Below, piece after piece: positions 1 through 64,000 of a stretch of DNA of 64,000 nt. The translations under genes were made by a program, and so were the position numbers. The notes below the pieces were generated by a model, which saw only the letters and a program-made list of their open reading frames with translations, ran no database searches and was not told the DNA's origin. Each line of letters starts with the position of its first letter. Position 1 is the first letter of the stretch. This stretch comes from Armatimonadota bacterium. GTDB lineage: Bacteria > Sysuimicrobiota > Sysuimicrobiia > Sysuimicrobiales > Humicultoraceae. The stretch is from positions 1-64,000 of the forward strand of contig JAVHMA010000017.1 in NCBI GenBank assembly GCA_031081715.1, read 5' to 3'.

Positions 1-785
1 AGTGCCCTCGGATAGTGAATCACACAGCGCGTGAGCGCGACGTGCGTCTGGCGGATCGGGGTGCGATCGTCCGTGGCCCAGTCGGTCACGGTGACGCCGA
101 GCGCGGCCAGCCGACCGAGCGGCGAACGCACCTCCGCGTCCTGCCGGGCGAGCACGAGCACGTCCTCCCTGGGTGGGGCCGGCCGGGGTACCGGCCCCAG
201 CATGAACACGACGTCGGGGCACAGAACGGCCCGCACCCCGAGCACGTCGCGGGCGTAGGCCTGGCTACCTGGATCGCGGACCAGCATCGTGAAGTCGCGG
301 TGGCCGGCGAGCACGGCGCGGGTGCGGGCAGCGGTGCGCTCGTCCATGAAGTACACGGTCTGGGGGAGCTGGATAATCCGGTGGTGCGGGAAGTCGGCGA
401 CCACGCGCTCCCGGAACCGCTGGTGGTGGGCCCAGAGATCGCCGAAGTTGCCGCCGCCGGTCAGCAGGATGAGCCCGTCGCCCAGACGCATACGCATGTA
501 GCCGGCAGCGTAGGTGTCCATGTCGCACATGTAGACGACGCGGGCACCGAGCCGACGCAGCGCCTCCCGTTGTCCCAGCCAGATCAGGCTATCGCCCACA
601 TTCGCGTAGCTCGGGAAGTCCAGCACCGCGCACGGCGTACCCGGCACGACGAGCGGCCGCAACGCATCCATGATCGTCGCGGCCATCCTCGCGATGAGCT
701 CGCGGTCCCCACCTCGGACGCCCAGGTCCACCATCTCGTCCGGCTCCGCCGCGGTGGCGCCGCGGCGCAAGAAGGTGTGCAGCAT
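1..785 (-). CDS. Polysaccharide pyruvyl transferase family protein, C-terminus cut by window edge
   Basis: This reading frame is open from an ATG at 785 to the window edge, about 261 codons, so the 3' end is missing. Residues 52-75 contain VLDFPSYANVGDSLIWLGQ and residues 106-117 contain ILLTGGGNFGDLW. Both resemble the N-terminal motifs of the EpsI/CsaB/WcaK pyruvyl transferase superfamily (N-x-GD and GGGNFGD). Family members add pyruvate ketals, from phosphoenolpyruvate, to exopolysaccharide or cell-wall sugars. An AGGA lies four bases before the start. The gene diverges from the Gfo/Idh gene at 854, and the sugar genes nearby support a role in glycan decoration. The sugar acceptor cannot be told from sequence. 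Confidence 0.8.
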   Translation of the reverse strand, partial: MLHTFLRRGATAAEPDEMVDLGVRGGDRELIARMAATIMDALRPLVVPGTPCAVLDFPSYANVGDSLIWLGQREALRRLGARVVYMCDMDTYAAGYMRMRLGDGLILLTGGGNFGDLWAHHQRFRERVVADFPHHRIIQLPQTVYFMDERTAARTRAVLAGHRDFTMLVRDPGSQAYARDVLGVRAVLCPDVVFMLGPVPRPAPPREDVLVLARQDAEVRSPLGRLAALGVTVTDWATDDRTPIRQTHVALTRCVIHYPRA

Positions 786-796
786 TCATTCCTACG

Positions 797-805
797 TGCT
801 ATACT
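797..805 (+). promoter_or_regulatory. Possible extended -10 promoter element
   Basis: TGCTATACT lies in the 68-base divergent gap between the pyruvyl transferase and the Gfo/Idh gene. It matches the extended -10 pattern TGnTATAAT with one mismatch and is AT-rich against a GC-rich background. No good -35 box is visible. It would give a leader of about 40 bases before the ATG at 854. This is a pattern match only. Confidence 0.3.
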
Positions 806-853
806 AAACTCCTGTTGAAGGTTCCCCGGCCTGTGCTCCCGTAGACCTCTCCT

Positions 854-1888
854 ATGGCCATCACGCCCGTCAGGATTGGCATCGTCGGCTGCGGCGCCGT
901 GACGTCCGTCTGTCACCTGCCGGCCGCGCGCGCCCTCCGTGAGGCCGCGGTGGTCGCCCTGGCCGACACGAACCTGGAGCGAGCGGCCTTCCTGGCGCGG
1001 CGCTTCGGGATCGCCACGGTCACGGAGGACTATCGACGGCTCATCGGTGCCGTGGACGGCGTTATCGTGGCCCTGCCCCATGCCCTGCACGCGCCGGTGG
1101 CGACGGAGTTGCTCCGAGCCGGCATCCCCGTGCTCGTCGAGAAGCCGCTCGCCACCACGACCGAGGAGGCCCTCCAGCTCGTGGCGGTGGCCCGCGAGAC
1201 GGGCATGCCGCTACAGGCGGGCTACATGTTCCGCTACAGCCGCGCAGCGCGGCTGGTCAAGCGGATCCTTGACGAGGGCTGGCTGGGACCGATCCAGGGG
1301 TTCTCGCTGGAGAGCGGCGGGATCTACAGCTGGCCGATCGCATCGGGGTTCTTCTGGCAGAAGGCGCAGGCGGGCGGGGGCGTGCTGATCGACACGGGCA
1401 GCCACATGCTCGATCTGTTGCTGTGGTGGCTCGGCGACGTGGTGGACCTGGAGTACCGCGACGACAACCTGGGCGGGGTCGAGGCCGACTGCTGGATGAC
1501 GCTGGTCCTGCGCGGCCCCGCGGGCGTCGTGCGCGGCGAGGTGACCATGAGCCGGCTGCGCCGGCTGCGCAGCGCGGCCCGCATCGTGGGTTCCGCGTTC
1601 ACGCTGGAATGCGGGCTGTCCGGGCGGTATCCCGTGCGCGTGTGGCCGACGGCCTGGGGGGGAAACGGGGTGACGTTCGCGAGCGAGTACGAGGGCGGGG
1701 CCACCGACTCGTTCGAGCGGATGTTCGTGGAGCAGATGCGCGAGTTCGCGCGCGCAATCCGCGAGCGGACGCCGCCGGCGGTGGCGGGCGAGAGCGTGCT
1801 CGGGGTGATCGCGCTGATCGAGCGCTGCTACCGGGAGCGCCGGCCGTTGGAGCAGCCCTGGCTGTACCCGGTCAAGGGACCGTCCTGA
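854..1888 (+). CDS. Gfo/Idh/MocA family NAD(P)-dependent oxidoreductase
   Basis: The 344-residue protein has the usual two-domain layout. The N-terminal Rossmann fold shows GIVGCGAVT at residues 9-17. The family signature EKP is at 96-98, inside VLVEKPLATT. The C-terminal domain has D180 and H184 in the GGGVLIDTGSHMLDLLL stretch, the usual catalytic/substrate-binding segment. Enzymes of this family oxidise or reduce sugars, often nucleotide sugars or inositols; the substrate here is unknown. Its TGA overlaps the ATG of the next gene (TGATG), so the two are probably co-translated and act on the same sugar. No strong ribosome binding site precedes the chosen ATG. Confidence 0.88.
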   Translation: MAITPVRIGIVGCGAVTSVCHLPAARALREAAVVALADTNLERAAFLARRFGIATVTEDYRRLIGAVDGVIVALPHALHAPVATELLRAGIPVLVEKPLATTTEEALQLVAVARETGMPLQAGYMFRYSRAARLVKRILDEGWLGPIQGFSLESGGIYSWPIASGFFWQKAQAGGGVLIDTGSHMLDLLLWWLGDVVDLEYRDDNLGGVEADCWMTLVLRGPAGVVRGEVTMSRLRRLRSAARIVGSAFTLECGLSGRYPVRVWPTAWGGNGVTFASEYEGGATDSFERMFVEQMREFARAIRERTPPAVAGESVLGVIALIERCYRERRPLEQPWLYPVKGPS

Positions 1889-3063
1889 TGGCGGGCGCGC
1901 TCGTCACCGGGGCCACGGGGTTCATCGGCGGCCGGTTGACGGAGGTGCTGGTCGCGCTCGGCGTACCGGTGCGCGCGCTGGTGCGCACGTGGTCGGCAGC
2001 CGCGCGCATCTCGCGCCTCCCGGTCACCATGCTGCCCGGCGACGTCCTCGATCTCGACGCCGTCCGGCGCGCGATGGCCGGCTGCGACGTCGTCTACCAC
2101 TGCGCGGTGGACTGGCGGGGCGGCGGAAGGCAGAACAGGCTGTCGAGCGCGCGGGGGACGCGCAACGTGCTGCAGGCCGCCGCGGACGCCGGCGTCTCGC
2201 GCGTGGTCTTCCTCAGCACCGTGGGGGTCTTCGGACGCAGCCCGGCGAAGCCGCTGGTCACCGAAGACGAGCCCACGCCGCACACCGGCGACGACTACGG
2301 TGACGGCAAAATCGACGCGGAGCGCGCGGCCCTCGACGTCCACCGGACCCGCGGGCTACCCGTCGTCATCCTGCGTCCGACGATCGTCTACGGCCCGTTT
2401 AGCCGGTCGTGGACCGTCTCGACCGTCGCCGCGATCCGCGAGGGACGCATGGTCCTGGTGGACGGCGGCGCGGGCGTCTGCAACGCGTTGTACGTGGACA
2501 ACCTGATCGAGGCGATGCTGCTCGCGGCGCGTCACCCGCAGGCGAGCGGCCAGGTCTTCCACATCTCCGACCCCGAGGTGGTCACGTGGAAGACCTTCAT
2601 CGAGGCGCACGCGCGAGCGCTCGGCGAGGGCTACCTGCCGCTGCCCGAGATGACGGCGGCGGAGATCGAGCGGCGGCGGGGCGAGGCCCGGCAGGCGCGG
2701 CGTTCCACCATCAAGGAGTCGCTGCGCATTCTGCGCGACCGGCAGATGCGGCAGGCGTTGATGCGCATCCCCGCGGTGGGGAGGGTGGGCGAGCTCGCGC
2801 GGTGGGCGGCCCGGACCGTGGTCCCCCCGGGCATGCAGCGCCGGCTGCGCGAGTACGTCGTCAGTGCCACCCTGGCGGCGCCGGAGGAGCCGTCGGCGCC
2901 CGCGGGCCCGGCGCTGCCGTCGCGCAGCCTGGTGCAGATCTACGCGTCGCGGACGGTCTTCAGCGTGGAGAAGGCGCGGCGCGTGCTGGGCTACGCGCCC
3001 GGCGTCGACTTCCAGGAGGGCATGCGGCGGACCGCGGAGTGGGTCCGCTGGGCGCGGCTGTAG
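1888..3063 (+). CDS. NAD-dependent epimerase/dehydratase (extended SDR)
   Basis: From the ATG that overlaps the previous stop the protein has 391 residues. It begins ALVTGATGFIGGRL, with the GxxGxxG nucleotide-binding motif at 8-14. S110 and the Y137/K141 pair in DDYGDGK fit the SDR catalytic triad (S/T, YxxxK). The reading frame stays open far upstream, but that extension overlaps the oxidoreductase in another frame and is not used. The protein is about 60 residues longer than a typical sugar epimerase because of an Arg/Glu-rich insertion around residues 250-350. A role in sugar or lipid-linked sugar metabolism fits the neighbours; the substrate is not predictable. Confidence 0.85.
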   Translation: MAGALVTGATGFIGGRLTEVLVALGVPVRALVRTWSAAARISRLPVTMLPGDVLDLDAVRRAMAGCDVVYHCAVDWRGGGRQNRLSSARGTRNVLQAAADAGVSRVVFLSTVGVFGRSPAKPLVTEDEPTPHTGDDYGDGKIDAERAALDVHRTRGLPVVILRPTIVYGPFSRSWTVSTVAAIREGRMVLVDGGAGVCNALYVDNLIEAMLLAARHPQASGQVFHISDPEVVTWKTFIEAHARALGEGYLPLPEMTAAEIERRRGEARQARRSTIKESLRILRDRQMRQALMRIPAVGRVGELARWAARTVVPPGMQRRLREYVVSATLAAPEEPSAPAGPALPSRSLVQIYASRTVFSVEKARRVLGYAPGVDFQEGMRRTAEWVRWARL

Positions 3064-3081
3064 CCGCGCGCGGGTTGCGGA

Positions 3082-3681
3082 TCAAGACGGGCCGTGCTCC
3101 TCGGCCGCGGCGTAGCCGGCCGGCACCGAGGCCCCCGGCAGGTCCGGCGGCAGCATCTGCTCGACGTTCTCCCGCAACAGCGTCCCGTCGCGCAACCGCG
3201 CCAGCAGGTCGTGGTCGCTCATGCTCTCGACCTCGCGCGCCACGTCCTCCACGTCCTCTAGCCGAAGGTAGACCTGGTACGCGTTGGGGCCGATCAGCCG
3301 CCGCAGCGTGGCCTCGAAGTGGATCTGCAGGAGCAGGAGGAACTCGCCGCTCGTGCGCCGGACCAGCCACAGGCAGTGGTTCCGCAGGGCGGTGAGGCGC
3401 AGGTCGGCGAAGTAGGAGATGTCGCGCCGGCCCGCCATCTCGTGGAGCCGGCCGGCGATCTCGCGGAGCTCCGCCAGGAGCTCCAGGCACTCGACCAGGG
3501 CGTCGCGGGAGATCCCCTGCCCGATTTGGCCCAACAGGGCCAGGAACCGGTGCTCGGCGTCGGCGAGGCGCGCGCGGAGCGCCTCCACGGCGGCCCGCAC
3601 CGGGTCACCACGCGGGATGATCCGCGCCTTGACCCGCACCCGCGGTCCTTCTTCCCATCGCCGTCCGCTCGTCTCGTTCAT
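3082..3681 (-). CDS. Hypothetical protein, alpha-helical
   Basis: I chose the ATG at 3681, preceded by GGCGAGGTGG, over a GTG at 3759. It gives 199 residues. The sequence is rich in Leu, Arg and Glu with no membrane segment or signal peptide, and the central part (LAELREIAGRLHEM, YFADLRLTALRNHCLWLVRR) looks like long amphipathic helices. I recognise no family. It is the last gene of the minus-strand run and converges with the epimerase at 3063. It starts 92 bases after the stop of the glycosyltransferase at 3773, so it may be expressed with it. Confidence 0.55.
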   Translation of the reverse strand: MNETSGRRWEEGPRVRVKARIIPRGDPVRAAVEALRARLADAEHRFLALLGQIGQGISRDALVECLELLAELREIAGRLHEMAGRRDISYFADLRLTALRNHCLWLVRRTSGEFLLLLQIHFEATLRRLIGPNAYQVYLRLEDVEDVAREVESMSDHDLLARLRDGTLLRENVEQMLPPDLPGASVPAGYAAAEEHGPS

Positions 3682-3772
3682 GGCGTCACTCGCCACCTCG
3701 CCTTCTACGCCTGATCTCGGAGGGGATGGTCCCGCCGCGCCGCCGGCCCGCGGCGCCACGGGACAGTACCGG

Positions 3773-4720
3773 TCAGGCCACCCAGCGCGCTCGGAAGCGG
3801 CGGACCGACTCCTTCGCGCGCGACGCGCTCGCGTACGTGTGGTAGGCCTTCATGAAGCCGCGGTCGCCCGCCAGGGACATCAGGTACAACAGCCACGCGG
3901 CCGGGGCGGCCGGTCGCGCGGCCAGACACTCGCGCAGGTGCCCGCGCGCGCCGGCCGCGTCGCCGAGGCGCGCGCAGAAGTGCGCGGCCAGCAGGTGCCA
4001 GCGGTAGCGTGTCTCGGGACGTGCGCGCAGCTCGCGCTCGTACTTCGCGAAGAGGCCCCGCATGCCGTGCAGCTGGGTCGCCGCCGACGACAGCCGGTGC
4101 CCGCCGTCGGTGTGGAGCCGCACCATCGGCTCGTCCGAGATCTCCAACCGGGAAGTCCGGAGGAGGCGAATCACGAAGTCTACATCCTCCCATCCCGGCA
4201 GCGTCTCGTCGAACCCCAGCGCCTGAGCGAGCGGACGGCGGATCAGCATCGGCGAGATGTGGATCCCCTTCTCGAAGCCGATCCAGTTCTCGTAGGTGGT
4301 GCCGCGAAGGTTGGACAGTCGCAGAAACTCGCCGGTGGGCTCGACGATCGTCACCGCGCCCATCACCGCCCCGGCGTCCGTGGCGCGCAGGAGTGGCACC
4401 TGGACATCGAGCTTGACGGGGAGGTACTCGTCGTCGGAGTGCAGAATGCTCACAAACTCGCCGCGAGCGGCCGCCAGGCCGGTGTTCTGCGCGGCGGACA
4501 CGCCGCCGTTGGCAGGTCGCCGAATGTAGCGCAGCCGGGGATCGGCGATCCCGCGCACGATCTCCTCGGTTCCGTCGGTGGACGCGTCGTCCACGACCAG
4601 CAGCTCGAAGTCGGCGAACGTCTGGGCGAGCACGCTGTGAATCGCCCGCGGGACCATGTGGGCCCGGTTGTAGGTGGGAATGATCACGCTCACCGTCGGG
4701 ACCGTCATCCGTTGCGTCAC
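3773..4720 (-). CDS. Family 2 glycosyltransferase (GT-A fold)
   Basis: The 315-residue protein opens with VSVIIPTYNRA and has VVDDASTDGT at 42-51, the classic nucleotide-sugar binding start of GT2 enzymes. SDD at 95-97 stands at the DxD metal site, and a GWEDVDFVIRL segment near residue 190 matches the ED acceptor-base motif. It should transfer a sugar from a nucleotide donor to a growing glycan on the cytoplasmic side. The C-terminal 100 residues are helical and Ala/Arg-rich, perhaps TPR-like. A second ATG four codons later is equally possible as the start. It lies six bases downstream of the SDR gene. Confidence 0.88.
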   Translation of the reverse strand: MTQRMTVPTVSVIIPTYNRAHMVPRAIHSVLAQTFADFELLVVDDASTDGTEEIVRGIADPRLRYIRRPANGGVSAAQNTGLAAARGEFVSILHSDDEYLPVKLDVQVPLLRATDAGAVMGAVTIVEPTGEFLRLSNLRGTTYENWIGFEKGIHISPMLIRRPLAQALGFDETLPGWEDVDFVIRLLRTSRLEISDEPMVRLHTDGGHRLSSAATQLHGMRGLFAKYERELRARPETRYRWHLLAAHFCARLGDAAGARGHLRECLAARPAAPAAWLLYLMSLAGDRGFMKAYHTYASASRAKESVRRFRARWVA

Positions 4721-4725
4721 ACCTC

Positions 4726-5493
4726 CTACAGCGCCGTCCAGCCGCCGTCCACCACCAGCACCGACCCGGTCACGAACGACGACTCGTCCGAGGCCAGGAA
4801 CAGCGCGGCCGCGGCCACCTCGCGCGCCTCGCCGAAGCGCCCCATCGGGGTCATCGCCTCGAACCAGGCCCGTCGCGCGGGGTCATCATAGAGCTCCGCC
4901 ATCATCGCGGTCCGGATCTGCCCCGGGGCCAGGCAGTTCACGCGCACGCCCCGGCCGGCGTACTCCAGCGCCAGATTGCGCGTGAGGCCCAGGAGCGCGG
5001 CCTTGGAGGCGACGTAGGCGTGGTTGTGCGCGCGCTGGCCGACCAGCGCGCCGACCGACGCGGTGATGATCACCGAGCCGCCGCCGCGCCGCGCCATCTC
5101 CGGGATCGCGGCACGGCATCCCAGGAACACCCCGGTGAGGTTCACGGCCAGGATGCGCTCCCAGGTCTCGAGCGCGATCGCCTCGAGGCCGACGTCGCCG
5201 TCGGGCTCCCGGCTCACCATGGCGGCGTTGTTGTAGAGGATATCAAGGCGGCCGAATGTCGCCAGCGCGGTCTCCACGGTCCGGCGGTGGTGCCCGGCGT
5301 CCGCGACGTCGCCCTCGACCGCGACCGCCTGCCCGCCGCGGGCGCGCACCAGCGCCACCGTCTCGGTGAGCGGCTCGCCTCGCAGGTCGGACGCCACGAC
5401 CCGGGCCCCCTCGGCCGCGAACAGCAGCGTCGCCTCGCGCCCCTGACCGGAGGCGGCGCCGGTGATGATCGCCACTTTGTCGCGCAGGCGCAT
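4726..5493 (-). CDS. Short-chain dehydrogenase, candidate cis-dihydrodiol dehydrogenase
   Basis: The 255-residue protein is a classical SDR: TGAASGQG at 11-18 binds the cofactor, NNAA is at 88-91, and S146, Y160 and K164 (YVASK) form the catalytic set. The end FVTGSVLVVDGG is typical. D36 at the end of the second beta strand suggests NAD preference. By family alone it could be a 3-oxoacyl-ACP reductase-like enzyme. It follows the Rieske dioxygenase subunits and a small protein in the same direction, so oxidation of a cis-dihydrodiol to a catechol is the best guess. Confidence 0.85.
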   Translation of the reverse strand: MRLRDKVAIITGAASGQGREATLLFAAEGARVVASDLRGEPLTETVALVRARGGQAVAVEGDVADAGHHRRTVETALATFGRLDILYNNAAMVSREPDGDVGLEAIALETWERILAVNLTGVFLGCRAAIPEMARRGGGSVIITASVGALVGQRAHNHAYVASKAALLGLTRNLALEYAGRGVRVNCLAPGQIRTAMMAELYDDPARRAWFEAMTPMGRFGEAREVAAAALFLASDESSFVTGSVLVVDGGWTAL

Positions 5494-5513
5494 GGACGCG
5501 ACGGCCGCCGGCG

Positions 5514-5777
5514 CTACGGGTCCGGCCGCTCCGCGGCGTGCCCGTCCGTTTCCAGCGGCCCGAACGGCGTCTGGAGAAACCGTGTGAACGTCTCCATCGG
5601 CTGCCAGGTCAGGCTCTCGAGCGCGAGCGCGTCGAGCTGGATGCGGTGCCCCAGCCGCGGCGAGGCGATCTCCAGCCGCACGCCGTTGCGTGTCCGCACC
5701 TTGCGCACGCTGACCAGCGCGAACTCGTTGCCCACCTCGATGACGGGGTCGCCGTCCCGCGCTGTGGCGTCACTCAT
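5514..5777 (-). CDS. Small conserved-looking protein of dioxygenase operon
   Basis: The 87-residue soluble protein has a central stretch (residues 13-75) of alternating hydrophobic residues, including EFALVSVRKVRTRNG, IQLDALALESLTWQ and LQTPFGP. I recall similar short proteins, sometimes annotated 'dihydrodiol dehydrogenase', next to aromatic-ring dioxygenases in Actinobacteria; that is memory, not a search. It is far too short to be a dehydrogenase and has no nucleotide-binding motif. It lies between the dioxygenase beta subunit and the SDR gene with gaps of about 20 bases. A structural or assembly role for the dioxygenase is possible but unproven. Confidence 0.6.
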   Translation of the reverse strand: MSDATARDGDPVIEVGNEFALVSVRKVRTRNGVRLEIASPRLGHRIQLDALALESLTWQPMETFTRFLQTPFGPLETDGHAAERPDP

Positions 5778-5799
5778 CGTCGCGCCTCACCACCCGTGC

Positions 5800-6330
5800 T
5801 CACACGAAGATCGCGAGGTTGTCCACGCCGAGCGTGGCCTGGTCCGGCACGAATACCCGGCGCGCGAGCTTCCAGGCGCCACCGACGCGGCGCAGCCGGT
5901 CGCGCCGCTCCCCGCTGATCAGGTCCGAGGCGGCCGAGGCGCCCCGGTTCCGGTAGACCAGGACGTTGCACCGGACGTCTACCTCGTCGGGCGTCGGACC
6001 GGGGGCGACGCGCGCGTTCGCCACGAAGTGGCGGGTGCGCGAGGGCGGGTCCTCGGCCCAGGCGAAGTCGGTCCGCAGCCGCCGGACGCGCAGCCGGAGC
6101 GTGGCCAGGTCGTCCTGGAAGAACTGCATCTCGGCCGAGACCGCCGGCTCCTGACCTCGTTCCCGCGTCAGCCGGACCGGCATGGCGTAGCTCACGTCCT
6201 CGGTGAGCAGCTCGAGCCACTCGTCGAGCCGACCGTCGTCGAGGAGCTCGGCCTCGTGGTGAAGGAACTCGAGCACCTCGACGCGCACGTCCGCCGGCAC
6301 CCCCGTCGCGCCCGCCCCCTGCGCGCTCAT
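5800..6330 (-). CDS. Aromatic-ring-hydroxylating dioxygenase, beta (small) subunit
   Basis: The chosen ATG at 6330 overlaps the TGA of the alpha subunit (ATGA) and gives 176 residues, the normal size for this cystatin/NTF2-fold subunit. Recognisable features are the N-terminal VLEFLHHEAELLDDGRLDEW, the YAMPVRLTRERG strand, and the C-terminal WKLARRVFVPDQATL. The beta subunit has no redox centre and supports the alpha3beta3 hexamer, often shaping substrate choice. The frame continues open upstream, but that part is a shadow of the alpha gene. Confidence 0.9.
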   Translation of the reverse strand: MSAQGAGATGVPADVRVEVLEFLHHEAELLDDGRLDEWLELLTEDVSYAMPVRLTRERGQEPAVSAEMQFFQDDLATLRLRVRRLRTDFAWAEDPPSRTRHFVANARVAPGPTPDEVDVRCNVLVYRNRGASAASDLISGERRDRLRRVGGAWKLARRVFVPDQATLGVDNLAIFV

Positions 6331-7616
6331 GCCCGGCCCCGCATGAGCTCGAGCCAGCGCCGGTAGAAGCCGCGCGCGTTGGCCTCGTTGTACTTGCCCT
6401 CCAGCACCTGCCCCGGTCCCACGCCGGCGGCGGGCGCAGCGGTGCCGAGCCCCATCTCGTAGTTCAGGGCCAGGCGGCGGGCCACCGGGCCGCGGCTGTT
6501 CTGTGTGATGCCGGTGAAGTTCTCCGCGTCGTCCTGCGCCAGCATGCCCGAGGGCCCGAACGTCACGATGAACGCCTGCCGCGAGAGCTCGCGGACCTCC
6601 GGCGGCGCCTCCTTTTCCATCAGCAGCCACGAGTGGACGTCGATGCGGTCCGGCCCCTTCGGCTGCCACTGGAGCAGCTCCGTGTGCGAGACGAACCGGT
6701 CCTTGAGCGTGACCGCCGAGATCAGGAACGACAGGTTGGGGAAGACCGTACCGGGCATGTGGGCCAGCCGCTCGAGCAGCGCGTACTGCTCCGGCGCAAG
6801 CCGGCGGCGGAAGACCGGCCGCAAGGCTTCGGCGAAGATGAAGCGCCGCGTCGGCGCGCCGATCATGACACCGTGCCCGTTGCCAGCGGCCACGTGATAG
6901 CCGTCTTTCGCCCAGGTCGCGCTCGGGGTCAAGCCGATCTCGGCGATGGACGCGTGGGTATGCATCGTGTGGTAGGCGTCCGAGGCGAAGTTCTCCGCGG
7001 GCAGCTTCCAGTTGGCGCGCAGCTCGTGCCGATGGGGCGGCCCGACGACCTCCATCTCGGCGCGGCCGGCCAGCAGGTCCAGGTACCATGCCATCGGCCC
7101 CAGGTAGTCGGCCAGCGTCCCGGCCCCTTCGTCGAAGGTCGCGAAGACCAGCCCGGCGTGGGTGGCCACGCGCGCCTGGAGCAGGCCCATCCGGTCCTTG
7201 ATCAGCGCGCCCGCGTAGAGCTCCTTCTCGAACGGCACGCCGATCAACTCGCCCGTGTTCTTGTAGGTGAACCCGTGGTAGGGGCAGCGGAAGTGCGAGC
7301 TATTGCCCAGATCGGCCCGGCAGATCCGCATCCCGCGGTGCCGGCAGACGTTGAGCATCACGCGGATCGCGCCGTCCTCGCCGCGCGCGACGATGACCGC
7401 GTCCTCGCCCATCGAGCGGGTCACGTAGTCGCCGGGCGCGGGCACCTCGGACTCGTGCGCGACGAACAGCCAGCACCGCGCGAAGATGCGTTCCATCTCC
7501 AGCCGGTAGATCTCCGGGTCGGAGAACAGGAACGCGGGCACCTCGCCCTGCTCGGGCCGCACGCGATCGAGCAGGGCGGCGGCGCGGTCGGTGGGCACGG
7601 CGTCGATCGAGTGCAT
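6327..7616 (-). CDS. Aromatic-ring-hydroxylating dioxygenase, alpha subunit (Rieske)
   Basis: The 429-residue protein starts at an ATG at 7616. The Rieske [2Fe-2S] ligands are complete: C91 and H93 in CRHRG, C111 and H114 in CPYHG. The mononuclear iron site is present in ENFASDAYHTMHTH, with D213, H216 and H221 in the DxxHx4H pattern. The enzyme adds both atoms of O2 to an aromatic ring to give a cis-dihydrodiol. No ferredoxin or reductase gene is adjacent, so electrons must come from proteins encoded elsewhere. The gene is 17 bases downstream of the extradiol dioxygenase and is coupled to the beta subunit by ATGA. The substrate is not evident. Confidence 0.92.
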   Translation of the reverse strand: MHSIDAVPTDRAAALLDRVRPEQGEVPAFLFSDPEIYRLEMERIFARCWLFVAHESEVPAPGDYVTRSMGEDAVIVARGEDGAIRVMLNVCRHRGMRICRADLGNSSHFRCPYHGFTYKNTGELIGVPFEKELYAGALIKDRMGLLQARVATHAGLVFATFDEGAGTLADYLGPMAWYLDLLAGRAEMEVVGPPHRHELRANWKLPAENFASDAYHTMHTHASIAEIGLTPSATWAKDGYHVAAGNGHGVMIGAPTRRFIFAEALRPVFRRRLAPEQYALLERLAHMPGTVFPNLSFLISAVTLKDRFVSHTELLQWQPKGPDRIDVHSWLLMEKEAPPEVRELSRQAFIVTFGPSGMLAQDDAENFTGITQNSRGPVARRLALNYEMGLGTAAPAAGVGPGQVLEGKYNEANARGFYRRWLELMRGRA

Positions 7617-7633
7617 GCGTCCTCCCCGGCCGC

Positions 7634-8488
7634 CTACTCCCGGAACCCCGGGGGGACGGGCCGCCGCTGCCACAGGTCGAAGATCAGCGGCTGCCGGCGG
7701 GTGTCGTGGTCTTCGTCGTCGTCGATCTGCTCCATCTCGCAGTAGAGCTCGATGCGGAACCGGTTGGGGTCGAGCAGGTAGACGGAGATGTTGTTCCCCA
7801 CCGCGTGCCGCACCGGCCCGACCTCCACGGCGAACTCCTGCGCAGCCATCCAGTCCAGCATGAGCTTGAGCTCCCACCAGCCGCCCACGTCGAACCCCTG
7901 GTGGTGAAGCCCGGGGCGGTGAAACTTGAACAGCGAAATGTTGTGATGATCCGGCGTACAGCGCAGCGATCCCTGGATGCCCGGCACCCAGTCCGAGACC
8001 CGAAAGCCCACCGCGCGGAAGAACGCCAGCGCGCGGTCCACGTCGGGTGTGTTGTACGCGAAGTGCGCCTGCCGCAGCATCGGGAACGGGCCGTCCGGCA
8101 CCAGCACCGCCAGGCGGTCCATCGCGGCGTAGACCTCGTGCCACAGGCCGTCGGCGTCCTGGAACTGGAATGCCAGGCCGCGGCGGCCGGGTTCGGGCGG
8201 GGCCTCCCGCACCGGCACGCCGAGGGCGGCCAGGTGCGCGCGCAGCGCCTCGGTCTGCTCGTCGCTCCCGGTTTCCCAGCCGGTGTGACGGACCGCGGCG
8301 GCCGGCGCTGGGTGCAGCTCCAGGCAGTGGTGCTCGAATCGCGTCCGCAGGTAGGCCACGCCGTCGGTCGTCTCCACGTGGCTGAGGCGCAGGACGCGCG
8401 TGTAGAACGCCCTCGCCGCCGCTACGTCGGGCACATCGAGGGCGACGTGGCCCGGGCGGCGGACACGACAGGGGGGACGCAACGGCAC
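7634..8488 (-). CDS. VOC-superfamily extradiol (catechol 2,3-dioxygenase-like) dioxygenase
   Basis: The 284 residues form two glyoxalase/bleomycin-type modules (about 12-120 and 138-260), as in type I extradiol dioxygenases. Likely Fe(II) ligands are H142 (QAHFAYNT), H195 or H196 (GLHHQGFD) and E247 (RIELYCEME); their spacing resembles BphC. The protein would cleave a catechol next to the hydroxyl groups. Together with the Rieske dioxygenase and SDR encoded downstream it gives the classic order dihydroxylate, dehydrogenate, cleave the ring. The tail after residue 250 is unusually acidic (QIDDDEDHD). Confidence 0.85.
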   Translation of the reverse strand: MPLRPPCRVRRPGHVALDVPDVAAARAFYTRVLRLSHVETTDGVAYLRTRFEHHCLELHPAPAAAVRHTGWETGSDEQTEALRAHLAALGVPVREAPPEPGRRGLAFQFQDADGLWHEVYAAMDRLAVLVPDGPFPMLRQAHFAYNTPDVDRALAFFRAVGFRVSDWVPGIQGSLRCTPDHHNISLFKFHRPGLHHQGFDVGGWWELKLMLDWMAAQEFAVEVGPVRHAVGNNISVYLLDPNRFRIELYCEMEQIDDDEDHDTRRQPLIFDLWQRRPVPPGFRE

Positions 8489-8504
8489 GTTCCTCTCTCC
8501 GATC

Positions 8505-9299
8505 TCAGCGGGCGCCTGCGGCGATGGGCGGCGCCTCGTGCTCCCACGGGAGCAGACGGGTGCGGGCCGTCACCAGCAGGCGGTCGAGCGCGAAGCCGAC
8601 CGCGGCGATCGCCGCGACGCCGGCGAATGCCTGCGGCCGTGAGAGCGCGGCCGTGGCGTAGGTCAGCAGCCACCCCAGCCCGCGCGTCGAGCCGATCATC
8701 TCGGTCAACACCGCGATCACGAGCGCCACCGGCAGCGCGATCCGTAGCCCGGTGAAGATGGCCGGGGAGGCCGCCGGCAGCACCACCCGCGCGAACACCC
8801 GCGCCGGCCGGGCGCCCATGCTGGCCGCGGACCACAGATAGAGCCGGTCCACGTCCCGGCAGCCGGAGTAGGTGTGAATGGCCACCGGGTACAGACACTC
8901 CAGGAAGATCAGCGCCACCTTCGAAAGATGTCCCAACCCGAAGAGAAAAACGAACACAGGGTAGAGGGCCACCCGTGGGATAGGATAGCCGAGTGAGAAG
9001 AGGGGCTCTATGACGCGCCCGACGGCGGGCAGCCGTGCCATCACCACGCCGAGCGCCACGCCGGCGACCGCGGCCAGGCCGAACCCGGCGAACACGCGCA
9101 GTAGCGTGGCGCCCAGGTGCGTCGCCAGCGTGCCGTCCGCGGTCATGGCCCAGAGGCTGGAGCCGATGGCGTCCAGTGTCGGGAACAGCCTGGGGTTCAC
9201 CGCGCCCGACCGCGCGAGCAGCTCCCAGGCCGCGAGCACCACGACGAGCGAGTAGTACCGGCCGACCAGCAGCCGGGCCTTGACCGCGGCGCTACTCAC
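8505..9299 (-). CDS. ABC transporter permease (SsuC/TauC type), system 1, second subunit
   Basis: The 264-residue protein has about six hydrophobic segments and the inner-membrane EAA loop MGARPARVFARVVLPAASP followed by GLRIALPVALV, as in binding-protein-dependent permeases of the nitrate/sulfonate/taurine group. It overlaps the preceding permease gene by eight bases, so two different permease chains are made together. A heterodimer is likely, whereas SsuC and TauC are usually homodimers. It ends 16 bases before the extradiol dioxygenase gene, linking uptake to aromatic breakdown. Confidence 0.88.
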   Translation of the reverse strand: MSSAAVKARLLVGRYYSLVVVLAAWELLARSGAVNPRLFPTLDAIGSSLWAMTADGTLATHLGATLLRVFAGFGLAAVAGVALGVVMARLPAVGRVIEPLFSLGYPIPRVALYPVFVFLFGLGHLSKVALIFLECLYPVAIHTYSGCRDVDRLYLWSAASMGARPARVFARVVLPAASPAIFTGLRIALPVALVIAVLTEMIGSTRGLGWLLTYATAALSRPQAFAGVAAIAAVGFALDRLLVTARTRLLPWEHEAPPIAAGAR

Positions 9300-10140
9300 C
9301 GAAAGTCGCCTCCACCGCGGGGGGCGCTGGCGCCAGGGCGCGCCGCAGCCGCAGCAGCGCGCGGTCCGCGCAAAACCCCAGGCCCGCGATCGCGGCGATG
9401 GCCGCGAACATCAGGTCGAAGCGTCCCGAGGCGTCCGCGGCCAGGATCAGAAAACCCAGGCCCGTGCGGTTGGAGGAGCCAATCATCTCCGCCGCCAGCA
9501 TCAGGATGAACGAGAGTGCCAGCGCCACGCGCAGCCCGCTAAAGATCTGCGGAGCGGCGGATGGGAGCACGACGCGCAGGAAGGTACGTGCCGGCCGCGC
9601 ACCCATGCTTCGCGCGGCCCAGACCCAGGTGGGGTCGGTGCCGCGCGCGCCGTAAAGCGCGGCGATGAAGCACGGGTAGAAGCACGAGATGGCGATCACC
9701 ATGATTTTGGAGAGGTCGCTGATGCCGAACCACACGATCAGCACCGGCAGGATCGCCACCTTGGGCACCGGGTAGGTCAGCGCGACGAGCGGGTCGAAGA
9801 ACGCCGCCACCGGCCGGGAGACGCCCGCGGCCAGCCCCAGCGCCACACCCGTGCCCGCCCCCAGCGCCAGCCCAACCGCCGAACGGTACAGACTCGCCCC
9901 GGCATGCCGCGCCAGCTCGCCCGAGGCCGCGAGCACACCGAGCTGCTCCACCACCGCCGCCGGGCTCACCAGCCACACGGGCAGGACGCCGGCCTGCGCC
10001 AGGAGCTGCCAGGCCACCACCACCGCCGCGGCCGCCGTCAACGGCCCGACCGCGGGCACCAGGCGCCTCCGCAGCGGACCACGGCGTGGCCAAGTTGCCG
10101 GCCTGGCGAGCGGCGCCAGGGGACGGATCTCTTCAGCCAC
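9292..10140 (-). CDS. ABC transporter permease (SsuC/TauC type), system 1, first subunit
   Basis: The 282 residues include a basic N-terminus (about 20 residues, RRGPLRRRL) and then six hydrophobic stretches. The EAA loop reads MGARPARTFLRVVLPSAAP with GLRVALALSFIL following, where it docks on the ATPase. It is clearly paralogous to the 264-residue permease downstream (same MGARPAR-F-RVVLP core). The start overlaps the ATPase stop by eight bases. The substrate is unknown; the catabolic neighbours suggest an aromatic acid or sulfonate-like compound. Confidence 0.88.
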   Translation of the reverse strand: MAEEIRPLAPLARPATWPRRGPLRRRLVPAVGPLTAAAAVVVAWQLLAQAGVLPVWLVSPAAVVEQLGVLAASGELARHAGASLYRSAVGLALGAGTGVALGLAAGVSRPVAAFFDPLVALTYPVPKVAILPVLIVWFGISDLSKIMVIAISCFYPCFIAALYGARGTDPTWVWAARSMGARPARTFLRVVLPSAAPQIFSGLRVALALSFILMLAAEMIGSSNRTGLGFLILAADASGRFDLMFAAIAAIAGLGFCADRALLRLRRALAPAPPAVEATFGE

Positions 10141-10933
10141 GGCCGCCCGCCACCGGCTGCCCGTCCCGGGCCAGGCCCAGCAGGACCTCCTCGCGCAGCA
10201 GGTCCCAGAGCCGGTTCCGGTAGTCCACGAACGCCGGCGTCTTCTTGACCTCCAGCTCGCGTGGCCGGGGCAGGTCGATCGGCACGGTCACCTTGATCCG
10301 CCCCGGCCGCGCGGTGAAGACCACCACGCGGTCCGCCAGGTAGACCGCCTCGTCGATGTCGTGGGTCACGAACACCACGGTCTTGCGCGTCTGGAGCCAG
10401 ATGCGCTGGAGTTCCTCCTGCATGAGCTCGCGGGTCTGAGCGTCGAGCGCGCCGAACGGCTCGTCCATCAGCAGCACGGCCGGTTCGTAGGCCAGGACGC
10501 GCGCCAGCGCCGCGCGCTGCTTCATCCCACCCGACAGCTCCGCCGGAAACGCGTCCCGGAAGGGCAAGAGTCCCACCATCGCCAGGTAGCCCTCGGCGAC
10601 GGCCCGGCACTCGCGGCGTGGGCGGCCCTGGACCTCGAGCCCCCACATCGCGTTCCCGAGCACCGTGCGCCACGGGAACAGCGCCAGGTCCTGGAACATC
10701 ATGCCGCGGTCCGGCCCCGGACCGCGCACCGGCCGGCCGGCGATGCGCATCTCGCCGCGCGTGGGGGCGATGAAGCCGCCCAGCGTGTGGAGGAACGTGC
10801 TCTTGCCGCAGCCGCTGGGGCCGATGATCCCCACGAACTCGCCGGCGGCGACGCGCAAGCTCACGTCGTCGATCGCGGGAATCCGGGCCCCGCCCCGGAC
10901 GAACACCGTGGAAAGATGCTCGACTTCCAGCAC
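10133..10933 (-). CDS. ABC transporter ATP-binding protein (SsuB/TauB type), system 1
   Basis: The 266-residue protein has every ABC ATPase motif: Walker A GPSGCGKS at 38-45, Q-loop Q81, signature LSGGMKQR at 133-140, Walker B LLMDEP at 154-159, and FVTHDIDEA as the H-loop. The DIDEAVYL form is usual in the nitrate/sulfonate/taurine uptake family. It powers the two permeases encoded directly downstream. The binding-protein gene 10943-11923 lies nine bases upstream, so the order is binding protein, ATPase, two permeases. Confidence 0.92.
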   Translation of the reverse strand: MLEVEHLSTVFVRGGARIPAIDDVSLRVAAGEFVGIIGPSGCGKSTFLHTLGGFIAPTRGEMRIAGRPVRGPGPDRGMMFQDLALFPWRTVLGNAMWGLEVQGRPRRECRAVAEGYLAMVGLLPFRDAFPAELSGGMKQRAALARVLAYEPAVLLMDEPFGALDAQTRELMQEELQRIWLQTRKTVVFVTHDIDEAVYLADRVVVFTARPGRIKVTVPIDLPRPRELEVKKTPAFVDYRNRLWDLLREEVLLGLARDGQPVAGGRG

Positions 10934-10942
10934 CGCGCCGTC

Positions 10943-11923
10943 CTACTTCCTGCCGATCCGCTTCAGCACGTCCTGCAGCGGGCTGAGCTCCACGTAGATG
11001 GCCGCGCCGTCGGGCGCGCCCGCGGGCAGCGCCTCGATCTCCTTGAGGAATCGAACCATCTGCCCGGCGGCGGTCAGGTGGTCGATGCCGCCGTTCTGGT
11101 CCCAGACTCCGCGCGCGATGTAGGCGCGGACCACGGCGCCCACGAACGCCGCGTCCTCGTCGGGAAACAGCTGCCGCGTACGCGCCGCGCCCCACTCGGG
11201 ACCGGCGGCGATGCGGCGGTGCGTCTCGAGGAGCCCGCGCAGCAGGTCCTCGACCTCCTCACGGTGGCCGGGAATCCAGTCGCGCCGCGCCACGATCACC
11301 GAGTCCACCATCGGCATCTCGCGGAAGTCCACGAGCACGTGGAACCGCCCGGGCGCGAGCTGCTCGATGCGGATCGCGTCGGTCAGGAACAGCGAGGTGG
11401 CGTCGATCTCGCCCTGCATCAGCGCCTGCGCGCGGGCCGGTGACCCGGGGATGACCAGGAGTTGGGGCTGGGCGATCCGGTACTTCTTGATCGCGTACTG
11501 GACGACCGTGTTGGACATCGACGTCACGCTGTGCACGGCCACGCGGCGCCGCGCGAGCTGCGCGGGCGCGGTCACGCTGCGCGGGCTCACCAGCACCCAC
11601 TGGCTGGTGGCCGCGGCCCCCACGATGGCGAGCCCGGCGCCGCGCGCGATGGCCACCGACACCGAGCTCGGCTCGATCCGCGCCAGGTCGGTCTCGCCGC
11701 GCAGCAGCGCCTGCACGGCCAGCTCCGGCCTCGGGAAGAACACCGGGACGACGTCGTAGCCGCGGTCGCGCGCGCGCTCGAGCGCGATCAGCATGGCGGC
11801 GTACGTGAGCTGCTTGACGCCGGAGAACCCCACGACCAGGCGGGTCTGCCGGGCGGCGGCCGGCGGTACAAGCAGCACCAGTACGATCAGGCCAAGACCC
11901 ACCAGGGTCCCTGCGCGTCGCAT
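10943..11923 (-). CDS. ABC transporter substrate-binding protein (NMT1/SsuA-like), system 1
   Basis: The 326-residue protein starts with a signal peptide (basic MRR, then GTLVGLGLIVLVLLV, cleavage near AAARQ). The mature part has the two-lobe pattern of NMT1/SsuA proteins: ALLRGETDLARIEPSSVSVAIARGA and RRVAVHSVTSMSNTVVQYAIKKY for binding, then GEIDATSLFLTDAI. A GAGGAG sits eight bases before the ATG. It captures the ligand in the periplasm for the transporter encoded downstream. It follows the second, interrupted binding-protein gene by 24 bases; the two proteins differ markedly and probably have different ligands. Confidence 0.88.
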   Translation of the reverse strand: MRRAGTLVGLGLIVLVLLVPPAAARQTRLVVGFSGVKQLTYAAMLIALERARDRGYDVVPVFFPRPELAVQALLRGETDLARIEPSSVSVAIARGAGLAIVGAAATSQWVLVSPRSVTAPAQLARRRVAVHSVTSMSNTVVQYAIKKYRIAQPQLLVIPGSPARAQALMQGEIDATSLFLTDAIRIEQLAPGRFHVLVDFREMPMVDSVIVARRDWIPGHREEVEDLLRGLLETHRRIAAGPEWGAARTRQLFPDEDAAFVGAVVRAYIARGVWDQNGGIDHLTAAGQMVRFLKEIEALPAGAPDGAAIYVELSPLQDVLKRIGRK

Positions 11924-11947
11924 CAGACGACTCCTCTCGGGCGCGAA

Positions 11948-12925
11948 TCAGTACGGCAGGAACGAGTTGTCCACGATCCGGCGGAGGTCCACCGGCCCGC
12001 GCTGCCAGCCGAGCTTCAGGTGCAGCTCCTGCGAGCGCCGCAGCGCCTCGATGCTGATCCGGGCCGACGGCTCCCGGTAGTAGTCCTACAGCTCCAGGTA
12101 GACCGCCGGCGGCGCGAGCACGAACCGGCGGTCGATGAGCGCCTGGCGCGCCTCGCGCGGGTTGGCCAGGTACCATCGGGTCGCGGCCACGAAGTCGCGA
12201 AGGAACGCGCGCACCGCGGCCGGGTTCCGCTGCACGAACTCGGGCCGCAGAAAAAGCAACAGCAGCTCCTCGTCGAACGGCACGCCGGTCTTGGCGTTGA
12301 AGACCTCGACCAGTCCGCCCCGGCCCCGCTCCATCGTGTAGAACGGCTGCACAAAGGTGCCCACGTCGATGCGCCGCGTGCGCAGCGCCTCGCCCATGGC
12401 CGGGAACGGCAGGATGACGTAGTTGACGTCGCGCGAGGCGTCGAGGCCGGCGCCCGCGACCGCCGCGCGCGCCCACAGGTCGGTGGCCGACTTGAAGTCC
12501 ACGATGGCAATCGTCTTGCCGCGCAGGTCGCGCGGCGCGCGCGGGCCGCCGTCGGCCAGGGCCATGTAGGTCGTGTTGAACCAGTTGCCGCCCGGGACCT
12601 CGCGGGCGATGCTCGCGACGAGCTTCATCGGCATGCCCTGCTCCGCGGCGAAGAGCGCCGTGGGCGCGGCGATCGTTCCGGCGTCGAGCTGCCCGGCCTC
12701 GTAGGCGGCCAGGCGGTCGGCGTTCGCGCGGAACGCGGTGAGCCTCAGCGTGTAGGCCCGGCCCTGGTTGGGCGTCACGTCGGGCCGCGCGCCCATCAGG
12801 TAGAGTTGCTCCTCCGCGGCCAGGCCGTGCCCGATGCGGATCTCCACCGGGCCCGCGGGCGCGGCGGCGGTGGTGTACGCGGTGGCCAGCACCGCGAGGA
12901 CAGCAAACAGGATGCGAACTCTCAT
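11948..12925 (-). CDS. ABC transporter substrate-binding protein with in-frame TAG at codon 280
   Basis: The gene opens with GGAGGGGAAGG before the ATG at 12925 and encodes a signal peptide (MRVRILFAVLAVLATA, cleavage near TAAAPAG). The mature domain is NMT1/SsuA-like (RIGHGLAAEEQLYL, GQLDAGTIAAPTALFAAEQG, RGKTIAIVDFKS). After 279 residues, at PAVYLEL, comes TAG (12088-12086). The same frame then stays open for 45 more codons to TGA at 11950-11948. Those codons read DYYREPSARISIEALRRSQ onward to IVDNSFLPY, which looks like the normal C-terminal helix and tail of these proteins, including the common 'VD...LP' ending. So the intact product would be about 325 residues. The TAG could be a sequencing or assembly error, a real nonsense mutation, or read-through. 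The shorter product would lack the last helix. Confidence 0.8.
12086..12088 (-). other. In-frame amber codon inside the binding-protein gene
   Basis: On the minus strand the codons read TAC CTG GAG CTG TAG GAC TAC TAC CGG GAG. The downstream frame keeps protein-like composition for 45 codons and ends in TGA 24 bases before the next gene. Single-base changes that would restore sense include CAG, GAG, AAG, TGG or TAC. There is no sign of genome-wide TAG reassignment: other genes here end normally in TAG, for example those ending at 3063, 21097 and 48666. Confidence 0.85.
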
Positions 12926-12949
12926 GACCTTCCCCTCCCTCGCGCGCGG

Positions 12950-12973
12950 GGCCCCGCCGCCGCCAGCGGGGCC
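12950..12973. repeat. Intercistronic inverted repeat
   Basis: An 8-base perfect inverted repeat, GGCCCCGC and GCGGGGCC with an 8-base loop, lies in the 55-base gap between the hydratase/lyase stop (12981) and the binding-protein start (12925). It has no following T-run, so it is not a classical terminator. It could stabilise mRNA ends or partly separate expression of the binding protein from the upstream genes. Short GC-rich repeats are common by chance in this DNA. Confidence 0.35.
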
Positions 12974-12980
12974 GAGGCGC

Positions 12981-13808
12981 CTACGATCCGCGCTCCCCCT
13001 CGCCGGGCCGCTCGGCGAGGCCGGGGCGATACTCCCCGGCGAGGAACCTACCGATCCCTTCCTCGATCCAGGCCCCTTGCTGCAGGTAGGTGAGCTCGCG
13101 GACCTTCGCGTTCGCGAAGGCCAAAGCCGCGTCCATCTCCATCCCGCGGCTGTGCCGGAACAGCTCTTTGGTAAGCTTGAGCGCGTACCGGTCCTTCCCG
13201 GCGAGTGACGCCGCGAGCGCGCGTGTCTCGGCCTCCAGGCGCGCGCGGGGCACCGCCCTGTTGACCAGCCGCATCTCCACCGCGCGCCGGCCGTCGAACG
13301 GCTCGCCGGTGAGCATGTACCACAGGGCGTCGCGGGGATGGAGGACCGCGCCCATCGCCCACGCGACCGGACCGGCGGGAATGCCGCCGAAGTTCACCTC
13401 GGAGAGACCGAACGTGGCCTCCTCGGCCGCCAGGGCCAGGTCGCAGGACGCCACAATCGGCAGCGCGCCGCCGAAGCAGTAGCCGTTGACCATCGCGATC
13501 GTGGGCGCCGGGAAGAGCCGCAGCTTGCGGTCGCGCCACTCCTGCGAGATCACCCGGATGCGGTCCACCTCGTGCGGCCGGTCCTTCAGGTCGTAGAAGT
13601 ACTCCTTCAGGTCCATGCCCGCGCTGAAGGCCTCGCCGGCGCCGGTGATGATGAGGACGCGGGTCCCCTCGTCGTCCGCCAGCCGGGTGAGCGCGTCGTG
13701 CATCTCCCGGTGCAGCGTCGGGTTCATCGCGTTCTTCTTGGCGGGCCGGTTCAGCGTGACCGTGGTCACGCCGCCGTCTCGGCCGACGAGCAGGGTCTCG
13801 TAGGTCAT
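12981..13808 (-). CDS. p-Hydroxycinnamoyl-CoA hydratase/lyase-like crotonase
   Basis: The 275-residue crotonase-fold protein matches the layout of Pseudomonas HCHL (feruloyl-CoA hydratase/lyase). It has LNRPAKKNAMNPTLHREM at 19-36, ITGAGEAFSAGMDLKEYF at 54-71, PTIAMVNGYCFGGA at 102-115 (oxyanion hole), and EATFGLSEVNFGGIPAG at 130-146. Y70 and E137 align with the tyrosine and glutamate known to matter in HCHL. The end RPGLAER also resembles that family. HCHL converts feruloyl- or coumaroyl-CoA to an aromatic aldehyde and acetyl-CoA. A generic enoyl-CoA hydratase remains possible. No CoA ligase is directly adjacent. The ATG overlaps the preceding stop. Confidence 0.82.
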   Translation of the reverse strand: MTYETLLVGRDGGVTTVTLNRPAKKNAMNPTLHREMHDALTRLADDEGTRVLIITGAGEAFSAGMDLKEYFYDLKDRPHEVDRIRVISQEWRDRKLRLFPAPTIAMVNGYCFGGALPIVASCDLALAAEEATFGLSEVNFGGIPAGPVAWAMGAVLHPRDALWYMLTGEPFDGRRAVEMRLVNRAVPRARLEAETRALAASLAGKDRYALKLTKELFRHSRGMEMDAALAFANAKVRELTYLQQGAWIEEGIGRFLAGEYRPGLAERPGEGERGS

Positions 13809-14446
13809 GGGGCGCCGTCCCAGCCGTCGAGGGGCCGCAGCACCGCGCGCACCGGGGAGGCGTCCAGCCCCACCAGCTTCAGCGGGATGGCGATCAGCTC
13901 GTATGCCCCCGGCGGCACGGCCGCCAGGTCGAGCCACTCGAGGATCGCGACCCCGCCACGGGCCAGGGCCTTGTGGGCCAGCAACGCGCGGCTGCTGAAC
14001 GCGTCCACCGACGGGGCGTCGGTACCGACCAGCAGCATCCCCTGGTCGGCCAGCCACTGCGCCGCCTGCTCGGTCAGGTAGGGGAACTCCGTGTCCCACT
14101 CGGAGGCCGGCACCGCGCTCGCCCGCGTCTTGAACAGCACGCGGCGGAAGCCGGCCAGCCCCATCGCTTCGACCTCGGCCAGGCCGATGTGCGGGGTGTG
14201 CACCTCCACCACAACCGCGGGGCCGAGGTAGGGCTCGAGCGCGACCGCACCGATGGGCCGCCCGTCGGGATCGAAGTGAAACGGGGCGTCCGCGTGGGTA
14301 CCGGTGTGCACGCTCATCGTCACCGCGGCGACGGTGACCGAGTGCCCGGACTCCTGGTGCATGGTCCAGCGCGGCTCGAACTGCTGGTCGCCGGGCCAGA
14401 CCGCGGTTCCCGACGAGACCGGCCTCGAGATGTCGTAGAGCTTCAT
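13805..14446 (-). CDS. Cyclase family protein (KynB arylformamidase-like)
   Basis: From the ATG at 14446, preceded by GGTGAGGG, the protein has 213 residues, the KynB size. The signature HTGTHADAPFHF at 47-58 holds the metal-binding His/Asp residues of this family, and YDISRPVSSGTAVWPGD at 4-20 plus IGAVALEPYLGP match bacterial kynurenine formamidases. KynB hydrolyses N-formylkynurenine; other members act on unrelated amides or lactones. The adjacent aminotransferase and ring dioxygenases make a tryptophan/kynurenine-like aromatic substrate conceivable, but no tryptophan dioxygenase or kynureninase is present. Confidence 0.82.
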   Translation of the reverse strand: MKLYDISRPVSSGTAVWPGDQQFEPRWTMHQESGHSVTVAAVTMSVHTGTHADAPFHFDPDGRPIGAVALEPYLGPAVVVEVHTPHIGLAEVEAMGLAGFRRVLFKTRASAVPASEWDTEFPYLTEQAAQWLADQGMLLVGTDAPSVDAFSSRALLAHKALARGGVAILEWLDLAAVPPGAYELIAIPLKLVGLDASPVRAVLRPLDGWDGAP

Positions 14447-14453
14447 GCTGCCC

Positions 14454-15632
14454 TCACCGCCCCCCGGTCGCGCCGGCATCGGCTGCGCCCTGCGCGAACC
14501 GGATGATCCGCCGACACCCTTCCTCGAGCTGCCTGCCCTCCGTGGCCAGGGAGATCCGCACCATGCCGCGCGCGCTCGGGCCGAAGGTCTCGCCCGGCGC
14601 AGTCGCCACGCCCTGCTCGTGCAGCAGGCGGCGGGCGAGCGTTGTCGAGTCGGCCTCGATGTGGGCCAGGTCGACCAGCGCGTAGAACGCGCCGCGCGGG
14701 ACCGCCGCGAGCAGCCCGGCCTCGCCCAGCGTGGCGGCGACCAGGTCGCGGTGACGCCGGTAGCGGGCGCGCATCGCGTCCACCTCAGCGCGCGGGCCGG
14801 CCAGCGCGGCCTCGGCGGCCTTCTGTGCGACCGACGACGGACACCCGGTCATCGCCTCGGCGATACGGCCCATGGCCGCGGCCACCGCCGGGGTCGCGCG
14901 GGCGTAGCCGAGCCGCCAGCCCGTCATCGCGTAGGTCTTGGAGAAGCCGTAGATGGTGATCACCCGGCCGTCCCGGTCGAACGCGGCGGGCGAGTGGTGC
15001 GCACCCTCATAGACGAACTCTTCGTACACCTCGTCGGAAATCACGGCGAGGTCGTGCTCGGCCGCCAGCTCCACCAGGGCGCGTACCGTGGCCGGGGCGA
15101 AGACCGCGCCGGTCGGGTTGCTCGGGCTGTTCACCACCAGCGCGCGGGTCCGCGGCCCGACGAGCCGCCGCAGCGCCTCCAGGTCGGGCTCGTACCCTGC
15201 CTCGCGCACCAGCGGGTAGCCGACCGCCCGCGCACCGATGAGGTGCAGCGCCGATCGGTAGTTGGGCCAGCCAGGGTCGGGCACCAGCGCCTCGTCGCCT
15301 GGGTCCAGCACCGCGAGCATCGCCGCGCTGAGCGCGAACACCGAACCCGAGGTGGCGACCACCTGCTCGGGCGTGGTCGGCAGCCCGTTGTGCTCCGCGA
15401 TCTTCCGCGCGAGGGCCTCGCGCAACGACGGCAGCCCGGGCGCGGGCGTATAGCGCGTGAAGCCGTCCCTCGCCGCCGCGAACGCGGCGGCCACGATGTG
15501 GGACGGCGTCGGCTGGTCAGGCTCTCCGACCTCGAGCCGGATCGCGCCCGGCGTCTGGGCCGCCAGCCGCATCATCTCGGCGATGCCCGAGGCGCGAAGC
15601 TCGTCCGCCCGTCGGGCCGGCGGCCGCGTCAT
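14454..15632 (-). CDS. PLP-dependent aminotransferase, class I/II
   Basis: The 392-residue protein is a fold-type I aminotransferase. It has the GEPDQPTP N-terminal motif at 36-43, the SNPTG motif at 171-175, D200 for the pyridine nitrogen, the Schiff-base lysine K232 in GFSKTYAMTGWRLGY, and the C-terminal arginine in GMVRISLA. It is closest in style to aspartate/aromatic aminotransferases of the Iγ group. Its ATG at 15632 overlaps the stop of the upstream permease. It may remove the amino group of an imported amino acid. The ORF extends upstream only as a shadow of the permease. Confidence 0.88.
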   Translation of the reverse strand: MTRPPARRADELRASGIAEMMRLAAQTPGAIRLEVGEPDQPTPSHIVAAAFAAARDGFTRYTPAPGLPSLREALARKIAEHNGLPTTPEQVVATSGSVFALSAAMLAVLDPGDEALVPDPGWPNYRSALHLIGARAVGYPLVREAGYEPDLEALRRLVGPRTRALVVNSPSNPTGAVFAPATVRALVELAAEHDLAVISDEVYEEFVYEGAHHSPAAFDRDGRVITIYGFSKTYAMTGWRLGYARATPAVAAAMGRIAEAMTGCPSSVAQKAAEAALAGPRAEVDAMRARYRRHRDLVAATLGEAGLLAAVPRGAFYALVDLAHIEADSTTLARRLLHEQGVATAPGETFGPSARGMVRISLATEGRQLEEGCRRIIRFAQGAADAGATGGR

Positions 15633-16402
15633 CCGCGTCCGGCCCAGCGGACCACGCGTCGCTCGAGCATCCCCACCGCGCCCATCAGCACGCCCGCCAC
15701 GGCCACGATGAGGAGAACCAGCGCGAGGACCGCGTCTGCGCGGAACGCGCCGCCGTAGTACATTAGCAGCCCGCCGATCCCCACGATGGAGATGAGCATC
15801 TCGCCCAGCACCGCGCCGTTGACCGCCCGTCCGATGCCTAGCCGCAGGCCCGCGAAGATCATCGGCAGCGCCGCCGGCAGGATCACCCGCCGGAGTAGCA
15901 CGGCCTCCCCGGCCCCGAACGAGCGCGCCATCTCGATCAGCCGCGGGCTCGCGGTGCGCACGCCCGCGTAGGTGTTCACGGTGATCACGAAGAACGCGAA
16001 CAGGAAAACCGTGGCGACGATGCTCGCGCGGCCCAGCCCGAAGAGCAAGACCAGCACCGGCACCTTCGCCGCGGCCGGCGTGCTCTGGAAGAGGTCCACG
16101 TAGAGGCCGCAGACCGCGTCGACGGTCCGAAAGCGGCCCATCAACACGCCGAGCACCAGGCCGCAGGCCGCGGCCAGCGCGAATCCGGCCGCCAGTGCCG
16201 CGAGCGTGCGGAGGCCGTCTTGCCAGAGCTGCCCGCGGGCCGCGAGCGCAACCCCCGCGGCTGCGACACGGCTCGGCGGCGGCACCGCGGGAAGCAGCCC
16301 CGCGCGGCCCACCACCTCCCAGGCCACCAGCACCGGCAGGACCGCGGCGACCCCCGCGGCGCGCGCCCGCAGCCACCGGCGCACCCGCCCGGCGTCCCTC
16401 AT
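15629..16402 (-). CDS. ABC transporter permease (SsuC/TauC type), system 2, second subunit
   Basis: The ATG at 16402 overlaps the ATPase TGA and gives 257 residues with about six hydrophobic segments. The EAA loop reads SFGAGEAVLLRRVILPAALP, followed by MIFAGLRLGIGRAV. It belongs to the nitrate/sulfonate/taurine permease group, like the other three permeases of the island, and would pair with the 246-residue permease on the other side of the ATPase gene. No binding-protein gene is directly adjacent, so one of the two at 10943-12925 may serve it. Confidence 0.87.
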   Translation of the reverse strand: MRDAGRVRRWLRARAAGVAAVLPVLVAWEVVGRAGLLPAVPPPSRVAAAGVALAARGQLWQDGLRTLAALAAGFALAAACGLVLGVLMGRFRTVDAVCGLYVDLFQSTPAAAKVPVLVLLFGLGRASIVATVFLFAFFVITVNTYAGVRTASPRLIEMARSFGAGEAVLLRRVILPAALPMIFAGLRLGIGRAVNGAVLGEMLISIVGIGGLLMYYGGAFRADAVLALVLLIVAVAGVLMGAVGMLERRVVRWAGRG

Positions 16403-17175
16403 GCCGCGACCAACGTCCGGAGGCTGCTCCAGACGTCCTCCACCGCCTCGGCGAACGCCGCGCTGCGCCGCACCGACTCGTCGCGGGGCCGCGGCAGCGG
16501 CACGGCGACCTCGCGGGCCAGCCGCCCGGGCCGGGCGGTCAGAATCAGCACCCGGTCCGAGAGGTAGACCGCTTCCTCCATGTCGTGCGTCACCATGACC
16601 ACGGTCTTCGGGTGGGCCTGCCACAGCGCCAGCACCTCGTCCTGGAGGAGGTGGCGCGTCTGCGCGTCGAGCGCGCCGAACGGCTCGTCCATCAGGAGCG
16701 TCTCGGGATCCACGACCAGGGCGCGGGCCAAGCCGACCCGCTGCTGCATGCCGCCCGAGAGCTGGTAGGGGTAGGACGCCTCGAACCCGGCGAGACCAAC
16801 GAGCGCGATCGCCCGCCGCGCGCGCTCCTCGCGCTCGCCTCGCGGCAGACCCTGAATCTCGAGGGGGAAGGCCACGTTGCCCAACACCGTCTCCCAGGGC
16901 AGCAGCGCGAAGTCCTGGAAGACGACCGCGCGGTCGCGGCCCGGCCCGCGCACCGGACGCCCACCGACACGAATCTGCCCACCGTGGGGCTCGATGAGTC
17001 CCGCGAGCATCCGCAGCAGCGTGGTCTTGCCGCACCCGCTCGGGCCGATGATGCTGACGAACTCCCCGCGCCGCACGGCAAACGAGAGGCCAAAGAGCGC
17101 GGTGAGCTCGTGGCCGGCGATGCGGAAGTGCCGGCTGACCTCGCTGACCTCGATGACGGTCCCGTTCATGCCCAT
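16399..17175 (-). CDS. ABC transporter ATP-binding protein (SsuB/TauB type), system 2
   Basis: From the ATG at 17175, eight bases after GGAGG, the protein has 258 residues. A second ATG two codons later is possible. All ABC ATPase motifs are present: Walker A GPSGCGKT at 44-51, Q87, signature LSGGMQQR at 139-146, Walker B LLMDEP at 160-165, and MVTHDMEEAVYLSD as the H-loop. It drives a second importer made of the two flanking permeases. Sequence differences from the 10133-10933 ATPase show the two systems are not a recent duplication. Confidence 0.9.
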   Translation of the reverse strand: MGMNGTVIEVSEVSRHFRIAGHELTALFGLSFAVRRGEFVSIIGPSGCGKTTLLRMLAGLIEPHGGQIRVGGRPVRGPGRDRAVVFQDFALLPWETVLGNVAFPLEIQGLPRGEREERARRAIALVGLAGFEASYPYQLSGGMQQRVGLARALVVDPETLLMDEPFGALDAQTRHLLQDEVLALWQAHPKTVVMVTHDMEEAVYLSDRVLILTARPGRLAREVAVPLPRPRDESVRRSAAFAEAVEDVWSSLRTLVAA

Positions 17176-17906
17176 CGGACCAGCCTCCGCTCCAGCCATG
17201 TCATGGACCGCGCGACGCCGACGCCGATCGCCAGGACGACCACCACGATCGCGTAGAGGTTGGCCACGTCGAAGGTCGCGCTGTACGTGCTGATCAGGCG
17301 GCCCAGACCCACCGAGATGATGATGAGCTCCGAGACAACCATGCCGACCACCGCCCGCGCCGACGCCAGACGCAGGCCGGCCGCGATGCCCGGCACCGAC
17401 GCGGGCAGTACGACGCGCACGAAGAGCTGGCGGCGCGAGGCGCCGAACGCGCGCGCCATGTCGATGAGCCGGGTCGGTGTCTGCCGCGCGGCCGCCGCGG
17501 TGTTGACCACGAGGACCGCGATGCCGAAGACGACGACCGTGGCCACACGGGCGGCCAGTCCGATCCCGAAGGCGATCACGAACAGCGGCACCAGCGGCGA
17601 GGCCGGCACCGCCAGGAGGAACTGCAGATAGGGATTCAGCGCGCGGCCCACCGCCGGCACGTGGCCGGCGGCGAGCCCGGCCGGGATGCCCACCGCGACG
17701 ATCAGCGCGAAACCCACGACCAGCGCCTGGAGCGTGACCGCCATCGCGGACCAGAACCGGCCGTCGACGAGCTGAGCGGCCAGCGCCACAGCCACGGCGG
17801 AGGCGGGTGGCAGCGTGAGCGTGCCGGCGGCGCGGCGTCCGGCCCACTCCCAGGTCAGGAGCAGGACGGCCACGGAGGCCAAGCGGAGGAGACTACGACG
17901 CCTCAA
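17166..17906 (-). CDS. ABC transporter permease (SsuC/TauC type), system 2, first subunit
   Basis: The 246-residue protein starts with a basic MRRRSLLR and a hydrophobic segment and has six predicted membrane spans. The EAA loop is AFGASRRQLFVRVVLPASVP, followed by GIAAGLRLASARAVVGMVVSEL. The start overlaps the end of the MDR-like gene by 14 bases, so the catabolic island and the sugar-oxidoreductase genes upstream may share a transcript. It forms a heteromeric importer with the permease at 15629-16402. Confidence 0.87.
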   Translation of the reverse strand: MRRRSLLRLASVAVLLLTWEWAGRRAAGTLTLPPASAVAVALAAQLVDGRFWSAMAVTLQALVVGFALIVAVGIPAGLAAGHVPAVGRALNPYLQFLLAVPASPLVPLFVIAFGIGLAARVATVVVFGIAVLVVNTAAAARQTPTRLIDMARAFGASRRQLFVRVVLPASVPGIAAGLRLASARAVVGMVVSELIIISVGLGRLISTYSATFDVANLYAIVVVVLAIGVGVARSMTWLERRLVRWA

Positions 17907-18786
17907 ACCATATCACCAGCCCGCCGTTCGTGGTCCGCGGCTCCACAGCGAGCGTCCCCTCAACCAAGCGCCTGGACGGGATACGCACCACGGCCGCGGC
18001 GTCCGCACCCAGGCCTCTCTGCCCCAGCAGGCGTCGCAGGGCTTCTACCGTTGCGTCGGGCGCCGATCGCCACGATGCCGCATCCGGCACGCGCCGCGCG
18101 ACCAGCGCAAGCGATTTGAGATGCACAGTCGGGTAGAAGTCGAAGGGGTGCACCTGCGGTCCGCCAGGTAGAAGGAGGAGCGCTCGCCCGCGTTCCCGCG
18201 CCATCGGCAGGACTGCTTTCCACTTTGCCTCGTCAGCGGTGGCATCCACAATGAGATCCGCGTCCAGGTCATCAGCCGGTCCCGATGAGTCTCCATCGAT
18301 CGCGGAGACCATGACCGCAGGCCTCCCGGTCACTACCTGCGTGAGCTGCGCCGCCAGCCGCGCCACCATGCCGTCACCCGAGACGCACACCCGCTCTCCG
18401 AATGCAAGCCGAGCAGCTTCGAACGCGGCGGCCAGCGCGGTCATGACAGGCAGGAGCACCAGCACGTCAAGTGCTTCCCCGCAGGCACCGAACACCCGAA
18501 GAGCCGCGCGTGGCACGCACACATGATCGGCAATCGGGCCGACGCCCACCACAACACTCTCCGGGGCGCCAGTGTGGACACCGCCCGCGTGGGCACGTCC
18601 GACGAACGCGCCCTCGGGCACGTGCGCGTCGCTACGCAATCGAAGCGACTGCAGGTCGACAACGGCGCAGGCCACGTCCACGACGAGCTCGTCGAGTCCA
18701 GGAACCGGCATGGGCACCTCGACGAACCGAAGACCACGGACGGACGCTGATGCTTCGGCCACCGTTAGGAGGCGGCAGTGGTCCAT
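17893..18786 (-). CDS. Degenerate medium-chain dehydrogenase-like protein
   Basis: The 297-residue protein starts at an ATG with GGAGGGCC directly before it. Segments such as VEVPMPVPGLDELVVDVACAVV and PVMTALAAAFEAARLAFGERVCVSGDGMVARLAAQL have the outline of an MDR (alcohol dehydrogenase/quinone reductase) fold: a GroES-like part and then a Rossmann part. The cofactor loop reads GDGMVA, not the standard GxGxxG, and the usual zinc cysteines and histidine are not recognisable. It is shorter than normal (about 340 residues). It overlaps the Gfo/Idh gene by 22 bases. Its DNA looks less GC-rich than the neighbours. The function is unknown. Confidence 0.65.
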   Translation of the reverse strand: MDHCRLLTVAEASASVRGLRFVEVPMPVPGLDELVVDVACAVVDLQSLRLRSDAHVPEGAFVGRAHAGGVHTGAPESVVVGVGPIADHVCVPRAALRVFGACGEALDVLVLLPVMTALAAAFEAARLAFGERVCVSGDGMVARLAAQLTQVVTGRPAVMVSAIDGDSSGPADDLDADLIVDATADEAKWKAVLPMARERGRALLLLPGGPQVHPFDFYPTVHLKSLALVARRVPDAASWRSAPDATVEALRRLLGQRGLGADAAAVVRIPSRRLVEGTLAVEPRTTNGGLVIWFEAS

Positions 18787-19868
18787 GGCCCTCCTTCCAC
18801 GCGCACGGCCTGTCCCGTCTGGGCCGACCGATAGGCGGCGTCGGTCAGCGCCTGTACCGCGAGGCCATCACCTGCCGTCACCTCCGGGGGATCCCCCTTC
18901 AAGATGCATCTGGCGGTTCGCTCGAAGTACTCGACGTCGCGCTGCCGCACGCCGCGGCGCCCCGCAACCGCATGCCACCGGCCGGGGCGACGGCCATCCA
19001 CGATGCGAAGCGAATAGAACTGGAACGGCGGCGTCAGCGACAGATGGCCGTCACGGCCCCAGAGGCGAAACTCCACCACGTCGGCGCCCCGCACGCAGGT
19101 GCTGGCGTTGACCGTTCCGACGGCACCTCGCTCGTAGCGTACCCACAGCGCCACGCTATCCTCAACCTCGCCGGGGTTCTCGAGGGTGGCATGGGTGCAC
19201 GCGACTTCGACAATCTCCTCCCCTGGCAGAAACCTCATGAGATCAAGATGGTGAAACAGCATGTTGATCAGGATGCCACCCCCGCTCAACTCGCGCCGCA
19301 TCCGCCAGTCTGAGGCCGTACGCCCGGTGTGCCCTTCCCAATAGTCCGAGAACCGCTCTGTCTGGAAGACCAGCGAGACGCCGAAAAGGTCGCCAAGCAC
19401 CCCTGCCTTGATCAGCGATCGAGCCTCCTGAATGTGAGGGAAGTAGCGGTAGGACAGGTTCACCGAGACGTGCACGCCGGTGCGGCGCGCTGCCTCGACC
19501 GCCATCACGGCGCTGTCGAGGCTGGTCGCGATCGGCTTCTCCACAATGACGTGCTTGCCAGCGCCGGCGGCCGCAGCGACTTGTCCGGCGTGTAGATGGT
19601 GGGGGGTGCAGATCACCACGGCGTCCACGCTGTCACTGGCCAGTACTTCTTCGAAACTCGCGGTCCATGGCACGTTGAACCGCCTGGCGAGATCCTCCGC
19701 TCGCGCCGGTTCGGCGTCCATCGTCAATGCCAGGCGCATGTTGCTCGTCCTCGCGATCGCGGTGGAGCACCCCTCGCCGCGCTCACCGCAGCCCACGAGC
19801 GCAACGCGCAGGACGTCACCACGAGCTGACCCTCGGTCCACGGACCGCACGCCGCCGGGCACGCTCAC
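18765..19868 (-). CDS. Gfo/Idh/MocA family oxidoreductase (C-terminal half of a split bi-domain type)
   Basis: A GTG at 19868 overlaps the stop of the MDR gene (GTGA) and follows GGGAG by seven bases, so I use it rather than the longer open frame. That gives 367 residues. The N-terminus has VALVGCGERG. The EKP motif is in VIVEKPIATS, and the catalytic-type segment is GGGILINMLFHHLDLMRF. The position directly behind an MDR gene matches the domain order of fused 'bi-domain oxidoreductases' found in polysaccharide loci (MDR then Gfo/Idh). The two parts probably work as one enzyme on a sugar intermediate. Confidence 0.85.
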   Translation of the reverse strand: MSVPGGVRSVDRGSARGDVLRVALVGCGERGEGCSTAIARTSNMRLALTMDAEPARAEDLARRFNVPWTASFEEVLASDSVDAVVICTPHHLHAGQVAAAAGAGKHVIVEKPIATSLDSAVMAVEAARRTGVHVSVNLSYRYFPHIQEARSLIKAGVLGDLFGVSLVFQTERFSDYWEGHTGRTASDWRMRRELSGGGILINMLFHHLDLMRFLPGEEIVEVACTHATLENPGEVEDSVALWVRYERGAVGTVNASTCVRGADVVEFRLWGRDGHLSLTPPFQFYSLRIVDGRRPGRWHAVAGRRGVRQRDVEYFERTARCILKGDPPEVTAGDGLAVQALTDAAYRSAQTGQAVRVEGGPWTTAAS

Positions 19869-21070
19869 GCCGAGTCTCCCGACTCTTGGCGCCGCGCCCG
19901 CCATCCGAGGGGCCATCGCGCCATCCGGCCACCCCGGAAGGGCGTCAGATCCGGGGGCGTCACCAGCCAGACACGGCACGCCCGCTCTCCCGGCACAAGG
20001 CGATCCCAGCAGAACACCGCACCCACGACTCCGTCGTCGCTCGCCGCGAGTCGACGGTAGAATCGCTCGGCCTCCAGAGGGTGGATGCGCTCTGAGATCA
20101 GCGGAGCGACGTCCAGCCGTCGGCGACTCAAGAGATCCAGGAAAGCCCTGGCCAGGCTCGTACGGGCCGACGGCGAGACACTGCTAATGTGCGCGCCGAC
20201 GACGGTGATCGCCCGGTCAGCCAGCGCCCCGAAGTCGAAACGCCTGGTGGTCCCCCGCGTGCTCCCTGCCAGGACGATGCGACCGCCGACGCCCGTGCAT
20301 ACCAAGGCGGTGGCGACGCCATCGGGCGCCCCGGTCGCCTCGAAGGTTACCTCGGCCTGGAGGCCGGCCAGCCCCGCCGAGTCCCGTTCCAGTGTGATCA
20401 GTTGCTTGACCACACGCCGCAGCGGCGTCGTCGCGCGCCTGTCGGAACGCGCCACGGACGCGACGACATCAGCACCGACCGCGGCGGCGAGCTGGGCCAG
20501 TATCTGGCCGACTAGGCCTTGTCCGACCACGACGACGCGCGTGCCGAGCTGAAGATCGGCTCTCTGCACCGCCTGCAGCGCAATGACCCCGAGCTGGACG
20601 AACGCGGCCTCCTCCAGGGACACATCCGCCGGAACGGGGTAAACCTGGACGGCTCGCGCCACGGCCAGGCTCGCGTGCGGTGCCACCAGCGCGACCCTCG
20701 CCCCTGGCTCCAACCCCGTGCCGCGGCCAGCCTCCAGGACCACGCCCGCAGCGGAGTATCCGGGGAAGTACGGAAAGGGTGGCCGGGCGTTCGGGAGGCG
20801 TTTGAAGTGGGCCCGCTCAGTGCCCGGGCTGACCGCGCTGACCTCCACGCTCACGAGCACCTCACCCGCTACGGGGCGAACGAGATCCTGGCCGATCGCC
20901 CACATCCGTCCAGCCTGCGGACAGACGAGAGCTGTCCCCCGCAAGAGCCCCCGCCTGCGCAGCAGCGCCTTCACCCTCGTCCTGCCCCACCGCATGACGA
21001 ACGGCAGGACGGCGGAGGGCTCCGCCTCGGGGATCAGGCGCCGGACGGCCCATCCTGCCGCTGTGCGCAT
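19865..21070 (-). CDS. MDR (alcohol-dehydrogenase-like) oxidoreductase, N-terminal half of a split bi-domain type
   Basis: I use the ATG at 21070, ten bases after GGGAG; this gives 401 residues. The longer open frame upstream is a shadow of the CapK-like gene. A GroES-like domain contains VEVSAVSPGTERAHFKRL, the form typical of the MDR half of bi-domain oxidoreductases. The Rossmann domain has VVVVGQGLVGQILAQLA, then FEATGAPDGVATAL. The catalytic zinc cysteine is absent, as usual for that subgroup. The last 60 residues are basic and Arg/Trp-rich and seem extra. It is linked by GTGA to the Gfo/Idh gene. Confidence 0.82.
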   Translation of the reverse strand: MRTAAGWAVRRLIPEAEPSAVLPFVMRWGRTRVKALLRRRGLLRGTALVCPQAGRMWAIGQDLVRPVAGEVLVSVEVSAVSPGTERAHFKRLPNARPPFPYFPGYSAAGVVLEAGRGTGLEPGARVALVAPHASLAVARAVQVYPVPADVSLEEAAFVQLGVIALQAVQRADLQLGTRVVVVGQGLVGQILAQLAAAVGADVVASVARSDRRATTPLRRVVKQLITLERDSAGLAGLQAEVTFEATGAPDGVATALVCTGVGGRIVLAGSTRGTTRRFDFGALADRAITVVGAHISSVSPSARTSLARAFLDLLSRRRLDVAPLISERIHPLEAERFYRRLAASDDGVVGAVFCWDRLVPGERACRVWLVTPPDLTPFRGGRMARWPLGWRARRQESGDSA

Positions 21071-21096
21071 GCGCGAGACCACTCCCGGCACGGTTC

Positions 21097-22707
21097 CTAG
21101 GTCCCGGTCCTCGGTTCGCCGTTCCCCAACCGCATCGCCGCTAGCGCCTGTGTGTGGAACGGCAGCAGCTTCCCGCCCGCCGTCTCGACCGGCCGCCGCC
21201 GCACGACCTTGATCGTGCCGGCCCGCTGCCAGGCCTCGCTGAGACCGGTGTAGGGCTGGTCCCACAGCGCCTGCATGAACCGCTGGACGACGCGCTCCTC
21301 GTCTACCGGGCCGACCTCCGGGCTGATCAGCAGGTACAGCCGGGTGAGGTGATCGCCGTCCTCGGCCTCGAGGAGCTGGTAGTCCACGCTCGTGCCGCCG
21401 AAATCCCGGGGCAGCACCTCCTCCAGGACGCGCACGCAGTCGGTGCCGAGCACCGTGATGCCCTCGCCGGTGAGCTTGGTGAACGACCGCACGTAGGCGA
21501 GGTGATGATGCAGGCCGAGCGCGTCGAGGGGGCAGCCGCACCGCCGCGGTTCGAACCGGCCGAAGTCGTCGGACTCGGCGTTCAGCATGATCTTGGGCGC
21601 GTGGTCGAGCAGCGAGGTGAACATGTAGCAGTCCAGATGCCCGACGCCGGCGGCCGCCCGGCGGTTCAGGATGAGCGCGAAGCTGTCCGCCAGGAAGTGC
21701 ATGTCGTCCGGCGCGTCCGGCTCGCCGCACCCCACGCCGGCCGCGCCACCTTCCATAAAGATGTAGCGCGCGTGCACCTCGGCGCCCGAGCGGCGGATCT
21801 CCCCGGCCTTGCCGGGGGTGAGTGGCTCTGAGCCCACGAAGATGCGCACGCCCTCCAGGCTCACCCCGGATGCGCGAGCCAGGCCGGCCACCCGTACGCC
21901 GCAGCTCGGCGTGGTGATCAGGCCGACCTCGCCGTGGCGCCGGCGCGCGGTCAGCAGGCCGTCGAGCACCGGCTCCGGCTCCGTCAGTGGCGTAAACTCG
22001 GGCTCCGGCAGCCTCAACCCGTGCAGCCGGCCGGCGAACCGGGCCAAGGGGATCAGCATCCGCCGGCGCAGCGACACCGTGGGCCGCGCGGGATCGGAGA
22101 GCGCGAACCACCGGATCGGCGGCCGACCGATGTGCGAGAGCCCCAGCCACAGGAAGGTGCCGGACCCCGCGGGAAAGCCGGGCAGCCAGGTGATGAGCGG
22201 GCTCTGCGTGGCACCTACCGCGTCGAGCATCAGCCCGAAGCAGATCGCGCGGTTCTCGGCGAGCGAGTTGAGAGCGACGCTGATCGGCGACCCGCGGCTT
22301 CGGCTTGCCCCGGTCGTCACCTTGAGCTCGCCCAGGCGGAACGGGTTGTCGAAGTCGGCCTCCGTGAAGTGGAACGTCCGGCTGCCGCGCACAGCAGGCC
22401 GCCGTCCCTTGAACTCTTCGAAGGCGACGTAGACACCCTGATCGCGCAGACGCGTCAGGGCACCCTCCAGGCCCTCCTGCCGAACCAGGCGCTTGACGTC
22501 GCCGTACTCGCATCCCGCGTGTCGCAGCAGCTTCAGGTACGGGCTTTCCGGATAGCGGTAGACGTACCGCTCGATCTGCCGCAGGAAGCGCTCCTCGCGC
22601 GCAGCGAGGCGGTCCCGGATAATCTGCCGGCACTGTTCGATGGTCAGGCGGCTACCGAAGAAGCGGTTGAGACTCGCCAGCAGCCGCGGGTACCCAAAGA
22701 CGTCCAA
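21097..22707 (-). CDS. CapK/PaaK-like adenylate-forming ligase homologue
   Basis: The 536-residue protein resembles the CapK/phenylacetate-CoA ligase branch of the ANL superfamily. ITTPSCGVRVAGLAR and IFVGSEPLTPGKAGEIR fit the core, YIFMEGGAAGVGC stands where the YGxTE adenylate motif is expected, and DMHFLADSFALI matches the 'HVxxDxxLxE' strand. The C-terminal subdomain includes YRVLEE-like elements (CVRVLEEVLPRDF). The only start that keeps the N-terminus is a TTG at 22707, so translation may be weak. CapK proteins occur in capsule loci with unclear roles; acyl activation for glycan decoration is a reasonable guess. It is the first gene of the minus-strand run. Confidence 0.7.
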   Translation of the reverse strand: MDVFGYPRLLASLNRFFGSRLTIEQCRQIIRDRLAAREERFLRQIERYVYRYPESPYLKLLRHAGCEYGDVKRLVRQEGLEGALTRLRDQGVYVAFEEFKGRRPAVRGSRTFHFTEADFDNPFRLGELKVTTGASRSRGSPISVALNSLAENRAICFGLMLDAVGATQSPLITWLPGFPAGSGTFLWLGLSHIGRPPIRWFALSDPARPTVSLRRRMLIPLARFAGRLHGLRLPEPEFTPLTEPEPVLDGLLTARRRHGEVGLITTPSCGVRVAGLARASGVSLEGVRIFVGSEPLTPGKAGEIRRSGAEVHARYIFMEGGAAGVGCGEPDAPDDMHFLADSFALILNRRAAAGVGHLDCYMFTSLLDHAPKIMLNAESDDFGRFEPRRCGCPLDALGLHHHLAYVRSFTKLTGEGITVLGTDCVRVLEEVLPRDFGGTSVDYQLLEAEDGDHLTRLYLLISPEVGPVDEERVVQRFMQALWDQPYTGLSEAWQRAGTIKVVRRRPVETAGGKLLPFHTQALAAMRLGNGEPRTGT

Positions 22708-23007
22708 ATCCTCTCGCCATCCTCTCTTGGTGCTACTCGTGCCTTCTGGGCCACCTGGGCCTGACTTGACCCAATTTCAACTCAATCTTGACGGACCTTG
22801 AATGGTACACCGCGGCGTGCGCCCGGTACGCTCGTGGCGGACGGTCCTCGTGACCGCACCGCTCGAGCACCAATCTGGAGTCCGTCGAGTCCCCGGGGAG
22901 CGGCCGGGGATCGGGCGACCGCAGCATGCTGTCGTGCGCGTCTAGGAGAACTGATCCTTGGGCACCTACCCGGGTGCAACCTAGGGCAACGAAAACGAGC
23001 CCCTCCG
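22708..23007. other. Divergent intergenic region
   Basis: This stretch between the TTG of the CapK-like gene and the riboswitch holds no credible gene. An open frame crosses it on the plus strand but lacks a ribosome site and protein-like composition. The part at 22760-22810 is AT-richer, with two TTGAC words (22766 and 22788), so promoters for both directions may lie here. I could not find a matching -10 box. Confidence 0.5.
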
Positions 23008-23088
23008 ACAAAGGCAAACTCGAAGCGATTCGAGGACGCAAAGCCACGGGTCTCGGACGCCACGCACCGAGATAGCCGGGTTGCCGAA
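23008..23088 (+). ncRNA. Cyclic di-GMP-I (GEMM) riboswitch
   Basis: The leader shows the conserved GEMM-I core. GGCAAA (23013-23018) is followed by a hairpin CTCGAA-GCGA-TTCGAG (23019-23034) with a GNRA tetraloop. Next is the invariant GGACGCAAAGCCACGGG (23034-23050), a second stem made of CTCGG (23052-23056) and CCGAG (23067-23071), then ATAGCCGGGTTGCCGA (23072-23087), which carries the conserved tetraloop-receptor and closing elements. The G just before CAAA, known in Vc2 to read the ligand, is kept, which favours c-di-GMP over cGAMP. It ends about 64 bases before the ATG of the G8-domain gene, placing that gene under second-messenger control. Confidence 0.92.
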
Positions 23089-23151
23089 GAGGCGGGCGCG
23101 CTTTCCGGTTTTCCACCGGGCGTCGGAGGGCTCCAACCATGGAGGCTTCCG
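23089..23151 (+). promoter_or_regulatory. Riboswitch expression platform and ribosome binding site
   Basis: The spacer between the aptamer and the start codon includes CCGG-TTTTCCA-CCGG, a short hairpin candidate, and ends in GGAGG seven bases before the ATG at 23152. No long T-run follows the hairpin, so control at translation or by a factor-dependent terminator is more likely than a simple intrinsic terminator. Whether c-di-GMP turns the gene on or off cannot be read from the sequence. Confidence 0.5.
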
Positions 23152-25644
23152 ATGCGTTTTCGGATGTGGCTCGGAGCGGCCGCCTGTCTCGTGCTGGCGT
23201 TCGGGACGCTCCCGTCCAGCACCAGCCTGGCGGAACCGGGGTCCGGCGGTCCCGCAAGCGGCCCCTCGCAACTCGCTCCGAGAGCGACCGCGACACGCAC
23301 GCCCACGCGCACACCAACCCGCACGCCGACCCCGACCTTCACCTTCCCCTTCCCGGGCCCGACCGCCACACGGACGCCGACGCCGGTCCCAACCACCACG
23401 CGCACGCCCACCCCGACACCGACACGCACCGCCACGCCCCGCGCCACCGCGACACCCGTCCCGACCGCGACGCCGGCGCCGCCGCCTCCACAGCCCGGGT
23501 CGTATCGCTGGAGCGACCCCGCGGCCTGGGCCAGCGGCCGCGTACCGGACCGGAACACCGACGCCGTCATCCCCGCCGGCCGGGTCGTCGAACTCGACGT
23601 GCAGAACGCCGAGGCCCGGACGCTGGTGGTCGAAGGTGCCCTGCGGGCCGCCCGAGGCACCGCGTCAACGCTGACCATGTACGGCAACCTGATCGTGCGC
23701 CGGCAGGGCGTACTCGACTACGGCCGGCCGAACGACCGCGTCACGGCGGCCGCGACGCTGCGCTTCGTGCTCGACGAGTCGCGCTACGTCGGCGGGGCCA
23801 CCATGACCCCGGTGAGCACCGACGTCGGGCTGTGGGCTCTGGACGATGCCCAGGTCTGGATTCACGGCGTCTACCGCGACACGTGGTCGCCGCTCGTGCA
23901 GACCGCGGCCGCGGGCGCCACCACCATCAGGGTCGACCCCAACTACGCACAGGGCTGGCGCGTGGGCGACGTGCTGCTGTTCACCCCCACCAACGCCCGG
24001 ACCGCGGCCGACGATCGGCAAGAGGACGAACTGCGCCGAATCGTCGAGGTGCAGGGCCCGGGCCAGTTCCGGCTGGACGCGGCGCTGCAGTACGCGCACA
24101 CGGTCACGCAGGTGACGTGGACCGATGCCTGGGGCGACACCTGGACCGAGGTGCTGGCCGGCAAGGTCGCCAACCTGACCAGCAACATCCGGTTCGCGGC
24201 CGCCGACCCCAACCACCGTCCGCACATCATGTTCATGAACCGCGCCAAGCACTACGTGGAGGACCTGGCGGTCGAGCACTTCAGCCCGGTGCCGCGAATC
24301 CCCCTGATGGGCCGGTACGCCTGGCACAACCACCTCCAGGATGACGGGTCGCGCGGCAGCTACCTGCGGCGCACGCGCCTGTTCAACGGCCCCGGCGACG
24401 GCCTCCATATCCACGAGTCGTGGGGCATCAACGTCGAGGACCTGGTGGTCTACAACCAGGCCCGGTCGCGCACCCGCAGCAGCGGCGCCGTGGCCGCGGC
24501 CCCGATCATGCTCGAGCGCACCGAGCCGAACCGCTACCCGACCCGCCAGCGCCACGCCGCCGACGACTGCTGGATCGACCGGCCGCTCGTCGTGAAATGG
24601 GGCATGCCGAACGACGTCTACTTCACCCACGGCATCTGGACGACGGGCTCGATGAACTGCTCGATCGTCGGTGCGGTGGCCGTGGGCGCCAACGGGTCGC
24701 AGCGCTCCTCGGGCATGCTCTGGGAGGAGGGCGGCGCCGGCGGCGACCAGGGGGAGGAGGCGGTCCACGTCTACCGGGCCGAGGCGTTCTCGAACTGGCG
24801 CATCGGCTTCCACTCGTGGCAGAACGCGACGCCGCCCGAGCGCATCGTGGACCTGCTCTCCTGGCGCAACGGCGACGGCGTCGCCTGGGGCGCCTACGGC
24901 ACGAACTACTGGGGCTACCAGGTGCGCGCGTTGGAGAACCTGGTGCAGCTCGCGCACTGGGCGGTAGGCTGGGGCATCACCGGGTTCCTGGCCGACGGGA
25001 TGGGCCGGGCGAACTCGGTGGGCATCGAGGTCCGGCGGTACGCGTTCGCCAGCAACGAAGACGGCGTCTACGAAGACGGCGTCGTGCGGAACGTCTCGGT
25101 GAACGTCCGGCACAGTTTGACCGAAGACCCCAGCAGCAACCGCTCCTGGGTGCAGTTCGTCCGCGTCGCCTGGGACGCGGCGCGTGGCATCTGGTTCGAC
25201 GGCCGCGGCGTCGCCCCGGACGGCAGCCGGCTCCGCTTCCGGCACCAGCGCAACCTGTCCCGCGCGGCCAACTTCACGCTCTACCGCATCGGCGACCCCA
25301 ACGCGCCAGCGGCCGCCGTGCTCGACTCCCAGTACAACGCGCTCCGCGTGGACAACGACACCGCCGGGACGCGGCCCCAGCCGCCCCGGGTGCGCCTGAG
25401 CGCGCCCGCGGACGACGTGGTGGCCAACGGTCGCGTACGGCTGACCGTGGACTCCAATGCCTCGCACGTGGACTTCTACCTGGCGCATTGGTTCCTCGAG
25501 CGCATCCCGGTCTCCAACGGCCAGGCGACGCTCGAGTTCGACGTCTCCACGCACCCGTATCGCCGCGCCTACTTCTACGCGGTCGCCACCGGGGCGAACG
25601 GCGCGAGCGCGGCCAGCCGCGTGATCCGCGTCCGGAGGTGGTAG
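23152..25644 (+). CDS. Secreted G8-domain protein with Thr/Pro-rich linker and beta-helix-like region
   Basis: From the ATG at 23152 (GGAGG upstream) the protein has 830 residues. It begins with a signal peptide (MRFRMWLGAAACLVLAFG, cleavage near SLAEP). Residues 45-115 are a Thr/Pro/Arg-rich linker of TRTPTRTPT type. Residues 117-240 look like a G8 domain: YRWSDPAAWASGRVPDRNTD, VIPAGRVVELDV, TLVVEGALR, the pattern also found in human CEMIP and TMEM2. Then follow about 400 residues of short strands rich in Gly, Asn and Trp, likely a right-handed beta helix. The last 90 residues look Ig-like. G8 proteins are extracellular; some act on hyaluronan, others are adhesins. The substrate here is unknown. 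The riboswitch directly upstream implies c-di-GMP control, as for biofilm matrix proteins. Confidence 0.85.
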   Translation: MRFRMWLGAAACLVLAFGTLPSSTSLAEPGSGGPASGPSQLAPRATATRTPTRTPTRTPTPTFTFPFPGPTATRTPTPVPTTTRTPTPTPTRTATPRATATPVPTATPAPPPPQPGSYRWSDPAAWASGRVPDRNTDAVIPAGRVVELDVQNAEARTLVVEGALRAARGTASTLTMYGNLIVRRQGVLDYGRPNDRVTAAATLRFVLDESRYVGGATMTPVSTDVGLWALDDAQVWIHGVYRDTWSPLVQTAAAGATTIRVDPNYAQGWRVGDVLLFTPTNARTAADDRQEDELRRIVEVQGPGQFRLDAALQYAHTVTQVTWTDAWGDTWTEVLAGKVANLTSNIRFAAADPNHRPHIMFMNRAKHYVEDLAVEHFSPVPRIPLMGRYAWHNHLQDDGSRGSYLRRTRLFNGPGDGLHIHESWGINVEDLVVYNQARSRTRSSGAVAAAPIMLERTEPNRYPTRQRHAADDCWIDRPLVVKWGMPNDVYFTHGIWTTGSMNCSIVGAVAVGANGSQRSSGMLWEEGGAGGDQGEEAVHVYRAEAFSNWRIGFHSWQNATPPERIVDLLSWRNGDGVAWGAYGTNYWGYQVRALENLVQLAHWAVGWGITGFLADGMGRANSVGIEVRRYAFASNEDGVYEDGVVRNVSVNVRHSLTEDPSSNRSWVQFVRVAWDAARGIWFDGRGVAPDGSRLRFRHQRNLSRAANFTLYRIGDPNAPAAAVLDSQYNALRVDNDTAGTRPQPPRVRLSAPADDVVANGRVRLTVDSNASHVDFYLAHWFLERIPVSNGQATLEFDVSTHPYRRAYFYAVATGANGASAASRVIRVRRW
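23284..23496 (+). repeat. Degenerate tandem repeat encoding Thr-Pro linker
   Basis: The coding repeat is built from short units of the ACGCCCACGCGC type that encode alternating Thr, Pro and Arg. It is imperfect and interrupted by FTFPFPGP. Such linkers separate extracellular domains and are often glycosylated. Repeat number may vary between strains. Confidence 0.75.
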
Positions 25645-25680
25645 GGAAGGCTCGATCATCCCGCGTACTCTAGCCCCGTC

Positions 25681-26892
25681 GTGAGACACCTCGGACGACG
25701 GGGCATCGTGGCCCTGGCGGCCGCCGCGCTCGTGGCGGCCGCCATGCCATCCGCCACGCCCACCGGCGCCGCGCCGGCCGGCGCGAAGCGCATTGCCTTC
25801 CTCGTGGACAGCTGGTATCCCTGGTCGCACGCCGACGTGATCGGCACGCGGTTCCTCGCGGGGTACCGCGTGGGCGATCGCACGGTGGCCTCGCCGCTCG
25901 GCATCGCGAGCGTCTACACCGACGCGCCGCGCGCCACCGACCAGACGCGCGCGCTTGGGGCGCGTCACGGCTTCCGGATCGCGGGCTCGATCGCCGAGGC
26001 GCTGCTCGCCGACCCGGGCGCGGCCCGACCGCGGCTCGACGCCGACGGCGTGCTGGTCGCCACGCGCGAGGATCTGCCCGACAGCGGCCAACCCCAGAGC
26101 CCACGGCGCCGCGTCGAGGTCATGCGCGAGGTCTACCGGCTGCTCGACCTCACCGGCGCGCGCGTGCCGGTCTTCGTGGACAAGATGCTGGCCGCGAGCT
26201 GGCAGGACAGCCAGGCGATCACGAGCGAAGCCGCACGCCGCGGCATCCCGCTGATGGCCGGCTCGGTGCTCCCGTTCACCCCGCTGTCCCGCCCGCTCCA
26301 CAGCGCCGGCGTCCAGGTCGGCGTTGTCGTGGCCTCGACGCCCTACTGGGCGTTCGGGTTCCACGCCGCCGAGCTGCTCCAGGGGTTCATGGAGCAGCGC
26401 GCCGCCCGCGAGACCGGCGTGCGCGAGGTCCGCGAGGTCGGCGCCGGCTACTGGACGATGCCCGACCGCGAGGGCTGGGGTGGCCGCGTGATGGACGCGT
26501 TGCTGGCATCGCCGCGCACCGGCCGCGGCGGCGGGGGCCCGGTGCGCGGCGACGCGCGCGTCCTGCTCATCACCTACGCCGACGGCGCGCGCGGCGTGCT
26601 CGCGCTCGTGCCCGACCGGTTCGACGACAGCGAGTTCCTGCTCGGCGCGCAGTACGGCGACGGCACCGTCGCCACGAGCGGCCTGGTGCTCGGCGGTCAG
26701 CCTTACGACCACTTCGGGTACCTGGTCCATGCCCTGGTCCAGCTCTACACGACCGGGCGGAGCCCGGTGCCGGTCGAGCGCACGCTCCTGTCCACGGCGA
26801 TCGTCATCGCCGGTGTGCAGGCCGCCCGCTTTGGGCAGCCCGTGCGCGACCCCGCGCTGGCGGTCTCGTACACCCCACCCCGCGGCCCGTAG
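25681..26892 (+). CDS. Secreted protein of unknown function, planctomycete/acidobacteria-type family
   Basis: A GTG 36 bases after the G8 gene opens a 403-residue protein. It has a signal peptide (RRGIVALAAAALVAAAM). The mature part contains KRIAFLVDSWYPWSHADVIGTRFLAGY, RVPVFVDKMLAASWQDSQ, RGIPLMAGSVLPFTP and GFHAAELLQGFMEQRA. I recall a family of secreted proteins in Planctomycetes and Acidobacteria with the same segments (a 'SH..VI..RFL.GY' start and a 'VFNDKHLS'-like stretch), some labelled Gfo/Idh/MocA-like; that is memory, not a search. No catalytic site is clear. It may share the riboswitch-controlled transcript with the G8 gene. Confidence 0.7.
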   Translation: MRHLGRRGIVALAAAALVAAAMPSATPTGAAPAGAKRIAFLVDSWYPWSHADVIGTRFLAGYRVGDRTVASPLGIASVYTDAPRATDQTRALGARHGFRIAGSIAEALLADPGAARPRLDADGVLVATREDLPDSGQPQSPRRRVEVMREVYRLLDLTGARVPVFVDKMLAASWQDSQAITSEAARRGIPLMAGSVLPFTPLSRPLHSAGVQVGVVVASTPYWAFGFHAAELLQGFMEQRAARETGVREVREVGAGYWTMPDREGWGGRVMDALLASPRTGRGGGGPVRGDARVLLITYADGARGVLALVPDRFDDSEFLLGAQYGDGTVATSGLVLGGQPYDHFGYLVHALVQLYTTGRSPVPVERTLLSTAIVIAGVQAARFGQPVRDPALAVSYTPPRGP

Positions 26893-26896
26893 CGGG

Positions 26897-27808
26897 TCAT
26901 CGCCGGGCGTGGGCCCGGCCCTGACCCACAACATCCATCCCGACGTGCGCGCTGAACGCGGCGATGAGCCGGTGCGTGAAGGGGCCAGGCACGGGCGCCA
27001 GCGCCCGGCCGTTCAGGCGGCAGGCGGGCAGGATGCCCGGGCTCGTCGACGTCACGAACGCCTCTTCGCAGGCCTCGGTGTCGGCGAGCGTCACAGGCCG
27101 GCGCACGACGTCGAGGCCCTGCGCGGCCGCCAGCGCGATGACCACGCGGCGGGTGATGCCTTCGAGGGCCACGTCGTCCGGCGGGACCACGAGCTGCCCC
27201 CCGGCGACGAAGAACACGTTGGTGTACGCGGTTTCGGTCACATGCCCGTTCGTATCGAGGAAAAGCGGCAGCACCACCCGGTCGGGTCGCTTGACTTCGA
27301 CTTCGCCCAGCGCGAACAGCAGCCGGCTCTGCGTCTTGGCCCTCGGGTCGGGACCGCCCGCGGCCGGCAGCCGGACGCCCGGCGTCTGGAGTTCAATGCC
27401 CTCGTCGTAGAGCCGCGCGAACGCCTCGAACTGCACCATCCGGCAGGTGACCAGAACTGTCGGCGGTCCGGGCGGCGGACCTCCGAAGGGCGAGCCGCTC
27501 GGACCGCGGGTGATGCGATGCGTCAGGGTCACGTCGTCGTCGGGGCCCAGATGGGCGCGGTTGCGCTCCAGCACCTCCAGGGTCAGCGCCTCGAGCCGCT
27601 CCCTGGAGAGCCCCGGGTCGAGTCGCAGGTAGCCCAGAGTGGCGAACAGGCGGTCGAGGTGCCAGTCGAGGTGGAACGGGATGTGCCGGTAGGTGCGCGT
27701 GACCTCGTACGCGGCGTCGCCGAGCACGAAGCCGCGGTCCCCCGGCGAGATGCGGACCTCGTCCTCGGGGACGAACCAGCCGTTCCAGTAGCAGACCCAG
27801 GGCTGCAT
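26897..27808 (-). CDS. Class IV PLP-dependent aminotransferase (BCAT/D-amino-acid type)
   Basis: The 303-residue protein shows fold-type IV features: WNGWFVPEDEVRISPGDRGFVLGDAAYEVTR at the N-terminus, the Schiff-base lysine in DPRAKTQSRLL, ETAYTNVFFV, and the C-terminal EEAFVTSTSPGILP that binds the cofactor phosphate. It may be a branched-chain, D-alanine or aminodeoxychorismate-lyase-type enzyme; residue patterns alone do not decide. The start is the ATG at 27808. It is the last gene of the polysaccharide run and converges with the secreted-protein gene, with only four bases between stops. It may be a housekeeping gene rather than a glycan enzyme. Confidence 0.85.
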   Translation of the reverse strand: MQPWVCYWNGWFVPEDEVRISPGDRGFVLGDAAYEVTRTYRHIPFHLDWHLDRLFATLGYLRLDPGLSRERLEALTLEVLERNRAHLGPDDDVTLTHRITRGPSGSPFGGPPPGPPTVLVTCRMVQFEAFARLYDEGIELQTPGVRLPAAGGPDPRAKTQSRLLFALGEVEVKRPDRVVLPLFLDTNGHVTETAYTNVFFVAGGQLVVPPDDVALEGITRRVVIALAAAQGLDVVRRPVTLADTEACEEAFVTSTSPGILPACRLNGRALAPVPGPFTHRLIAAFSAHVGMDVVGQGRAHARR

Positions 27809-27828
27809 CGGTCGTTCGGGGCCTGTGG

Positions 27829-28425
27829 TCAACGAACTCCCGCGACGAAGGCGGCGATCTTGCCGTACTCGCGCGTCACCAGCCACCGGTCGAAGTCGCG
27901 CGTCCACCAGCGGTCGGCGTCGAAGAAGCTGCGCTCGGTCGCGGTCACGCGCACCTCCAGCCCCCAGCGCCGGAACTCCTCGCGGAAAATCATCGCGGCC
28001 CGGCGGGTGTGGTAGGGCGAGGTCACCAGGATCGCGCGCCGCAGCCGGTGACGGCGCATGAGCCGCGCGCTGTTGCGCGCGTTCCGCACGGTGCTCTCAG
28101 ACCGGTCGTCCACCAAGATCTGCCGCTCGGGCACGCCGGCGCGCAGCGCGACGCGCGCCATGGTCGCCGCGGCACCGTCGGCGCTGCCGCTCACGATGAG
28201 CCACCGGCCGTAGCCCGCGAGCACCAGCGCCGCGGCGGCACCCGCCCGCTCGCCGGTACCGTCGCCGCTGATCGCGATCACGGCGTCGGCGGGCTCCAGC
28301 GGGTCCCGGATCACCAGGAAGTCGCCGGCGGCCTGAAGGAGGGCGGGGGCGAAGACCGTCGCGGCGAGCGCCGCCCCGAGCGTCACCACCGCCAGCACCG
28401 CCACGGCGACTTGTCCCAGTCGCAT
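27829..28425 (-). CDS. YdcF/ElyC/SanA-like DUF218 membrane-anchored protein
   Basis: The 198-residue protein has one N-terminal membrane anchor (VAVAVLAVVTLGAALAATVFA) and then the DUF218 fold: ADAVIAISGDGTGERAGAAA, GYGRWLIVSGSADG, VDDRSESTVRNARNSARLM and AILVTSPYHTRRA. Family members such as ElyC and SanA act at the envelope, in peptidoglycan or lipid-carrier metabolism. It lies 18 bases downstream of the dehydratase gene in the polysaccharide run, which suits an envelope role. Confidence 0.85.
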   Translation of the reverse strand: MRLGQVAVAVLAVVTLGAALAATVFAPALLQAAGDFLVIRDPLEPADAVIAISGDGTGERAGAAAALVLAGYGRWLIVSGSADGAAATMARVALRAGVPERQILVDDRSESTVRNARNSARLMRRHRLRRAILVTSPYHTRRAAMIFREEFRRWGLEVRVTATERSFFDADRWWTRDFDRWLVTREYGKIAAFVAGVR

Positions 28426-28443
28426 CGGCCCCGGTCGCCCCGC

Positions 28444-30348
28444 CTACCGGGCCGCGAGGCCCGCGACCGCCTCGGGCGCCACCGGCCCGCCGGCGAGCCG
28501 GTCGAGCAGCGCCCGGATCCCTTCCGCGTCCATCACCCGCACGAGCCGGTCCAGCTCCTGCAGCGCGAGCCGCAGGGTCACCTCGTCGGCGGCCGGCCCC
28601 CCGGACCGCACCTCAAGGATGCGCTCGAAGACCGTGGGCACGACGCGCTCGTCGGGCAGGGCGAGCTCCTCCTCCATCTTCTCGCCCGCCCGCACGCCGG
28701 TGAACACGATCGGAATGTCCTTGTCGGGCTCCAGCCCGGACAGCCGGATGAGCTCGTGCGCCAGGTCCACGATCCGCACGGGCTCGCCCATGTCGAGTAG
28801 GTAGACGCTGCCGGGTGAGGTCATGAGCGGGGTCTGCAGCACCAGCAGCACGGCCTCGGCGATGCTCATAAAGTACCGGGTCATGTCGGGGTGCGTGATC
28901 GTCACCGGCCCGCCCCGGCGGATCTGCTCCTGCAACACGGGGATGATGCTTCCCCGGCTGCCCAGGACGTTGCCGAAGCGAACCGCCAGGAACCGCGTGC
29001 GGCCGCGGCGGCCGAGCACCTCGCCCACGCGCTCGCCGACCCGCTTTGAGGCGCCCATCACGCTGGTGGGGTTGACCGCCTTGTCGGTCGAAATGAAGAC
29101 GAACGTCTCCACCCCGCCCCGCAGCGCGGCTTCGCCGACCGCCAGCGTGCCAAACACGTTGGTCTTGACCGCCTCCTCGACCTCGCGCTCCATGATGGGC
29201 ACGTGCTTGTACGCCGCCGCGTGGAACACCAGGTGCGGCCGGATCGTGCGGAACATCCACTCGACCTTGGGGGCGTCACGGATGTCCATGATCGCGGTAC
29301 GCAGCGGCACGTCGGGCCGCTCGCGGAACAGCTCCTGCTCCAGCTCGAACAGCCCCGACTCGTTGACGTCGGTGGCGACGACCTGCTCGACGCCGAACCG
29401 CGAGATCTGCCGGACGAGCTCCGCGCCGATCGAGCCCGCGGCCCCGGTCACCAGCACCCGTTTCCCGGCGAGATAGTGCCCGATGGCGTCGAAGGCGATC
29501 TTGATGGGCGGTCGGCCGAGCAGCTCGTCGGGGCTGACATCGCGCACGTCCTTGAGCGCCACCCGTCCGGCCATCCAGTCGGTCATGCTCGGCAAGATCT
29601 TGATGCGCTGCACGCCGGCCGCGCGTACGTCTTTGATGATGTCCCGGAGCTGGCGAGGCGGCGCCGACGGGATCGCGATGAGCACCTCGTCCACGGCGTG
29701 CTCCCGCACGACGCGCGGGAGAACATCGCGGCCGCCGAAGACGCGCAGCCCCCGGATGTAGGCGCCCTGCTTGGCGGGGTCGTCGTCGATGAACCCGACC
29801 GGACGGAACGGCGCGGCAGCCGACTCCTCCATCGTCTGGGCGATCCGCATCCCGGCGGCGCCCGCGCCGACCAGCAGCAGCCGGGTCGCATGCCGCCGTC
29901 GGCGGCGCGTCTGATAGGTCTCCCGCTGGATCAGCCACCCGCGCCGACCGGCGCGGAAGAGGGTGACCCCGCAGGTCGTCAGGACGTAGTCCATGAGCAG
30001 CACCGAGCGCGGGAACGTGGCCAGGATCTCCACCTGCCGGAAGATCAGGATGATGGTGGTGGTCGTGGCGAACGCCACGGTCGTGGCCTTCACCACGCTC
30101 AGGAAGTCGCCGAGCCCCACCGAGCGCCAGGTCAGATTGTAGAGTCGGAAGATGGCGTTCCAGGCGAGCTTGACCGGAATCAGGATGGCCAACAGCGCCG
30201 GGAGGGCGACCAGGTAGCGCTCGGGGATTGCCCCGTCGAACCGGATGAGGAACGCCCCCCACAGTGATCCCGTCCAGATCAGGAGGTCGCCGGCCAGGAA
30301 CACCGCGGCGCGCATCGCCGGCGTCGGCTTCAGGCTAGGCCTCCACAT
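28444..30348 (-). CDS. Membrane-bound nucleotide-sugar 4,6-dehydratase (CapD/WbpM/PglF type)
   Basis: The 634-residue protein has about four N-terminal membrane spans (residues 12-135). A first Rossmann-like domain has LLLVGAGAAGMRIA at 157-170. The SDR catalytic domain has VLVTGAAGSIGAEL at 298-311. The catalytic region reads TDKAVNPTSV at 421-430 then MGASK at 431-435, where Met replaces the usual Tyr of YxxxK, as is standard for the WbpM/PglF group. These enzymes make UDP-4-keto-6-deoxy-GlcNAc. The DegT aminotransferase gene overlaps its start by 14 bases, giving the usual dehydratase-aminotransferase pair for diamino or 4-amino sugars. Confidence 0.92.
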   Translation of the reverse strand: MWRPSLKPTPAMRAAVFLAGDLLIWTGSLWGAFLIRFDGAIPERYLVALPALLAILIPVKLAWNAIFRLYNLTWRSVGLGDFLSVVKATTVAFATTTTIILIFRQVEILATFPRSVLLMDYVLTTCGVTLFRAGRRGWLIQRETYQTRRRRRHATRLLLVGAGAAGMRIAQTMEESAAAPFRPVGFIDDDPAKQGAYIRGLRVFGGRDVLPRVVREHAVDEVLIAIPSAPPRQLRDIIKDVRAAGVQRIKILPSMTDWMAGRVALKDVRDVSPDELLGRPPIKIAFDAIGHYLAGKRVLVTGAAGSIGAELVRQISRFGVEQVVATDVNESGLFELEQELFRERPDVPLRTAIMDIRDAPKVEWMFRTIRPHLVFHAAAYKHVPIMEREVEEAVKTNVFGTLAVGEAALRGGVETFVFISTDKAVNPTSVMGASKRVGERVGEVLGRRGRTRFLAVRFGNVLGSRGSIIPVLQEQIRRGGPVTITHPDMTRYFMSIAEAVLLVLQTPLMTSPGSVYLLDMGEPVRIVDLAHELIRLSGLEPDKDIPIVFTGVRAGEKMEEELALPDERVVPTVFERILEVRSGGPAADEVTLRLALQELDRLVRVMDAEGIRALLDRLAGGPVAPEAVAGLAAR

Positions 30349-31528
30349 GGGCTGCGACTCCCTCCTTCACCGCCTCGGCCACCTCGCGGATCTGCTCCCG
30401 CGTCAGCGTGTTGAAGAACGGCAGCGCGATCGTGCGGCGCGCCGCGTCCTCGGTGACCGGAAAGTCCCCGGCCCCGTACCCCAGGCTCGCCAGGTGGGGC
30501 GAGAGGTGGACCGCGGGAAAGTACGGTTTCGCGGCGATGCCGCGCTGCGCCAGGTGGGCGATGACCGCGTCGCGGTCGATGCCCGGCGCCACCCGGATCA
30601 CGTAGACGAACCACGCGACCCGGGCCCACGGCGCAGCGGCCGGCGTCTGGACGCCGCGGATGCCGGCCAGCGCCTCGTCGTACCAGCGCGCGACCTGCGC
30701 GCGTCGCCCCAGGATCTCGGCCGCGCGCCGGAGCTGGGCCACGCCCAGCGCGGCCGAGAGCTCGTCGAGCCGGTAGTTGAACCCGAGGGCCTCGTGCTCA
30801 AGCCAGTCCGCGCCCGGCCGCCGCCCCTGGTTGCGGGCCATCCGGCAGTAGGCCGCGACCGCATCGTCCTGGGTGACGACCATGCCGCCCTCGCCGGTCG
30901 TCATCTGCTTGTTGGGATAGAACGCGTACACGGCCGCATCGGCCAGCAGGGCCTCGCTCAGCCAGCGCCCCTCGGCCTCGGAGCGGTACTCCGAGCCGAA
31001 GGCCTCGCAGGTGTCGTGGACAATACGTAACCCGTGCGCGCGCGCCAGCGCGGCGATCCCGTCCATCTCCAGCGGGTGGCCGAAGACCGAGACCGGCAGC
31101 AGCCCGACCAGAGGCGCGCCGGAGGTCCGGTGCACGAGGCGACCCCCGTGCCGCACGTAGTCTCGCGCGATCACGGCCTCGATGGTCTGCGGCGTCAGGT
31201 TGAGCGTAGCCGGGTCGATGTCGGCGTAGACCGGCACGGCGCGCTCGAACAGCAGGACGTTCGTCGTCGCCACGAAGGTGAACGGAGTGGTGATGACGTG
31301 CTGGCCGGGCTCGATGCCGCACGCGCGGACGGCCAGGTGCAACCCGCAGGTGCCGTTCGCCACGGCGACCGCGTGCCGCACGCCCAGGAACGCCGCGAAC
31401 CGCTCCTCGAACTCGCGGACCTTCGGCCCCATGCTCAACCATGGCGTGCGCAGCACCCCGGTGACCTCCTCGATCTCCGCCTCGGAGATGTCGGGCCGGG
31501 AGAGCGGGATGCGGGTCAGCGTGCTCAT
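30335..31528 (-). CDS. DegT/DnrJ/EryC1/StrS sugar aminotransferase
   Basis: The 397-residue protein starts at an ATG seven bases after GGAGG. Family marks are PLSRPDISEAEIEEV, the ANGTCGLHLA loop at 57-66, HDTCEAFGSEY (aspartate at 172), and the PLP lysine K207 in FYPNKQMTTGEGG. These enzymes transfer an amino group from glutamate to a keto sugar nucleotide. It is placed just upstream of the 4,6-dehydratase, so a UDP-4-amino-4,6-dideoxy sugar is the expected product. The formyltransferase and GNAT genes of the cluster could then modify the amine. Confidence 0.9.
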   Translation of the reverse strand: MSTLTRIPLSRPDISEAEIEEVTGVLRTPWLSMGPKVREFEERFAAFLGVRHAVAVANGTCGLHLAVRACGIEPGQHVITTPFTFVATTNVLLFERAVPVYADIDPATLNLTPQTIEAVIARDYVRHGGRLVHRTSGAPLVGLLPVSVFGHPLEMDGIAALARAHGLRIVHDTCEAFGSEYRSEAEGRWLSEALLADAAVYAFYPNKQMTTGEGGMVVTQDDAVAAYCRMARNQGRRPGADWLEHEALGFNYRLDELSAALGVAQLRRAAEILGRRAQVARWYDEALAGIRGVQTPAAAPWARVAWFVYVIRVAPGIDRDAVIAHLAQRGIAAKPYFPAVHLSPHLASLGYGAGDFPVTEDAARRTIALPFFNTLTREQIREVAEAVKEGVAAHVEA

Positions 31529-31545
31529 ACGGTCGCCTCCGGTGG

Positions 31546-32730
31546 TCAGTCCGCGGGCTGCGCCGTTCGCAGCGCCATCAGGGTGGCGCCGCGGAGCGGC
31601 GGCAGCGGATGCAGGGTGAACGCACGCCAGGCGTGCCGGGCGGCGTCGCGCCAGCGCCGCTTGCGCGCGAACAACAGAGCCAGCACGGCGTGCAGCGTGC
31701 TCCATGCCGCGCGCGCGTTGACGCGTACACTGCCGGTGGGGTCCTCCAGCAGCGCGCGCACCAGGTCCTGGGCTTCCGCCGCCAGACCGTCCAGGTCGTG
31801 CAGGATGCGCTCGCGGCTGCGCAGCCCCGACGGCAGCAGCCGGCCGACCACCGTCAGATAGGTCTGCGGCCGATACGCCGCGGCGGGCCACACCGCGAAC
31901 CCCTCGCGCAGCCTGGCGACCGCGGTCTGCCGGTCGCCGCGGCGCCACGAGCCCATGGCCGCGCGGTGGAGCACGCCGAAGTGGGCCGCGGGTGCCAGCC
32001 GCCGGCACTCCGGCGGGAGCGCCATGGTCATGAACGCCTTGTCCAGCGCCCGCCGGTCCCAGTACAGCGCCTTGGCGGGGTCGGCGCTCAGGCTGTGGGT
32101 GTGCACACGCCGGTGGACGAGCACCCGCGGCAGGCAGCGGAACCGCACGCCCGCGACGAGCATCCGCAGGACCATGTCCCAGTCCTCGGACTGCCGCAGC
32201 GCCTCGTCGAAGCGCCCCACGCGCTCGAAGACCGTGCGGCGCACCGCAGCGAGCGAGAAGAGCACCGAGTTGCCCCCAAGCAAGATGCGCCGCAGCGTGA
32301 CCGCCTCCGGCGCCGTCCGCATCGCATCGTCCAGCACGGCGCCGTCCTGGTCCACGTACTGTGCCCACGCGTAGACGACGCCCGCGTCCGGGTCGCCCGT
32401 GAAGACCGCCGCCTGTGCCTCGAGCAACTCGGGCATCAGGAGGTCGTCGGCGTCGAGGAAAACGACGATCTCCCCCGTGCTGTGGTCCAACCCGGTGTTG
32501 CGCGCCGCCGCCAGCCCGCCGTTGGGCCGGCGCACGTAGCGCACGCGCGACCCGTAGCGCCGGACCGCGACCGCGGTGCCGTCGGTGGAACCGTCGTCAA
32601 CGACCACGACCTCGTAGTGCCCGTAGGTCTGCCGGAGCACGCTCTCGATCGCCGCGCCCACGTAGGCCTCGACGTTGTACGCGGGAATGACCACGCTGAT
32701 CAGCGGGCGCCGGCTCGTCGCCCCATCCAT
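31546..32730 (-). CDS. Family 2 glycosyltransferase
   Basis: The ATG at 32730, with GAGGGAG upstream, gives 394 residues; a longer frame upstream lacks a ribosome site. The GT-A domain shows ISVVIPAYNVEAYVG, VVVDDGSTDGT, RNTGLDHSTGEIVVFLDADD (metal-binding DAD) and QSEDWDMVLRML (acceptor base). The C-terminal 150 residues form Arg/Ala/Leu-rich helices that resemble TPR-like tails. It should add one sugar to the lipid-linked repeat unit. The gene lies between the sugar transferase and the aminotransferase. Confidence 0.88.
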   Translation of the reverse strand: MDGATSRRPLISVVIPAYNVEAYVGAAIESVLRQTYGHYEVVVVDDGSTDGTAVAVRRYGSRVRYVRRPNGGLAAARNTGLDHSTGEIVVFLDADDLLMPELLEAQAAVFTGDPDAGVVYAWAQYVDQDGAVLDDAMRTAPEAVTLRRILLGGNSVLFSLAAVRRTVFERVGRFDEALRQSEDWDMVLRMLVAGVRFRCLPRVLVHRRVHTHSLSADPAKALYWDRRALDKAFMTMALPPECRRLAPAAHFGVLHRAAMGSWRRGDRQTAVARLREGFAVWPAAAYRPQTYLTVVGRLLPSGLRSRERILHDLDGLAAEAQDLVRALLEDPTGSVRVNARAAWSTLHAVLALLFARKRRWRDAARHAWRAFTLHPLPPLRGATLMALRTAQPAD

Positions 32731-32752
32731 CGTGACGTCTCCCTCTACGCGC

Positions 32753-33439
32753 TCATGCCTGCCCGCCCCGAACCGCCGGATGGGCCGGCGGAATCCCGGC
32801 ACCCCCACCGTCCCAATCGGGCACGAGCCGCCGCAGCGCGAACCGCCGGACCGCGGCGGAGAACGGCGCCAGCGGCGTCAGCGCGGCGATCATCAGGTCG
32901 CTCAGCCAGGTGCGGCGGCGCGCGTACGCGAGTTCGAGGGCCATCTTCCGCGGCAGCACGTCCTCGAAGTACGCGCGCTGCGGATCGGCGGCGGCGACGA
33001 GCAGCCGCTCCTCGTCCGCGAACGCGAACGCGCTGATCCCGGTCAGGCCGGGGGCGACCCGGTAGACCTGTTCCGCGACTTGCCTGGGCACGGCCTCGAT
33101 CTCGTTCGGCGTGAGCGGCCGGGGCCCGACGAAGGCCATCTCGCCGCGCACGATGTTCACCAGTTGCGGCAGCTCGTCGAGTTTGAGCAGCCGCAGCGTT
33201 CTGCCGAGCGACGTGACCCGCGGGTCATGGTCCACCGTGACCGTGGACCCGTGGTGCGCGCCGTCCACCATCGTCTGGAACTTGAACACGACGAACGGCT
33301 CCAGCCCGCGCCCGAGCCGCACCTGGCGGAACAGGACGTGTCCCGTGGCCAGCCAGTCGGCCACCGCGAGCATGATGAGCAGCGGCGCGGTCACGACCAG
33401 TGCCGCGGCTGCCAGCGCGCGGACAGCGAGTCCCCTCAC
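32753..33439 (-). CDS. Initiating sugar transferase (WcaJ/ExoY/PglC family, phosphoglycosyltransferase)
   Basis: A GTG at 33439 overlaps the stop of the ATP-grasp gene (GTGA) and gives 228 residues. The N-terminal hydrophobic helix (ALAAAALVVTAPLLIML) is the re-entrant anchor of the monotopic family. Then come FRQVRLGRGLEPFVVFKFQTM, the catalytic-type LKLDELPQLVNIVRGEMAFVGPRP and VAPGLTGISAF. These enzymes move a phosphosugar onto undecaprenyl phosphate and so start each repeat unit. The position near the end of the long operon is unusual but seen in other loci. Confidence 0.92.
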   Translation of the reverse strand: MRGLAVRALAAAALVVTAPLLIMLAVADWLATGHVLFRQVRLGRGLEPFVVFKFQTMVDGAHHGSTVTVDHDPRVTSLGRTLRLLKLDELPQLVNIVRGEMAFVGPRPLTPNEIEAVPRQVAEQVYRVAPGLTGISAFAFADEERLLVAAADPQRAYFEDVLPRKMALELAYARRRTWLSDLMIAALTPLAPFSAAVRRFALRRLVPDWDGGGAGIPPAHPAVRGGQA

Positions 33440-34641
33440 GACGGCCACACGTCCCGAACCGGCACGCCGGAGGGACCCCTCCGGTGCGCGCCGCCGGCCG
33501 CCCGGCCGCGAACGCCGCGGAGGCCGCGCACCAGCAGCGGCCGCGGGTCGTCCGCGGCGAACCAGGCCAGCTCCCGCACGCCGCGCAGCGAGGCGGTCCA
33601 CGCCAGCACGCCGATGCGGCGATCGCGCCGGACGAGCGCGGTCGCGTCTTCCTCGAGCATCCAGCGCCGGCCCTCGAGCGGCTCGACCGAGGGGATCGCC
33701 TGCCCGGTGGCGTCGAGATAGGCCACGCGGGCGACGTCCAGCCCCCGGCGATCGACGAACAGCCGGAACGCCGCGCCCAGGCGGGGGTTCACGTCGAGGA
33801 TCTTGTAGCGGCCGTCGCGCGCGTCGTAGCGCAGGTCGACGTCTACCATGCCGCGGTAGCCGAGCCCCCGGAGGAAGGCGACGACCATCGCCTCGACCTC
33901 GTCATTGCGCGCGCATACCGCCAGCGACGCCACGCCGGCGCCCGGGGGGTACTGTCGCAGCTTCTGCCCGACGAACGCCGCCCGGCAGGCGGACTGCGAG
34001 TCGAAGTAGCCGTCGAACATCCACGAGGCCTCGTCGCCGCCGGCGACGTACTCCTGGAGCATCAGGTTGCCCAGCGCGAGGAGGCGCGCGCCCTCGGCGT
34101 CCGCCAGGAGCGCGTCGGCGCTCGTGGCGACCGCCTTCCAGCTCACCCCTGGCATCCGCGGGTCGGCCTCCTTCGCGACAATAGATCCATCCACCTCACG
34201 CGCGAACCGGCGCACGCCGTCGGCGTCCGAGGGGAACGCGGTGCGTGGCGCCGGCAGACCGGCCGCGGCGAGGAGCTGCTGCAGCCGGCGTTTGTCCACC
34301 AGCGCGCGCACCAGCTCGAGCGGCTGCGCGGCGAACAGGAAGTCCGCGGCCAGCGCCCCGGCGTGAGCGGCGGTGAACAGCGCGGCCGCGTCGGTCGTCG
34401 GCAGCAGCACCGCTCGCCGGCCGATGCGCGCCGCGAGCACGCGCATGAACCCGAGCGTTTCCTCGGCGGGGGCGGCCATGTCCCACACCGCGGTCCCGCG
34501 CCAGTATCGTGACGCGAGCCCGGGCGCATCCCGGCGCGAGTGCACGCCCCACGCGGCCACGCCCAGACGCCCCAGGCTGCGGGCCGCGCCCAGCCCGCCG
34601 TAGCCCGCCCCGAGCACCACGACCGGTGTCTCGGTGTTCAC
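33436..34641 (-). CDS. ATP-grasp domain carboxylate-amine ligase
   Basis: The 401-residue protein has an N-terminal Rossmann-like part (VVVLGAGYGGLGAARSLGRLG) and an ATP-grasp domain with SIVAKEADPR, LMLQEYVAGGDEASWMFDGY and the metal-binding YKILDVNPRLGAAFRLF. Such enzymes join a carboxylate to an amine using ATP. In polysaccharide loci they may add amino acids to sugars; carbamoyl-phosphate-synthase-like and D-Ala-ligase-like relatives exist. The start overlaps the GNAT gene stop (ATGA). The last 40 residues are Arg/Gly-rich and probably flexible. Confidence 0.8.
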   Translation of the reverse strand: MNTETPVVVLGAGYGGLGAARSLGRLGVAAWGVHSRRDAPGLASRYWRGTAVWDMAAPAEETLGFMRVLAARIGRRAVLLPTTDAAALFTAAHAGALAADFLFAAQPLELVRALVDKRRLQQLLAAAGLPAPRTAFPSDADGVRRFAREVDGSIVAKEADPRMPGVSWKAVATSADALLADAEGARLLALGNLMLQEYVAGGDEASWMFDGYFDSQSACRAAFVGQKLRQYPPGAGVASLAVCARNDEVEAMVVAFLRGLGYRGMVDVDLRYDARDGRYKILDVNPRLGAAFRLFVDRRGLDVARVAYLDATGQAIPSVEPLEGRRWMLEEDATALVRRDRRIGVLAWTASLRGVRELAWFAADDPRPLLVRGLRGVRGRAAGGAHRRGPSGVPVRDVWPS

Positions 34642-35273
34642 CGCGGCTGGCTCGCGCTCGCGGCCCAGGTCCGCCGCGGGCCGGGGGTCATCACGTAGAT
34701 CGCCGCCACCTCACCCGGGTGAATCTCGGCTTCCGCGCGCAGGGCGAACCCGGCGCGCTCGTAGAGGCGGCGCGCGGCGAGGTTCTCGCTGCCGGCGGTC
34801 ACGCGCACGGCCGCGACCGCGCGCGCCGCGAACTCCTCCAGCACGGCCGCCACCAGGCCGGAGGCGACCCCGCCGCCGCGGGCCTCCGGGCTCACCGCGA
34901 TAGACACCAGCTCGGCCGGCGGCAGCGCGGCCGAGGCCGCGTAGCGAGTGGTCTCAAGCAGCCGGCGCCAGCGCGCGGCTCGCAGCCCGGCGGCGACCGC
35001 GCGCACGGCCAGGCCGAGGTGCGCGCGCAGGAACTCGCGGTAGAACCGCCGCCAGTGGACCACGCCGCTCGCGAACCCCACCACGCGCCCGTCGCGCTCG
35101 GCCACGAACGCGAAGCCCAGCGGCGATCTGACGAGCGCGGCGTAGAACGCGGCCACGAACTCATCGCCCAGTCGGCTGAGCAGCCCCCACGGGATCTGCT
35201 CCCGATGCAGCGCCGCGATCACCGGGGCGTCAGACGGGCCGGCTCGTCGAATGCGCGCCGATGGTGACTCCAC
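34638..35273 (-). CDS. GNAT family N-acetyltransferase
   Basis: The 211-residue protein has the GNAT core. LVSIAVSPEARGGGVASGLVAAVLEEFA contains the acetyl-CoA pyrophosphate loop (R-x-x-G-x-G/A form), and TAGSENLAARRLYERAGF is the usual C-terminal segment. It acetylates an amine; an amino sugar made by the DegT aminotransferase is the likely target given the neighbours. The ATG overlaps the upstream glycosyltransferase gene by 44 bases, unusually long, so a later start is possible. Confidence 0.8.
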   Translation of the reverse strand: MESPSARIRRAGPSDAPVIAALHREQIPWGLLSRLGDEFVAAFYAALVRSPLGFAFVAERDGRVVGFASGVVHWRRFYREFLRAHLGLAVRAVAAGLRAARWRRLLETTRYAASAALPPAELVSIAVSPEARGGGVASGLVAAVLEEFAARAVAAVRVTAGSENLAARRLYERAGFALRAEAEIHPGEVAAIYVMTPGPRRTWAASASQPR

Positions 35274-36417
35274 GCTTCTCCTCGAGCAGACGGCGGTAGA
35301 CGTCGAGCGTCGTCGCGATCACACGGCGCTCGTCGAACTCCTGCTCCGCGCGCCGGCGACTCTCCGCGCCCAGCACACGGCGAAGCGCCGGGTCGGAAAC
35401 CAGCCGGCGGATCCGGTCGAGCAGCGGCTCGACCTGCCGCAGCGGTACGAGGAAGCCGTTGCGACCCTCGGCGACGACCTCGCGGCACCCCCGGATGTCG
35501 CTGAGCACGAGCGGGCGCCCCATGGCCGCGGCCTCGACCGCGGCGCGCGGGAACCCTTCACGATACGACGGCAGCACGAAGACGTCCATCGCCGCGTAGA
35601 GCTCGGGCATGTCGGTCCGCATGCCGAGGAAGCGCACCACGCCACGCGCCTCCAGGTCGTGGGTCACCTCGACGGGCACCGCGTCGCCCTTGCCGGGCTC
35701 GTGCGGACCGACAGCCAGGCACACCACCGGCGGGTGATCCCGCCTCAAGGCCTCGGCCGCGGCGAAAAACTCCCGATAGCCCTTCTCCCACACCAGCCGG
35801 CCCACCATGCCGACCACGACCGCGCCGGGGTCGATCCCCAGCGCGGCGCGCGCGGCCCTCGCGTCCACCCGCTCCGGGTCGAAGGCCACCAGGTCCACCC
35901 CGTTGCCGAGGTACGCTGAACGCTGCGGGCTGACCACCCCCGCGCGACGCAGGGTCTCGAGATCCTCGCGGCTCTGGCTGAACTCGAAGTCACCCCAGCG
36001 CGCGCCGAGCCTCTCGATGGTCAGGAACAGGCGACGCCGCAGCCCGCCCCGCTCGACGCCGTACAGTCCGTGGTAGGTGTTCACCACGATGGGCACGCCC
36101 GAAAGGCGCGCGGCGATCCGCCCCAGAATGCGCGCCTTGGGCGTGTGCGTGTGCACGATCTGCGGCCGGTGCGCGCGCAGCGCCCGCACCAGCCCGGCGA
36201 ACGCCCGCGCGTCGCCGGCCGGCGCCCACCGCCGCGCCAGCCCCTCGACCGGGACGTGGGTCAGGCCCTCGGCGACGAGCTCGGAGACCCAGGGGCCGGG
36301 CGCGCTGATCCCTATCACCTCGAAGCCCGCGTCGCGGAACGCGCGCAACTGGTCGCGCAGCAGGAACCGCAGGCTGAGGTCCACGGTCGCGATATGCGCG
36401 AGCCTAGGCACCGTCAC
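35230..36417 (-). CDS. Family 4 glycosyltransferase (GT-B fold)
   Basis: The GTG at 36417 overlaps the stop of the formyltransferase (GTGA) and gives 395 residues. The N-terminal acceptor domain has LRDQLRAFRDAGFEVIGISAPGP and IVHTHTPKARILGRIAARLSG. The donor domain has VVVGMVGRLVWEKGYREFFAAAE and the GT4 signature YREGFPRAAVEAAAMGRPLV (the E-x7-E motif). It resembles CapM/PglA-type transferases. The open frame extends upstream only as a shadow of the formyltransferase. Confidence 0.9.
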   Translation of the reverse strand: MTVPRLAHIATVDLSLRFLLRDQLRAFRDAGFEVIGISAPGPWVSELVAEGLTHVPVEGLARRWAPAGDARAFAGLVRALRAHRPQIVHTHTPKARILGRIAARLSGVPIVVNTYHGLYGVERGGLRRRLFLTIERLGARWGDFEFSQSREDLETLRRAGVVSPQRSAYLGNGVDLVAFDPERVDARAARAALGIDPGAVVVGMVGRLVWEKGYREFFAAAEALRRDHPPVVCLAVGPHEPGKGDAVPVEVTHDLEARGVVRFLGMRTDMPELYAAMDVFVLPSYREGFPRAAVEAAAMGRPLVLSDIRGCREVVAEGRNGFLVPLRQVEPLLDRIRRLVSDPALRRVLGAESRRRAEQEFDERRVIATTLDVYRRLLEEKRGVTIGAHSTSRPV

Positions 36418-37241
36418 GATCGGCGGTCCTCGGCGTAGGCCACACCGGAGGGCCAGAGGGCGGGCGCACTGCCAGCCAGCGCTGGCGCGCGTCGTCCCCG
36501 GACTCTTCGCAGCGCGAACCGCCCGGCGTCGCGCAAGGTCGGCCAGCCGTAGTAGGCGCCCGCGGTGTCCTGCGCGGCCGGGCGCGGCGCCGGCAGCGCA
36601 CCCTCGCGCTCCACGTGGCGCACGAGCCAGGCCAGCAGCCGCCCCCCTTGCTGCTTCTTGGCCACCAGCGCGTCGAGCAGACCGCGGCCCGCCAGGCGCA
36701 CCGCGCCCTGTGCCAGCACCGGCCCGGCGTCCACCTCGGGCGCCATCACGTGCACCGACGCGTAGCCCCACTCCTCGCCGTGGACCGCCTCCCAGAAGGT
36801 CCCGAACAGGCCGCGGTAGGCCGGGAGCCGGCCGTTGTGGACGTTCACGGCGCCGATAGCCGGCAGCCGCAACACGTGCGGCTTCAGGATCTCGGGGAGC
36901 CCGGCGGAGACAAGCAGGTCGGGCGCCGCGCGCTCCAGGGCCGCCAGCCCCTCGCCGCGGTTAAGCGTTGCCACGCGGTGGATGGCGCTCGCGCCAGCCA
37001 GCACGCGCTCCGGTGCGCCCGCGAGCGCCGAGGCGGTCCGGCGCGCCAGCCGCACCGAGCGGAGGCTGTCGGCCACGCCGAAGATCAGCAGCCCCTCGAC
37101 GGCGCGTCGCCACGCCGGCCGCACCCGCCGGGGCCGCACGAGGAAGACGGCCGCGGGCGCCGGCCCGCCGGCGGTGGCGTACGCGCTCCAGAACACGGCC
37201 GCCAGCGGATCGTCGGTGGTCGTGGCTACCACGAGCCGCAT
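36414..37241 (-). CDS. Formyltransferase family protein (methionyl-tRNA/sugar formyltransferase-like)
   Basis: The ATG at 37241 follows GGAGGTCGC and gives 275 residues. The formyltransferase centre is visible: INVH-type AVNVHNGRLPAYRG with its Asn and His, and the DxG segment PEVDAGPVLAQ with the catalytic Asp. N-terminal DLLVSAGLPEILKPHVL matches the family. It lacks the tRNA-binding C-terminal domain of Fmt, so a small amine is the likely substrate. With the dehydratase and DegT genes in the same run, N-formylation of a 4-amino sugar (as in VioF/QdtF-type pathways) is a good guess. Confidence 0.85.
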   Translation of the reverse strand: MRLVVATTTDDPLAAVFWSAYATAGGPAPAAVFLVRPRRVRPAWRRAVEGLLIFGVADSLRSVRLARRTASALAGAPERVLAGASAIHRVATLNRGEGLAALERAAPDLLVSAGLPEILKPHVLRLPAIGAVNVHNGRLPAYRGLFGTFWEAVHGEEWGYASVHVMAPEVDAGPVLAQGAVRLAGRGLLDALVAKKQQGGRLLAWLVRHVEREGALPAPRPAAQDTAGAYYGWPTLRDAGRFALRRVRGRRAPALAGSAPALWPSGVAYAEDRRS

Positions 37242-38053
37242 GTCGCGACCTCCGTGGTGGTCGACGAGGCATATCCCCGGGTCAGCATCGCGTCGAGGAA
37301 CGCGCGCAGCGTCGGAAGCCACCCCGGACCCAGCCCCCGCGTGTGCCGGGACGGGGTGCCGGGTGGGAAGCGCAGGCGCTCGGGGGCGACGAACTCCCAA
37401 GGGTGGCAGTAGAAGTTCAGCGTGGCCGCGCGCCGACCGATGAGCCCGGCGAGCCGCAACGCCCACCGCAGCCCGGCGAACCGCAGTGTGCTCATGTTCA
37501 TCGGCAGCACGAACGCCGACGGCGGGACTTCCAGGATCGGGCTGGTGCCGCGGCGACCTGGCCGGTGCGGGTCCGGGTGGTAGGGGTCGAGCGGCGCCAG
37601 CAGGAACTCGACGTGATTCACCATGCCGAGCAGTCCGTCGAAGCGCCGTGTCGGGACCGAGGAGTCGATCGCGTAGCCCAGCCGCTCGAGCAGCGCGAAG
37701 GTCGCCGCGTCCGTCCACAGGTAGGGCGCCCGGAACGCGCGGGGTGGGTGCCCGGTGGCGTCCGCGACCGCCTCGGTCGCCCGGAGCAGCCACTCGCGGC
37801 GCCGCGCGACAGGCGTGAAGCGGTAGTTCTCCGCGCCGAAGGTCGGCATCGGGTGCTCCCAGCCGTGAACGCCGATCTCGTGGCCGGCAAGCGCCGCAGA
37901 CCGAATCAGACCTCGATACGCTAGCGAGAATCTCCCAGTTGCGAAGATAGTCGCCTTCAGTTTCAGACTGGCACAAAGTGCTAAGAGCGCCTCCAACCCC
38001 ACGGCGGAACCCGGCACCCAGTCGGCGTCAATCGTAAAGAGAAGCCTGCTCAT
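37226..38053 (-). CDS. Polysaccharide deacetylase-like protein (NodB fold)
   Basis: From the ATG at 38053 the protein has 275 residues. It starts MSRLLFTIDADWVP, where D9 and D11 are NodB motif 1, followed by HEIGVHGWEHPMP with H63 and H67 (motif 2, HxxxH), then FRAPYLWTD (motif 3). It should be a metal-dependent N-deacetylase or a related hydrolase on polysaccharide or its lipid-linked precursor. No signal peptide is seen, so it likely acts in the cytoplasm. The upstream GTG at 38071 is less likely. It overlaps the formyltransferase gene by 16 bases. Confidence 0.87.
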   Translation of the reverse strand: MSRLLFTIDADWVPGSAVGLEALLALCASLKLKATIFATGRFSLAYRGLIRSAALAGHEIGVHGWEHPMPTFGAENYRFTPVARRREWLLRATEAVADATGHPPRAFRAPYLWTDAATFALLERLGYAIDSSVPTRRFDGLLGMVNHVEFLLAPLDPYHPDPHRPGRRGTSPILEVPPSAFVLPMNMSTLRFAGLRWALRLAGLIGRRAATLNFYCHPWEFVAPERLRFPPGTPSRHTRGLGPGWLPTLRAFLDAMLTRGYASSTTTEVATCGSW

Positions 38054-38084
38054 CACAGAGTGCGGGCACACCAGCGGTCACCGA

Positions 38085-39569
38085 CTACCGGGCAGCGAAC
38101 AGCAAGACCGTAACCCCGCGGAACCTATGCTCTTGCACCGCGCGATACGACGTCGACAGATTGCCCCTGATGAGTAAACTCACGGCATACCGTGTTGACA
38201 CCCTCTCGTAGCGATCATCGTCGTCGCTCAACACCAGCCACACGCGAGCATACTGCCCTGGCAGTCGTTCAAGGGTTTGCCGCACGAGGTCCTGATGCGC
38301 CGGCGTCAAGCGTCGCACCGGCGCGAGCACGCTCTGTGGGTACACGATCGGCGGCCCACCGTCACCGTACCTAGAAGAGTAATACTCAAAGCCCGGACGA
38401 GCGTGGCCCGCGAAAATAAACACCGCGTCGCCGAATTTCGCCTGGGTTTGTACCAACCGCGTTGCCTCGGACCAGTTCTCCCACGCTCGTCCTTCGTATC
38501 TCGCCTTGAGAACATGCGCTGACAAACCGAGTATCAGCACGATACAGGTCGTCCCCATCACCAGACCCAAACGCGCCAAGCCGACGGCTGCCAGTGCGCC
38601 CAACGGAGGAACACTCCCCAAAAGGTAGCGAAAAGCCAACGTCGGCCGAACAAATGAAATGGCCACCGCCACCACAATCGGTATGATCAACCAGCAGATC
38701 AGAAACGCGTACCGCCACCGCTTTACTGACTCCGACGCGGGGGAAAGAATCACTCCGTCGCGCCAGGCACCGACGACTGCGACCGCGCACAGAAAGGCGT
38801 ACACTGGCAAAGCGACGATCCCGCCCGATAACACAGCAAGCGCTCCGATCACGGAACTCACGCCTGGTCGTCCAAGAAGCGACACCTGTCCCACATCTCT
38901 CAGCAGAACAAACAGAACCGCGGGAAGCAACAGCACGGTGAGCAACACACCGCTCGCCATTACCCAGCGCCACGGAACTCTGCGCAGCCCGAGCGCCAAA
39001 AGGGACGCATAGTGACTCACCAAAGTAAGGACTGCGTAGAAGTGAGTATATGCTGTGATCGCGCCGAGGAATGCGTAGAGTGTCCACCTCCGCCCCGTGG
39101 GGCGCTCCACCGCCGTGCAAAACACGAGAGACGTAAGCACAGACAGTAGTATGTACAATCCATAGGCGCGTGCCTGCCCACCATACTCTATGTGGGTAGC
39201 ATTTAGGGCAAGCAGTGTCGCGCTCAAGAGGCCTGCCCGAGTTCCGAAGAGCCTCGTCGTCAAGACGTAAAGTGCAACCACTGCGAGAAGGCTCAACACC
39301 ACCGAGAGAGCTCGAACGATGCCCTCGCTGCTGCCAATGAGCAACCACGGCCGAAGGGCGAGATAATACACTGCCATGTTCGCTTCGTAGGAGGCCAAGT
39401 GCGCGATAAAGCTGTGCCACGGGAGTTGCGAGATAACCACACTGGTCGCTTCGTCAGTCGTCAAGCTGAGATTTCGTAGCAGGAACGCTATGCGAATAGC
39501 CGTGGCCACGCTCACAATCGTGAGCAGCGCAGCGTACCGTGACCCTCCATGCCGGTGCAAGACCGCCAT
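38085..39569 (-). CDS. GT-C membrane glycosyltransferase (GT39/ArnT-like), AT-richer gene
   Basis: The 494-residue protein has about ten membrane spans and the GT-C start LRNLSLTTDEATS, with D39-E40 in the first periplasmic loop as the catalytic acid pair. The tail after residue 380 is soluble and periplasmic. Such enzymes use polyprenyl-phosphate sugars to glycosylate lipid or protein on the outer face. The DNA is clearly richer in A and T than all flanking genes and uses codons such as ATA, TTT and AAA that are rare elsewhere in the window. This points to separate acquisition, although reading direction and spacing fit the operon. Confidence 0.85.
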   Translation of the reverse strand: MAVLHRHGGSRYAALLTIVSVATAIRIAFLLRNLSLTTDEATSVVISQLPWHSFIAHLASYEANMAVYYLALRPWLLIGSSEGIVRALSVVLSLLAVVALYVLTTRLFGTRAGLLSATLLALNATHIEYGGQARAYGLYILLSVLTSLVFCTAVERPTGRRWTLYAFLGAITAYTHFYAVLTLVSHYASLLALGLRRVPWRWVMASGVLLTVLLLPAVLFVLLRDVGQVSLLGRPGVSSVIGALAVLSGGIVALPVYAFLCAVAVVGAWRDGVILSPASESVKRWRYAFLICWLIIPIVVAVAISFVRPTLAFRYLLGSVPPLGALAAVGLARLGLVMGTTCIVLILGLSAHVLKARYEGRAWENWSEATRLVQTQAKFGDAVFIFAGHARPGFEYYSSRYGDGGPPIVYPQSVLAPVRRLTPAHQDLVRQTLERLPGQYARVWLVLSDDDDRYERVSTRYAVSLLIRGNLSTSYRAVQEHRFRGVTVLLFAAR

Positions 39570-39620
39570 CGGTCACCCCGACTCTTCGTAACGTCTCCTA
39601 CGAAGGCACCCATTGCTTGG

Positions 39621-40580
39621 CTACCGCCCACGCAAGAGCCGCCAGACTTCCCGCAGGTCTACGTACGGGGCGGTCATCGAAGCCGCCAATGCCGGCACCG
39701 AGTGGCGCCGGTCCACGGACTGCCGGTAGAGCAGGAACGGGCTCCGGCGGCCGAGCCGGTTCCGTCCGAGCAGCGAGATGAAAGCGCCCACATAGCCCAG
39801 CGCCCGCAGGACCGGAGCCGCGCGCTCGTCCACCAGCCCATAGGGGTAGGCGAAGAACGGCAGGAGGTGTCCCATCTCCCGCGTCAGGTCCGCGTGGGCC
39901 GTCTCGATCTCGGCGTGCAGCTCCTCGGCGGTCAGCGACGGGAGCGCCGGATGCGTCACGGTGTGCGCGCCGACGGCGAGCCCCTCGGCTGCCAGCCCCC
40001 GCAGGTCGTCCCACGACAGCACCTCGGCCTGAACCGCGCGCGCCTCGCCGAGCCGGTCCCGCAGCGCGTCCATCAGGGCCTCGCGTTCCTGCGCGCGAAG
40101 CCCCTTGATAACGCGGTTGAGACGCCGCACCGCGCGCCAGCGCTCCTGGGCGTCGCGCAGGCCCATGGCCGGCAGCCCGGGAGCTTGCACGCCACGGGCG
40201 GCGGTGGTCGCCACCATCTCGTACAGCTCGTCCCACCAGAAGCGCCGCGCGGTTCCAGGGAATGCCGTGGGCACGAACACCAGGGCGGGCACACCGAACC
40301 GCTTCAAGATAGGCCACGCGGTCAGGAAGTCGCGGTAGCCGTCGTCGAAGGTCACCAGGATCGCTCGCGGTGGGAGGGGCGCGACACCGGCGAGCGCGTC
40401 GGCCACCTGCCAGGCCGTGACCGGCGCGAAGTGACGGGCGATGAACGCCATCTGCGCGGCGAAGGCCTCGGAGGTGGCGCTCCACAGGTGCGGGTCGCCG
40501 CGCCCCGGAGTGTGCGCGTCGTAGACCCGGTGGTAGACGAGCACGCGCAGATCGCGCGCCGCGGCCTCAGGCCAGGCCAT
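39621..40580 (-). CDS. Polysaccharide deacetylase (NodB fold)
   Basis: From the ATG at 40580, preceded by GAGAGG, the protein has 319 residues. NodB motif 1 is ILVTFDDGYRDF (D79, D80), motif 2 is VGAHTVTHPALPSL (HxxxH), and motif 3 is FFAYPYGLVD. An N-terminal LVYHRVYD also fits the family. It lacks a signal peptide. The start overlaps the previous glycosyltransferase gene by 14 bases. It is one of four deacetylase-like genes in this locus. Confidence 0.9.
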   Translation of the reverse strand: MAWPEAAARDLRVLVYHRVYDAHTPGRGDPHLWSATSEAFAAQMAFIARHFAPVTAWQVADALAGVAPLPPRAILVTFDDGYRDFLTAWPILKRFGVPALVFVPTAFPGTARRFWWDELYEMVATTAARGVQAPGLPAMGLRDAQERWRAVRRLNRVIKGLRAQEREALMDALRDRLGEARAVQAEVLSWDDLRGLAAEGLAVGAHTVTHPALPSLTAEELHAEIETAHADLTREMGHLLPFFAYPYGLVDERAAPVLRALGYVGAFISLLGRNRLGRRSPFLLYRQSVDRRHSVPALAASMTAPYVDLREVWRLLRGR

Positions 40581-41625
40581 CGAGGATCCTCTCGGCAACG
40601 CGGTCCCACCGAAACGTCTCGCGCACCTGCCGGCCGCGCTCCTGCGCCCGCCGCCGGTACGCCGGGTAGTCGCGTATCACCGCGCGCAGCGCGCCGGCGA
40701 GCGCCCCGGGCCGGCCGGGCTCGACGACCATCCCGCCGCCGTCGATGAGCCACTGCTGGTTGCCCGCGGTCGTCCCGATGCACGGCAGCCCCTTGCTCAG
40801 CGCTTCGATCAGGACGATCGGCACGGCGTCGTGATGGCTGGGGAGCACGAACGCGTCCACGGTAGAATAGAGCGCGTCCATCTCCGCGTGCGGCACGCGG
40901 CCGACCGAGCGCACGCCGGCCGGCAGGGGTTCTCGGTGCTCGCCACCAACGATCACGAGCTCAAGCTCGGGGTGCTCGCGCCGAACCTCGGCGAAGGCCG
41001 CGAGCAGGTCCGGACCGCCCTTGCGCTCCCACTCGATGCCCGCGAACAGCAGCCGCCGGCAGGCCGTCGAGGTGCCCGGCGGTCCGAGCTCCATGTTGGG
41101 CCCGGCGCCGACCACCTCGATGCGCGCCGCCGGCACGCCGTACTCGCGCACCAGCACGTCGGCCGTGCTCGGGCCCATCAGGTAGATGCGGTGGGCGCCG
41201 CGCAGAAAGGCCGCCTCGCGCTCCAGCCACGACGGCGAGTAGCGGGACCGGAACGGTGTCGACGACGCTGCGCCCTCCAGGGCCACGCGGTCGGTGTACA
41301 CGGCGTACCGGATCGCCCCGTTCAGAACGAACGCCGGGAGCGTTTGGACGAACAGGACCGGCCCGGCGGCGCGGCGCAGCGCCTCGCGCTCCAGCCTCCG
41401 CTGGACCGCCTCGGACCACGCGCGCGTCTTCGTGAACGGTACCCAGGGCCCGGCGCGCCGTGCCTCGGCGACCGCGCGCAGGCGCGCTCCGAACAGAGCG
41501 GGCTGCCGCGCGTACGCCAGGAGATCCCAGCCCTGGACCGGCGTGCGCGACGCGAGCGCACGGCGCAGTGACGTCGCCGATCCCGAGAACGAGCCGGAGT
41601 GAATGTAGGTCAATGACGGCGTCAT
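40567..41625 (-). CDS. Family 4 glycosyltransferase, tandem paralogue B
   Basis: The ATG at 41625 overlaps the upstream stop (ATGA) and gives 352 residues. The donor half has LLFAGIEWERKGGPDLLAAF and the GT4 motif FVLPSHHDAVPIVLIEALSKGLP, then GTTAGNQQWLID. It is strikingly similar along its whole length to the next gene upstream: VLFVQTLPAF, YAVYTDRV, IYLMGPSTA, VVGAGPN and RQVRETFRW recur in both. The N-terminal acceptor halves differ more, so the pair may add the same donor sugar to different acceptors. Confidence 0.88.
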   Translation of the reverse strand: MTPSLTYIHSGSFSGSATSLRRALASRTPVQGWDLLAYARQPALFGARLRAVAEARRAGPWVPFTKTRAWSEAVQRRLEREALRRAAGPVLFVQTLPAFVLNGAIRYAVYTDRVALEGAASSTPFRSRYSPSWLEREAAFLRGAHRIYLMGPSTADVLVREYGVPAARIEVVGAGPNMELGPPGTSTACRRLLFAGIEWERKGGPDLLAAFAEVRREHPELELVIVGGEHREPLPAGVRSVGRVPHAEMDALYSTVDAFVLPSHHDAVPIVLIEALSKGLPCIGTTAGNQQWLIDGGGMVVEPGRPGALAGALRAVIRDYPAYRRRAQERGRQVRETFRWDRVAERILDGLA

Positions 41626-42725
41626 CGCGAGGACTCCTGCGCGACTTCCTGGCGTGGGCCCCACGCCCCGTCCCGCAGGTCGGTCACCATGGTCGCCGCG
41701 ACCTTCTCCCACCGGAATGTCTCGCGTACCTCCCGTGCCCGCGCCTGCGCGCGGCGCCGGAACTCAGGGTAGTGACGAATGAGCGCACGGAGCGCGTCAA
41801 CCAGCGCGTCGACGCGGCCTGGCTCGACGATCAACCCCGCCTCACCGATCACCCAGCGCTGGTTACCCGCGGTGGTGCCGACGCAGGGCAATTCCTTGTA
41901 CAACGCCTCGATCAGCACCATGCCCACGGCCTCGCGGTGCGTCGGGTGGATCAATGCGTCGGCCTCGGTGTAGAGCGCGTCCATGGCCGAGAGCGGAACC
42001 GCCCCGACACAGCGCACGCGCTCTTCTCTCACGCCTGCTGGACGGCACCCCGCCAGGACCAGCTTGAGATCGTCGAACTCACGCCGGACGACACGGAAGG
42101 CGGCGAGTAACTCGGGCCCACCCTTGGCCTCCCACTCGCGGCCTACGAACAGCAGCGTCCGGCAGGCGCTCGATGGGCGCTCGGGCCCCAGGACGGCATT
42201 GGGCCCGGCGCCGACCACCGCCACGCGGTCGGGGGCCACGCCGTACTCGCGCGCGAGCACGTTGGCGGTGCTGGGCCCCATCAGGTAAATCCGCGCCGCG
42301 CCACGCACGAACGCCTCCTCGCGGACCAGCCACCCGGGGGCGAAGCGCGACCGGTGCGGGGACGGCGCCGCCGCCCCCTCGCGTGTCACGCGGTCGGTGT
42401 AGATGGCGTATGGCGCGCCCCCGTCCAGCTCGAACGCCGGTAGCGTCTGCACGAACAGCACCGGCCCGCGGGTCATCAACCCCTCCCTCTCCACCACCCG
42501 CTGCAGCGCCTCCGACCAGGCGCGGGTCTTGACCCAGGGCACCCCACGCCCGGCCTGATAGGCCTCGACCGTGGCGCGCAGCCGCGAGGCGGCCAGGGCG
42601 GGACGGCGCGCCAGCGACAGCAGGTCCCAGTCTTCCACCGCCACGTGCGCCCGCAGCGCCGTTCGTAGGGAGGTGACGCACCCCGAAAAGTCCCCGATGT
42701 GCACCATGGTCAGCCGCGACGCCAT
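41622..42725 (-). CDS. Family 4 glycosyltransferase, tandem paralogue A
   Basis: From the ATG at 42725 the protein has 367 residues. It shares with the adjacent downstream gene the segments VLFVQTLPAF, YAIYTDRV, IYLMGPSTA, VVGAGPN, GTTAGNQ and REVRETFRW, so the two arose by tandem duplication. The donor domain contains LLFVGREWEAKGGPELLAAF and ALIHPTHREAVGMVLIEAL with the two glutamates of the GT4 signature. The frame stays open upstream only as a shadow of the next gene. Confidence 0.88.
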   Translation of the reverse strand: MASRLTMVHIGDFSGCVTSLRTALRAHVAVEDWDLLSLARRPALAASRLRATVEAYQAGRGVPWVKTRAWSEALQRVVEREGLMTRGPVLFVQTLPAFELDGGAPYAIYTDRVTREGAAAPSPHRSRFAPGWLVREEAFVRGAARIYLMGPSTANVLAREYGVAPDRVAVVGAGPNAVLGPERPSSACRTLLFVGREWEAKGGPELLAAFRVVRREFDDLKLVLAGCRPAGVREERVRCVGAVPLSAMDALYTEADALIHPTHREAVGMVLIEALYKELPCVGTTAGNQRWVIGEAGLIVEPGRVDALVDALRALIRHYPEFRRRAQARAREVRETFRWEKVAATMVTDLRDGAWGPRQEVAQESSR

Positions 42726-42738
42726 ACCCGACGACGCC

Positions 42739-43920
42739 TCAGGTCCTCCCACCGGCCACCTGGCCGTAGAGCGCCTCGATCGCGGCCACGCTGCGCCGAA
42801 TGTCGTAGCGCGCCAACGCCCAGGCCCGCGCCTCGGCGGCCAACCGCGCCGCCAGGTCGCGGTCTGCGGCCAGGCGGACGATGTGCTCCGCGAGCGCGTG
42901 CGGGTCACGCAGCGATGCCAGCAGTGCCACACGCCCGTTGTCCGTGACCTCAATGGCGGCCGGAGTCGCGCTCGCTACGCACGGGCGCCCCGCCCCCAAC
43001 GCCTCAAGCAGCGCGTTGCCCAGGCCCTCGAACAGCGACGGGAAGACGAAGATGTCGGCGGCTCGGAGCAGAGCCGGCACGTCGCGGCGCTCCCCGAGCA
43101 AGCTGACATGCCGCTCCAGGTTGAGATCACGGATCAGCTTCTCGAGTTCAGCGCGAAGCCAGCCTTCTCCGACGACGACCAGCCGCGCGGACGGGAACCG
43201 TTCAAGCACCATCGGCATTGCTTGGATCGCGTATCGCTGCCCTTTCTGGGGCACCAACCGGCCGACGTTGAGCACCACCGGGTAGGCATCCTGCCATGCA
43301 AACGCCGCGCGCACCCCGGCAGCGTCTGTGTTGCCCTGGTTGGCGGCGCCATTCAAGACAAGCCCGCGCGGGATCACATCGATGAGCTCCCGCGGGCACC
43401 GGAGCTGCCGTACCGCTGACTCGCGCACGGCTTCGGTGATGGCCACGTAGCGAACGCGCCCAAGGGTTGCGGTGATACGATCAAGCGTCTGCACCGCCCA
43501 CACCTTCGTCGGTGTGAGCCTCGGGTTGTCCATCTGCCACTCCGGCTCGTACGCCGTGTTGACCAACGTCGTGACGACAGGCTTCCGCGCGAGCCAGCCC
43601 ACAACTCGCGCCATCACGCCGGGCCAGAAGAGACTCGCGTGCAGGATGTCGGCGTCGATCCGACGCACGAGTTGCCACAGCCGCCGGGCCGCGCGGAGCA
43701 TGCCGACACCACCGGCCACCCCGAGGGTGTGGACCGGGACTCCGGCTCGCACCAGGTCTTCGGCGAACCGACCGGCGCGCGTGAAGGTGCACACTTCATG
43801 CCGGAAGCGCGAAGCGTCCGAGCGAACCAGAAACGCGGTGAGCTGGTGCTCGGCCCCACCGGTCCCCAGCCCCTCGATCACGTGCAGCACCGTGATGCGG
43901 CGGTCGCGCGACGCGCTCAT
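42739..43920 (-). CDS. Family 4 glycosyltransferase
   Basis: The 393-residue protein begins ITVLHVIEGLGTGGAEHQL, the glycine-rich acceptor-domain start of many GT4 enzymes. ADILHASLFWPGVMARVVG and VVLNVGRLVPQKGQRYAIQAMP follow, and FVFPSLFEGLGNALLEALGAGRPCV is the donor-site E-x7-E motif. Its ATG overlaps the deacetylase stop. The DNA is slightly less GC-rich than most neighbours. The donor and acceptor sugars are unknown. Confidence 0.9.
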   Translation of the reverse strand: MSASRDRRITVLHVIEGLGTGGAEHQLTAFLVRSDASRFRHEVCTFTRAGRFAEDLVRAGVPVHTLGVAGGVGMLRAARRLWQLVRRIDADILHASLFWPGVMARVVGWLARKPVVTTLVNTAYEPEWQMDNPRLTPTKVWAVQTLDRITATLGRVRYVAITEAVRESAVRQLRCPRELIDVIPRGLVLNGAANQGNTDAAGVRAAFAWQDAYPVVLNVGRLVPQKGQRYAIQAMPMVLERFPSARLVVVGEGWLRAELEKLIRDLNLERHVSLLGERRDVPALLRAADIFVFPSLFEGLGNALLEALGAGRPCVASATPAAIEVTDNGRVALLASLRDPHALAEHIVRLAADRDLAARLAAEARAWALARYDIRRSVAAIEALYGQVAGGRT

Positions 43921-44753
43921 GCCAGCCCCGCCGCCCGCCCCGCCTGGCGCCGGCTCGAGACGAACTCGCGCAGGACCTCCTCGCCATCCAGGTAGGAGCG
44001 AACCTTCATCGTGAACAGCCAGAACCCGTCGCTCTGCTGCACCGGTCGCCGCCACAGCCCGAGCAGGTCGAGGGAGCCGAACGGGTTCTTGGCGGAGCCC
44101 CCGCGCACCGCGGTCCGGAAGCGCTCGCCCACGATCGTGCGCGCTTGGGGCGATACCCGTCCCCAGGGGTAGGCGAAGTGCGCCGGAGGCTGCCCGACGC
44201 GGTCGGCGATCAGGGCCGCGCAGCGCTCGACCTCGGCGCGCGCCTCGGCGTCGGAGACCCGCGTGAGGTCCACGTGGCCGTGGGTGTGGCCGCCGATCGT
44301 CACCAGCCCCGAGGCAGCCATCTCGCGCACCTGTGGCCAGGTTAGCGGCGCCGACCGGTGCGCGGACCGCCCGTACGCGCCGAAGTCGAAGGGGGCCTGC
44401 GTCTCGATGTAACGCGTGACCAGGAACACGGTGGACGGGATCCGGTAGCGGAGCAGCACCGGGAAGGCCTGCTCGTAGAGGTCGCGGGACCCGTCGTCGA
44501 AGGTCACCGCCACCGCGTCGCCCGGCCCGCCGCTCGCGTCCAGCGACCCGTCGAGCGCCGCGTCGAGGGCGACCACGCGCGCGTGGTCGCGCAGGTAGGC
44601 CATCTGCCGTTCGAACAGGTCCACGGGCAGGTCGATCTCGCTGGCCGTCCCGCTTCCCACCCGGTGATAGATCAGGATCACGAGCCCGGGACGCCGGTCG
44701 CGGAAGAGCGCGCCGTGCGGCAGCAGGGCCATCTTGGCGGCGCGTCGCAGCAC
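43917..44753 (-). CDS. Polysaccharide deacetylase (NodB fold)
   Basis: A GTG at 44753, one base after the flippase stop, opens a 278-residue protein; an ATG seven codons later is an alternative. NodB motif 1 is VAVTFDDGSRDL (D86, D87), motif 2 is IGGHTHGHVDLTR (H156, H160), and motif 3 is HFAYPWGRVS. VILIYHRVG near the N-terminus is typical. The lack of a signal peptide suggests cytoplasmic action on a lipid-linked glycan, or a moonlighting position at the membrane. Confidence 0.88.
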   Translation of the reverse strand: MLRRAAKMALLPHGALFRDRRPGLVILIYHRVGSGTASEIDLPVDLFERQMAYLRDHARVVALDAALDGSLDASGGPGDAVAVTFDDGSRDLYEQAFPVLLRYRIPSTVFLVTRYIETQAPFDFGAYGRSAHRSAPLTWPQVREMAASGLVTIGGHTHGHVDLTRVSDAEARAEVERCAALIADRVGQPPAHFAYPWGRVSPQARTIVGERFRTAVRGGSAKNPFGSLDLLGLWRRPVQQSDGFWLFTMKVRSYLDGEEVLREFVSSRRQAGRAAGLA

Positions 44754-44754
44754 G

Positions 44755-46284
44755 CTACTTGGCCTCCCGGGCGAGCCGGCCCGCGCGGAACCCGCGCAGC
44801 GGCGCCGCCTCCCGCACGACCTGGATCATCCCCAGCAGCGTCTGCCGCTGCGCCGCCCACACCAGCGCGGCATAGACCGCCACGCCGAGTGCCACCAGCG
44901 CCACCAACGCCACCAGGGGCGGCAGCCCCAGGGGCTCCAGCGCCCTCCTGGCCAGGACCACGGTCACGCCCATGACCACCGAGCCGACGACGCTGGCGCC
45001 GACGGCCTCCCACAGCTCCGCGAACCGCACGCCGGTCACGCGGGCATTGACGTGGAACTCGACGGGCGCCAGGATCGCGGACCCCACGAGCGAGCACGCC
45101 GCCATCCCGACGATGCCCCAGCGCAGCCCGATAGCGAACGCCGGCAGGTAGACCAAAGCCGAGACCAACGAGAACCACATCTGGAGATCGGTGCGGCCAC
45201 CGGCCTGCAGGCCGCTGGGGCCGACGCCCATCATCAGGCCAAACGGCGCGGCCAGCGCCAGCAGGCTGATCACCGGCGCCGCGGGCAACCACCGCTCGCC
45301 GAACAGCACGCGCACGACCAGCGGTGCCACGGCGGCCAGGCCGACCATCGTCGGGATCGTCAGCATGGTGACGTACCGGGTCCCCAGCAGGAAACCCCGC
45401 TTGAACCGGTCGCCGTCGCCCTGCAGCCGCGAGAGCGCCGAGAACATCACGCGGTGGACGATGGCGGAGAAGTCGTTGAGCGGCGCCGTGAACACCGAGA
45501 AAGCCATCGAGTAGAACCCCAGGGCGGTTGAGCCCAGGTAGCGCCCGACCAGCAGGTTGTCCGCGTTCCCGATCAGGTATCGCAGGAACCGAGAGACGAG
45601 CAGCGGGCCACTGAACGACCAGAGCGCGCGGAACCTGGCCGTGGAGAAGACGCGCCGCGGCCGCCACCCGGTGGCCAGGTAGAGCAGCACGGTCGCCACC
45701 GTGGTCCGGGTGAGCTCCTGCGCGACCAGCGCCCACACCCCCATCCCGCGCGCCGCGAGCGCCACGGCGACCACGCCCGCGGCGAGGGTCGCCAGGATCG
45801 AGCGCACGGACAGCGCCCGGAAGTCCAGGCGCCGCGAGAACAGCGCGATCTGCGTGGCCGAGCCGGCCGCGATGAGAAAGCGCGACGAGAGGAAGAAGAT
45901 GATGATCCCCGCGCGCGGCTCCCGTAGCAGGTCGCCCATGTACTTGCCCGCGACGCCGGCGAGCAGGAACAGAGCCGCGCCGGTCGCCACATTGGCCCAG
46001 AACGCGGTCGAGAGGAGCTCGTCGTCGACCTCTCGCTGCTGGACGATCGCCGCAGCCAGACCCAGGTTCCCGAACAGCCGCAGGAACGCGGTGGACGCCG
46101 CGGCCATGGCCAGCAGGCCGAAATCCCCCGGCACCAGCAACCGCGCCAGGACCACCGTGAAGAGCATGTCGACGACGCGGCTGCCGACCTGGTCGGTCGC
46201 CAGCCACATCGCGCCCCGCACCGCGGCGGTGTCGAGCCGACCGTCCGCGTCGTTCCCGTTGTCGTAGTCGGTTCGCTGCGCCAC
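44755..46284 (-). CDS. Polysaccharide flippase (Wzx/MOP superfamily)
   Basis: The 509-residue protein has 12-14 hydrophobic spans and the MOP pattern: MWLATDQVGSRVVDMLFTVVLARLLVPGDFGLLAM at the start, GNADNLLVGRYLGSTALGFYSMAFS in the middle, and PLVVRVLFGERWLPAAPVISLLA later. This matches the WzxC/TuaB-like lipopolysaccharide exporters. It should flip undecaprenyl-linked repeat units to the periplasmic face. The Wzy-like gene lies just upstream and the export proteins are in the same run, so the locus is a Wzx/Wzy-dependent pathway. Confidence 0.92.
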   Translation of the reverse strand: MAQRTDYDNGNDADGRLDTAAVRGAMWLATDQVGSRVVDMLFTVVLARLLVPGDFGLLAMAAASTAFLRLFGNLGLAAAIVQQREVDDELLSTAFWANVATGAALFLLAGVAGKYMGDLLREPRAGIIIFFLSSRFLIAAGSATQIALFSRRLDFRALSVRSILATLAAGVVAVALAARGMGVWALVAQELTRTTVATVLLYLATGWRPRRVFSTARFRALWSFSGPLLVSRFLRYLIGNADNLLVGRYLGSTALGFYSMAFSVFTAPLNDFSAIVHRVMFSALSRLQGDGDRFKRGFLLGTRYVTMLTIPTMVGLAAVAPLVVRVLFGERWLPAAPVISLLALAAPFGLMMGVGPSGLQAGGRTDLQMWFSLVSALVYLPAFAIGLRWGIVGMAACSLVGSAILAPVEFHVNARVTGVRFAELWEAVGASVVGSVVMGVTVVLARRALEPLGLPPLVALVALVALGVAVYAALVWAAQRQTLLGMIQVVREAAPLRGFRAGRLAREAK

Positions 46285-46285
46285 C

Positions 46286-47602
46286 CTACGCCTGCCCGGA
46301 GGTCCCGTCGGCCTGGGGGCCGCGCGGTCCGAGGTAGCACACCAGCATAAAGATGAACGGGAAGAGCTGCGCCCGCTGCCGGGCGATGATGCCGAAGTTC
46401 GCGATGGCCGAGAAGAAGAAGATGAACAGCAACGCGTAGACGACGATCAGCAGCAGGTAGCTCCGGCGCGGCGCGGCCCCCAGGGCCGCGGCCACGCTAC
46501 GCCACCGGAACACCATCAGCGCGAGCAGCGCCAGGCCTTCCAGCGAGGCGATGCGGGCGTTGAGGTTGTGGGCCTCGAACGGGAACGGCCGGAACAGCAC
46601 GGTGGGAATCGCCAGGGCCGCGCCGGCGGGCGTGCGCGGGTCCACCTGCTCGAACGCGCTGCCGCCTCGCGCGGACTGTTCCTGGTACTCCTCGATGAAC
46701 CCGAAAATCTCCTGGGAGCCGACGCTCTCCAGACCCACGTAGCCGGACGCGGTGCTGACCACGGCCGCGGCCAGCCCGACGACGACCAGGAGGCCGACGA
46801 CCCGGAGCACCGGGGTCATCATGCCCGCGCGGATCGGCCGGATGAGCATGGACGCGCCGAACGCGACCGCGAAGACCGCGGCCAGGTGGGGCCGGATCAT
46901 CATCATGCCGGCGAGGCCCAGCAGCAGCCAGGTGACGCCGATCCCCTCAACTCGGGAGCCCAGGCGCGCGGCGCCGAGCGCGCCCATGCCGAGGAACATG
47001 ACCATCAGGGCGTCCTTACCGAGGCTGCTGGTCCACAGCAGCATCGACGGGAACAAGAGGATGAGCGCCATGTAGAGCCGCCGGTGCCCGTGTGGGAACG
47101 CGGTCCGAAACGCCAGGTAGAAGAGCAGCAGGCCGATCAGCCCGAACCACGTCCACAGCATGGAGATGCCCGGGAAGGTCACCCCGGTGACGTAGTAGGC
47201 CAGGCCGGCGGCCAGCCGCAGGAACGGCGTGCCGAAGAGCCCGACCTCCGCCGGCCACTGCCCTCGCGCCAGCTGCTCGGCGATGGCCTGGCCCGCGGCG
47301 TTGTAGGCGAACGCGTCGGCCAGGATGCCGCCGTAGAACCGAAACGCCATCGCGCCGAGCTTCAACGCGAAGCTCACCATCAGGAGCACGAAGAGCCTGG
47401 TCGGATCCGGGTCACTCCGGGAGACCGCCCAGAAGAGGACCAGCGAGGTCAGCACCAGCAGGCTCAGGATCACGGCGGCCCTCGTCGAGGTCAGGTCCTT
47501 CGACCCGAGCAGCGTGCCGATGCTCCAGGCGATCAGCAGCACGATCGGGACGACCAGCAGCCAGCGCTGCGTGCCGGCCCCGCGCGCGATCGAGATGCCC
47601 AT
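46286..47602 (-). CDS. Wzy/O-antigen-polymerase-like membrane protein
   Basis: The 438-residue protein has about 11 hydrophobic spans. A larger periplasmic loop after the middle (GYVGLESVGSQEIFGFIEEYQ onward) is followed by more spans. ILLFPSMLLWTSSLGKDALM resembles the EpsG/Wzy-type 'FPS..WSS...KD' segment. Wzy proteins are poorly conserved in sequence, so the call rests on topology and on position beside the Wzx gene (one base between them). A GT-C transferase is the main alternative. Confidence 0.75.
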   Translation of the reverse strand: MGISIARGAGTQRWLLVVPIVLLIAWSIGTLLGSKDLTSTRAAVILSLLVLTSLVLFWAVSRSDPDPTRLFVLLMVSFALKLGAMAFRFYGGILADAFAYNAAGQAIAEQLARGQWPAEVGLFGTPFLRLAAGLAYYVTGVTFPGISMLWTWFGLIGLLLFYLAFRTAFPHGHRRLYMALILLFPSMLLWTSSLGKDALMVMFLGMGALGAARLGSRVEGIGVTWLLLGLAGMMMIRPHLAAVFAVAFGASMLIRPIRAGMMTPVLRVVGLLVVVGLAAAVVSTASGYVGLESVGSQEIFGFIEEYQEQSARGGSAFEQVDPRTPAGAALAIPTVLFRPFPFEAHNLNARIASLEGLALLALMVFRWRSVAAALGAAPRRSYLLLIVVYALLFIFFFSAIANFGIIARQRAQLFPFIFMLVCYLGPRGPQADGTSGQA

Positions 47603-47651
47603 GGCTACACCCGCCCTTTCGACTCGTCCATTGAGTGCGGACGGCGGCTGT

Positions 47652-48665
47652 TCAAAACACTTCCAGGTCGCCGAGCGCCAGCCGCCAGGCGCGCGGGCCG
47701 GCGCCGGCGAGCGGCGCGGCCAGAGCGCTCAGCGGCCGGATGGTGAAGTACGGCCCCAGGCGCGGCACCGGCAGGAACCCGGCGCGCAGCAGCGCGCGGG
47801 CGTGCGGCGTGCCGCCGGCGGCGTGCGCCACCATGTAGTCCGCGGGCACGGCGCGCGCCAGCTCGCGCACCATCCCCGCGGCGCGCGCCGGGCCGTCGGG
47901 CCCGAGCAGCAGGTCGCTGATCATGAGCTCGCGCAGGTCGCGCCGGCGGTTTTGGCGCACGATCGCCGCGGCAGCCGCGGGCTCCGGACCAACCCACCAG
48001 GCCGCGTAGGCGAGCGACGGCGCCTGCCCGTAGCGCCAGCGCAGGAACCCGGTGGAGCGCGCGGTGCGCAGGCCGCCACCGGTGAGCCGGTCGTTGGCCG
48101 CCAGCAGGCTGTCGAGCGCGCCCCGGTGTGCGAGCAGATCGGCGATCGAGGGCAGCGCCGCGGCGGGCTTGTGGTCGTCGGGCGCCGGCCGCCCGAGTAG
48201 CGCCGCGGCGATGCGGAGCGGCCGGAGCACGCGCACCAGCGGCCGCAGTCGGCCCACGTAGGTCCAGCCCAGCTTCAGGTAGCCGCGCAGGCTCACCGCG
48301 TTCGGCGTATTGAAGATCAGGTCCACGCCCGCCGCCCGCGCCTCGTCGACCGCCTGCGCGGTCAGCCGCGAGAACACACCGCCGCGGCGGGCCGCCGGGT
48401 GCGTCGCGGTGTCCACGGCGCGCACCGCGCGCAGCGTCCGCTCGCCGTCGTGGAACTCCCAGCGCATGAAGGCCCGCAGCCCCAGCACTTCGCCGTTCGT
48501 GGCGAGCGTGAGCAGCGAGGCCCCAAAGGGGTTCTCGAAGTGCTTCCACCGCCAGAACGCCTCCGAGCGCTCGAAGCCCCGGCCGCCCCCCAGGACCTCC
48601 CGCAGCAACGCCAGCACGCTGGCCTCGTCGTCGGCCTGGTACGCGCGGGTCGTGAAGGCCGGCAT
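47652..48665 (-). CDS. GNAT family N-acetyltransferase, long form
   Basis: The 337-residue protein starts at an ATG directly after the TAG of the upstream glycosyltransferase. The N-terminal half has the GNAT core: AVDTATHPAARRGGVFSRLTAQAVDEAR holds the acetyl-CoA loop, and IFNTPNAVSLRGYLKLGW follows. The C-terminal half (WRWKHFENPFG-like and FLRWRYGQAPSLAYAAWW segments) resembles the paired-GNAT proteins found in polysaccharide clusters. It probably acylates an amino sugar or amino group of the repeat unit. Confidence 0.82.
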   Translation of the reverse strand: MPAFTTRAYQADDEASVLALLREVLGGGRGFERSEAFWRWKHFENPFGASLLTLATNGEVLGLRAFMRWEFHDGERTLRAVRAVDTATHPAARRGGVFSRLTAQAVDEARAAGVDLIFNTPNAVSLRGYLKLGWTYVGRLRPLVRVLRPLRIAAALLGRPAPDDHKPAAALPSIADLLAHRGALDSLLAANDRLTGGGLRTARSTGFLRWRYGQAPSLAYAAWWVGPEPAAAAAIVRQNRRRDLRELMISDLLLGPDGPARAAGMVRELARAVPADYMVAHAAGGTPHARALLRAGFLPVPRLGPYFTIRPLSALAAPLAGAGPRAWRLALGDLEVF

Positions 48666-49802
48666 CTAGGCGGCCACCACGCGGCGGTAGACGTCCTCCA
48701 CCGCCGCCACCATCTGGGCCATGCCGTACCGCGCGCGCGCGCGCCGGCGGGCCGCCTCGCCCATTCGCGCGCGGCGCGCGGGGTCCGCGAGCAGCTCGAG
48801 CAGCGCGGTCGCCAGGCCCTCAGGATCGCGGGGGGCAACCAGGCGCGCGGTCTCGCCGTCCACCGCAACCTCCGGGATGCTGCCGACCCGCGTCAGCACC
48901 GCGGGCCGGCCGAGCGCCATCGCTTCGAGCAGCGAAACCGGCATCCCCTCTTGCAGCGACGCGAGCACGTAGAGGTCGGCCGCGGCGAGCAGCCGCGTCG
49001 CGTCCTGGCGGAATCCCGCAAACACCACCCGGCCGTCCAGCCCCAGGCGCGCGGCCTCTGCCGCGAGCGGCGCGGCCAGCGGCCCGGTGCCGACCAGCAG
49101 GAACCGGGCGAGCGGGTCGCGGTCGGTTACCCTTCGTGCCGCGGCGAGCAGGTCGGCGTGGCCCTTGACCGGCCGCAGGTTACCGATGTGGACGACCAGC
49201 CGCGCGTCGTCGGGGAACCCAAACTCGCGGCGCACCGCTTCCCGGCTCACCGGCACCCGCTCGAGCTCCTCGACGTCCACCGCGTTCGGGATCGTGAACA
49301 GCCGATCGGCCCCGCGGTGCGCACCGCCCAGGCGGCGGGCGACCTCGCGCGCGATGCCCTCGGAGACCGCGATCACCGCGTCGTTCATCCGGTAGGTCGC
49401 GGCGTTCAGCACGCGACTCAGGGACCGATGGTGCGAAGGCATACTGTGCTCGGTGTAGACCACGCGCCGCACCGCGCCGCGGCGTTGCGCGAGACGGGCG
49501 AGCACGCCGGGCACCGGCAGGTGCGCGTGCACCAGGTCGATTCGCTCGCGGCGCAACAGCGCCTCGAGCCGGCCGACCACGCCAATGTCGGCGGCACGCC
49601 GGTAGTTCAAGCAGTGCACAGGGATTCCGGCGGCCACAAACGGCCCCACCAGCGCGTCCTTCCAGGGCAGCAGGTAGGCCAGCTGGTAGTCGAAGCGCTC
49701 GCGGTCGAGGTGCGGAATCGACCGCTCGAGCAGGCGCTCCGCGCCGCCCAGGCCCAACCCCTTGATCAACACCAGCACGCGCACGCGCTCCGCGACACTC
49801 AT
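48666..49802 (-). CDS. Family 4 glycosyltransferase
   Basis: The 378-residue protein starts at an ATG that overlaps the upstream stop. It has the glycine-rich VLVLIKGLGLGGAERLLERS start, DLVHAHLPVPGVLARL, VVHIGNLRPVKGHADLLAAAR, and the donor-site motif YVLASLQEGMPVSLLEAMALGRPAV. It closely follows the pattern of CapM/EpsD-like transferases. The C-terminus is directly followed by the GNAT gene. Confidence 0.9.
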   Translation of the reverse strand: MSVAERVRVLVLIKGLGLGGAERLLERSIPHLDRERFDYQLAYLLPWKDALVGPFVAAGIPVHCLNYRRAADIGVVGRLEALLRRERIDLVHAHLPVPGVLARLAQRRGAVRRVVYTEHSMPSHHRSLSRVLNAATYRMNDAVIAVSEGIAREVARRLGGAHRGADRLFTIPNAVDVEELERVPVSREAVRREFGFPDDARLVVHIGNLRPVKGHADLLAAARRVTDRDPLARFLLVGTGPLAAPLAAEAARLGLDGRVVFAGFRQDATRLLAAADLYVLASLQEGMPVSLLEAMALGRPAVLTRVGSIPEVAVDGETARLVAPRDPEGLATALLELLADPARRARMGEAARRRARARYGMAQMVAAVEDVYRRVVAA

Positions 49803-50800
49803 GCCACCCCGACCGGCTCCGGGGTGACGGCGGCCGCGTATTCGCCGAGCGTCGCCCCCCGACAGTGCGCCCTCGCGTACGCGAACAGGGCCTCGAGGTC
49901 GCCGTAGAGGCGGTCGATCGCCGTGGCGTCCCGAAAGCGGGGGCTGCCGCCTGGCATCAGTTCCGACGAGTGCAGCATGAACTGCACGTACGGCCGGCCA
50001 CCAGCCACCGCCTCGCGCACGATCTCCAACATCGCGGCCTGGTTGCGGCCGTCGGGCCGCAGCCACCGCACCGTTGGCGCGACGCGCTCCAGCGCGCGCG
50101 CGGCCTTCGGCACCCGCGCGGCCGCGCGCCGCAGCCACGCGGGCGCCCGGGAGCGCACGCGCACGACCGTCATCGGCAGCTCCAACAGCGTGGACCGGCC
50201 GGGCCGGCTGATGTCATCAAGGTCGAGCACGTAGGCGTCCTGCGGGAAGCGCGTGTAGTCCGCGCCGCCCCGACCGCCGGGCGCGCCCCGGTGGCCGCGC
50301 CACGAGACGTGCGGCGTGACCGAGCAGTCCACCCGGTAGCCGCGGCGGGCGAGCAGCCGCGCGTAGGTTTCGTCGAGCGCCCACCGGCCGGCGCGGTGAC
50401 TGCGCACCCCGGTCCGAAACGTGTCCTCGAGCAGCCCGGTGAGCCGCGCGATCTTCTCCTCCATCACCCGCGGCGGGTACTCGACCAGGTAGGGCTGATG
50501 GGCGAAGTCATCGGGGGTCAGCGGCTCGATCGGCGGCGTGTTCCAGGCGTGCAGATGCATGCCGATCTCCGCGGTCCCGCGGGCGAGCACGTCGCGGCCG
50601 AACTCCTGGAAGACGGGGCTCGTCGCCATCTCGTAGTCGGTCAGGTAGGTGGGGCGCAGGCCACAGGCCTCGCAAAGCGCCTGGAATCTGGGAAGAAACG
50701 CGGCGTTGCGCGTGGTGACCGTTCGGGGCCGCGCCCAGAGGTTGTCGCCCTCGGTGTCGATGGTCACCAGGAACGCCGGCTGGCCGGCGTGGACGGTCAT
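49799..50800 (-). CDS. Polysaccharide deacetylase-like protein
   Basis: From the ATG at 50800, overlapping the upstream stop, the protein has 333 residues. FLVTIDTEGDNLW places D15 and E17 at NodB motif 1. EIGMHLHAWNTPP supplies H82 and H84 in an HxH rather than HxxxH arrangement, and VRSHRAGRWALDE matches motif 3. It belongs to the divergent deacetylase-like branch seen in O-antigen clusters, sometimes with 'WalW'-type names. Hydrolase activity is likely but not certain given the altered histidine spacing. Confidence 0.78.
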   Translation of the reverse strand: MTVHAGQPAFLVTIDTEGDNLWARPRTVTTRNAAFLPRFQALCEACGLRPTYLTDYEMATSPVFQEFGRDVLARGTAEIGMHLHAWNTPPIEPLTPDDFAHQPYLVEYPPRVMEEKIARLTGLLEDTFRTGVRSHRAGRWALDETYARLLARRGYRVDCSVTPHVSWRGHRGAPGGRGGADYTRFPQDAYVLDLDDISRPGRSTLLELPMTVVRVRSRAPAWLRRAAARVPKAARALERVAPTVRWLRPDGRNQAAMLEIVREAVAGGRPYVQFMLHSSELMPGGSPRFRDATAIDRLYGDLEALFAYARAHCRGATLGEYAAAVTPEPVGVA

Positions 50801-51963
50801 CCCGTGCGCGCGAGCGCGGCCGCCCTGGCGGTACGAGTCTCGATCAACGCCGTGTAGAGGCCGTGGTACGCGGCGGCCACCGCCCCGATCCCGAACCGGC
50901 GGCACGCCAGGCGCGCCGTCTGCCCCATGCGGGCGCGACGCTGCTGGTCAGCAGCCAGCGCCACCACCGTCTCGGTCAGCGCTCGATCGTCACCGGCCGG
51001 CACCAGCACACCGGTCTCGCCGTCCGCGATCACCTCGGGCACCCCGCCGACCGCGTAGGCGACCACCGGTAGCCCGGCCAGGCCGGCCTCGATCAGCGCG
51101 GCCGGCATCCCCTCGCTCAGGCTCGTCGAGACGTAGAGGTCGGCGGCGGCCAGGTACGGACCTACCCGCGGCTGCGCGGGCAGCATCGTCACCGAGGCCT
51201 CCAGCGCCCCCTCGCGCACGGCACGGGCCACCTCGTCGCGGCACGGTCCGTCACCCACGAGCACCGCGCGCACCGGGAGCCCGTGGCGCCGGCAGGCCGC
51301 TGTCAGTCCGACCAGCGCGGTCAGATTCTTCTCCGGCGCCAGGTTCCCGACGTGCACGAGCACGACATCGCCGTCGGCGGCGCCGAGCGTCTGCCGCGTC
51401 GCGCGACGGTCGGCCTCCGAGGCCGCGATGCGCGACGGCTCGACACCATTGGGAATGACGACGATCCGCCGCCGGTCCACACCGGAGGTCGCGACCAGAT
51501 CGTCGGCGACCGCGGCGGCGACCGCCACCACGCGGTCGGTCTGCGCGAACAGCCAGCGGTAGAGCATCCGCCGGTCCAGCCGCCGCCGCCAGTGCGAGCC
51601 GAGCCCGATCGCGCGGTAGACCAGCCGCCAGGGTCGCCCCGACAACCGGCGCGCCGCGACCAGGTACTTGAGGGTCGCCGCGCCGTTGGCCTGCACCACG
51701 TCGTAGCCGCCGGCCTCGATCATCCCGCGCAGCCGCCAGGCCAGGCGCGGGTCGAACCCGCTGGCCCGCCCGCCCGGCCGCGCGAGCCCCAGCGGCACGC
51801 CGGCGGCCCGGACCGCCCCGGCGTACCCCTCGTCCGTGCCGAAGAGGCTGAGCAGCGAGACGCGCCAGGCGTGCGCTCGCGCGAGCGCGCGCGACAGGTC
51901 GAGGGCGAAGACCTCGGCCCCGCGGAGCTCACCCTGCTGGATGACCTGGAGGACGGCGGGCAT
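50797..51963 (-). CDS. Family 4 glycosyltransferase
   Basis: The 388-residue protein begins AVLQVIQQGELRGAEVFALDLSRAL and has DVVQANGAATLKYLVAARRLSG, VLVHVGNLAPEKNLTALVGL and the signature YVSTSLSEGMPAALIEAGLAGLPVV. The N-terminal GELRGAEVF stands for the usual GGAE acceptor loop. It is a GT-B enzyme that likely adds one of the first sugars after initiation. It is 43 bases downstream of the UDP-sugar dehydrogenase gene. Confidence 0.88.
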   Translation of the reverse strand: MPAVLQVIQQGELRGAEVFALDLSRALARAHAWRVSLLSLFGTDEGYAGAVRAAGVPLGLARPGGRASGFDPRLAWRLRGMIEAGGYDVVQANGAATLKYLVAARRLSGRPWRLVYRAIGLGSHWRRRLDRRMLYRWLFAQTDRVVAVAAAVADDLVATSGVDRRRIVVIPNGVEPSRIAASEADRRATRQTLGAADGDVVLVHVGNLAPEKNLTALVGLTAACRRHGLPVRAVLVGDGPCRDEVARAVREGALEASVTMLPAQPRVGPYLAAADLYVSTSLSEGMPAALIEAGLAGLPVVAYAVGGVPEVIADGETGVLVPAGDDRALTETVVALAADQQRRARMGQTARLACRRFGIGAVAAAYHGLYTALIETRTARAAALARTG

Positions 51964-52006
51964 CGGGTGGTCAGGCCTGTGCGCCGGCGCACGGGGCGCC
52001 GGCGCG

Positions 52007-53353
52007 CTAGAGCCGGGTGATCTTCTCGCGTCCCTCGGTGACCCGACGCGTGGCGTTTCGCGTGTCCACGACCAGGCGGGCGTGCCGGACGATCCACGGG
52101 TAGTCGAACGCGCTGTGGTCGGCCACGATCAACACACAGTCGGCGGCGCGCAGGGTCGCGGCGGAGAGCGGCCGGCTGGCCAACGACCGGCCGGCCACCG
52201 TGAGCCTGGGCACGTAGGGGTCATGATACGACACGCGCGCGCCCCGCCGGATCAACAGCTCCATGATCTTCAGCGCGGGCGACTCGCGGTAGTCGTCGAT
52301 ATCCTTCTTGAAGGTCACGCCGAGCACCAGCACCCTGGGCGCGCCGTTGGTGGCACGCTTCCCGTTCAGCGCGAGCAGGGTCTTGGTGACCGTGTGATAC
52401 GGCATCTCCTCGTTCACGCGGGCGGCCAGCTCGATGAAGTCCATGTGGAAGTCGTACTCTCTCGCCCGCCAGGCCAGGTAGTACGGGTCCACCGGGATGC
52501 AGTGCCCCCCGATGCCCGGGCCCGGGTGGAAGGCCATGAAGCCGTAGGGCTTGGTCGCCGCGGCATCCACGATCTCCCAGATGTCGAGTCCCATCCGGTC
52601 GCACAGCATGGCGAGCTGGTTGACCAGCGCGATGTTCACGTTGCGGAACACGTTCTCGAGCAGCTTCGCCATCTCGGCCGCGGCCGGCGAGGAGACCGCC
52701 TGCACCGGCGCGCCGAGCTGCTCGAGCAGCCGCCGCGCCCTCCGCGTGCTCTCCGCGTCCACGCCGCCCACGATCACCGGCGTGTTGCGCACCGTGTAGT
52801 CGGTCCGGCCCGGGTCGACGCGCTCGGGCGCGAACGCCAGGAAGAAGTCGCGGCCCACCCGCAGCCCGCCCGCGGCCAGGATGGGCAGGACGAGCTCCTG
52901 GGTCGTGCCAGGATAACTGGTGCTTCGCAGCACCACGAGCTGCCCGGGGCGCAGCCGTTCGGCGATTGCGCGTGCCGCCGACGCGATGTTGGACGTGTCG
53001 GGCTGCTTGTTGCGCGTGTAGGGGGTAGGCACGCAGATGAAAATGGCATCCGCCTCGCCGAGCGCCTCGCCCGTCGCCGCCGGCCGGAACCGTCCGGCGG
53101 CCTGCGCCGCGGCGATGCGCGGCGAGGGCACGTCGCGGATCGGCGAGCGCCCACGGCGCAGGGCCTCGACGCGCGCGGCGTCCACGTCCACCCCGAGCAC
53201 CCGAAACCCGGCGTCCGCGTAGGCCACCGCGAGCGGCAGCCCGACATAGCCCAGGCCGATGACCGCCAGGCGCGCCTCGCGCGTCCGCAGCAGCTCGTCG
53301 AATCGCACGGCTGCCTCGGGCTTGACCACCGGGGGGGCTACTGAGGTCGCCAT
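52007..53353 (-). CDS. UDP-N-acetylglucosamine/mannosamine-type 6-dehydrogenase (WbpA/WecC family)
   Basis: From the ATG at 53353 the protein has 448 residues, the family size. It has the NAD site VIGLGYVGLPLAVAYADAGF at 31-50, FICVPTPYTRNKQPDTS at 105-121, the lysine/asparagine segment EMAKLLENVFRNVNIALVNQ, and the catalytic cysteine C285 in GIGGHCIPVDPYYL. VLVLGVTFKKDIDDYRESP marks the C-terminal domain. The motifs fit the WbpA (UDP-GlcNAc) branch better than Ugd. The product is a UDP-uronic acid for an acidic exopolysaccharide. Confidence 0.92.
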   Translation of the reverse strand: MATSVAPPVVKPEAAVRFDELLRTREARLAVIGLGYVGLPLAVAYADAGFRVLGVDVDAARVEALRRGRSPIRDVPSPRIAAAQAAGRFRPAATGEALGEADAIFICVPTPYTRNKQPDTSNIASAARAIAERLRPGQLVVLRSTSYPGTTQELVLPILAAGGLRVGRDFFLAFAPERVDPGRTDYTVRNTPVIVGGVDAESTRRARRLLEQLGAPVQAVSSPAAAEMAKLLENVFRNVNIALVNQLAMLCDRMGLDIWEIVDAAATKPYGFMAFHPGPGIGGHCIPVDPYYLAWRAREYDFHMDFIELAARVNEEMPYHTVTKTLLALNGKRATNGAPRVLVLGVTFKKDIDDYRESPALKIMELLIRRGARVSYHDPYVPRLTVAGRSLASRPLSAATLRAADCVLIVADHSAFDYPWIVRHARLVVDTRNATRRVTEGREKITRL

Positions 53354-53468
53354 GGGTAGGGCTCCGCCGTCCCGGTGCACCACTCCCGCCCGGGAAGCTC
53401 CTCTCGCGTTGTGTTCGTGTTCATCGTCCACCGCACGCACCGTCGAGGGCCGCGGCGGACACCGGTCG

Positions 53469-53999
53469 TCAGGCGACGATCTCGATGTCGGTCACGTCCA
53501 GCTCGACGGGCGTCGTACCCCCGAGCAGCGCGAGCAGGACGCGCACGCGCTCGCCCCGGCTCGTCGGCCGTTCGAGGATCCCTTCCAGGCCGGCGAACGG
53601 TCCGTGGAGCACGCGGACCGCTTCACCGGCGCGCAGCGGCGGGCGCCAGGCCACCAGGCCCTGTTCCCCGCAGCGCTCCAGCAGGAGCGCCATGGCCTCG
53701 CCCGGCACCGGCTGCGGCTGGCCGCCGGTACCAACGACCTGCCGGACGCCCGGCGTCCACTTGACCGCGTACCACGGCTCCGGGTCGAGGGCCATGTGCA
53801 CGAACAGGTAGGAGGGGAACAGGGGCTCGATCACCGACACCCGCCGCGCCCGCCGCCGCCGGACCTGCTCGAGCTTCGGCAGGAAGACAGGAAGGCGCGT
53901 GCGCTCTTCCAGCCAGCGCCGAACGCGCTCTTCCTGTCGCGGCTTGGTCTGGACCGCGTACCACTGTGGCTCGCGGAGGGACGAGCCCCCAACTTCCAC
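53469..53999 (-). CDS. NusG-like antiterminator (RfaH/LoaP/UpxY type)
   Basis: The 176-residue protein starts at a GTG. It has a NusG N-terminal (NGN) domain at about 12-110, QWYAVQTKPRQEERVRRWL, PLFPSYLFVHMAL and WTPGVRQVVG, and a KOW motif at 123-150, AGEAVRVLHGPFAGLEGIL. Housekeeping nusG normally lies with secE and the rpl genes; this copy sits inside a polysaccharide operon, like RfaH, LoaP and UpxY, which help RNA polymerase finish very long operons. It probably acts on this locus. I found no ops-like GGCGGTAGCGT element. It lies eight bases from the CpsD-like gene. Confidence 0.9.
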   Translation of the reverse strand: MEVGGSSLREPQWYAVQTKPRQEERVRRWLEERTRLPVFLPKLEQVRRRRARRVSVIEPLFPSYLFVHMALDPEPWYAVKWTPGVRQVVGTGGQPQPVPGEAMALLLERCGEQGLVAWRPPLRAGEAVRVLHGPFAGLEGILERPTSRGERVRVLLALLGGTTPVELDVTDIEIVA

Positions 54000-54007
54000 G
54001 ACAGCAC

Positions 54008-54679
54008 CTACCCTTGGACGAGCGCCTTCCCTCGAAACGCGACCTGGTTCATGACGGTCCCGAGCAGCCGCGCCCCGACCCGCTCGAGCAGCTGCCGGGA
54101 CTCCTGCTGCTCCCGCCGGACCGCGCGCGCCGCGGACACCACCTGCAGCACACCGTCCACGTTCTTCGCGATGTGGAGCGCGTCAGGGTACTGCAGCACC
54201 GGCGGCGTGTCGATCACGATCAGGTCGTAGTGCTCCCGGAGCACGCCGATCAGCTCGCCGAGCCCGGGCTGGCTCGCCAGCACCTGCGCCGGCAGCGGCG
54301 CCTCGCCCGCCGGGATGAGCGACAGGTGCGGAATGCGAGTGGACAGCGTGACCGCCTTGCGGTCCGCCTTCCCGACCAGCAGCTCCGCCAGGCCCGGCTT
54401 CTGCGCGAGGCCGAACGCCCGGTGCAGGCCGGGCTCGCGCATGTTGGCGTCGATCAGCAGGGTCGGCCGGTTCGTCCGGGCCATCATCATCGCCAGGTTG
54501 ACGGCGGTGGTTGACACGCCGTCGCCGGTGCGGGCCGCCGTCACGGCGACCACGCTGGGCGGCTTGCCGTCGTACCCCAGCAGGATGCTGGCCAGCAGGA
54601 GGCCGTAGGCCTCGAAGAACGGCGTCCCCTGTGTGGCCTTCTCGATCGTGATGAATCCGTTGCGTCCGTTCTTCTCCAT
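54008..54679 (-). CDS. CpsD/BY-kinase-like ATPase lacking the Walker A lysine
   Basis: The 223-residue protein aligns with the cytoplasmic CpsD/CapB/Wzc ATPase domain. The P-loop position reads AARTGDGVSTTAVNLA (49-63), where V55 replaces the conserved lysine of GxGK[ST]. Walker A' is LLIDANMREPGLH (74-86) and Walker B is DLIVIDTPPVL (152-162); both aspartates are kept. The C-terminal tyrosine cluster of active BY-kinases is absent. It is likely a pseudokinase that still docks on the Wzz-type protein encoded next door and regulates chain length without phosphorylation. The codon is GTG on a clean reading frame. Confidence 0.87.
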   Translation of the reverse strand: MEKNGRNGFITIEKATQGTPFFEAYGLLLASILLGYDGKPPSVVAVTAARTGDGVSTTAVNLAMMMARTNRPTLLIDANMREPGLHRAFGLAQKPGLAELLVGKADRKAVTLSTRIPHLSLIPAGEAPLPAQVLASQPGLGELIGVLREHYDLIVIDTPPVLQYPDALHIAKNVDGVLQVVSAARAVRREQQESRQLLERVGARLLGTVMNQVAFRGKALVQG

Positions 54680-54692
54680 GATCCGGCCCTCT

Positions 54693-56273
54693 CTACCGAG
54701 ATGCGTTCGGTGCGCCCGACGCCATGCGCGCGGCGATCGCCGTCCGCACGGCGTCCGGAATCTCTCCGACGGCCCTGATCAGCGGCGCGTTGTGGCGGGC
54801 CGCCACCGCGGCCCCGATCACGGCGGCCACCAGCACGCCCGCGAAGATCGACCGCAGGGCATGGGCCGGGGTCGGCCCGCCCTGCTGCGGAATAGTCGCC
54901 AGCACCGGCACCCCGAAGACGCGCTCCGCGTCGTGGCTGCCCCGGATGCGGTCGTTGAGCGACTCCAGGACCAGCGCGGCCAGCACCCCCAGCACCAGCC
55001 CGGCCAGCGCCGCGGCCGCCGCGGTGCGCGGGAACGACGAGGGGACCGGACGCGTCGGCGCGGCGGCCGGCTCGATGAGCTGCAGGCTGGCAGGGAAGAA
55101 GCCGGCTTGGTTCTCGCGAAGCAGGATCTCCTGGTAACGGGTCGAGAGCGCCGTGTAGTTGGCCTCGAGCACGCGGTTCTCCCGGACGAGCCGGTTGAAC
55201 TCGGTCTCGGCGGCCGGGATGACCTGCGCCTGCGCCAGCCGGCGACGCTGCGTGATCCGCAGCCCCTCGACGCGCGCGGCCAGCGCCGTGCGCTCCACCT
55301 CGAGCGTCACCACGTCGCTCAGCAGGCGGGCGTGGATCGGGTTGTTGGTCGTGACCTCCTGGGCGATCGCGGTGCGCGCCTCGGTCGTGAGCCGGCTGCG
55401 CACGTCGGCGATCTCCCGGCTGATCTGCTCCATCCGTGGGTGCTGCGGCGTGTAGGTCTGGGACAGCGTCGCCCGCTGGATCTCCAGCTCCACCAGACGG
55501 TCCTGGTAGCGCCGGAAGACGGGGTTGTCGGAGGTGGACCGCGACGCCACGACCACGGGCTGCTCCCGCGCCAGCCGGTCGCGCGCCGCGGCCAGCCGGG
55601 CTTCGGTCTCCCGGAGGTTGATCGTCGCGGTGTCAAGCTCGGTCTGTCCGCTCGCGGCCGCGCTCAAGATCTGCGCCGTCGCCGCGGGCACCGAGGGCAT
55701 CTGCCGCCGCTCCTTAAACGCCTGGATCGCCCGCTCCGACGCCTCGAGCCGCACGCGGGCCATGGCGAGCTGCTCCTCGACGAAGCGCCGAGCCTCGCTG
55801 ATGCTGGCCCGGTTGGTCTCGCGGAAGAACGCCACGAACTCCTCGGCTGTCACGTTGGCCAGGTCGGCCGCCTGGCGCGCGTCCGGCGCGGTGGCGGTGA
55901 TCCGCACCAGCGACGTCTCGCGCACCGCCTGCGCGTCCACCGCCTGCCGGACGACGCCCGGGCCCGCCAGCCCGAGCCGCGCGGCCACGCGCTCGGCGAT
56001 CGGCCGGCTGGTGATGAGCTGCACGATGTCGCGGCTCACGATCGTCTGTCCGGGCCGGAACGACGGATCGCCGCCGGCGTCGGTGACGGTGGGCGTCGGC
56101 AGCACCACTGGCGCCGTGACGAGCAACGTCGCCTCCGCGGCGTAGCGCGGCGGCACCTCGCCCATGCGCCAGTAGACCCCGCCCACGGCCACGGCCATGA
56201 CCAGGAGGATCAGCCACAGCCGGGACCTGACGGCCCCGATGTACTGGGAGAAGTCTCCGGATGTTCCGCTCAC
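54693..56273 (-). CDS. Wzz/Wzc-N polysaccharide co-polymerase (chain-length determinant)
   Basis: The 526-residue protein has a membrane span at about 16-36 (SRLWLILLVMAVAVGGVYW). A long periplasmic part with coiled-coil helices follows (ISEARRFVEEQLAMARVRLEASE and later heptads), then a second span (AAAAALAGLVLGVLAALVL) after a Pro-rich stretch APTRPVPSSFPR, the usual PCP signature. A third hydrophobic segment (FAGVLVAAVIGAAVAA) near the C-terminus is extra. It has no kinase domain, so it works with the separate CpsD-like protein. It controls polymer length and links polymerisation to Wza export. Confidence 0.92.
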   Translation of the reverse strand: MSGTSGDFSQYIGAVRSRLWLILLVMAVAVGGVYWRMGEVPPRYAAEATLLVTAPVVLPTPTVTDAGGDPSFRPGQTIVSRDIVQLITSRPIAERVAARLGLAGPGVVRQAVDAQAVRETSLVRITATAPDARQAADLANVTAEEFVAFFRETNRASISEARRFVEEQLAMARVRLEASERAIQAFKERRQMPSVPAATAQILSAAASGQTELDTATINLRETEARLAAARDRLAREQPVVVASRSTSDNPVFRRYQDRLVELEIQRATLSQTYTPQHPRMEQISREIADVRSRLTTEARTAIAQEVTTNNPIHARLLSDVVTLEVERTALAARVEGLRITQRRRLAQAQVIPAAETEFNRLVRENRVLEANYTALSTRYQEILLRENQAGFFPASLQLIEPAAAPTRPVPSSFPRTAAAAALAGLVLGVLAALVLESLNDRIRGSHDAERVFGVPVLATIPQQGGPTPAHALRSIFAGVLVAAVIGAAVAARHNAPLIRAVGEIPDAVRTAIAARMASGAPNASR

Positions 56274-56310
56274 GTCCGTCTCCTCTCTTCCGTCAGGAAT
56301 TCCGCCCGCG

Positions 56311-57261
56311 CTAGAACCGGAACACCGACCGCACGAGCCCGAGGCCCGAGAGCCAGGCCAGCACGTCGAGCCACTGCACGAGCGGACCCTGCGGCACGTA
56401 GACGACGTCCTCCGCCTGCAGCGGCACGTTGAGGGTCGCGTCGCCCCGCAGGATGCGGTTGAGGTCCACGCTGGTCACCGCCGGTTTGCCGTCGGGGCCG
56501 TTGCGAATGACCCCGATGTTGCCGATGCCGGCCCGGTCCGCGGTGCCGCCGGCCGACGCCAGCGCGTCGAGCAGGCGCGCCCCGTCGTCCAGGTCGTAGG
56601 CCCCGGGCGAGCGCACCGCACCGAGCACGAGCACGCGAGTCTGTAGCGTCGGTACCATGATGATGTCCCCGGGCTCGACCGCGACGTTGGCGGTGCGGTC
56701 GCCCTTGGACAGCAGCCGGTCCAGGTCGATGTTGATGGTCTGGCCCGTGCCACGCCGGATGAGGCTGGCGCGCCGGGTCGCCGCGCGCGGCGTGACCCCG
56801 CCGGCGACGCCCATGACCTCCAGCACGGTCCACCCGCGCTGGATCTCGACCGGCCCCGGACGCGTCACCTGTCCGACCAGATAGACATAGGCCCGCTGGA
56901 ACTCACGGACGGAGACGGCGACCTGCGGGTTCTTCAGGTAGGACCGCAGCGCGGTGGCGATCCGCTCCGACAGCTGCGTCGGGGTCAGGCCCGCCGCCTC
57001 GACGTCGCCGATCAGCGGCAGGTTGATCCGCCCGTCCGGGCGGACCGAGACGGTCCGGCTCAGGTCCGGCTCGCCGAGCACCGTGATCTCGATGCTGTCG
57101 CCGGGTCCCAGCGTGTACTCGGACAGCCCCTGCGCCGAGGCCTCCGAGGCGAACCGCGGCGGCACGCCCGGACGCAGGGCGAGCACGGCCAGCGCGACGC
57201 ACAGCAGCATCGTCACGCAGGGGCGCACCCACGACAGAACCACGCGCCTGTGCACGCTCAT
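56311..57261 (-). CDS. Wza-type polysaccharide export protein
   Basis: The 316-residue protein has a signal-like hydrophobic segment (CVTMLLCVALAVLAL). A polysaccharide-export domain follows: YTLGPGDSIEITVLGEPDLSR, SVRPDGRINLPLIGDVEAAGLTP. Then come two SLBB domains, YVYLVGQVTRPGPVEIQ and RVLVLGAVRSPGAYDL. A C11 in the leader is not a typical lipobox. It should form the outer-membrane or periplasmic translocon, and its presence implies a diderm cell. The ATG overlaps the stop of the small upstream gene (ATGA). Confidence 0.92.
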   Translation of the reverse strand: MSVHRRVVLSWVRPCVTMLLCVALAVLALRPGVPPRFASEASAQGLSEYTLGPGDSIEITVLGEPDLSRTVSVRPDGRINLPLIGDVEAAGLTPTQLSERIATALRSYLKNPQVAVSVREFQRAYVYLVGQVTRPGPVEIQRGWTVLEVMGVAGGVTPRAATRRASLIRRGTGQTINIDLDRLLSKGDRTANVAVEPGDIIMVPTLQTRVLVLGAVRSPGAYDLDDGARLLDALASAGGTADRAGIGNIGVIRNGPDGKPAVTSVDLNRILRGDATLNVPLQAEDVVYVPQGPLVQWLDVLAWLSGLGLVRSVFRF

Positions 57262-57455
57262 GCCCCCCTTTCTCTCCTCTCGCGCCCCTCGAGCACCAGG
57301 TACTCCTCGATCTCGCTGGTGATCGGGTCGGCGCCCATGAACATCCCGACGACGATCCAGTCCTGCCCGCGGTAGGCGAGCACTTCACCGATCAGCGGCG
57401 CATGGGTGGGACGGTCCCAGCAGTCGCGGGCACGCACGGTGATCTGGGAAGTCAC
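57258..57455 (-). CDS. Small hypothetical protein at the head of the polysaccharide operon
   Basis: A GTG with GGGGAGGA five bases upstream opens a 65-residue protein whose stop overlaps the wza-like start (ATGA). The sequence is soluble, with a hydrophobic strand core (IGEVLAYRGQDWIVVGMFM) and a charged tail (EGRERRERGA). It looks like a small beta-barrel or KOW/SH3-like fold, but I cannot name a family. The good ribosome site and the translational coupling make it a credible gene. Confidence 0.6.
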   Translation of the reverse strand: MTSQITVRARDCWDRPTHAPLIGEVLAYRGQDWIVVGMFMGADPITSEIEEYLVLEGRERRERGA

Positions 57456-57827
57456 GAGTCCTCCCCGGTCTCCCTGGTCGAGGGGCTGTGGTCGCTGCTA
57501 CTCTACGGGTGGGCGGGCGCCGCGCCTATTCCCTGATCGGAGGAACATGCGGGCCGCAGCGGAGGACCGTCCGGTCCGCGCACGGGCGCACGCGGCCTCC
57601 GTCTACGGGAGGGGTGTGTGCTCCCCCGGGCGAGAGACCAACAACTGTCCGCGCGGAGGACGCGCGCGGCGCGGAACGCCGTCGGGATGCGGGAAATCTT
57701 GCCGGCGAATGCCGCGAGCACGGCGAGAAGTTGCGCTATGGTCCAGGAATAGCGCCCCTCGGGGCGCGTTCTAGCGAGGCGCGGTGCGACTCACCGGGCG
57801 CGCCGCGCGCACAGGGAGGCCTGAACG
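57456..57827. other. Divergent intergenic region between the polysaccharide operon and trxB
   Basis: No credible gene is seen in these 372 bases. The region must hold the promoter for the long minus-strand operon and the promoter for trxB. A perfect palindrome GCGCCCC-TC-GGGGCGC lies at 57752-57767, upstream of trxB. The stretch near 57640 has inverted G and C runs on the minus strand that could fold in the operon leader. I find no clear -35/-10 pair. Confidence 0.5.
57752..57767. repeat. Perfect palindrome upstream of trxB
   Basis: GCGCCCC and GGGGCGC are separated by two bases, 61 bases before the trxB ATG. It could be an operator or a hairpin in the trxB leader. It may also be chance in such GC-rich DNA. 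Confidence 0.35.
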
Positions 57828-58748
57828 ATGCGAAACGTCGCAATCCTGGGCGGCGGACCCGCCGGTCTGACCGCGGCCATCTACGCGGCGCGCGCCAACC
57901 TGGCGCCGCTCGTGATCGAGGGCGCCGCGGCCGGCGGACAGCTCATGCTGACGACCGCCGTCGAGAACTATCCCGGGTTCGAGGAGGGCATCCTGGGCCC
58001 GGAGCTGATGCAGGCCATGCGGAAGCAGGCGGAGCGGGTCGGGGCCGAGTTCGTCACCGAGGACGTGGAGACGGTCGACTTCCGGCGCCGCCCGTTCGCC
58101 ATAACCACCACGTCCGGCCAGCAGGTGGAGGCGCGCGCGGTAATCGTCGCCACCGGTGCCTCGGCCAAGCTGTTGGGGCTGCCCGGCGAGCGCCGGCTGA
58201 TGGGGCGCGGCGTGTCCACCTGCGCGACCTGCGACGGCTTCTTCTTCCGCAACCGCCGCGTCATCGTGGCGGGCGGGGGCGACTCGGCGATGGAGGAGGC
58301 GCTCTACCTGGGGAACCTGGCGGAGTCGGTGACCGTCGTCCACCGCCGCGACGAGCTGCGCGCAAGCAAGATCATGCAGCAGCGCGCCTTCGCGCACCCG
58401 AAGATCAGCTTCCTCTGGAACACCGTCATCGACGACATCCTGGGCAACGGCGTCGTCACCGGCGTGCGGCTGCGCAACGTCAAGACCGACGAGACCACCG
58501 AACGCCCCGTGGACGGCGTCTTCGTGGCGATCGGCCACGTCCCCAACACCGCGATCTTCGCCGGCCAGCTCGAGCTTGACGCCCAGGGCTACGTTGTGCT
58601 GCACGAACGGTCCCGCACGAGCGTGGAGGGAGTCTTCGCCGCCGGCGACGTGCACGACCACACCTACAGGCAGGCCGTCACCGCGGCCGGCTACGGGTGC
58701 ATGGCGGCGATCGACGCAGAGCGGTGGCTGCAGAGCCAGGGCGAGTAG
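57828..58748 (+). CDS. trxB: Thioredoxin-disulfide reductase
   Basis: The 306-residue flavoprotein has every TrxB motif. The FAD site is ILGGGPAGLTAAIYAARA at 6-23, with GGQLMLTTAVENYPGF following. The redox-active CATC is C132 and C135 in STCATCDGFFF. The NADPH site is VAGGGDSAMEEALYL with HRRDELRAS. The C-terminal FAD segment is VFAAGDVHDHTYRQAVTAAGYG. GGGAGG precedes the ATG. It uses NADPH to reduce thioredoxin, encoded convergently 54 bases downstream. Confidence 0.96.
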   Translation: MRNVAILGGGPAGLTAAIYAARANLAPLVIEGAAAGGQLMLTTAVENYPGFEEGILGPELMQAMRKQAERVGAEFVTEDVETVDFRRRPFAITTTSGQQVEARAVIVATGASAKLLGLPGERRLMGRGVSTCATCDGFFFRNRRVIVAGGGDSAMEEALYLGNLAESVTVVHRRDELRASKIMQQRAFAHPKISFLWNTVIDDILGNGVVTGVRLRNVKTDETTERPVDGVFVAIGHVPNTAIFAGQLELDAQGYVVLHERSRTSVEGVFAAGDVHDHTYRQAVTAAGYGCMAAIDAERWLQSQGE

Positions 58749-58771
58749 CGCCCAGGTTCCGCGGGAGTCGC

Positions 58772-58794
58772 CCGCGGGGCGGCACGCCCCGCGG
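58772..58794. terminator. Bidirectional terminator-like hairpin between trxB and trxA
   Basis: A perfect 10-base stem, CCGCGGGGCG with CGCCCCGCGG and a GCA loop, lies in the gap between the convergent trxB and trxA genes. No T-run follows on either strand, so it is not a standard intrinsic terminator, but its place between two convergent stops suits transcript-end formation or protection. Confidence 0.55.
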
Positions 58795-58802
58795 CGGAGC
58801 CG

Positions 58803-59141
58803 CTAGCGGGGCGCGGCCTGGAGCGCGCCGTCGAGCCGGCGCTTGAGCTCGGCCTTCGGCATGTACCCCACGATGCGGTCGACCATCTGCCCGCCCCGGA
58901 ACACACCCAGGGTGGGGATGCTCATGATACTGTAGCGCATGGCGAGGTTCTGATTGTCGTCCACGTCCACCTTGGCCACCTTCAGGCGACCGTCGTACTC
59001 CGTCGCGAACTCCTCGACGATCGGCGCGATCAGCCGGCACGGCCCGCACCACTCGGCCCAGAAGTCCACGAGCACCGGGGTCGGCGACTTCAGAACCTCG
59101 GCCTCGAACGTCTGCTCAGTCACAACCACGGGCTTGCCCAT
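58803..59141 (-). CDS. trxA: Thioredoxin
   Basis: The 112-residue protein has the active site WAEWCGPCRLIAP (C32, C35), the buried D26 in VDFWAEW, the cis-proline loop SIPTLGVF, and GYMPKAELKRRLD at the end. It is of normal size with no signal peptide, so it acts in the cytoplasm as a general disulfide reductase. The ATG is preceded by GGAGG. It faces trxB, which supplies its electrons. Confidence 0.96.
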   Translation of the reverse strand: MGKPVVVTEQTFEAEVLKSPTPVLVDFWAEWCGPCRLIAPIVEEFATEYDGRLKVAKVDVDDNQNLAMRYSIMSIPTLGVFRGGQMVDRIVGYMPKAELKRRLDGALQAAPR

Positions 59142-59313
59142 TCGGCGTGCCTCCTTCGAGCGTGCCGGCGGGACATACAGGCCGGCGCCTTCTCACAACC
59201 CGTCCCCACACTAGGGTATTCCCGAAGAGCGCGTCAACGACCGCGCACCGGGTGGACGTCCGCGGCGCCCGCCCCTATGATGCTCGTAGAACGCACCGCT
59301 CGGGAGGCCGCCC

Positions 59314-59859
59314 ATGACGAACCCGCTCCACCGCACGCTCATCGCCGTCCTCGCGTTCAGCCTCGTCGCCACACCGACCGGGTACGCGCAGTCGTCCGTC
59401 ACGGTCCCGGCCGCCACGCCGGTGCCGCTCTCGTTCTCCACGCGCCTGGACTCCAGTGCGGTCCGCGAAGGGGAGGCGGTCACCTTCACCGTGGCCTCCG
59501 ACGTGGTCGCCGACCGGCACATCGTTATCCGGAAGGGCGCCCACGCCCAGGGGCTCGTCGTCTCGGTGACGCCGCCCGGCATCTTCGGCCGCAATGCGCG
59601 CGTGCACATCGCCTTCGTCCAGACCGTGGCCGTGGACGGGTTGCCCGTGAAGCTGGCGCCTGTCGACGTCACCCCGTCGAACCTCCGCGACACGCGCGAC
59701 ACCGCGGGCGCCGCCGGCGCCAGCGTCGCAGGGCTGATCCTGCTCGGCCCGGTGGGCGTCGCCGCCGGTGCGCTCGTGCGCGGCGGGCACGTGACCGTGC
59801 CGGCCGGCGCGATCGCGGTGTCCTCGACGATTGGTCAGTTCCAGGTGAAGGTGCAGTAG
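59314..59859 (+). CDS. Secreted hypothetical protein
   Basis: The 181-residue protein has a clear signal peptide (LHRTLIAVLAFSLVATPTGYAQ). The mature part consists of beta-rich segments (VPLSFSTRLDSSAVREGEAVTFTVASDV, IVIRKGAHAQGLVVSVTPPG) and a Gly/Ala-rich hydrophobic stretch (GAAGASVAGLILLGPVGVAAGALVRGGHVTVPAG). GGGAGG lies before the ATG. The 'G....TF.V..DV.....V.I..GA.A.G.V' rhythm resembles secreted proteins of Acidobacteria and Rokubacteria, which I know only as hypothetical. It probably works in the envelope. Confidence 0.7.
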   Translation: MTNPLHRTLIAVLAFSLVATPTGYAQSSVTVPAATPVPLSFSTRLDSSAVREGEAVTFTVASDVVADRHIVIRKGAHAQGLVVSVTPPGIFGRNARVHIAFVQTVAVDGLPVKLAPVDVTPSNLRDTRDTAGAAGASVAGLILLGPVGVAAGALVRGGHVTVPAGAIAVSSTIGQFQVKVQ

Positions 59860-59871
59860 GTCCAGGCGGGT

Positions 59872-60411
59872 CTACGCGCGCAACGCGAGCAGGGCGGCGC
59901 CGAGTGCCGCCAGCGCGACCAGCAGCACGGCCGTGCGGCCCAGGCACCCGATCCGGGGCGCCGGGCCGCCGGCACTCCGGCGGATCGGTGCCTTCAGCTG
60001 CAGGCGGGTCGCGCGCTTGAACGACGCGATGGCCTCGCTCGTCCGGCCCATCTGCTTGTAGAGCGCGCCCAGGTTCTGGTGGGCGATCCAGTAGTCCGGA
60101 TCCGCGGCCACGGCGCGCTCGTAGGCCTGCAGCGCCTCTTCTGACCGCCCGGTCTCCCGGTAGACGTTCCCCAGGTTGCTCCAGGCGGGCGCGTACCGCG
60201 GGTCGAGGGTCACCGCGCGCGCGAACGCCTGCTCAGCCTCCTGTAGCCGGCGCTGGTTCGCAAGCGCGACGCCCAACTTGCTGTGCGCGACGGCCGAGGT
60301 CGGCGCGGCCTCCACGGCGCGGCGGAACGCCGCCTCCGCCTCCTCCCATGCGCCGGTGTCAAGATGCCTCTCGCCTGCGGTCAGGTGCGGATCAGCCGGA
60401 CTCTGCGCCAC
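59872..60411 (-). CDS. TPR-repeat protein with C-terminal membrane anchor
   Basis: Four TPR units are recognisable: HLDTGAWEEAEAAFRRAVEAAP, HSKLGVALANQRRLQEAEQAF, WSNLGNVYRETGRSEEALQAY and HQNLGALYKQMGRTSEAIASF. A basic linker and one C-terminal membrane span (TAVLLVALAALGAALLALR) follow, so the repeats face the cytoplasm as a tail-anchored protein. The start is uncertain. A GTG at 60411 gives 179 residues and avoids a low-complexity Arg-rich extension, but no ribosome site is seen. TPR proteins bind partner proteins; none is known here. Confidence 0.72.
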   Translation of the reverse strand: MAQSPADPHLTAGERHLDTGAWEEAEAAFRRAVEAAPTSAVAHSKLGVALANQRRLQEAEQAFARAVTLDPRYAPAWSNLGNVYRETGRSEEALQAYERAVAADPDYWIAHQNLGALYKQMGRTSEAIASFKRATRLQLKAPIRRSAGGPAPRIGCLGRTAVLLVALAALGAALLALRA

Positions 60412-60472
60412 AAGGAGAGGGGCTTCTGCGACCGGCCGGGACAGCCCTGCGCCGGCGCCGCGGGCACGCGGG

Positions 60473-60925
60473 TCAGGACGCCGCCGCGCTCCACAACGGC
60501 AGCCCGGCCAGGCCGGGGCGCCCCGTCCTGCCCGATGCCGCGGCGAACTCCGCCGCCTGGAGGTCTGGATCGTCGCCCCGCCCCACGCGAATCGCCGCGG
60601 ACCGAAAAGCGTTGAGCAGAGCGCGCGACTGAAGCGAGGCGACGACCGCGTCGGCCGGTGGGTCAGCGCGGCCATCGAGCACGGCGGCGAGGTCAGCGTC
60701 GTCGAGGACGAGCGTCACGACGCGCGCGCCAGCCTGACGAGCGGCCCACAGCCCGAGCAGCAGCGCGCGCCAAGCGGCCGGGGCCGGATCGTCGCGCCGG
60801 ATGTGCCTGACGAGCGTCCGCGCGGTCCCGTCCGGCCAGCGTAGATGCGCGGCCGCCACCCCGCGATCCCCGGTCCGGCTCAGCGATCGCGCACGCGCGG
60901 CGACCGCGACGACGAGCTCACTCAC
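60473..60925 (-). CDS. Hypothetical protein, degenerate RNase H-like fold
   Basis: A GTG overlaps the stop of the small membrane-protein gene (GTGA) and follows GGAGG by seven bases; the product has 150 residues. LVVAVAARARSLSRTGDRGVAAAHLRW, AAWRALLLGLWAARQAGARVVTLVLDDADLAAVL and ALLNAFRSAAIRVGRGDDPDLQAAEFAAAS follow the strand-helix order of RNase HI-like domains. The first catalytic Asp and the Glu of 'AEYRAL' are not kept; one Asp in VLDDADL is. If the fold is right it is probably inactive as a nuclease. It is the third gene of the lexA operon. Confidence 0.6.
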   Translation of the reverse strand: MSELVVAVAARARSLSRTGDRGVAAAHLRWPDGTARTLVRHIRRDDPAPAAWRALLLGLWAARQAGARVVTLVLDDADLAAVLDGRADPPADAVVASLQSRALLNAFRSAAIRVGRGDDPDLQAAEFAAASGRTGRPGLAGLPLWSAAAS

Positions 60926-61155
60926 AGCGGGACCTCCAGCCAGGCTGCCACCGCCAGGCAGGCCAGCAGCAGCACCAGCTTCAACCCCTGGGCTTGCCGG
61001 TCGTCGGCCAGGCGTTGGAGCAGTCCGCCGGCGAGCCTACCCCGGCGCCAGGCCGCGGGGCGGTGGCGGCGCCCGGGCCGCGCCCGGCGCACGAACGCGG
61101 TTGGCACGGCGATCGGCTGCGGCGCGACGGCCGGCTGCGCGGCGCGCGCGATCAC
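60922..61155 (-). CDS. Small membrane protein translationally coupled to lexA
   Basis: This 77-residue ORF starts at a GTG that overlaps the lexA stop (GTGA), with GGAGG seven bases upstream, and ends in GTGA overlapping the next gene. The first 55 residues are very basic (FVRRARPGRRHRPAAWRRGR). The last 20 form one membrane span (LKLVLLLACLAVAAWLEVPL). The span ends the protein, so it is a tail anchor. Being in the LexA operon it should be made under DNA damage. Small SOS-induced membrane proteins elsewhere (SidA, YneA) block cell division, which makes that role an attractive guess here, but there is no sequence match. Confidence 0.6.
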   Translation of the reverse strand: MIARAAQPAVAPQPIAVPTAFVRRARPGRRHRPAAWRRGRLAGGLLQRLADDRQAQGLKLVLLLACLAVAAWLEVPL

Positions 61156-61781
61156 GCCGCCACCTCCGGCGCATACCGGCGCAGCAGGCCCAGCACCTTG
61201 CCGATGACCTCGAACTCGTCGCTGATGAGGGGATAGGCCGGGTTCTCCGCGCGCAGGCACGGGCGTCCGTCCACCACCGCCAATCGCTTCACCGTGGCCT
61301 CCTCGCCCAGCAGGGCCACCACGATGTCGCCGGGGATCGCGGTGCGCTGGCAGCGGACGATGACCAGGTCGCCGTCGAAGATGCCCGCTCCGACCATGCT
61401 GTCGCCCCGCACGGTCAGGAGGAAGCTCTCGTCGTTCCACCCGACGAACCTGCGCGGGATGGGGATCATCTCCTCGATATGCTGTTCGGCCAGGATGGGC
61501 ACGCCGGCCGAGACACGGCCGACGAGTGGCAGCGAGACGATCTCTTCGCTGTCGAGCCGCACACTACCGTTGGTGATCTCCAGCACCCGCATGCGGTCGC
61601 CGTCGCGCCGCAGGTAGCCCTTGCGGATCAGGGCCGTCAGATGCTGGTGCACGGTCGACGGCGAGCGCATGCCGAGCGCGCCCCCGATCTCCCGGACCGA
61701 GGGTACGATCCCGGTTCGGCGGATGCTCTGCGCAATGTAGTCGAGGACCGCTTCCTGGCGGGGCGAGAGGCTTCTCTTCAT
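61152..61781 (-). CDS. lexA: LexA repressor (SOS regulator, self-cleaving protease)
   Basis: The 209-residue protein starts at an ATG after GGAGGTG. The N-terminal winged helix-turn-helix is VPSVREIGGALGMRSPSTVHQHLTAL at 26-51. The self-cleavage site is A92-G93 in VGRVSAGVPIL. The catalytic dyad is S128 (VRGDSMVGAGI) and K165 (EATVKRLA). After RecA-stimulated cleavage it releases its operators. Two palindromes upstream show it represses itself. Two overlapping small genes follow, and the TPR gene lies 62 bases beyond them. Confidence 0.96.
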   Translation of the reverse strand: MKRSLSPRQEAVLDYIAQSIRRTGIVPSVREIGGALGMRSPSTVHQHLTALIRKGYLRRDGDRMRVLEITNGSVRLDSEEIVSLPLVGRVSAGVPILAEQHIEEMIPIPRRFVGWNDESFLLTVRGDSMVGAGIFDGDLVIVRCQRTAIPGDIVVALLGEEATVKRLAVVDGRPCLRAENPAYPLISDEFEVIGKVLGLLRRYAPEVAA

Positions 61782-61800
61782 GCGACACCTCCGCCCATAG

Positions 61801-61826
61801 GATATACGAACTTATGTTCGTATATC
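61801..61826. promoter_or_regulatory. lexA: LexA operator 1
   Basis: A perfect 11-base inverted repeat, GATATACGAAC and GTTCGTATATC separated by TTAT, lies 20 bases before the lexA ATG. Its core CGAAC-N4-GTTCG is the LexA box known from Gram-positive bacteria and some other phyla. On the minus strand it covers the gap between TTGATA and TATATC boxes, so bound LexA would block RNA polymerase. Confidence 0.92.
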
Positions 61827-61830
61827 AACG
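61803..61830 (-). promoter_or_regulatory. Probable lexA promoter
   Basis: On the minus strand TTGATA (five of six matches to TTGACA) is followed 16 bases later by TATATC (partial match to TATAAT). Operator 1 fills the spacer. The start site would fall shortly before the ribosome site of lexA. Confidence 0.5.
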
Positions 61831-61838
61831 GCAGAAGA

Positions 61839-61860
61839 ATAACGAACAAGTGTACGTTAT
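61839..61860. promoter_or_regulatory. lexA: LexA operator 2
   Basis: ATAACGAAC and GTACGTTAT are separated by AAGT, an inverted repeat with one mismatch from the ideal CGAAC-N4-GTTCG. Its centre is 36 bases from that of operator 1. Two spaced operators suggest cooperative repression. Confidence 0.8.
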
Positions 61861-62015
61861 CTGTTGGTCCGGGAGATTTTGGCGTCTAACTCGCGCGGGC
61901 TCTAAGTTTCTCGCGATATCTCGCTCATGCTATGGGCACAGTGCCCGGAAGAACACCTCGCGTTCGTGGGTCTCACGACCCGGTTGGAACACGTCAGGCC
62001 GCGCGTCGAAGCCGC
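61861..62015. other. Intergenic region, AT-richer near the lexA operators
   Basis: The 155 bases between LexA operator 2 and the end of the dehydratase gene hold no convincing gene. The first 70 bases are AT-richer than the window and may contain upstream promoter sequence of lexA. No terminator hairpin with T-run follows the dehydratase stop. Confidence 0.4.
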
Positions 62016-62966
62016 CTAGCCGACGGACGCCGCGCGGTGTGCCGCGAGCTCCCGCATGAGCTCCGGATCCAGGTTGCCTCCGCTGACCACGGCCACGGCC
62101 GGACGCTCGGGCACCAGCCCTCCCAGGATCGCCGCCACGGCGACCGCGCCCGAGGGTTCGACCACCAGGTGGGTCTCCAGCAGGAGTCGCCGGACCGCCT
62201 CGAGCGCCGCGGCGTCGTCCACCGCGACGAACTCGTCCACGGCGCGGGACGTCACGGCCCAGGGCAGCGCGCCGGGCCGCTGTGCGCGTAGCCCGTCGCA
62301 CACCGTGTCCTGGAAAGGCACGGCCACCGGTGCGCCGGCACGCCGGGAGGCCGCGTAGCGGGGCAGGGCTGCTGGCTCGACGCCGACGACCCGCACCCCG
62401 GGCCTTAGCGCCTTGAGCGTCAGCGCCACCCCGGAGATGAGGCCGCCGCCGCCGGTCGGCACGACAACCACCCTCGCGTCCGGGCACTGCTCGGCGATCT
62501 CCAGCCCGCAGGTCCCCTGGCCGGCGATGACCAGCGCGTCGTCGAAGGACGGCACCAGGTGCAGGCCTCGTTCCCGCGCGAGCTCCTGCGCGAACGCGTA
62601 GCGCTCGTCCATCGTGGTCCCGCACCGCACGAGCTCGGCGCCGAAGGCGGCGATCGCGCGGGCCTTGATCGGGTTGACGGTTTCGGGGACGACCACGACC
62701 GCCGTCATGCGCAGGCGCCGGGCCACGTACGCCACGGCCTGCCCGTGGTTGCCCGACGACGCGGTCACCACGCCGGCCACCGAGCCGGCCACGGCGCGCA
62801 GGTGGTTAGCCGCGCCCCGCACCTTGAAGGCGCCTGTGGGCTGGAGGCTCTCGAGCTTCAGCCGCAGGCCGCCGGCCAGGTCGCAGTCGACCGCGGGCGT
62901 GCGACGGGCGATACCGGCGATGCGGTCGGCCGCCGCGCGGACGTCCTCGATGGTGGGCGCGCTCAC
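62016..62966 (-). CDS. Serine/threonine dehydratase-type PLP enzyme
   Basis: The GTG at 62966 overlaps the gcvPB stop (GTGA) and gives 316 residues. The PLP lysine is K48 in [12 protein letters not shown], with the [13 protein letters not shown] asparagine loop and the phosphate-binding [10 protein letters not shown]. There is no C-terminal ACT regulatory domain, so it is the short, catabolic or racemase-like form. It may deaminate serine or threonine to pyruvate or 2-oxobutyrate, or act as a serine racemase. Coupling to glycine decarboxylase suggests serine/glycine metabolism. Confidence 0.9.
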
Positions 62967-64000
62967 GCCCGGCTGCCGACCTCGGCCTTCGGCCGCCAGC
63001 GCAGGTTGGGCTTGCGGGCCGCGGCCACCTCGTCGAGCCGCGTGACCACCGTGTGGTGCGGGGCGCCCCGCACCAGGTCCGGATCGGTGCGGCATTCCTC
63101 GGCGACCTGGACCAGCGCCTCGGCGAACGCGTCCAGCGTCTGCCGGCTCTCGGTCTCGGCGGGCTCGATCATGATCGCCTCGTCAACGATGAGCGGGAAG
63201 TAGATCGTCGGCGCGTGATAGCCGTAATCGAGCAGGCGCTTGGCGATGTCGAGCGTACGTACACCGTGCTCCTGCTTCTGCCGCCGCCCGGAAAGCACGA
63301 ACTCGTGCATGCACGTGCGGTCGTAGGGCACGTCGAAGTGCGCCCGCAGCTTCGCGAGCAGGTAGTTGGCGTTGAGGACCGCGGCCTCGGAGACCTGGCG
63401 CAGCAGCGGCCCGTACGCGCGCAGGTACGCGTACGCGCGGACGTAGATGCCGAAGTTACCGTTGAACGCGCGCACGCGGCCGATCGACTTGGGCCGGTCC
63501 TCCTGCAGGACGAAGCGGTCGCCCACCCGCTCCACGGTCGGCGTGGGCAAGTAGGGCTCCAAGGCGCGCTTCACGGCCACGGGCCCGGCGCCCGGACCGC
63601 CGCCGCCGTGCGGCGTCGAGAAGGTCTTGTGCACGTTCATGTGCATCACGTCGAAGCCCTGGTCGCCGGGCCGCGTGATGCCGAGCACGGCGTTGAAGTT
63701 CGCCCCGTCCAGGTACATGAGCCCGCCCACGCCGTGGATGATCTCGGCGACCTCGACGACGTGCTCCTCGAACAGCCCCAGCGTGTTGGGGTTGGTCAGC
63801 ATGAGCGCCGCGACCGAGCCGTCGGCGACGCGCCGCAGCGCCGCGCGGTCGATGTTGCCGCGCGCGTCGCTGGGCACGGTGACGACCTCGAAGCCGCACA
63901 TCGCGGCCGACGCCGGATTCGTCCCGTGCGCGGAGTCGGGCACGATCACGCGGGTGCGCCGCTCGCCCCGGTCGTCCAGGCACGCGCGGACGAGCATCAA
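62963..64000 (-). CDS. gcvPB: Glycine dehydrogenase (decarboxylating) subunit 2, N-terminus outside window
   Basis: The frame runs to the window edge, so only the last 345 or so of about 480-500 residues are seen. The PLP lysine is in [54 protein letters not shown] and [15 protein letters not shown] are typical of the C-terminal half of glycine decarboxylase, here as the separate B subunit. It forms the P protein of the glycine cleavage system with GcvPA. The split form occurs in Firmicutes, Thermotogae, Chloroflexi and some diderm phyla. Confidence 0.95.

Follow-up and report, generated by a model that had tools for sequence, protein, structure and literature searches.

A c-di-GMP-I riboswitch predicted to control a secreted G8-domain protein beside an exopolysaccharide gene run in Candidatus Sysuimicrobiota

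Background

Riboswitches of the c-di-GMP-I class (GEMM-I; Rfam RF01051) occupy 5′ leaders, including those of genes for secreted proteins. One such gene, gbpA of Vibrio cholerae, encodes a protein that binds polysaccharide. Its GEMM-I leader is Vc1 (PMC4744006). What GEMM-I riboswitches control is in most cases a gene for matrix, pili or motility (PMC7266159). The structural reference of the class is Vc2, also of V. cholerae, in whose numbering G20, A47 and C92 recognise the ligand (PMC3764141; PMC4744006), another base at position 20 being the mark of cGAMP variants (PMC9481103).

Here we compare with these systems a locus in a 64-kb window, the whole stretch of DNA analysed, from a genome of the uncultured, soil-abundant phylum Ca. 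Sysuimicrobiota (CSP1-3); the paper describing the phylum makes no mention of riboswitches or c-di-GMP. Our overall explanation of the locus, to which we assign a probability of roughly 0.75, is that translation of a secreted G8/CEMIP-like protein is under the control of a c-di-GMP-I riboswitch of canonical type.

Results and discussion

Identification of the leader RNA

A clan-resolved scan with all of Rfam returned a single RNA match in the window, to RF03167 (c-di-GMP-I-GGC), at 23004-23089 (+) with 70.8 bits and E = 9.3e-15. In a whole-genome scan the same site matched RF01051 over the full length of the model (1-87) with 70.9 bits and E = 7.2e-14, a genome-wide value that places it far from chance; the covariance model thereby supports the GEMM-I assignment made in the initial annotation. 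The aptamer exceeds the gathering cut-offs of both families (35 bits for RF01051, 59 bits for RF03167), and by RF01051 it is the top scorer among the 11 GEMM-I copies of the genome. Its main features are:

23003..23089 (+): c-di-GMP-I (GEMM-I) riboswitch aptamer; RF01051 70.9 bits, RF03167 70.8 bits
23002..23092 (+): P1 stem, CCUC 23002-23005 with GAGG 23089-23092, in the predicted fold of 23002-23092
23019..23034 (+): P2 hairpin CUCGAA-GCGA-UUCGAG with a GNRA tetraloop, from the sequence and the Rfam alignment
23013 (+): equivalent of G20 (Vc2 numbering), which reads one guanine of c-di-GMP; A in cGAMP-type switches
23040 (+): equivalent of A47 (Vc2 numbering and RF03167 alignment); the RF03167 consensus has G there
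23084 (+): equivalent of C92 (Vc2 numbering), which pairs with the other guanine of c-di-GMP

All the core elements claimed at the outset could be located, namely the CTCGAA-GCGA-TTCGAG hairpin (23019-23034), GGACGCAAAGCCACGGG from 23034 and AGCCGGGTTGCCGA ending at 23087. The ligand-reading G had been placed directly before CAAA, a base that is in fact G21 in Vc2 numbering (PMC3764141); G20 itself lies one base earlier and is present, so that the pocket stands with a corrected position. With Vc2 the leader shares the whole aptamer architecture, the GNRA-capped P2 and the G20/A47/C92 pocket, a triple that is identical in 77 of the 79 aptamers of the order.

The near-equality of the two scores bears on what the RNA senses. 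The clan-resolved scan named RF03167, whose gathering score is exceeded, and on this reading the RNA would be a GGC variant responding to another ligand. However, its score ties with that of RF01051, and the RF03167 consensus is GCGAAG, with G at position 47, where the leader RNA has GCAAAG; the 'GGC' of the family name presumably denotes bases 20/47/92. With A47 present this identity was dropped, and we consider it improbable. Sensing of 3′,3′-cGAMP, as in the GEMM-Ib type, seems marginally more remote still. The class does contain cGAMP members, in which the characteristic change is G20A, and one aptamer of the order (L091) has A at position 20, but the leader retains G20 at 23013, exactly where cGAMP-type switches differ, and cGAMP specificity was dropped for that reason. 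Since the pocket bases G20, A47 and C92 are canonical, the tie is settled: as judged from its sequence, the leader RNA is a canonical member of the c-di-GMP-I class, which is the best name for it, and within this known class it is unremarkable. Going by these bases, its ligand is very probably c-di-GMP.

The target gene and its surroundings

The features downstream and around the aptamer are:

21097..22707 (-): divergent neighbour, 536 aa, no Pfam match; homologue comparison finds relatives near both CSP1-3 G8 genes
23141..23145 (+): Shine-Dalgarno (SD) GGAGG
23152..25644 (+): target gene, 830 aa (ORF, Pfam), with a signal-peptide-like N-terminus, a Thr/Pro-rich linker, a G8 domain (residues 126-248) and a weak CEMIP beta-helix match
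25708..26892 (+): 394-aa gene of no known family, probably co-transcribed with the target, which it follows in the same direction; a 63% identical homologue lies near the CSP1-3 G8 gene
26897..57455 (-): gene run for exopolysaccharide, which converges with the target and includes glycosyltransferases, a Wzz-like protein, a flippase and a nucleotide-sugar dehydrogenase; its first gene encodes an aminotransferase of class IV

The target starts at ATG 23152, preceded by the SD, and these two elements lie 52-63 nt 3′ of the aptamer. The frame is, however, uninterrupted from a TTG at 22798 to 25644, and the aptamer might accordingly be a decayed or chance element, or simply a part of a longer coding frame, that regulates nothing. 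This is hardly credible for a sequence that gives the best score of all copies in the genome, keeps every pocket base intact and recurs in the same arrangement in CSP1-3; a start at 23152 also agrees with the SD and with the signal-peptide-like N-terminus, and the coding-only explanation was dropped. As the leader anatomy reads, a riboswitch of the c-di-GMP class very probably controls the G8 gene.

The 830-residue G8-domain target initially proposed is a real ORF. Its G8 domain (PF10162) scores 36.4 bits against a cut-off of 22.9 (E = 5.5e-9; residues 126-248, profile 2-123 of 124), whereas the CEMIP beta-helix model PF24606 (cut-off 27.3 bits) gives a sub-threshold 18.4 bits. The likeness to animal CEMIP (KIAA1199/HYBID) and TMEM2, a G8 domain and then a weak beta-helix match, is remote; only G8 passes its Pfam cut-off in the bacterial protein, and nothing found in this bacterium points to hyaluronan. 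The activity of the CEMIP/TMEM2 family is itself disputed (PMC10474455, PMC10276149, PMC10206443). No solved relative of the G8 protein turned up when the PDB was searched by sequence and by profile, NCBIfam had no name for it or its two neighbours, and an AlphaFold model from a three-sequence alignment reached a pLDDT of 30. The protein is probably secreted, to judge from its N-terminus, and its anatomy and context suggest that it acts on extracellular polysaccharide; that its substrate is matrix polysaccharide has, in our estimate, even odds.

The initial annotation had set the target next to a 30-kb polysaccharide operon. A run of about that length is indeed present (26.9-57.5 kb), but the riboswitch lies outside it and drives a gene on the opposite strand that converges on the operon's end. 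Near the start of the run, 53469-53999 (-) encodes what appears by eye to be a NusG/RfaH-like protein, possibly an operon-specific antiterminator.

Relative to RF01051, with Vc2 as its structural reference, the G8 leader differs in three respects: 1) the target family, which is G8/CEMIP-like; 2) the phylum, Ca. Sysuimicrobiota; and 3) the apparently translational platform, with SD and AUG buried. Vc1 is similarly the leader of a secreted protein, but of an unrelated family and in a different phylum. The G8 class had been described earlier as unfamiliar among riboswitch targets, and no paper in the literature searched contained both 'G8 domain' and 'riboswitch'; within that literature this target class appears to be unreported. 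G8/CEMIP-like secreted proteins would thus be an added target class in the c-di-GMP-I regulon, and GEMM-I control makes the function of the bacterial G8 protein easier to guess.

Expression platform and direction of control

Three further elements of the leader, predicted by folding and complementarity, are needed here:

22997..23009 (+): proposed first half of an antisequestor, the P1 5′ strand region, with 23122-23133 as alternative partner (12 bp, one bulged C)
23122..23133 (+): second half of the antisequestor, the 5′ arm of the SD hairpin, GUCGGAGGGCUC
23120..23155 (+): sequestering hairpin that encloses the SD and the start codon, predicted fold -27.9 kcal/mol

The predicted stability of the hairpin (-27.9 kcal/mol) compares with -14.2 +/- 2.8 for shuffles (z = -4.97), 0 of 200 shuffles being as stable, and is reached by 3 of 181 start regions, a count that includes itself-like values. 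The P1 5′ strand CCCUCCGAC (23001-23009) can pair with GUCGGAGGG (23122-23130) in the 5′ arm of the hairpin, with three more pairs past the bulge. In constrained folds of a transcript ending at 23165 the state with P1 and the hairpin (-74.1 kcal/mol) and the antisequestor state (-72.8) are nearly isoenergetic, whereas for ends at 23131-23147 the antisequestor is the lowest-energy state by about 10-12 kcal/mol. Near-isoenergetic states with an early advantage for the antisequestor are what a switch decided by kinetics would show: the ligand has to lock P1 before transcription reaches 23131. In the predicted P1 state the SD and the AUG are both paired; in the antisequestor state two of the three AUG bases are open, and the SD is partly paired in many folds, its access varying by fold, so that the ON state is not cleanly explained. 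For longer transcripts the unconstrained fold (-91.7 kcal/mol) resembles neither state.

A scan for intrinsic terminators found none in the three G8/CEMIP-like leaders (the window, CSP1-3 and genome G004), as against 30 of the 79 leaders of the set, and for the CSP1-3 orthologue a comparable hairpin is predicted over the SD and a GTG start. Control is likely to be translational rather than transcriptional. The proposed course of events is as follows. At high c-di-GMP the aptamer would close P1 and so occupy the P1 5′ strand, leaving the hairpin at 23120-23155 to form and bury the SD and AUG (OFF). At low c-di-GMP the P1 5′ strand would pair with 23122-23133 once this is transcribed, and the antisequestor pairing would break both P1 and the SD hairpin, exposing the start (ON). 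In this low-c-di-GMP state, in which cells leave or disperse, the G8 protein would work on polysaccharide outside the cell, probably on the matrix that the cell itself makes with the neighbouring genes. OFF control would make remodelling or dispersal of the matrix the coherent story.

The anatomy of the leader leans towards OFF rather than ON with c-di-GMP. We rate OFF no higher because the complementarity between the P1 5′ strand and downstream sequence goes only modestly beyond chance: against shuffles, p = 0.027, 0.10 and 0.26 for the three G8/CEMIP-like leaders, and p <= 0.05 for 10 of the 79 leaders of the set where 4 are expected. The same riboswitch might act with the opposite sign, c-di-GMP turning the G8 gene ON and the product being a component of the matrix, or an enzyme that modifies it, produced along with the exopolysaccharide. 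Several sister leaders in the genome (C34, C25) have an intrinsic terminator whose stem uses the P1 3′ strand, which predicts ON, and secreted proteins made alongside matrix are common c-di-GMP targets. Yet such a terminator is absent from the G8 leader, whose SD hairpin is compatible with P1 and incompatible with the antisequestor, and we hold ON to be the less probable sign, though one with an appreciable chance.

Recurrence of the G8 association in relatives

The G8 domain is rare, a search with the Pfam family finding it in 2 of 43 genomes. Outside the host genome the G8 protein has its closest relative (61% identity) in Candidatus Sysuimicrobiota bacterium CSP1-3, at L027 5476-8133 (a locus also represented by L061), and this relative too has a GEMM-I element upstream (53.5-54.1 bits). 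The homologue of the 25708 gene (63% identity) lies beside it, and its 18-kb contig contains no full exopolysaccharide operon. A divergent CEMIP-like protein of genome G004 (27% identity, E = 1e-22), with a CEMIP beta-helix exactly at the Pfam cut-off (27.3 bits), also follows a GEMM-I leader; the aptamer there has C at position 20, making its ligand response uncertain. Polysaccharide glycosyltransferases lie upstream of the G004 protein, which converges with their cluster as in the window, and one of these enzymes shares 51% identity with a glycosyltransferase of the window's operon. Adjacency to an exopolysaccharide operon is therefore seen in two of the three cases (the window and G004, CSP1-3 being without).

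CSP1-3 encodes a second G8 protein (L082; PF24606 21.4 bits), which runs off the contig end. Its leader is a c-di-AMP riboswitch of the ydaO/yuaA type (RF00379; 74.9 bits, cut-off 38) at 1952-2095 (-) of G007:C81, likewise placed before a G8 protein but with another aptamer, another signal and a terminator-like hairpin after it. Elsewhere in the order, the c-di-AMP leaders that were examined mostly precede genes of trehalose-synthesis type, as read by eye, and L082 stands out from them. With the window, the CSP1-3 orthologue and L082 taken together, a riboswitch for a cyclic dinucleotide precedes every G8 gene found in the order, three in all. A wider reading is that two unrelated riboswitch classes, c-di-GMP-I and c-di-AMP, were recruited in Ca. 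Sysuimicrobiota to the same secreted G8/CEMIP-like family, as a matrix-cutting enzyme that is released by direct RNA sensing and that c-di-GMP shuts off during production of the neighbouring exopolysaccharide; we put this forward tentatively, and on balance doubt it.

GEMM-I riboswitches and c-di-GMP signalling across the order

RF01051 matches occur in all 43 genomes of the order (the host genome together with those listed under the same family or order) and, weakly, in 1 of 18 more distant genomes; an uncultured, soil-abundant phylum thus uses GEMM-I in every genome of the order searched. Alongside its 11 GEMM-I copies the host genome encodes eight GGDEF domains, and the targets of the sister riboswitches include two HD-GYP-type genes, type IV pilins and a type IV pilus ATPase with an MshEN domain, which together indicate that c-di-GMP signalling is live in this genome. 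Across the order, other GEMM-I targets are glycoside-hydrolase-like proteins, a beta-helix protein with carbohydrate-binding modules, pilin-like proteins, type IV pilus ATPases, HD-GYP-type proteins and sigma factors.

Several of these copies deserve separate mention. Sigma factors of the SigB/SigF/SigG type are the commonest predicted GEMM-I target (15 of 68 target proteins in the order, from several families; for example L018 12919-13728, L087, L092, L100 and L103), and control of a sigma factor by a riboswitch would extend the indirect reach of c-di-GMP to many more genes. The aptamer with A at position 20 (L091 210-300; G010:C11) is in a sigma-factor leader, and its same-genus relatives keep G. 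Three tandem GEMM-I aptamers precede a glycosyl-hydrolase-like gene in L097 (201-726; G013:C4). In the host genome, one copy (G000:C49:26086-26163 (-), L023) is followed by a terminator-like hairpin and by 3.7 kb in which no same-direction gene is called; read-through would be antisense to SCO1-like and cupredoxin-like genes, making this a candidate antisense-acting riboswitch. Finally, a type II/IV secretion-type ATPase with an MshEN domain lies behind a GEMM-I leader at G000:C41:34857-37278 (L019). MshEN is a c-di-GMP-binding domain, and this ATPase may be controlled by one signal at both the RNA and the protein level.
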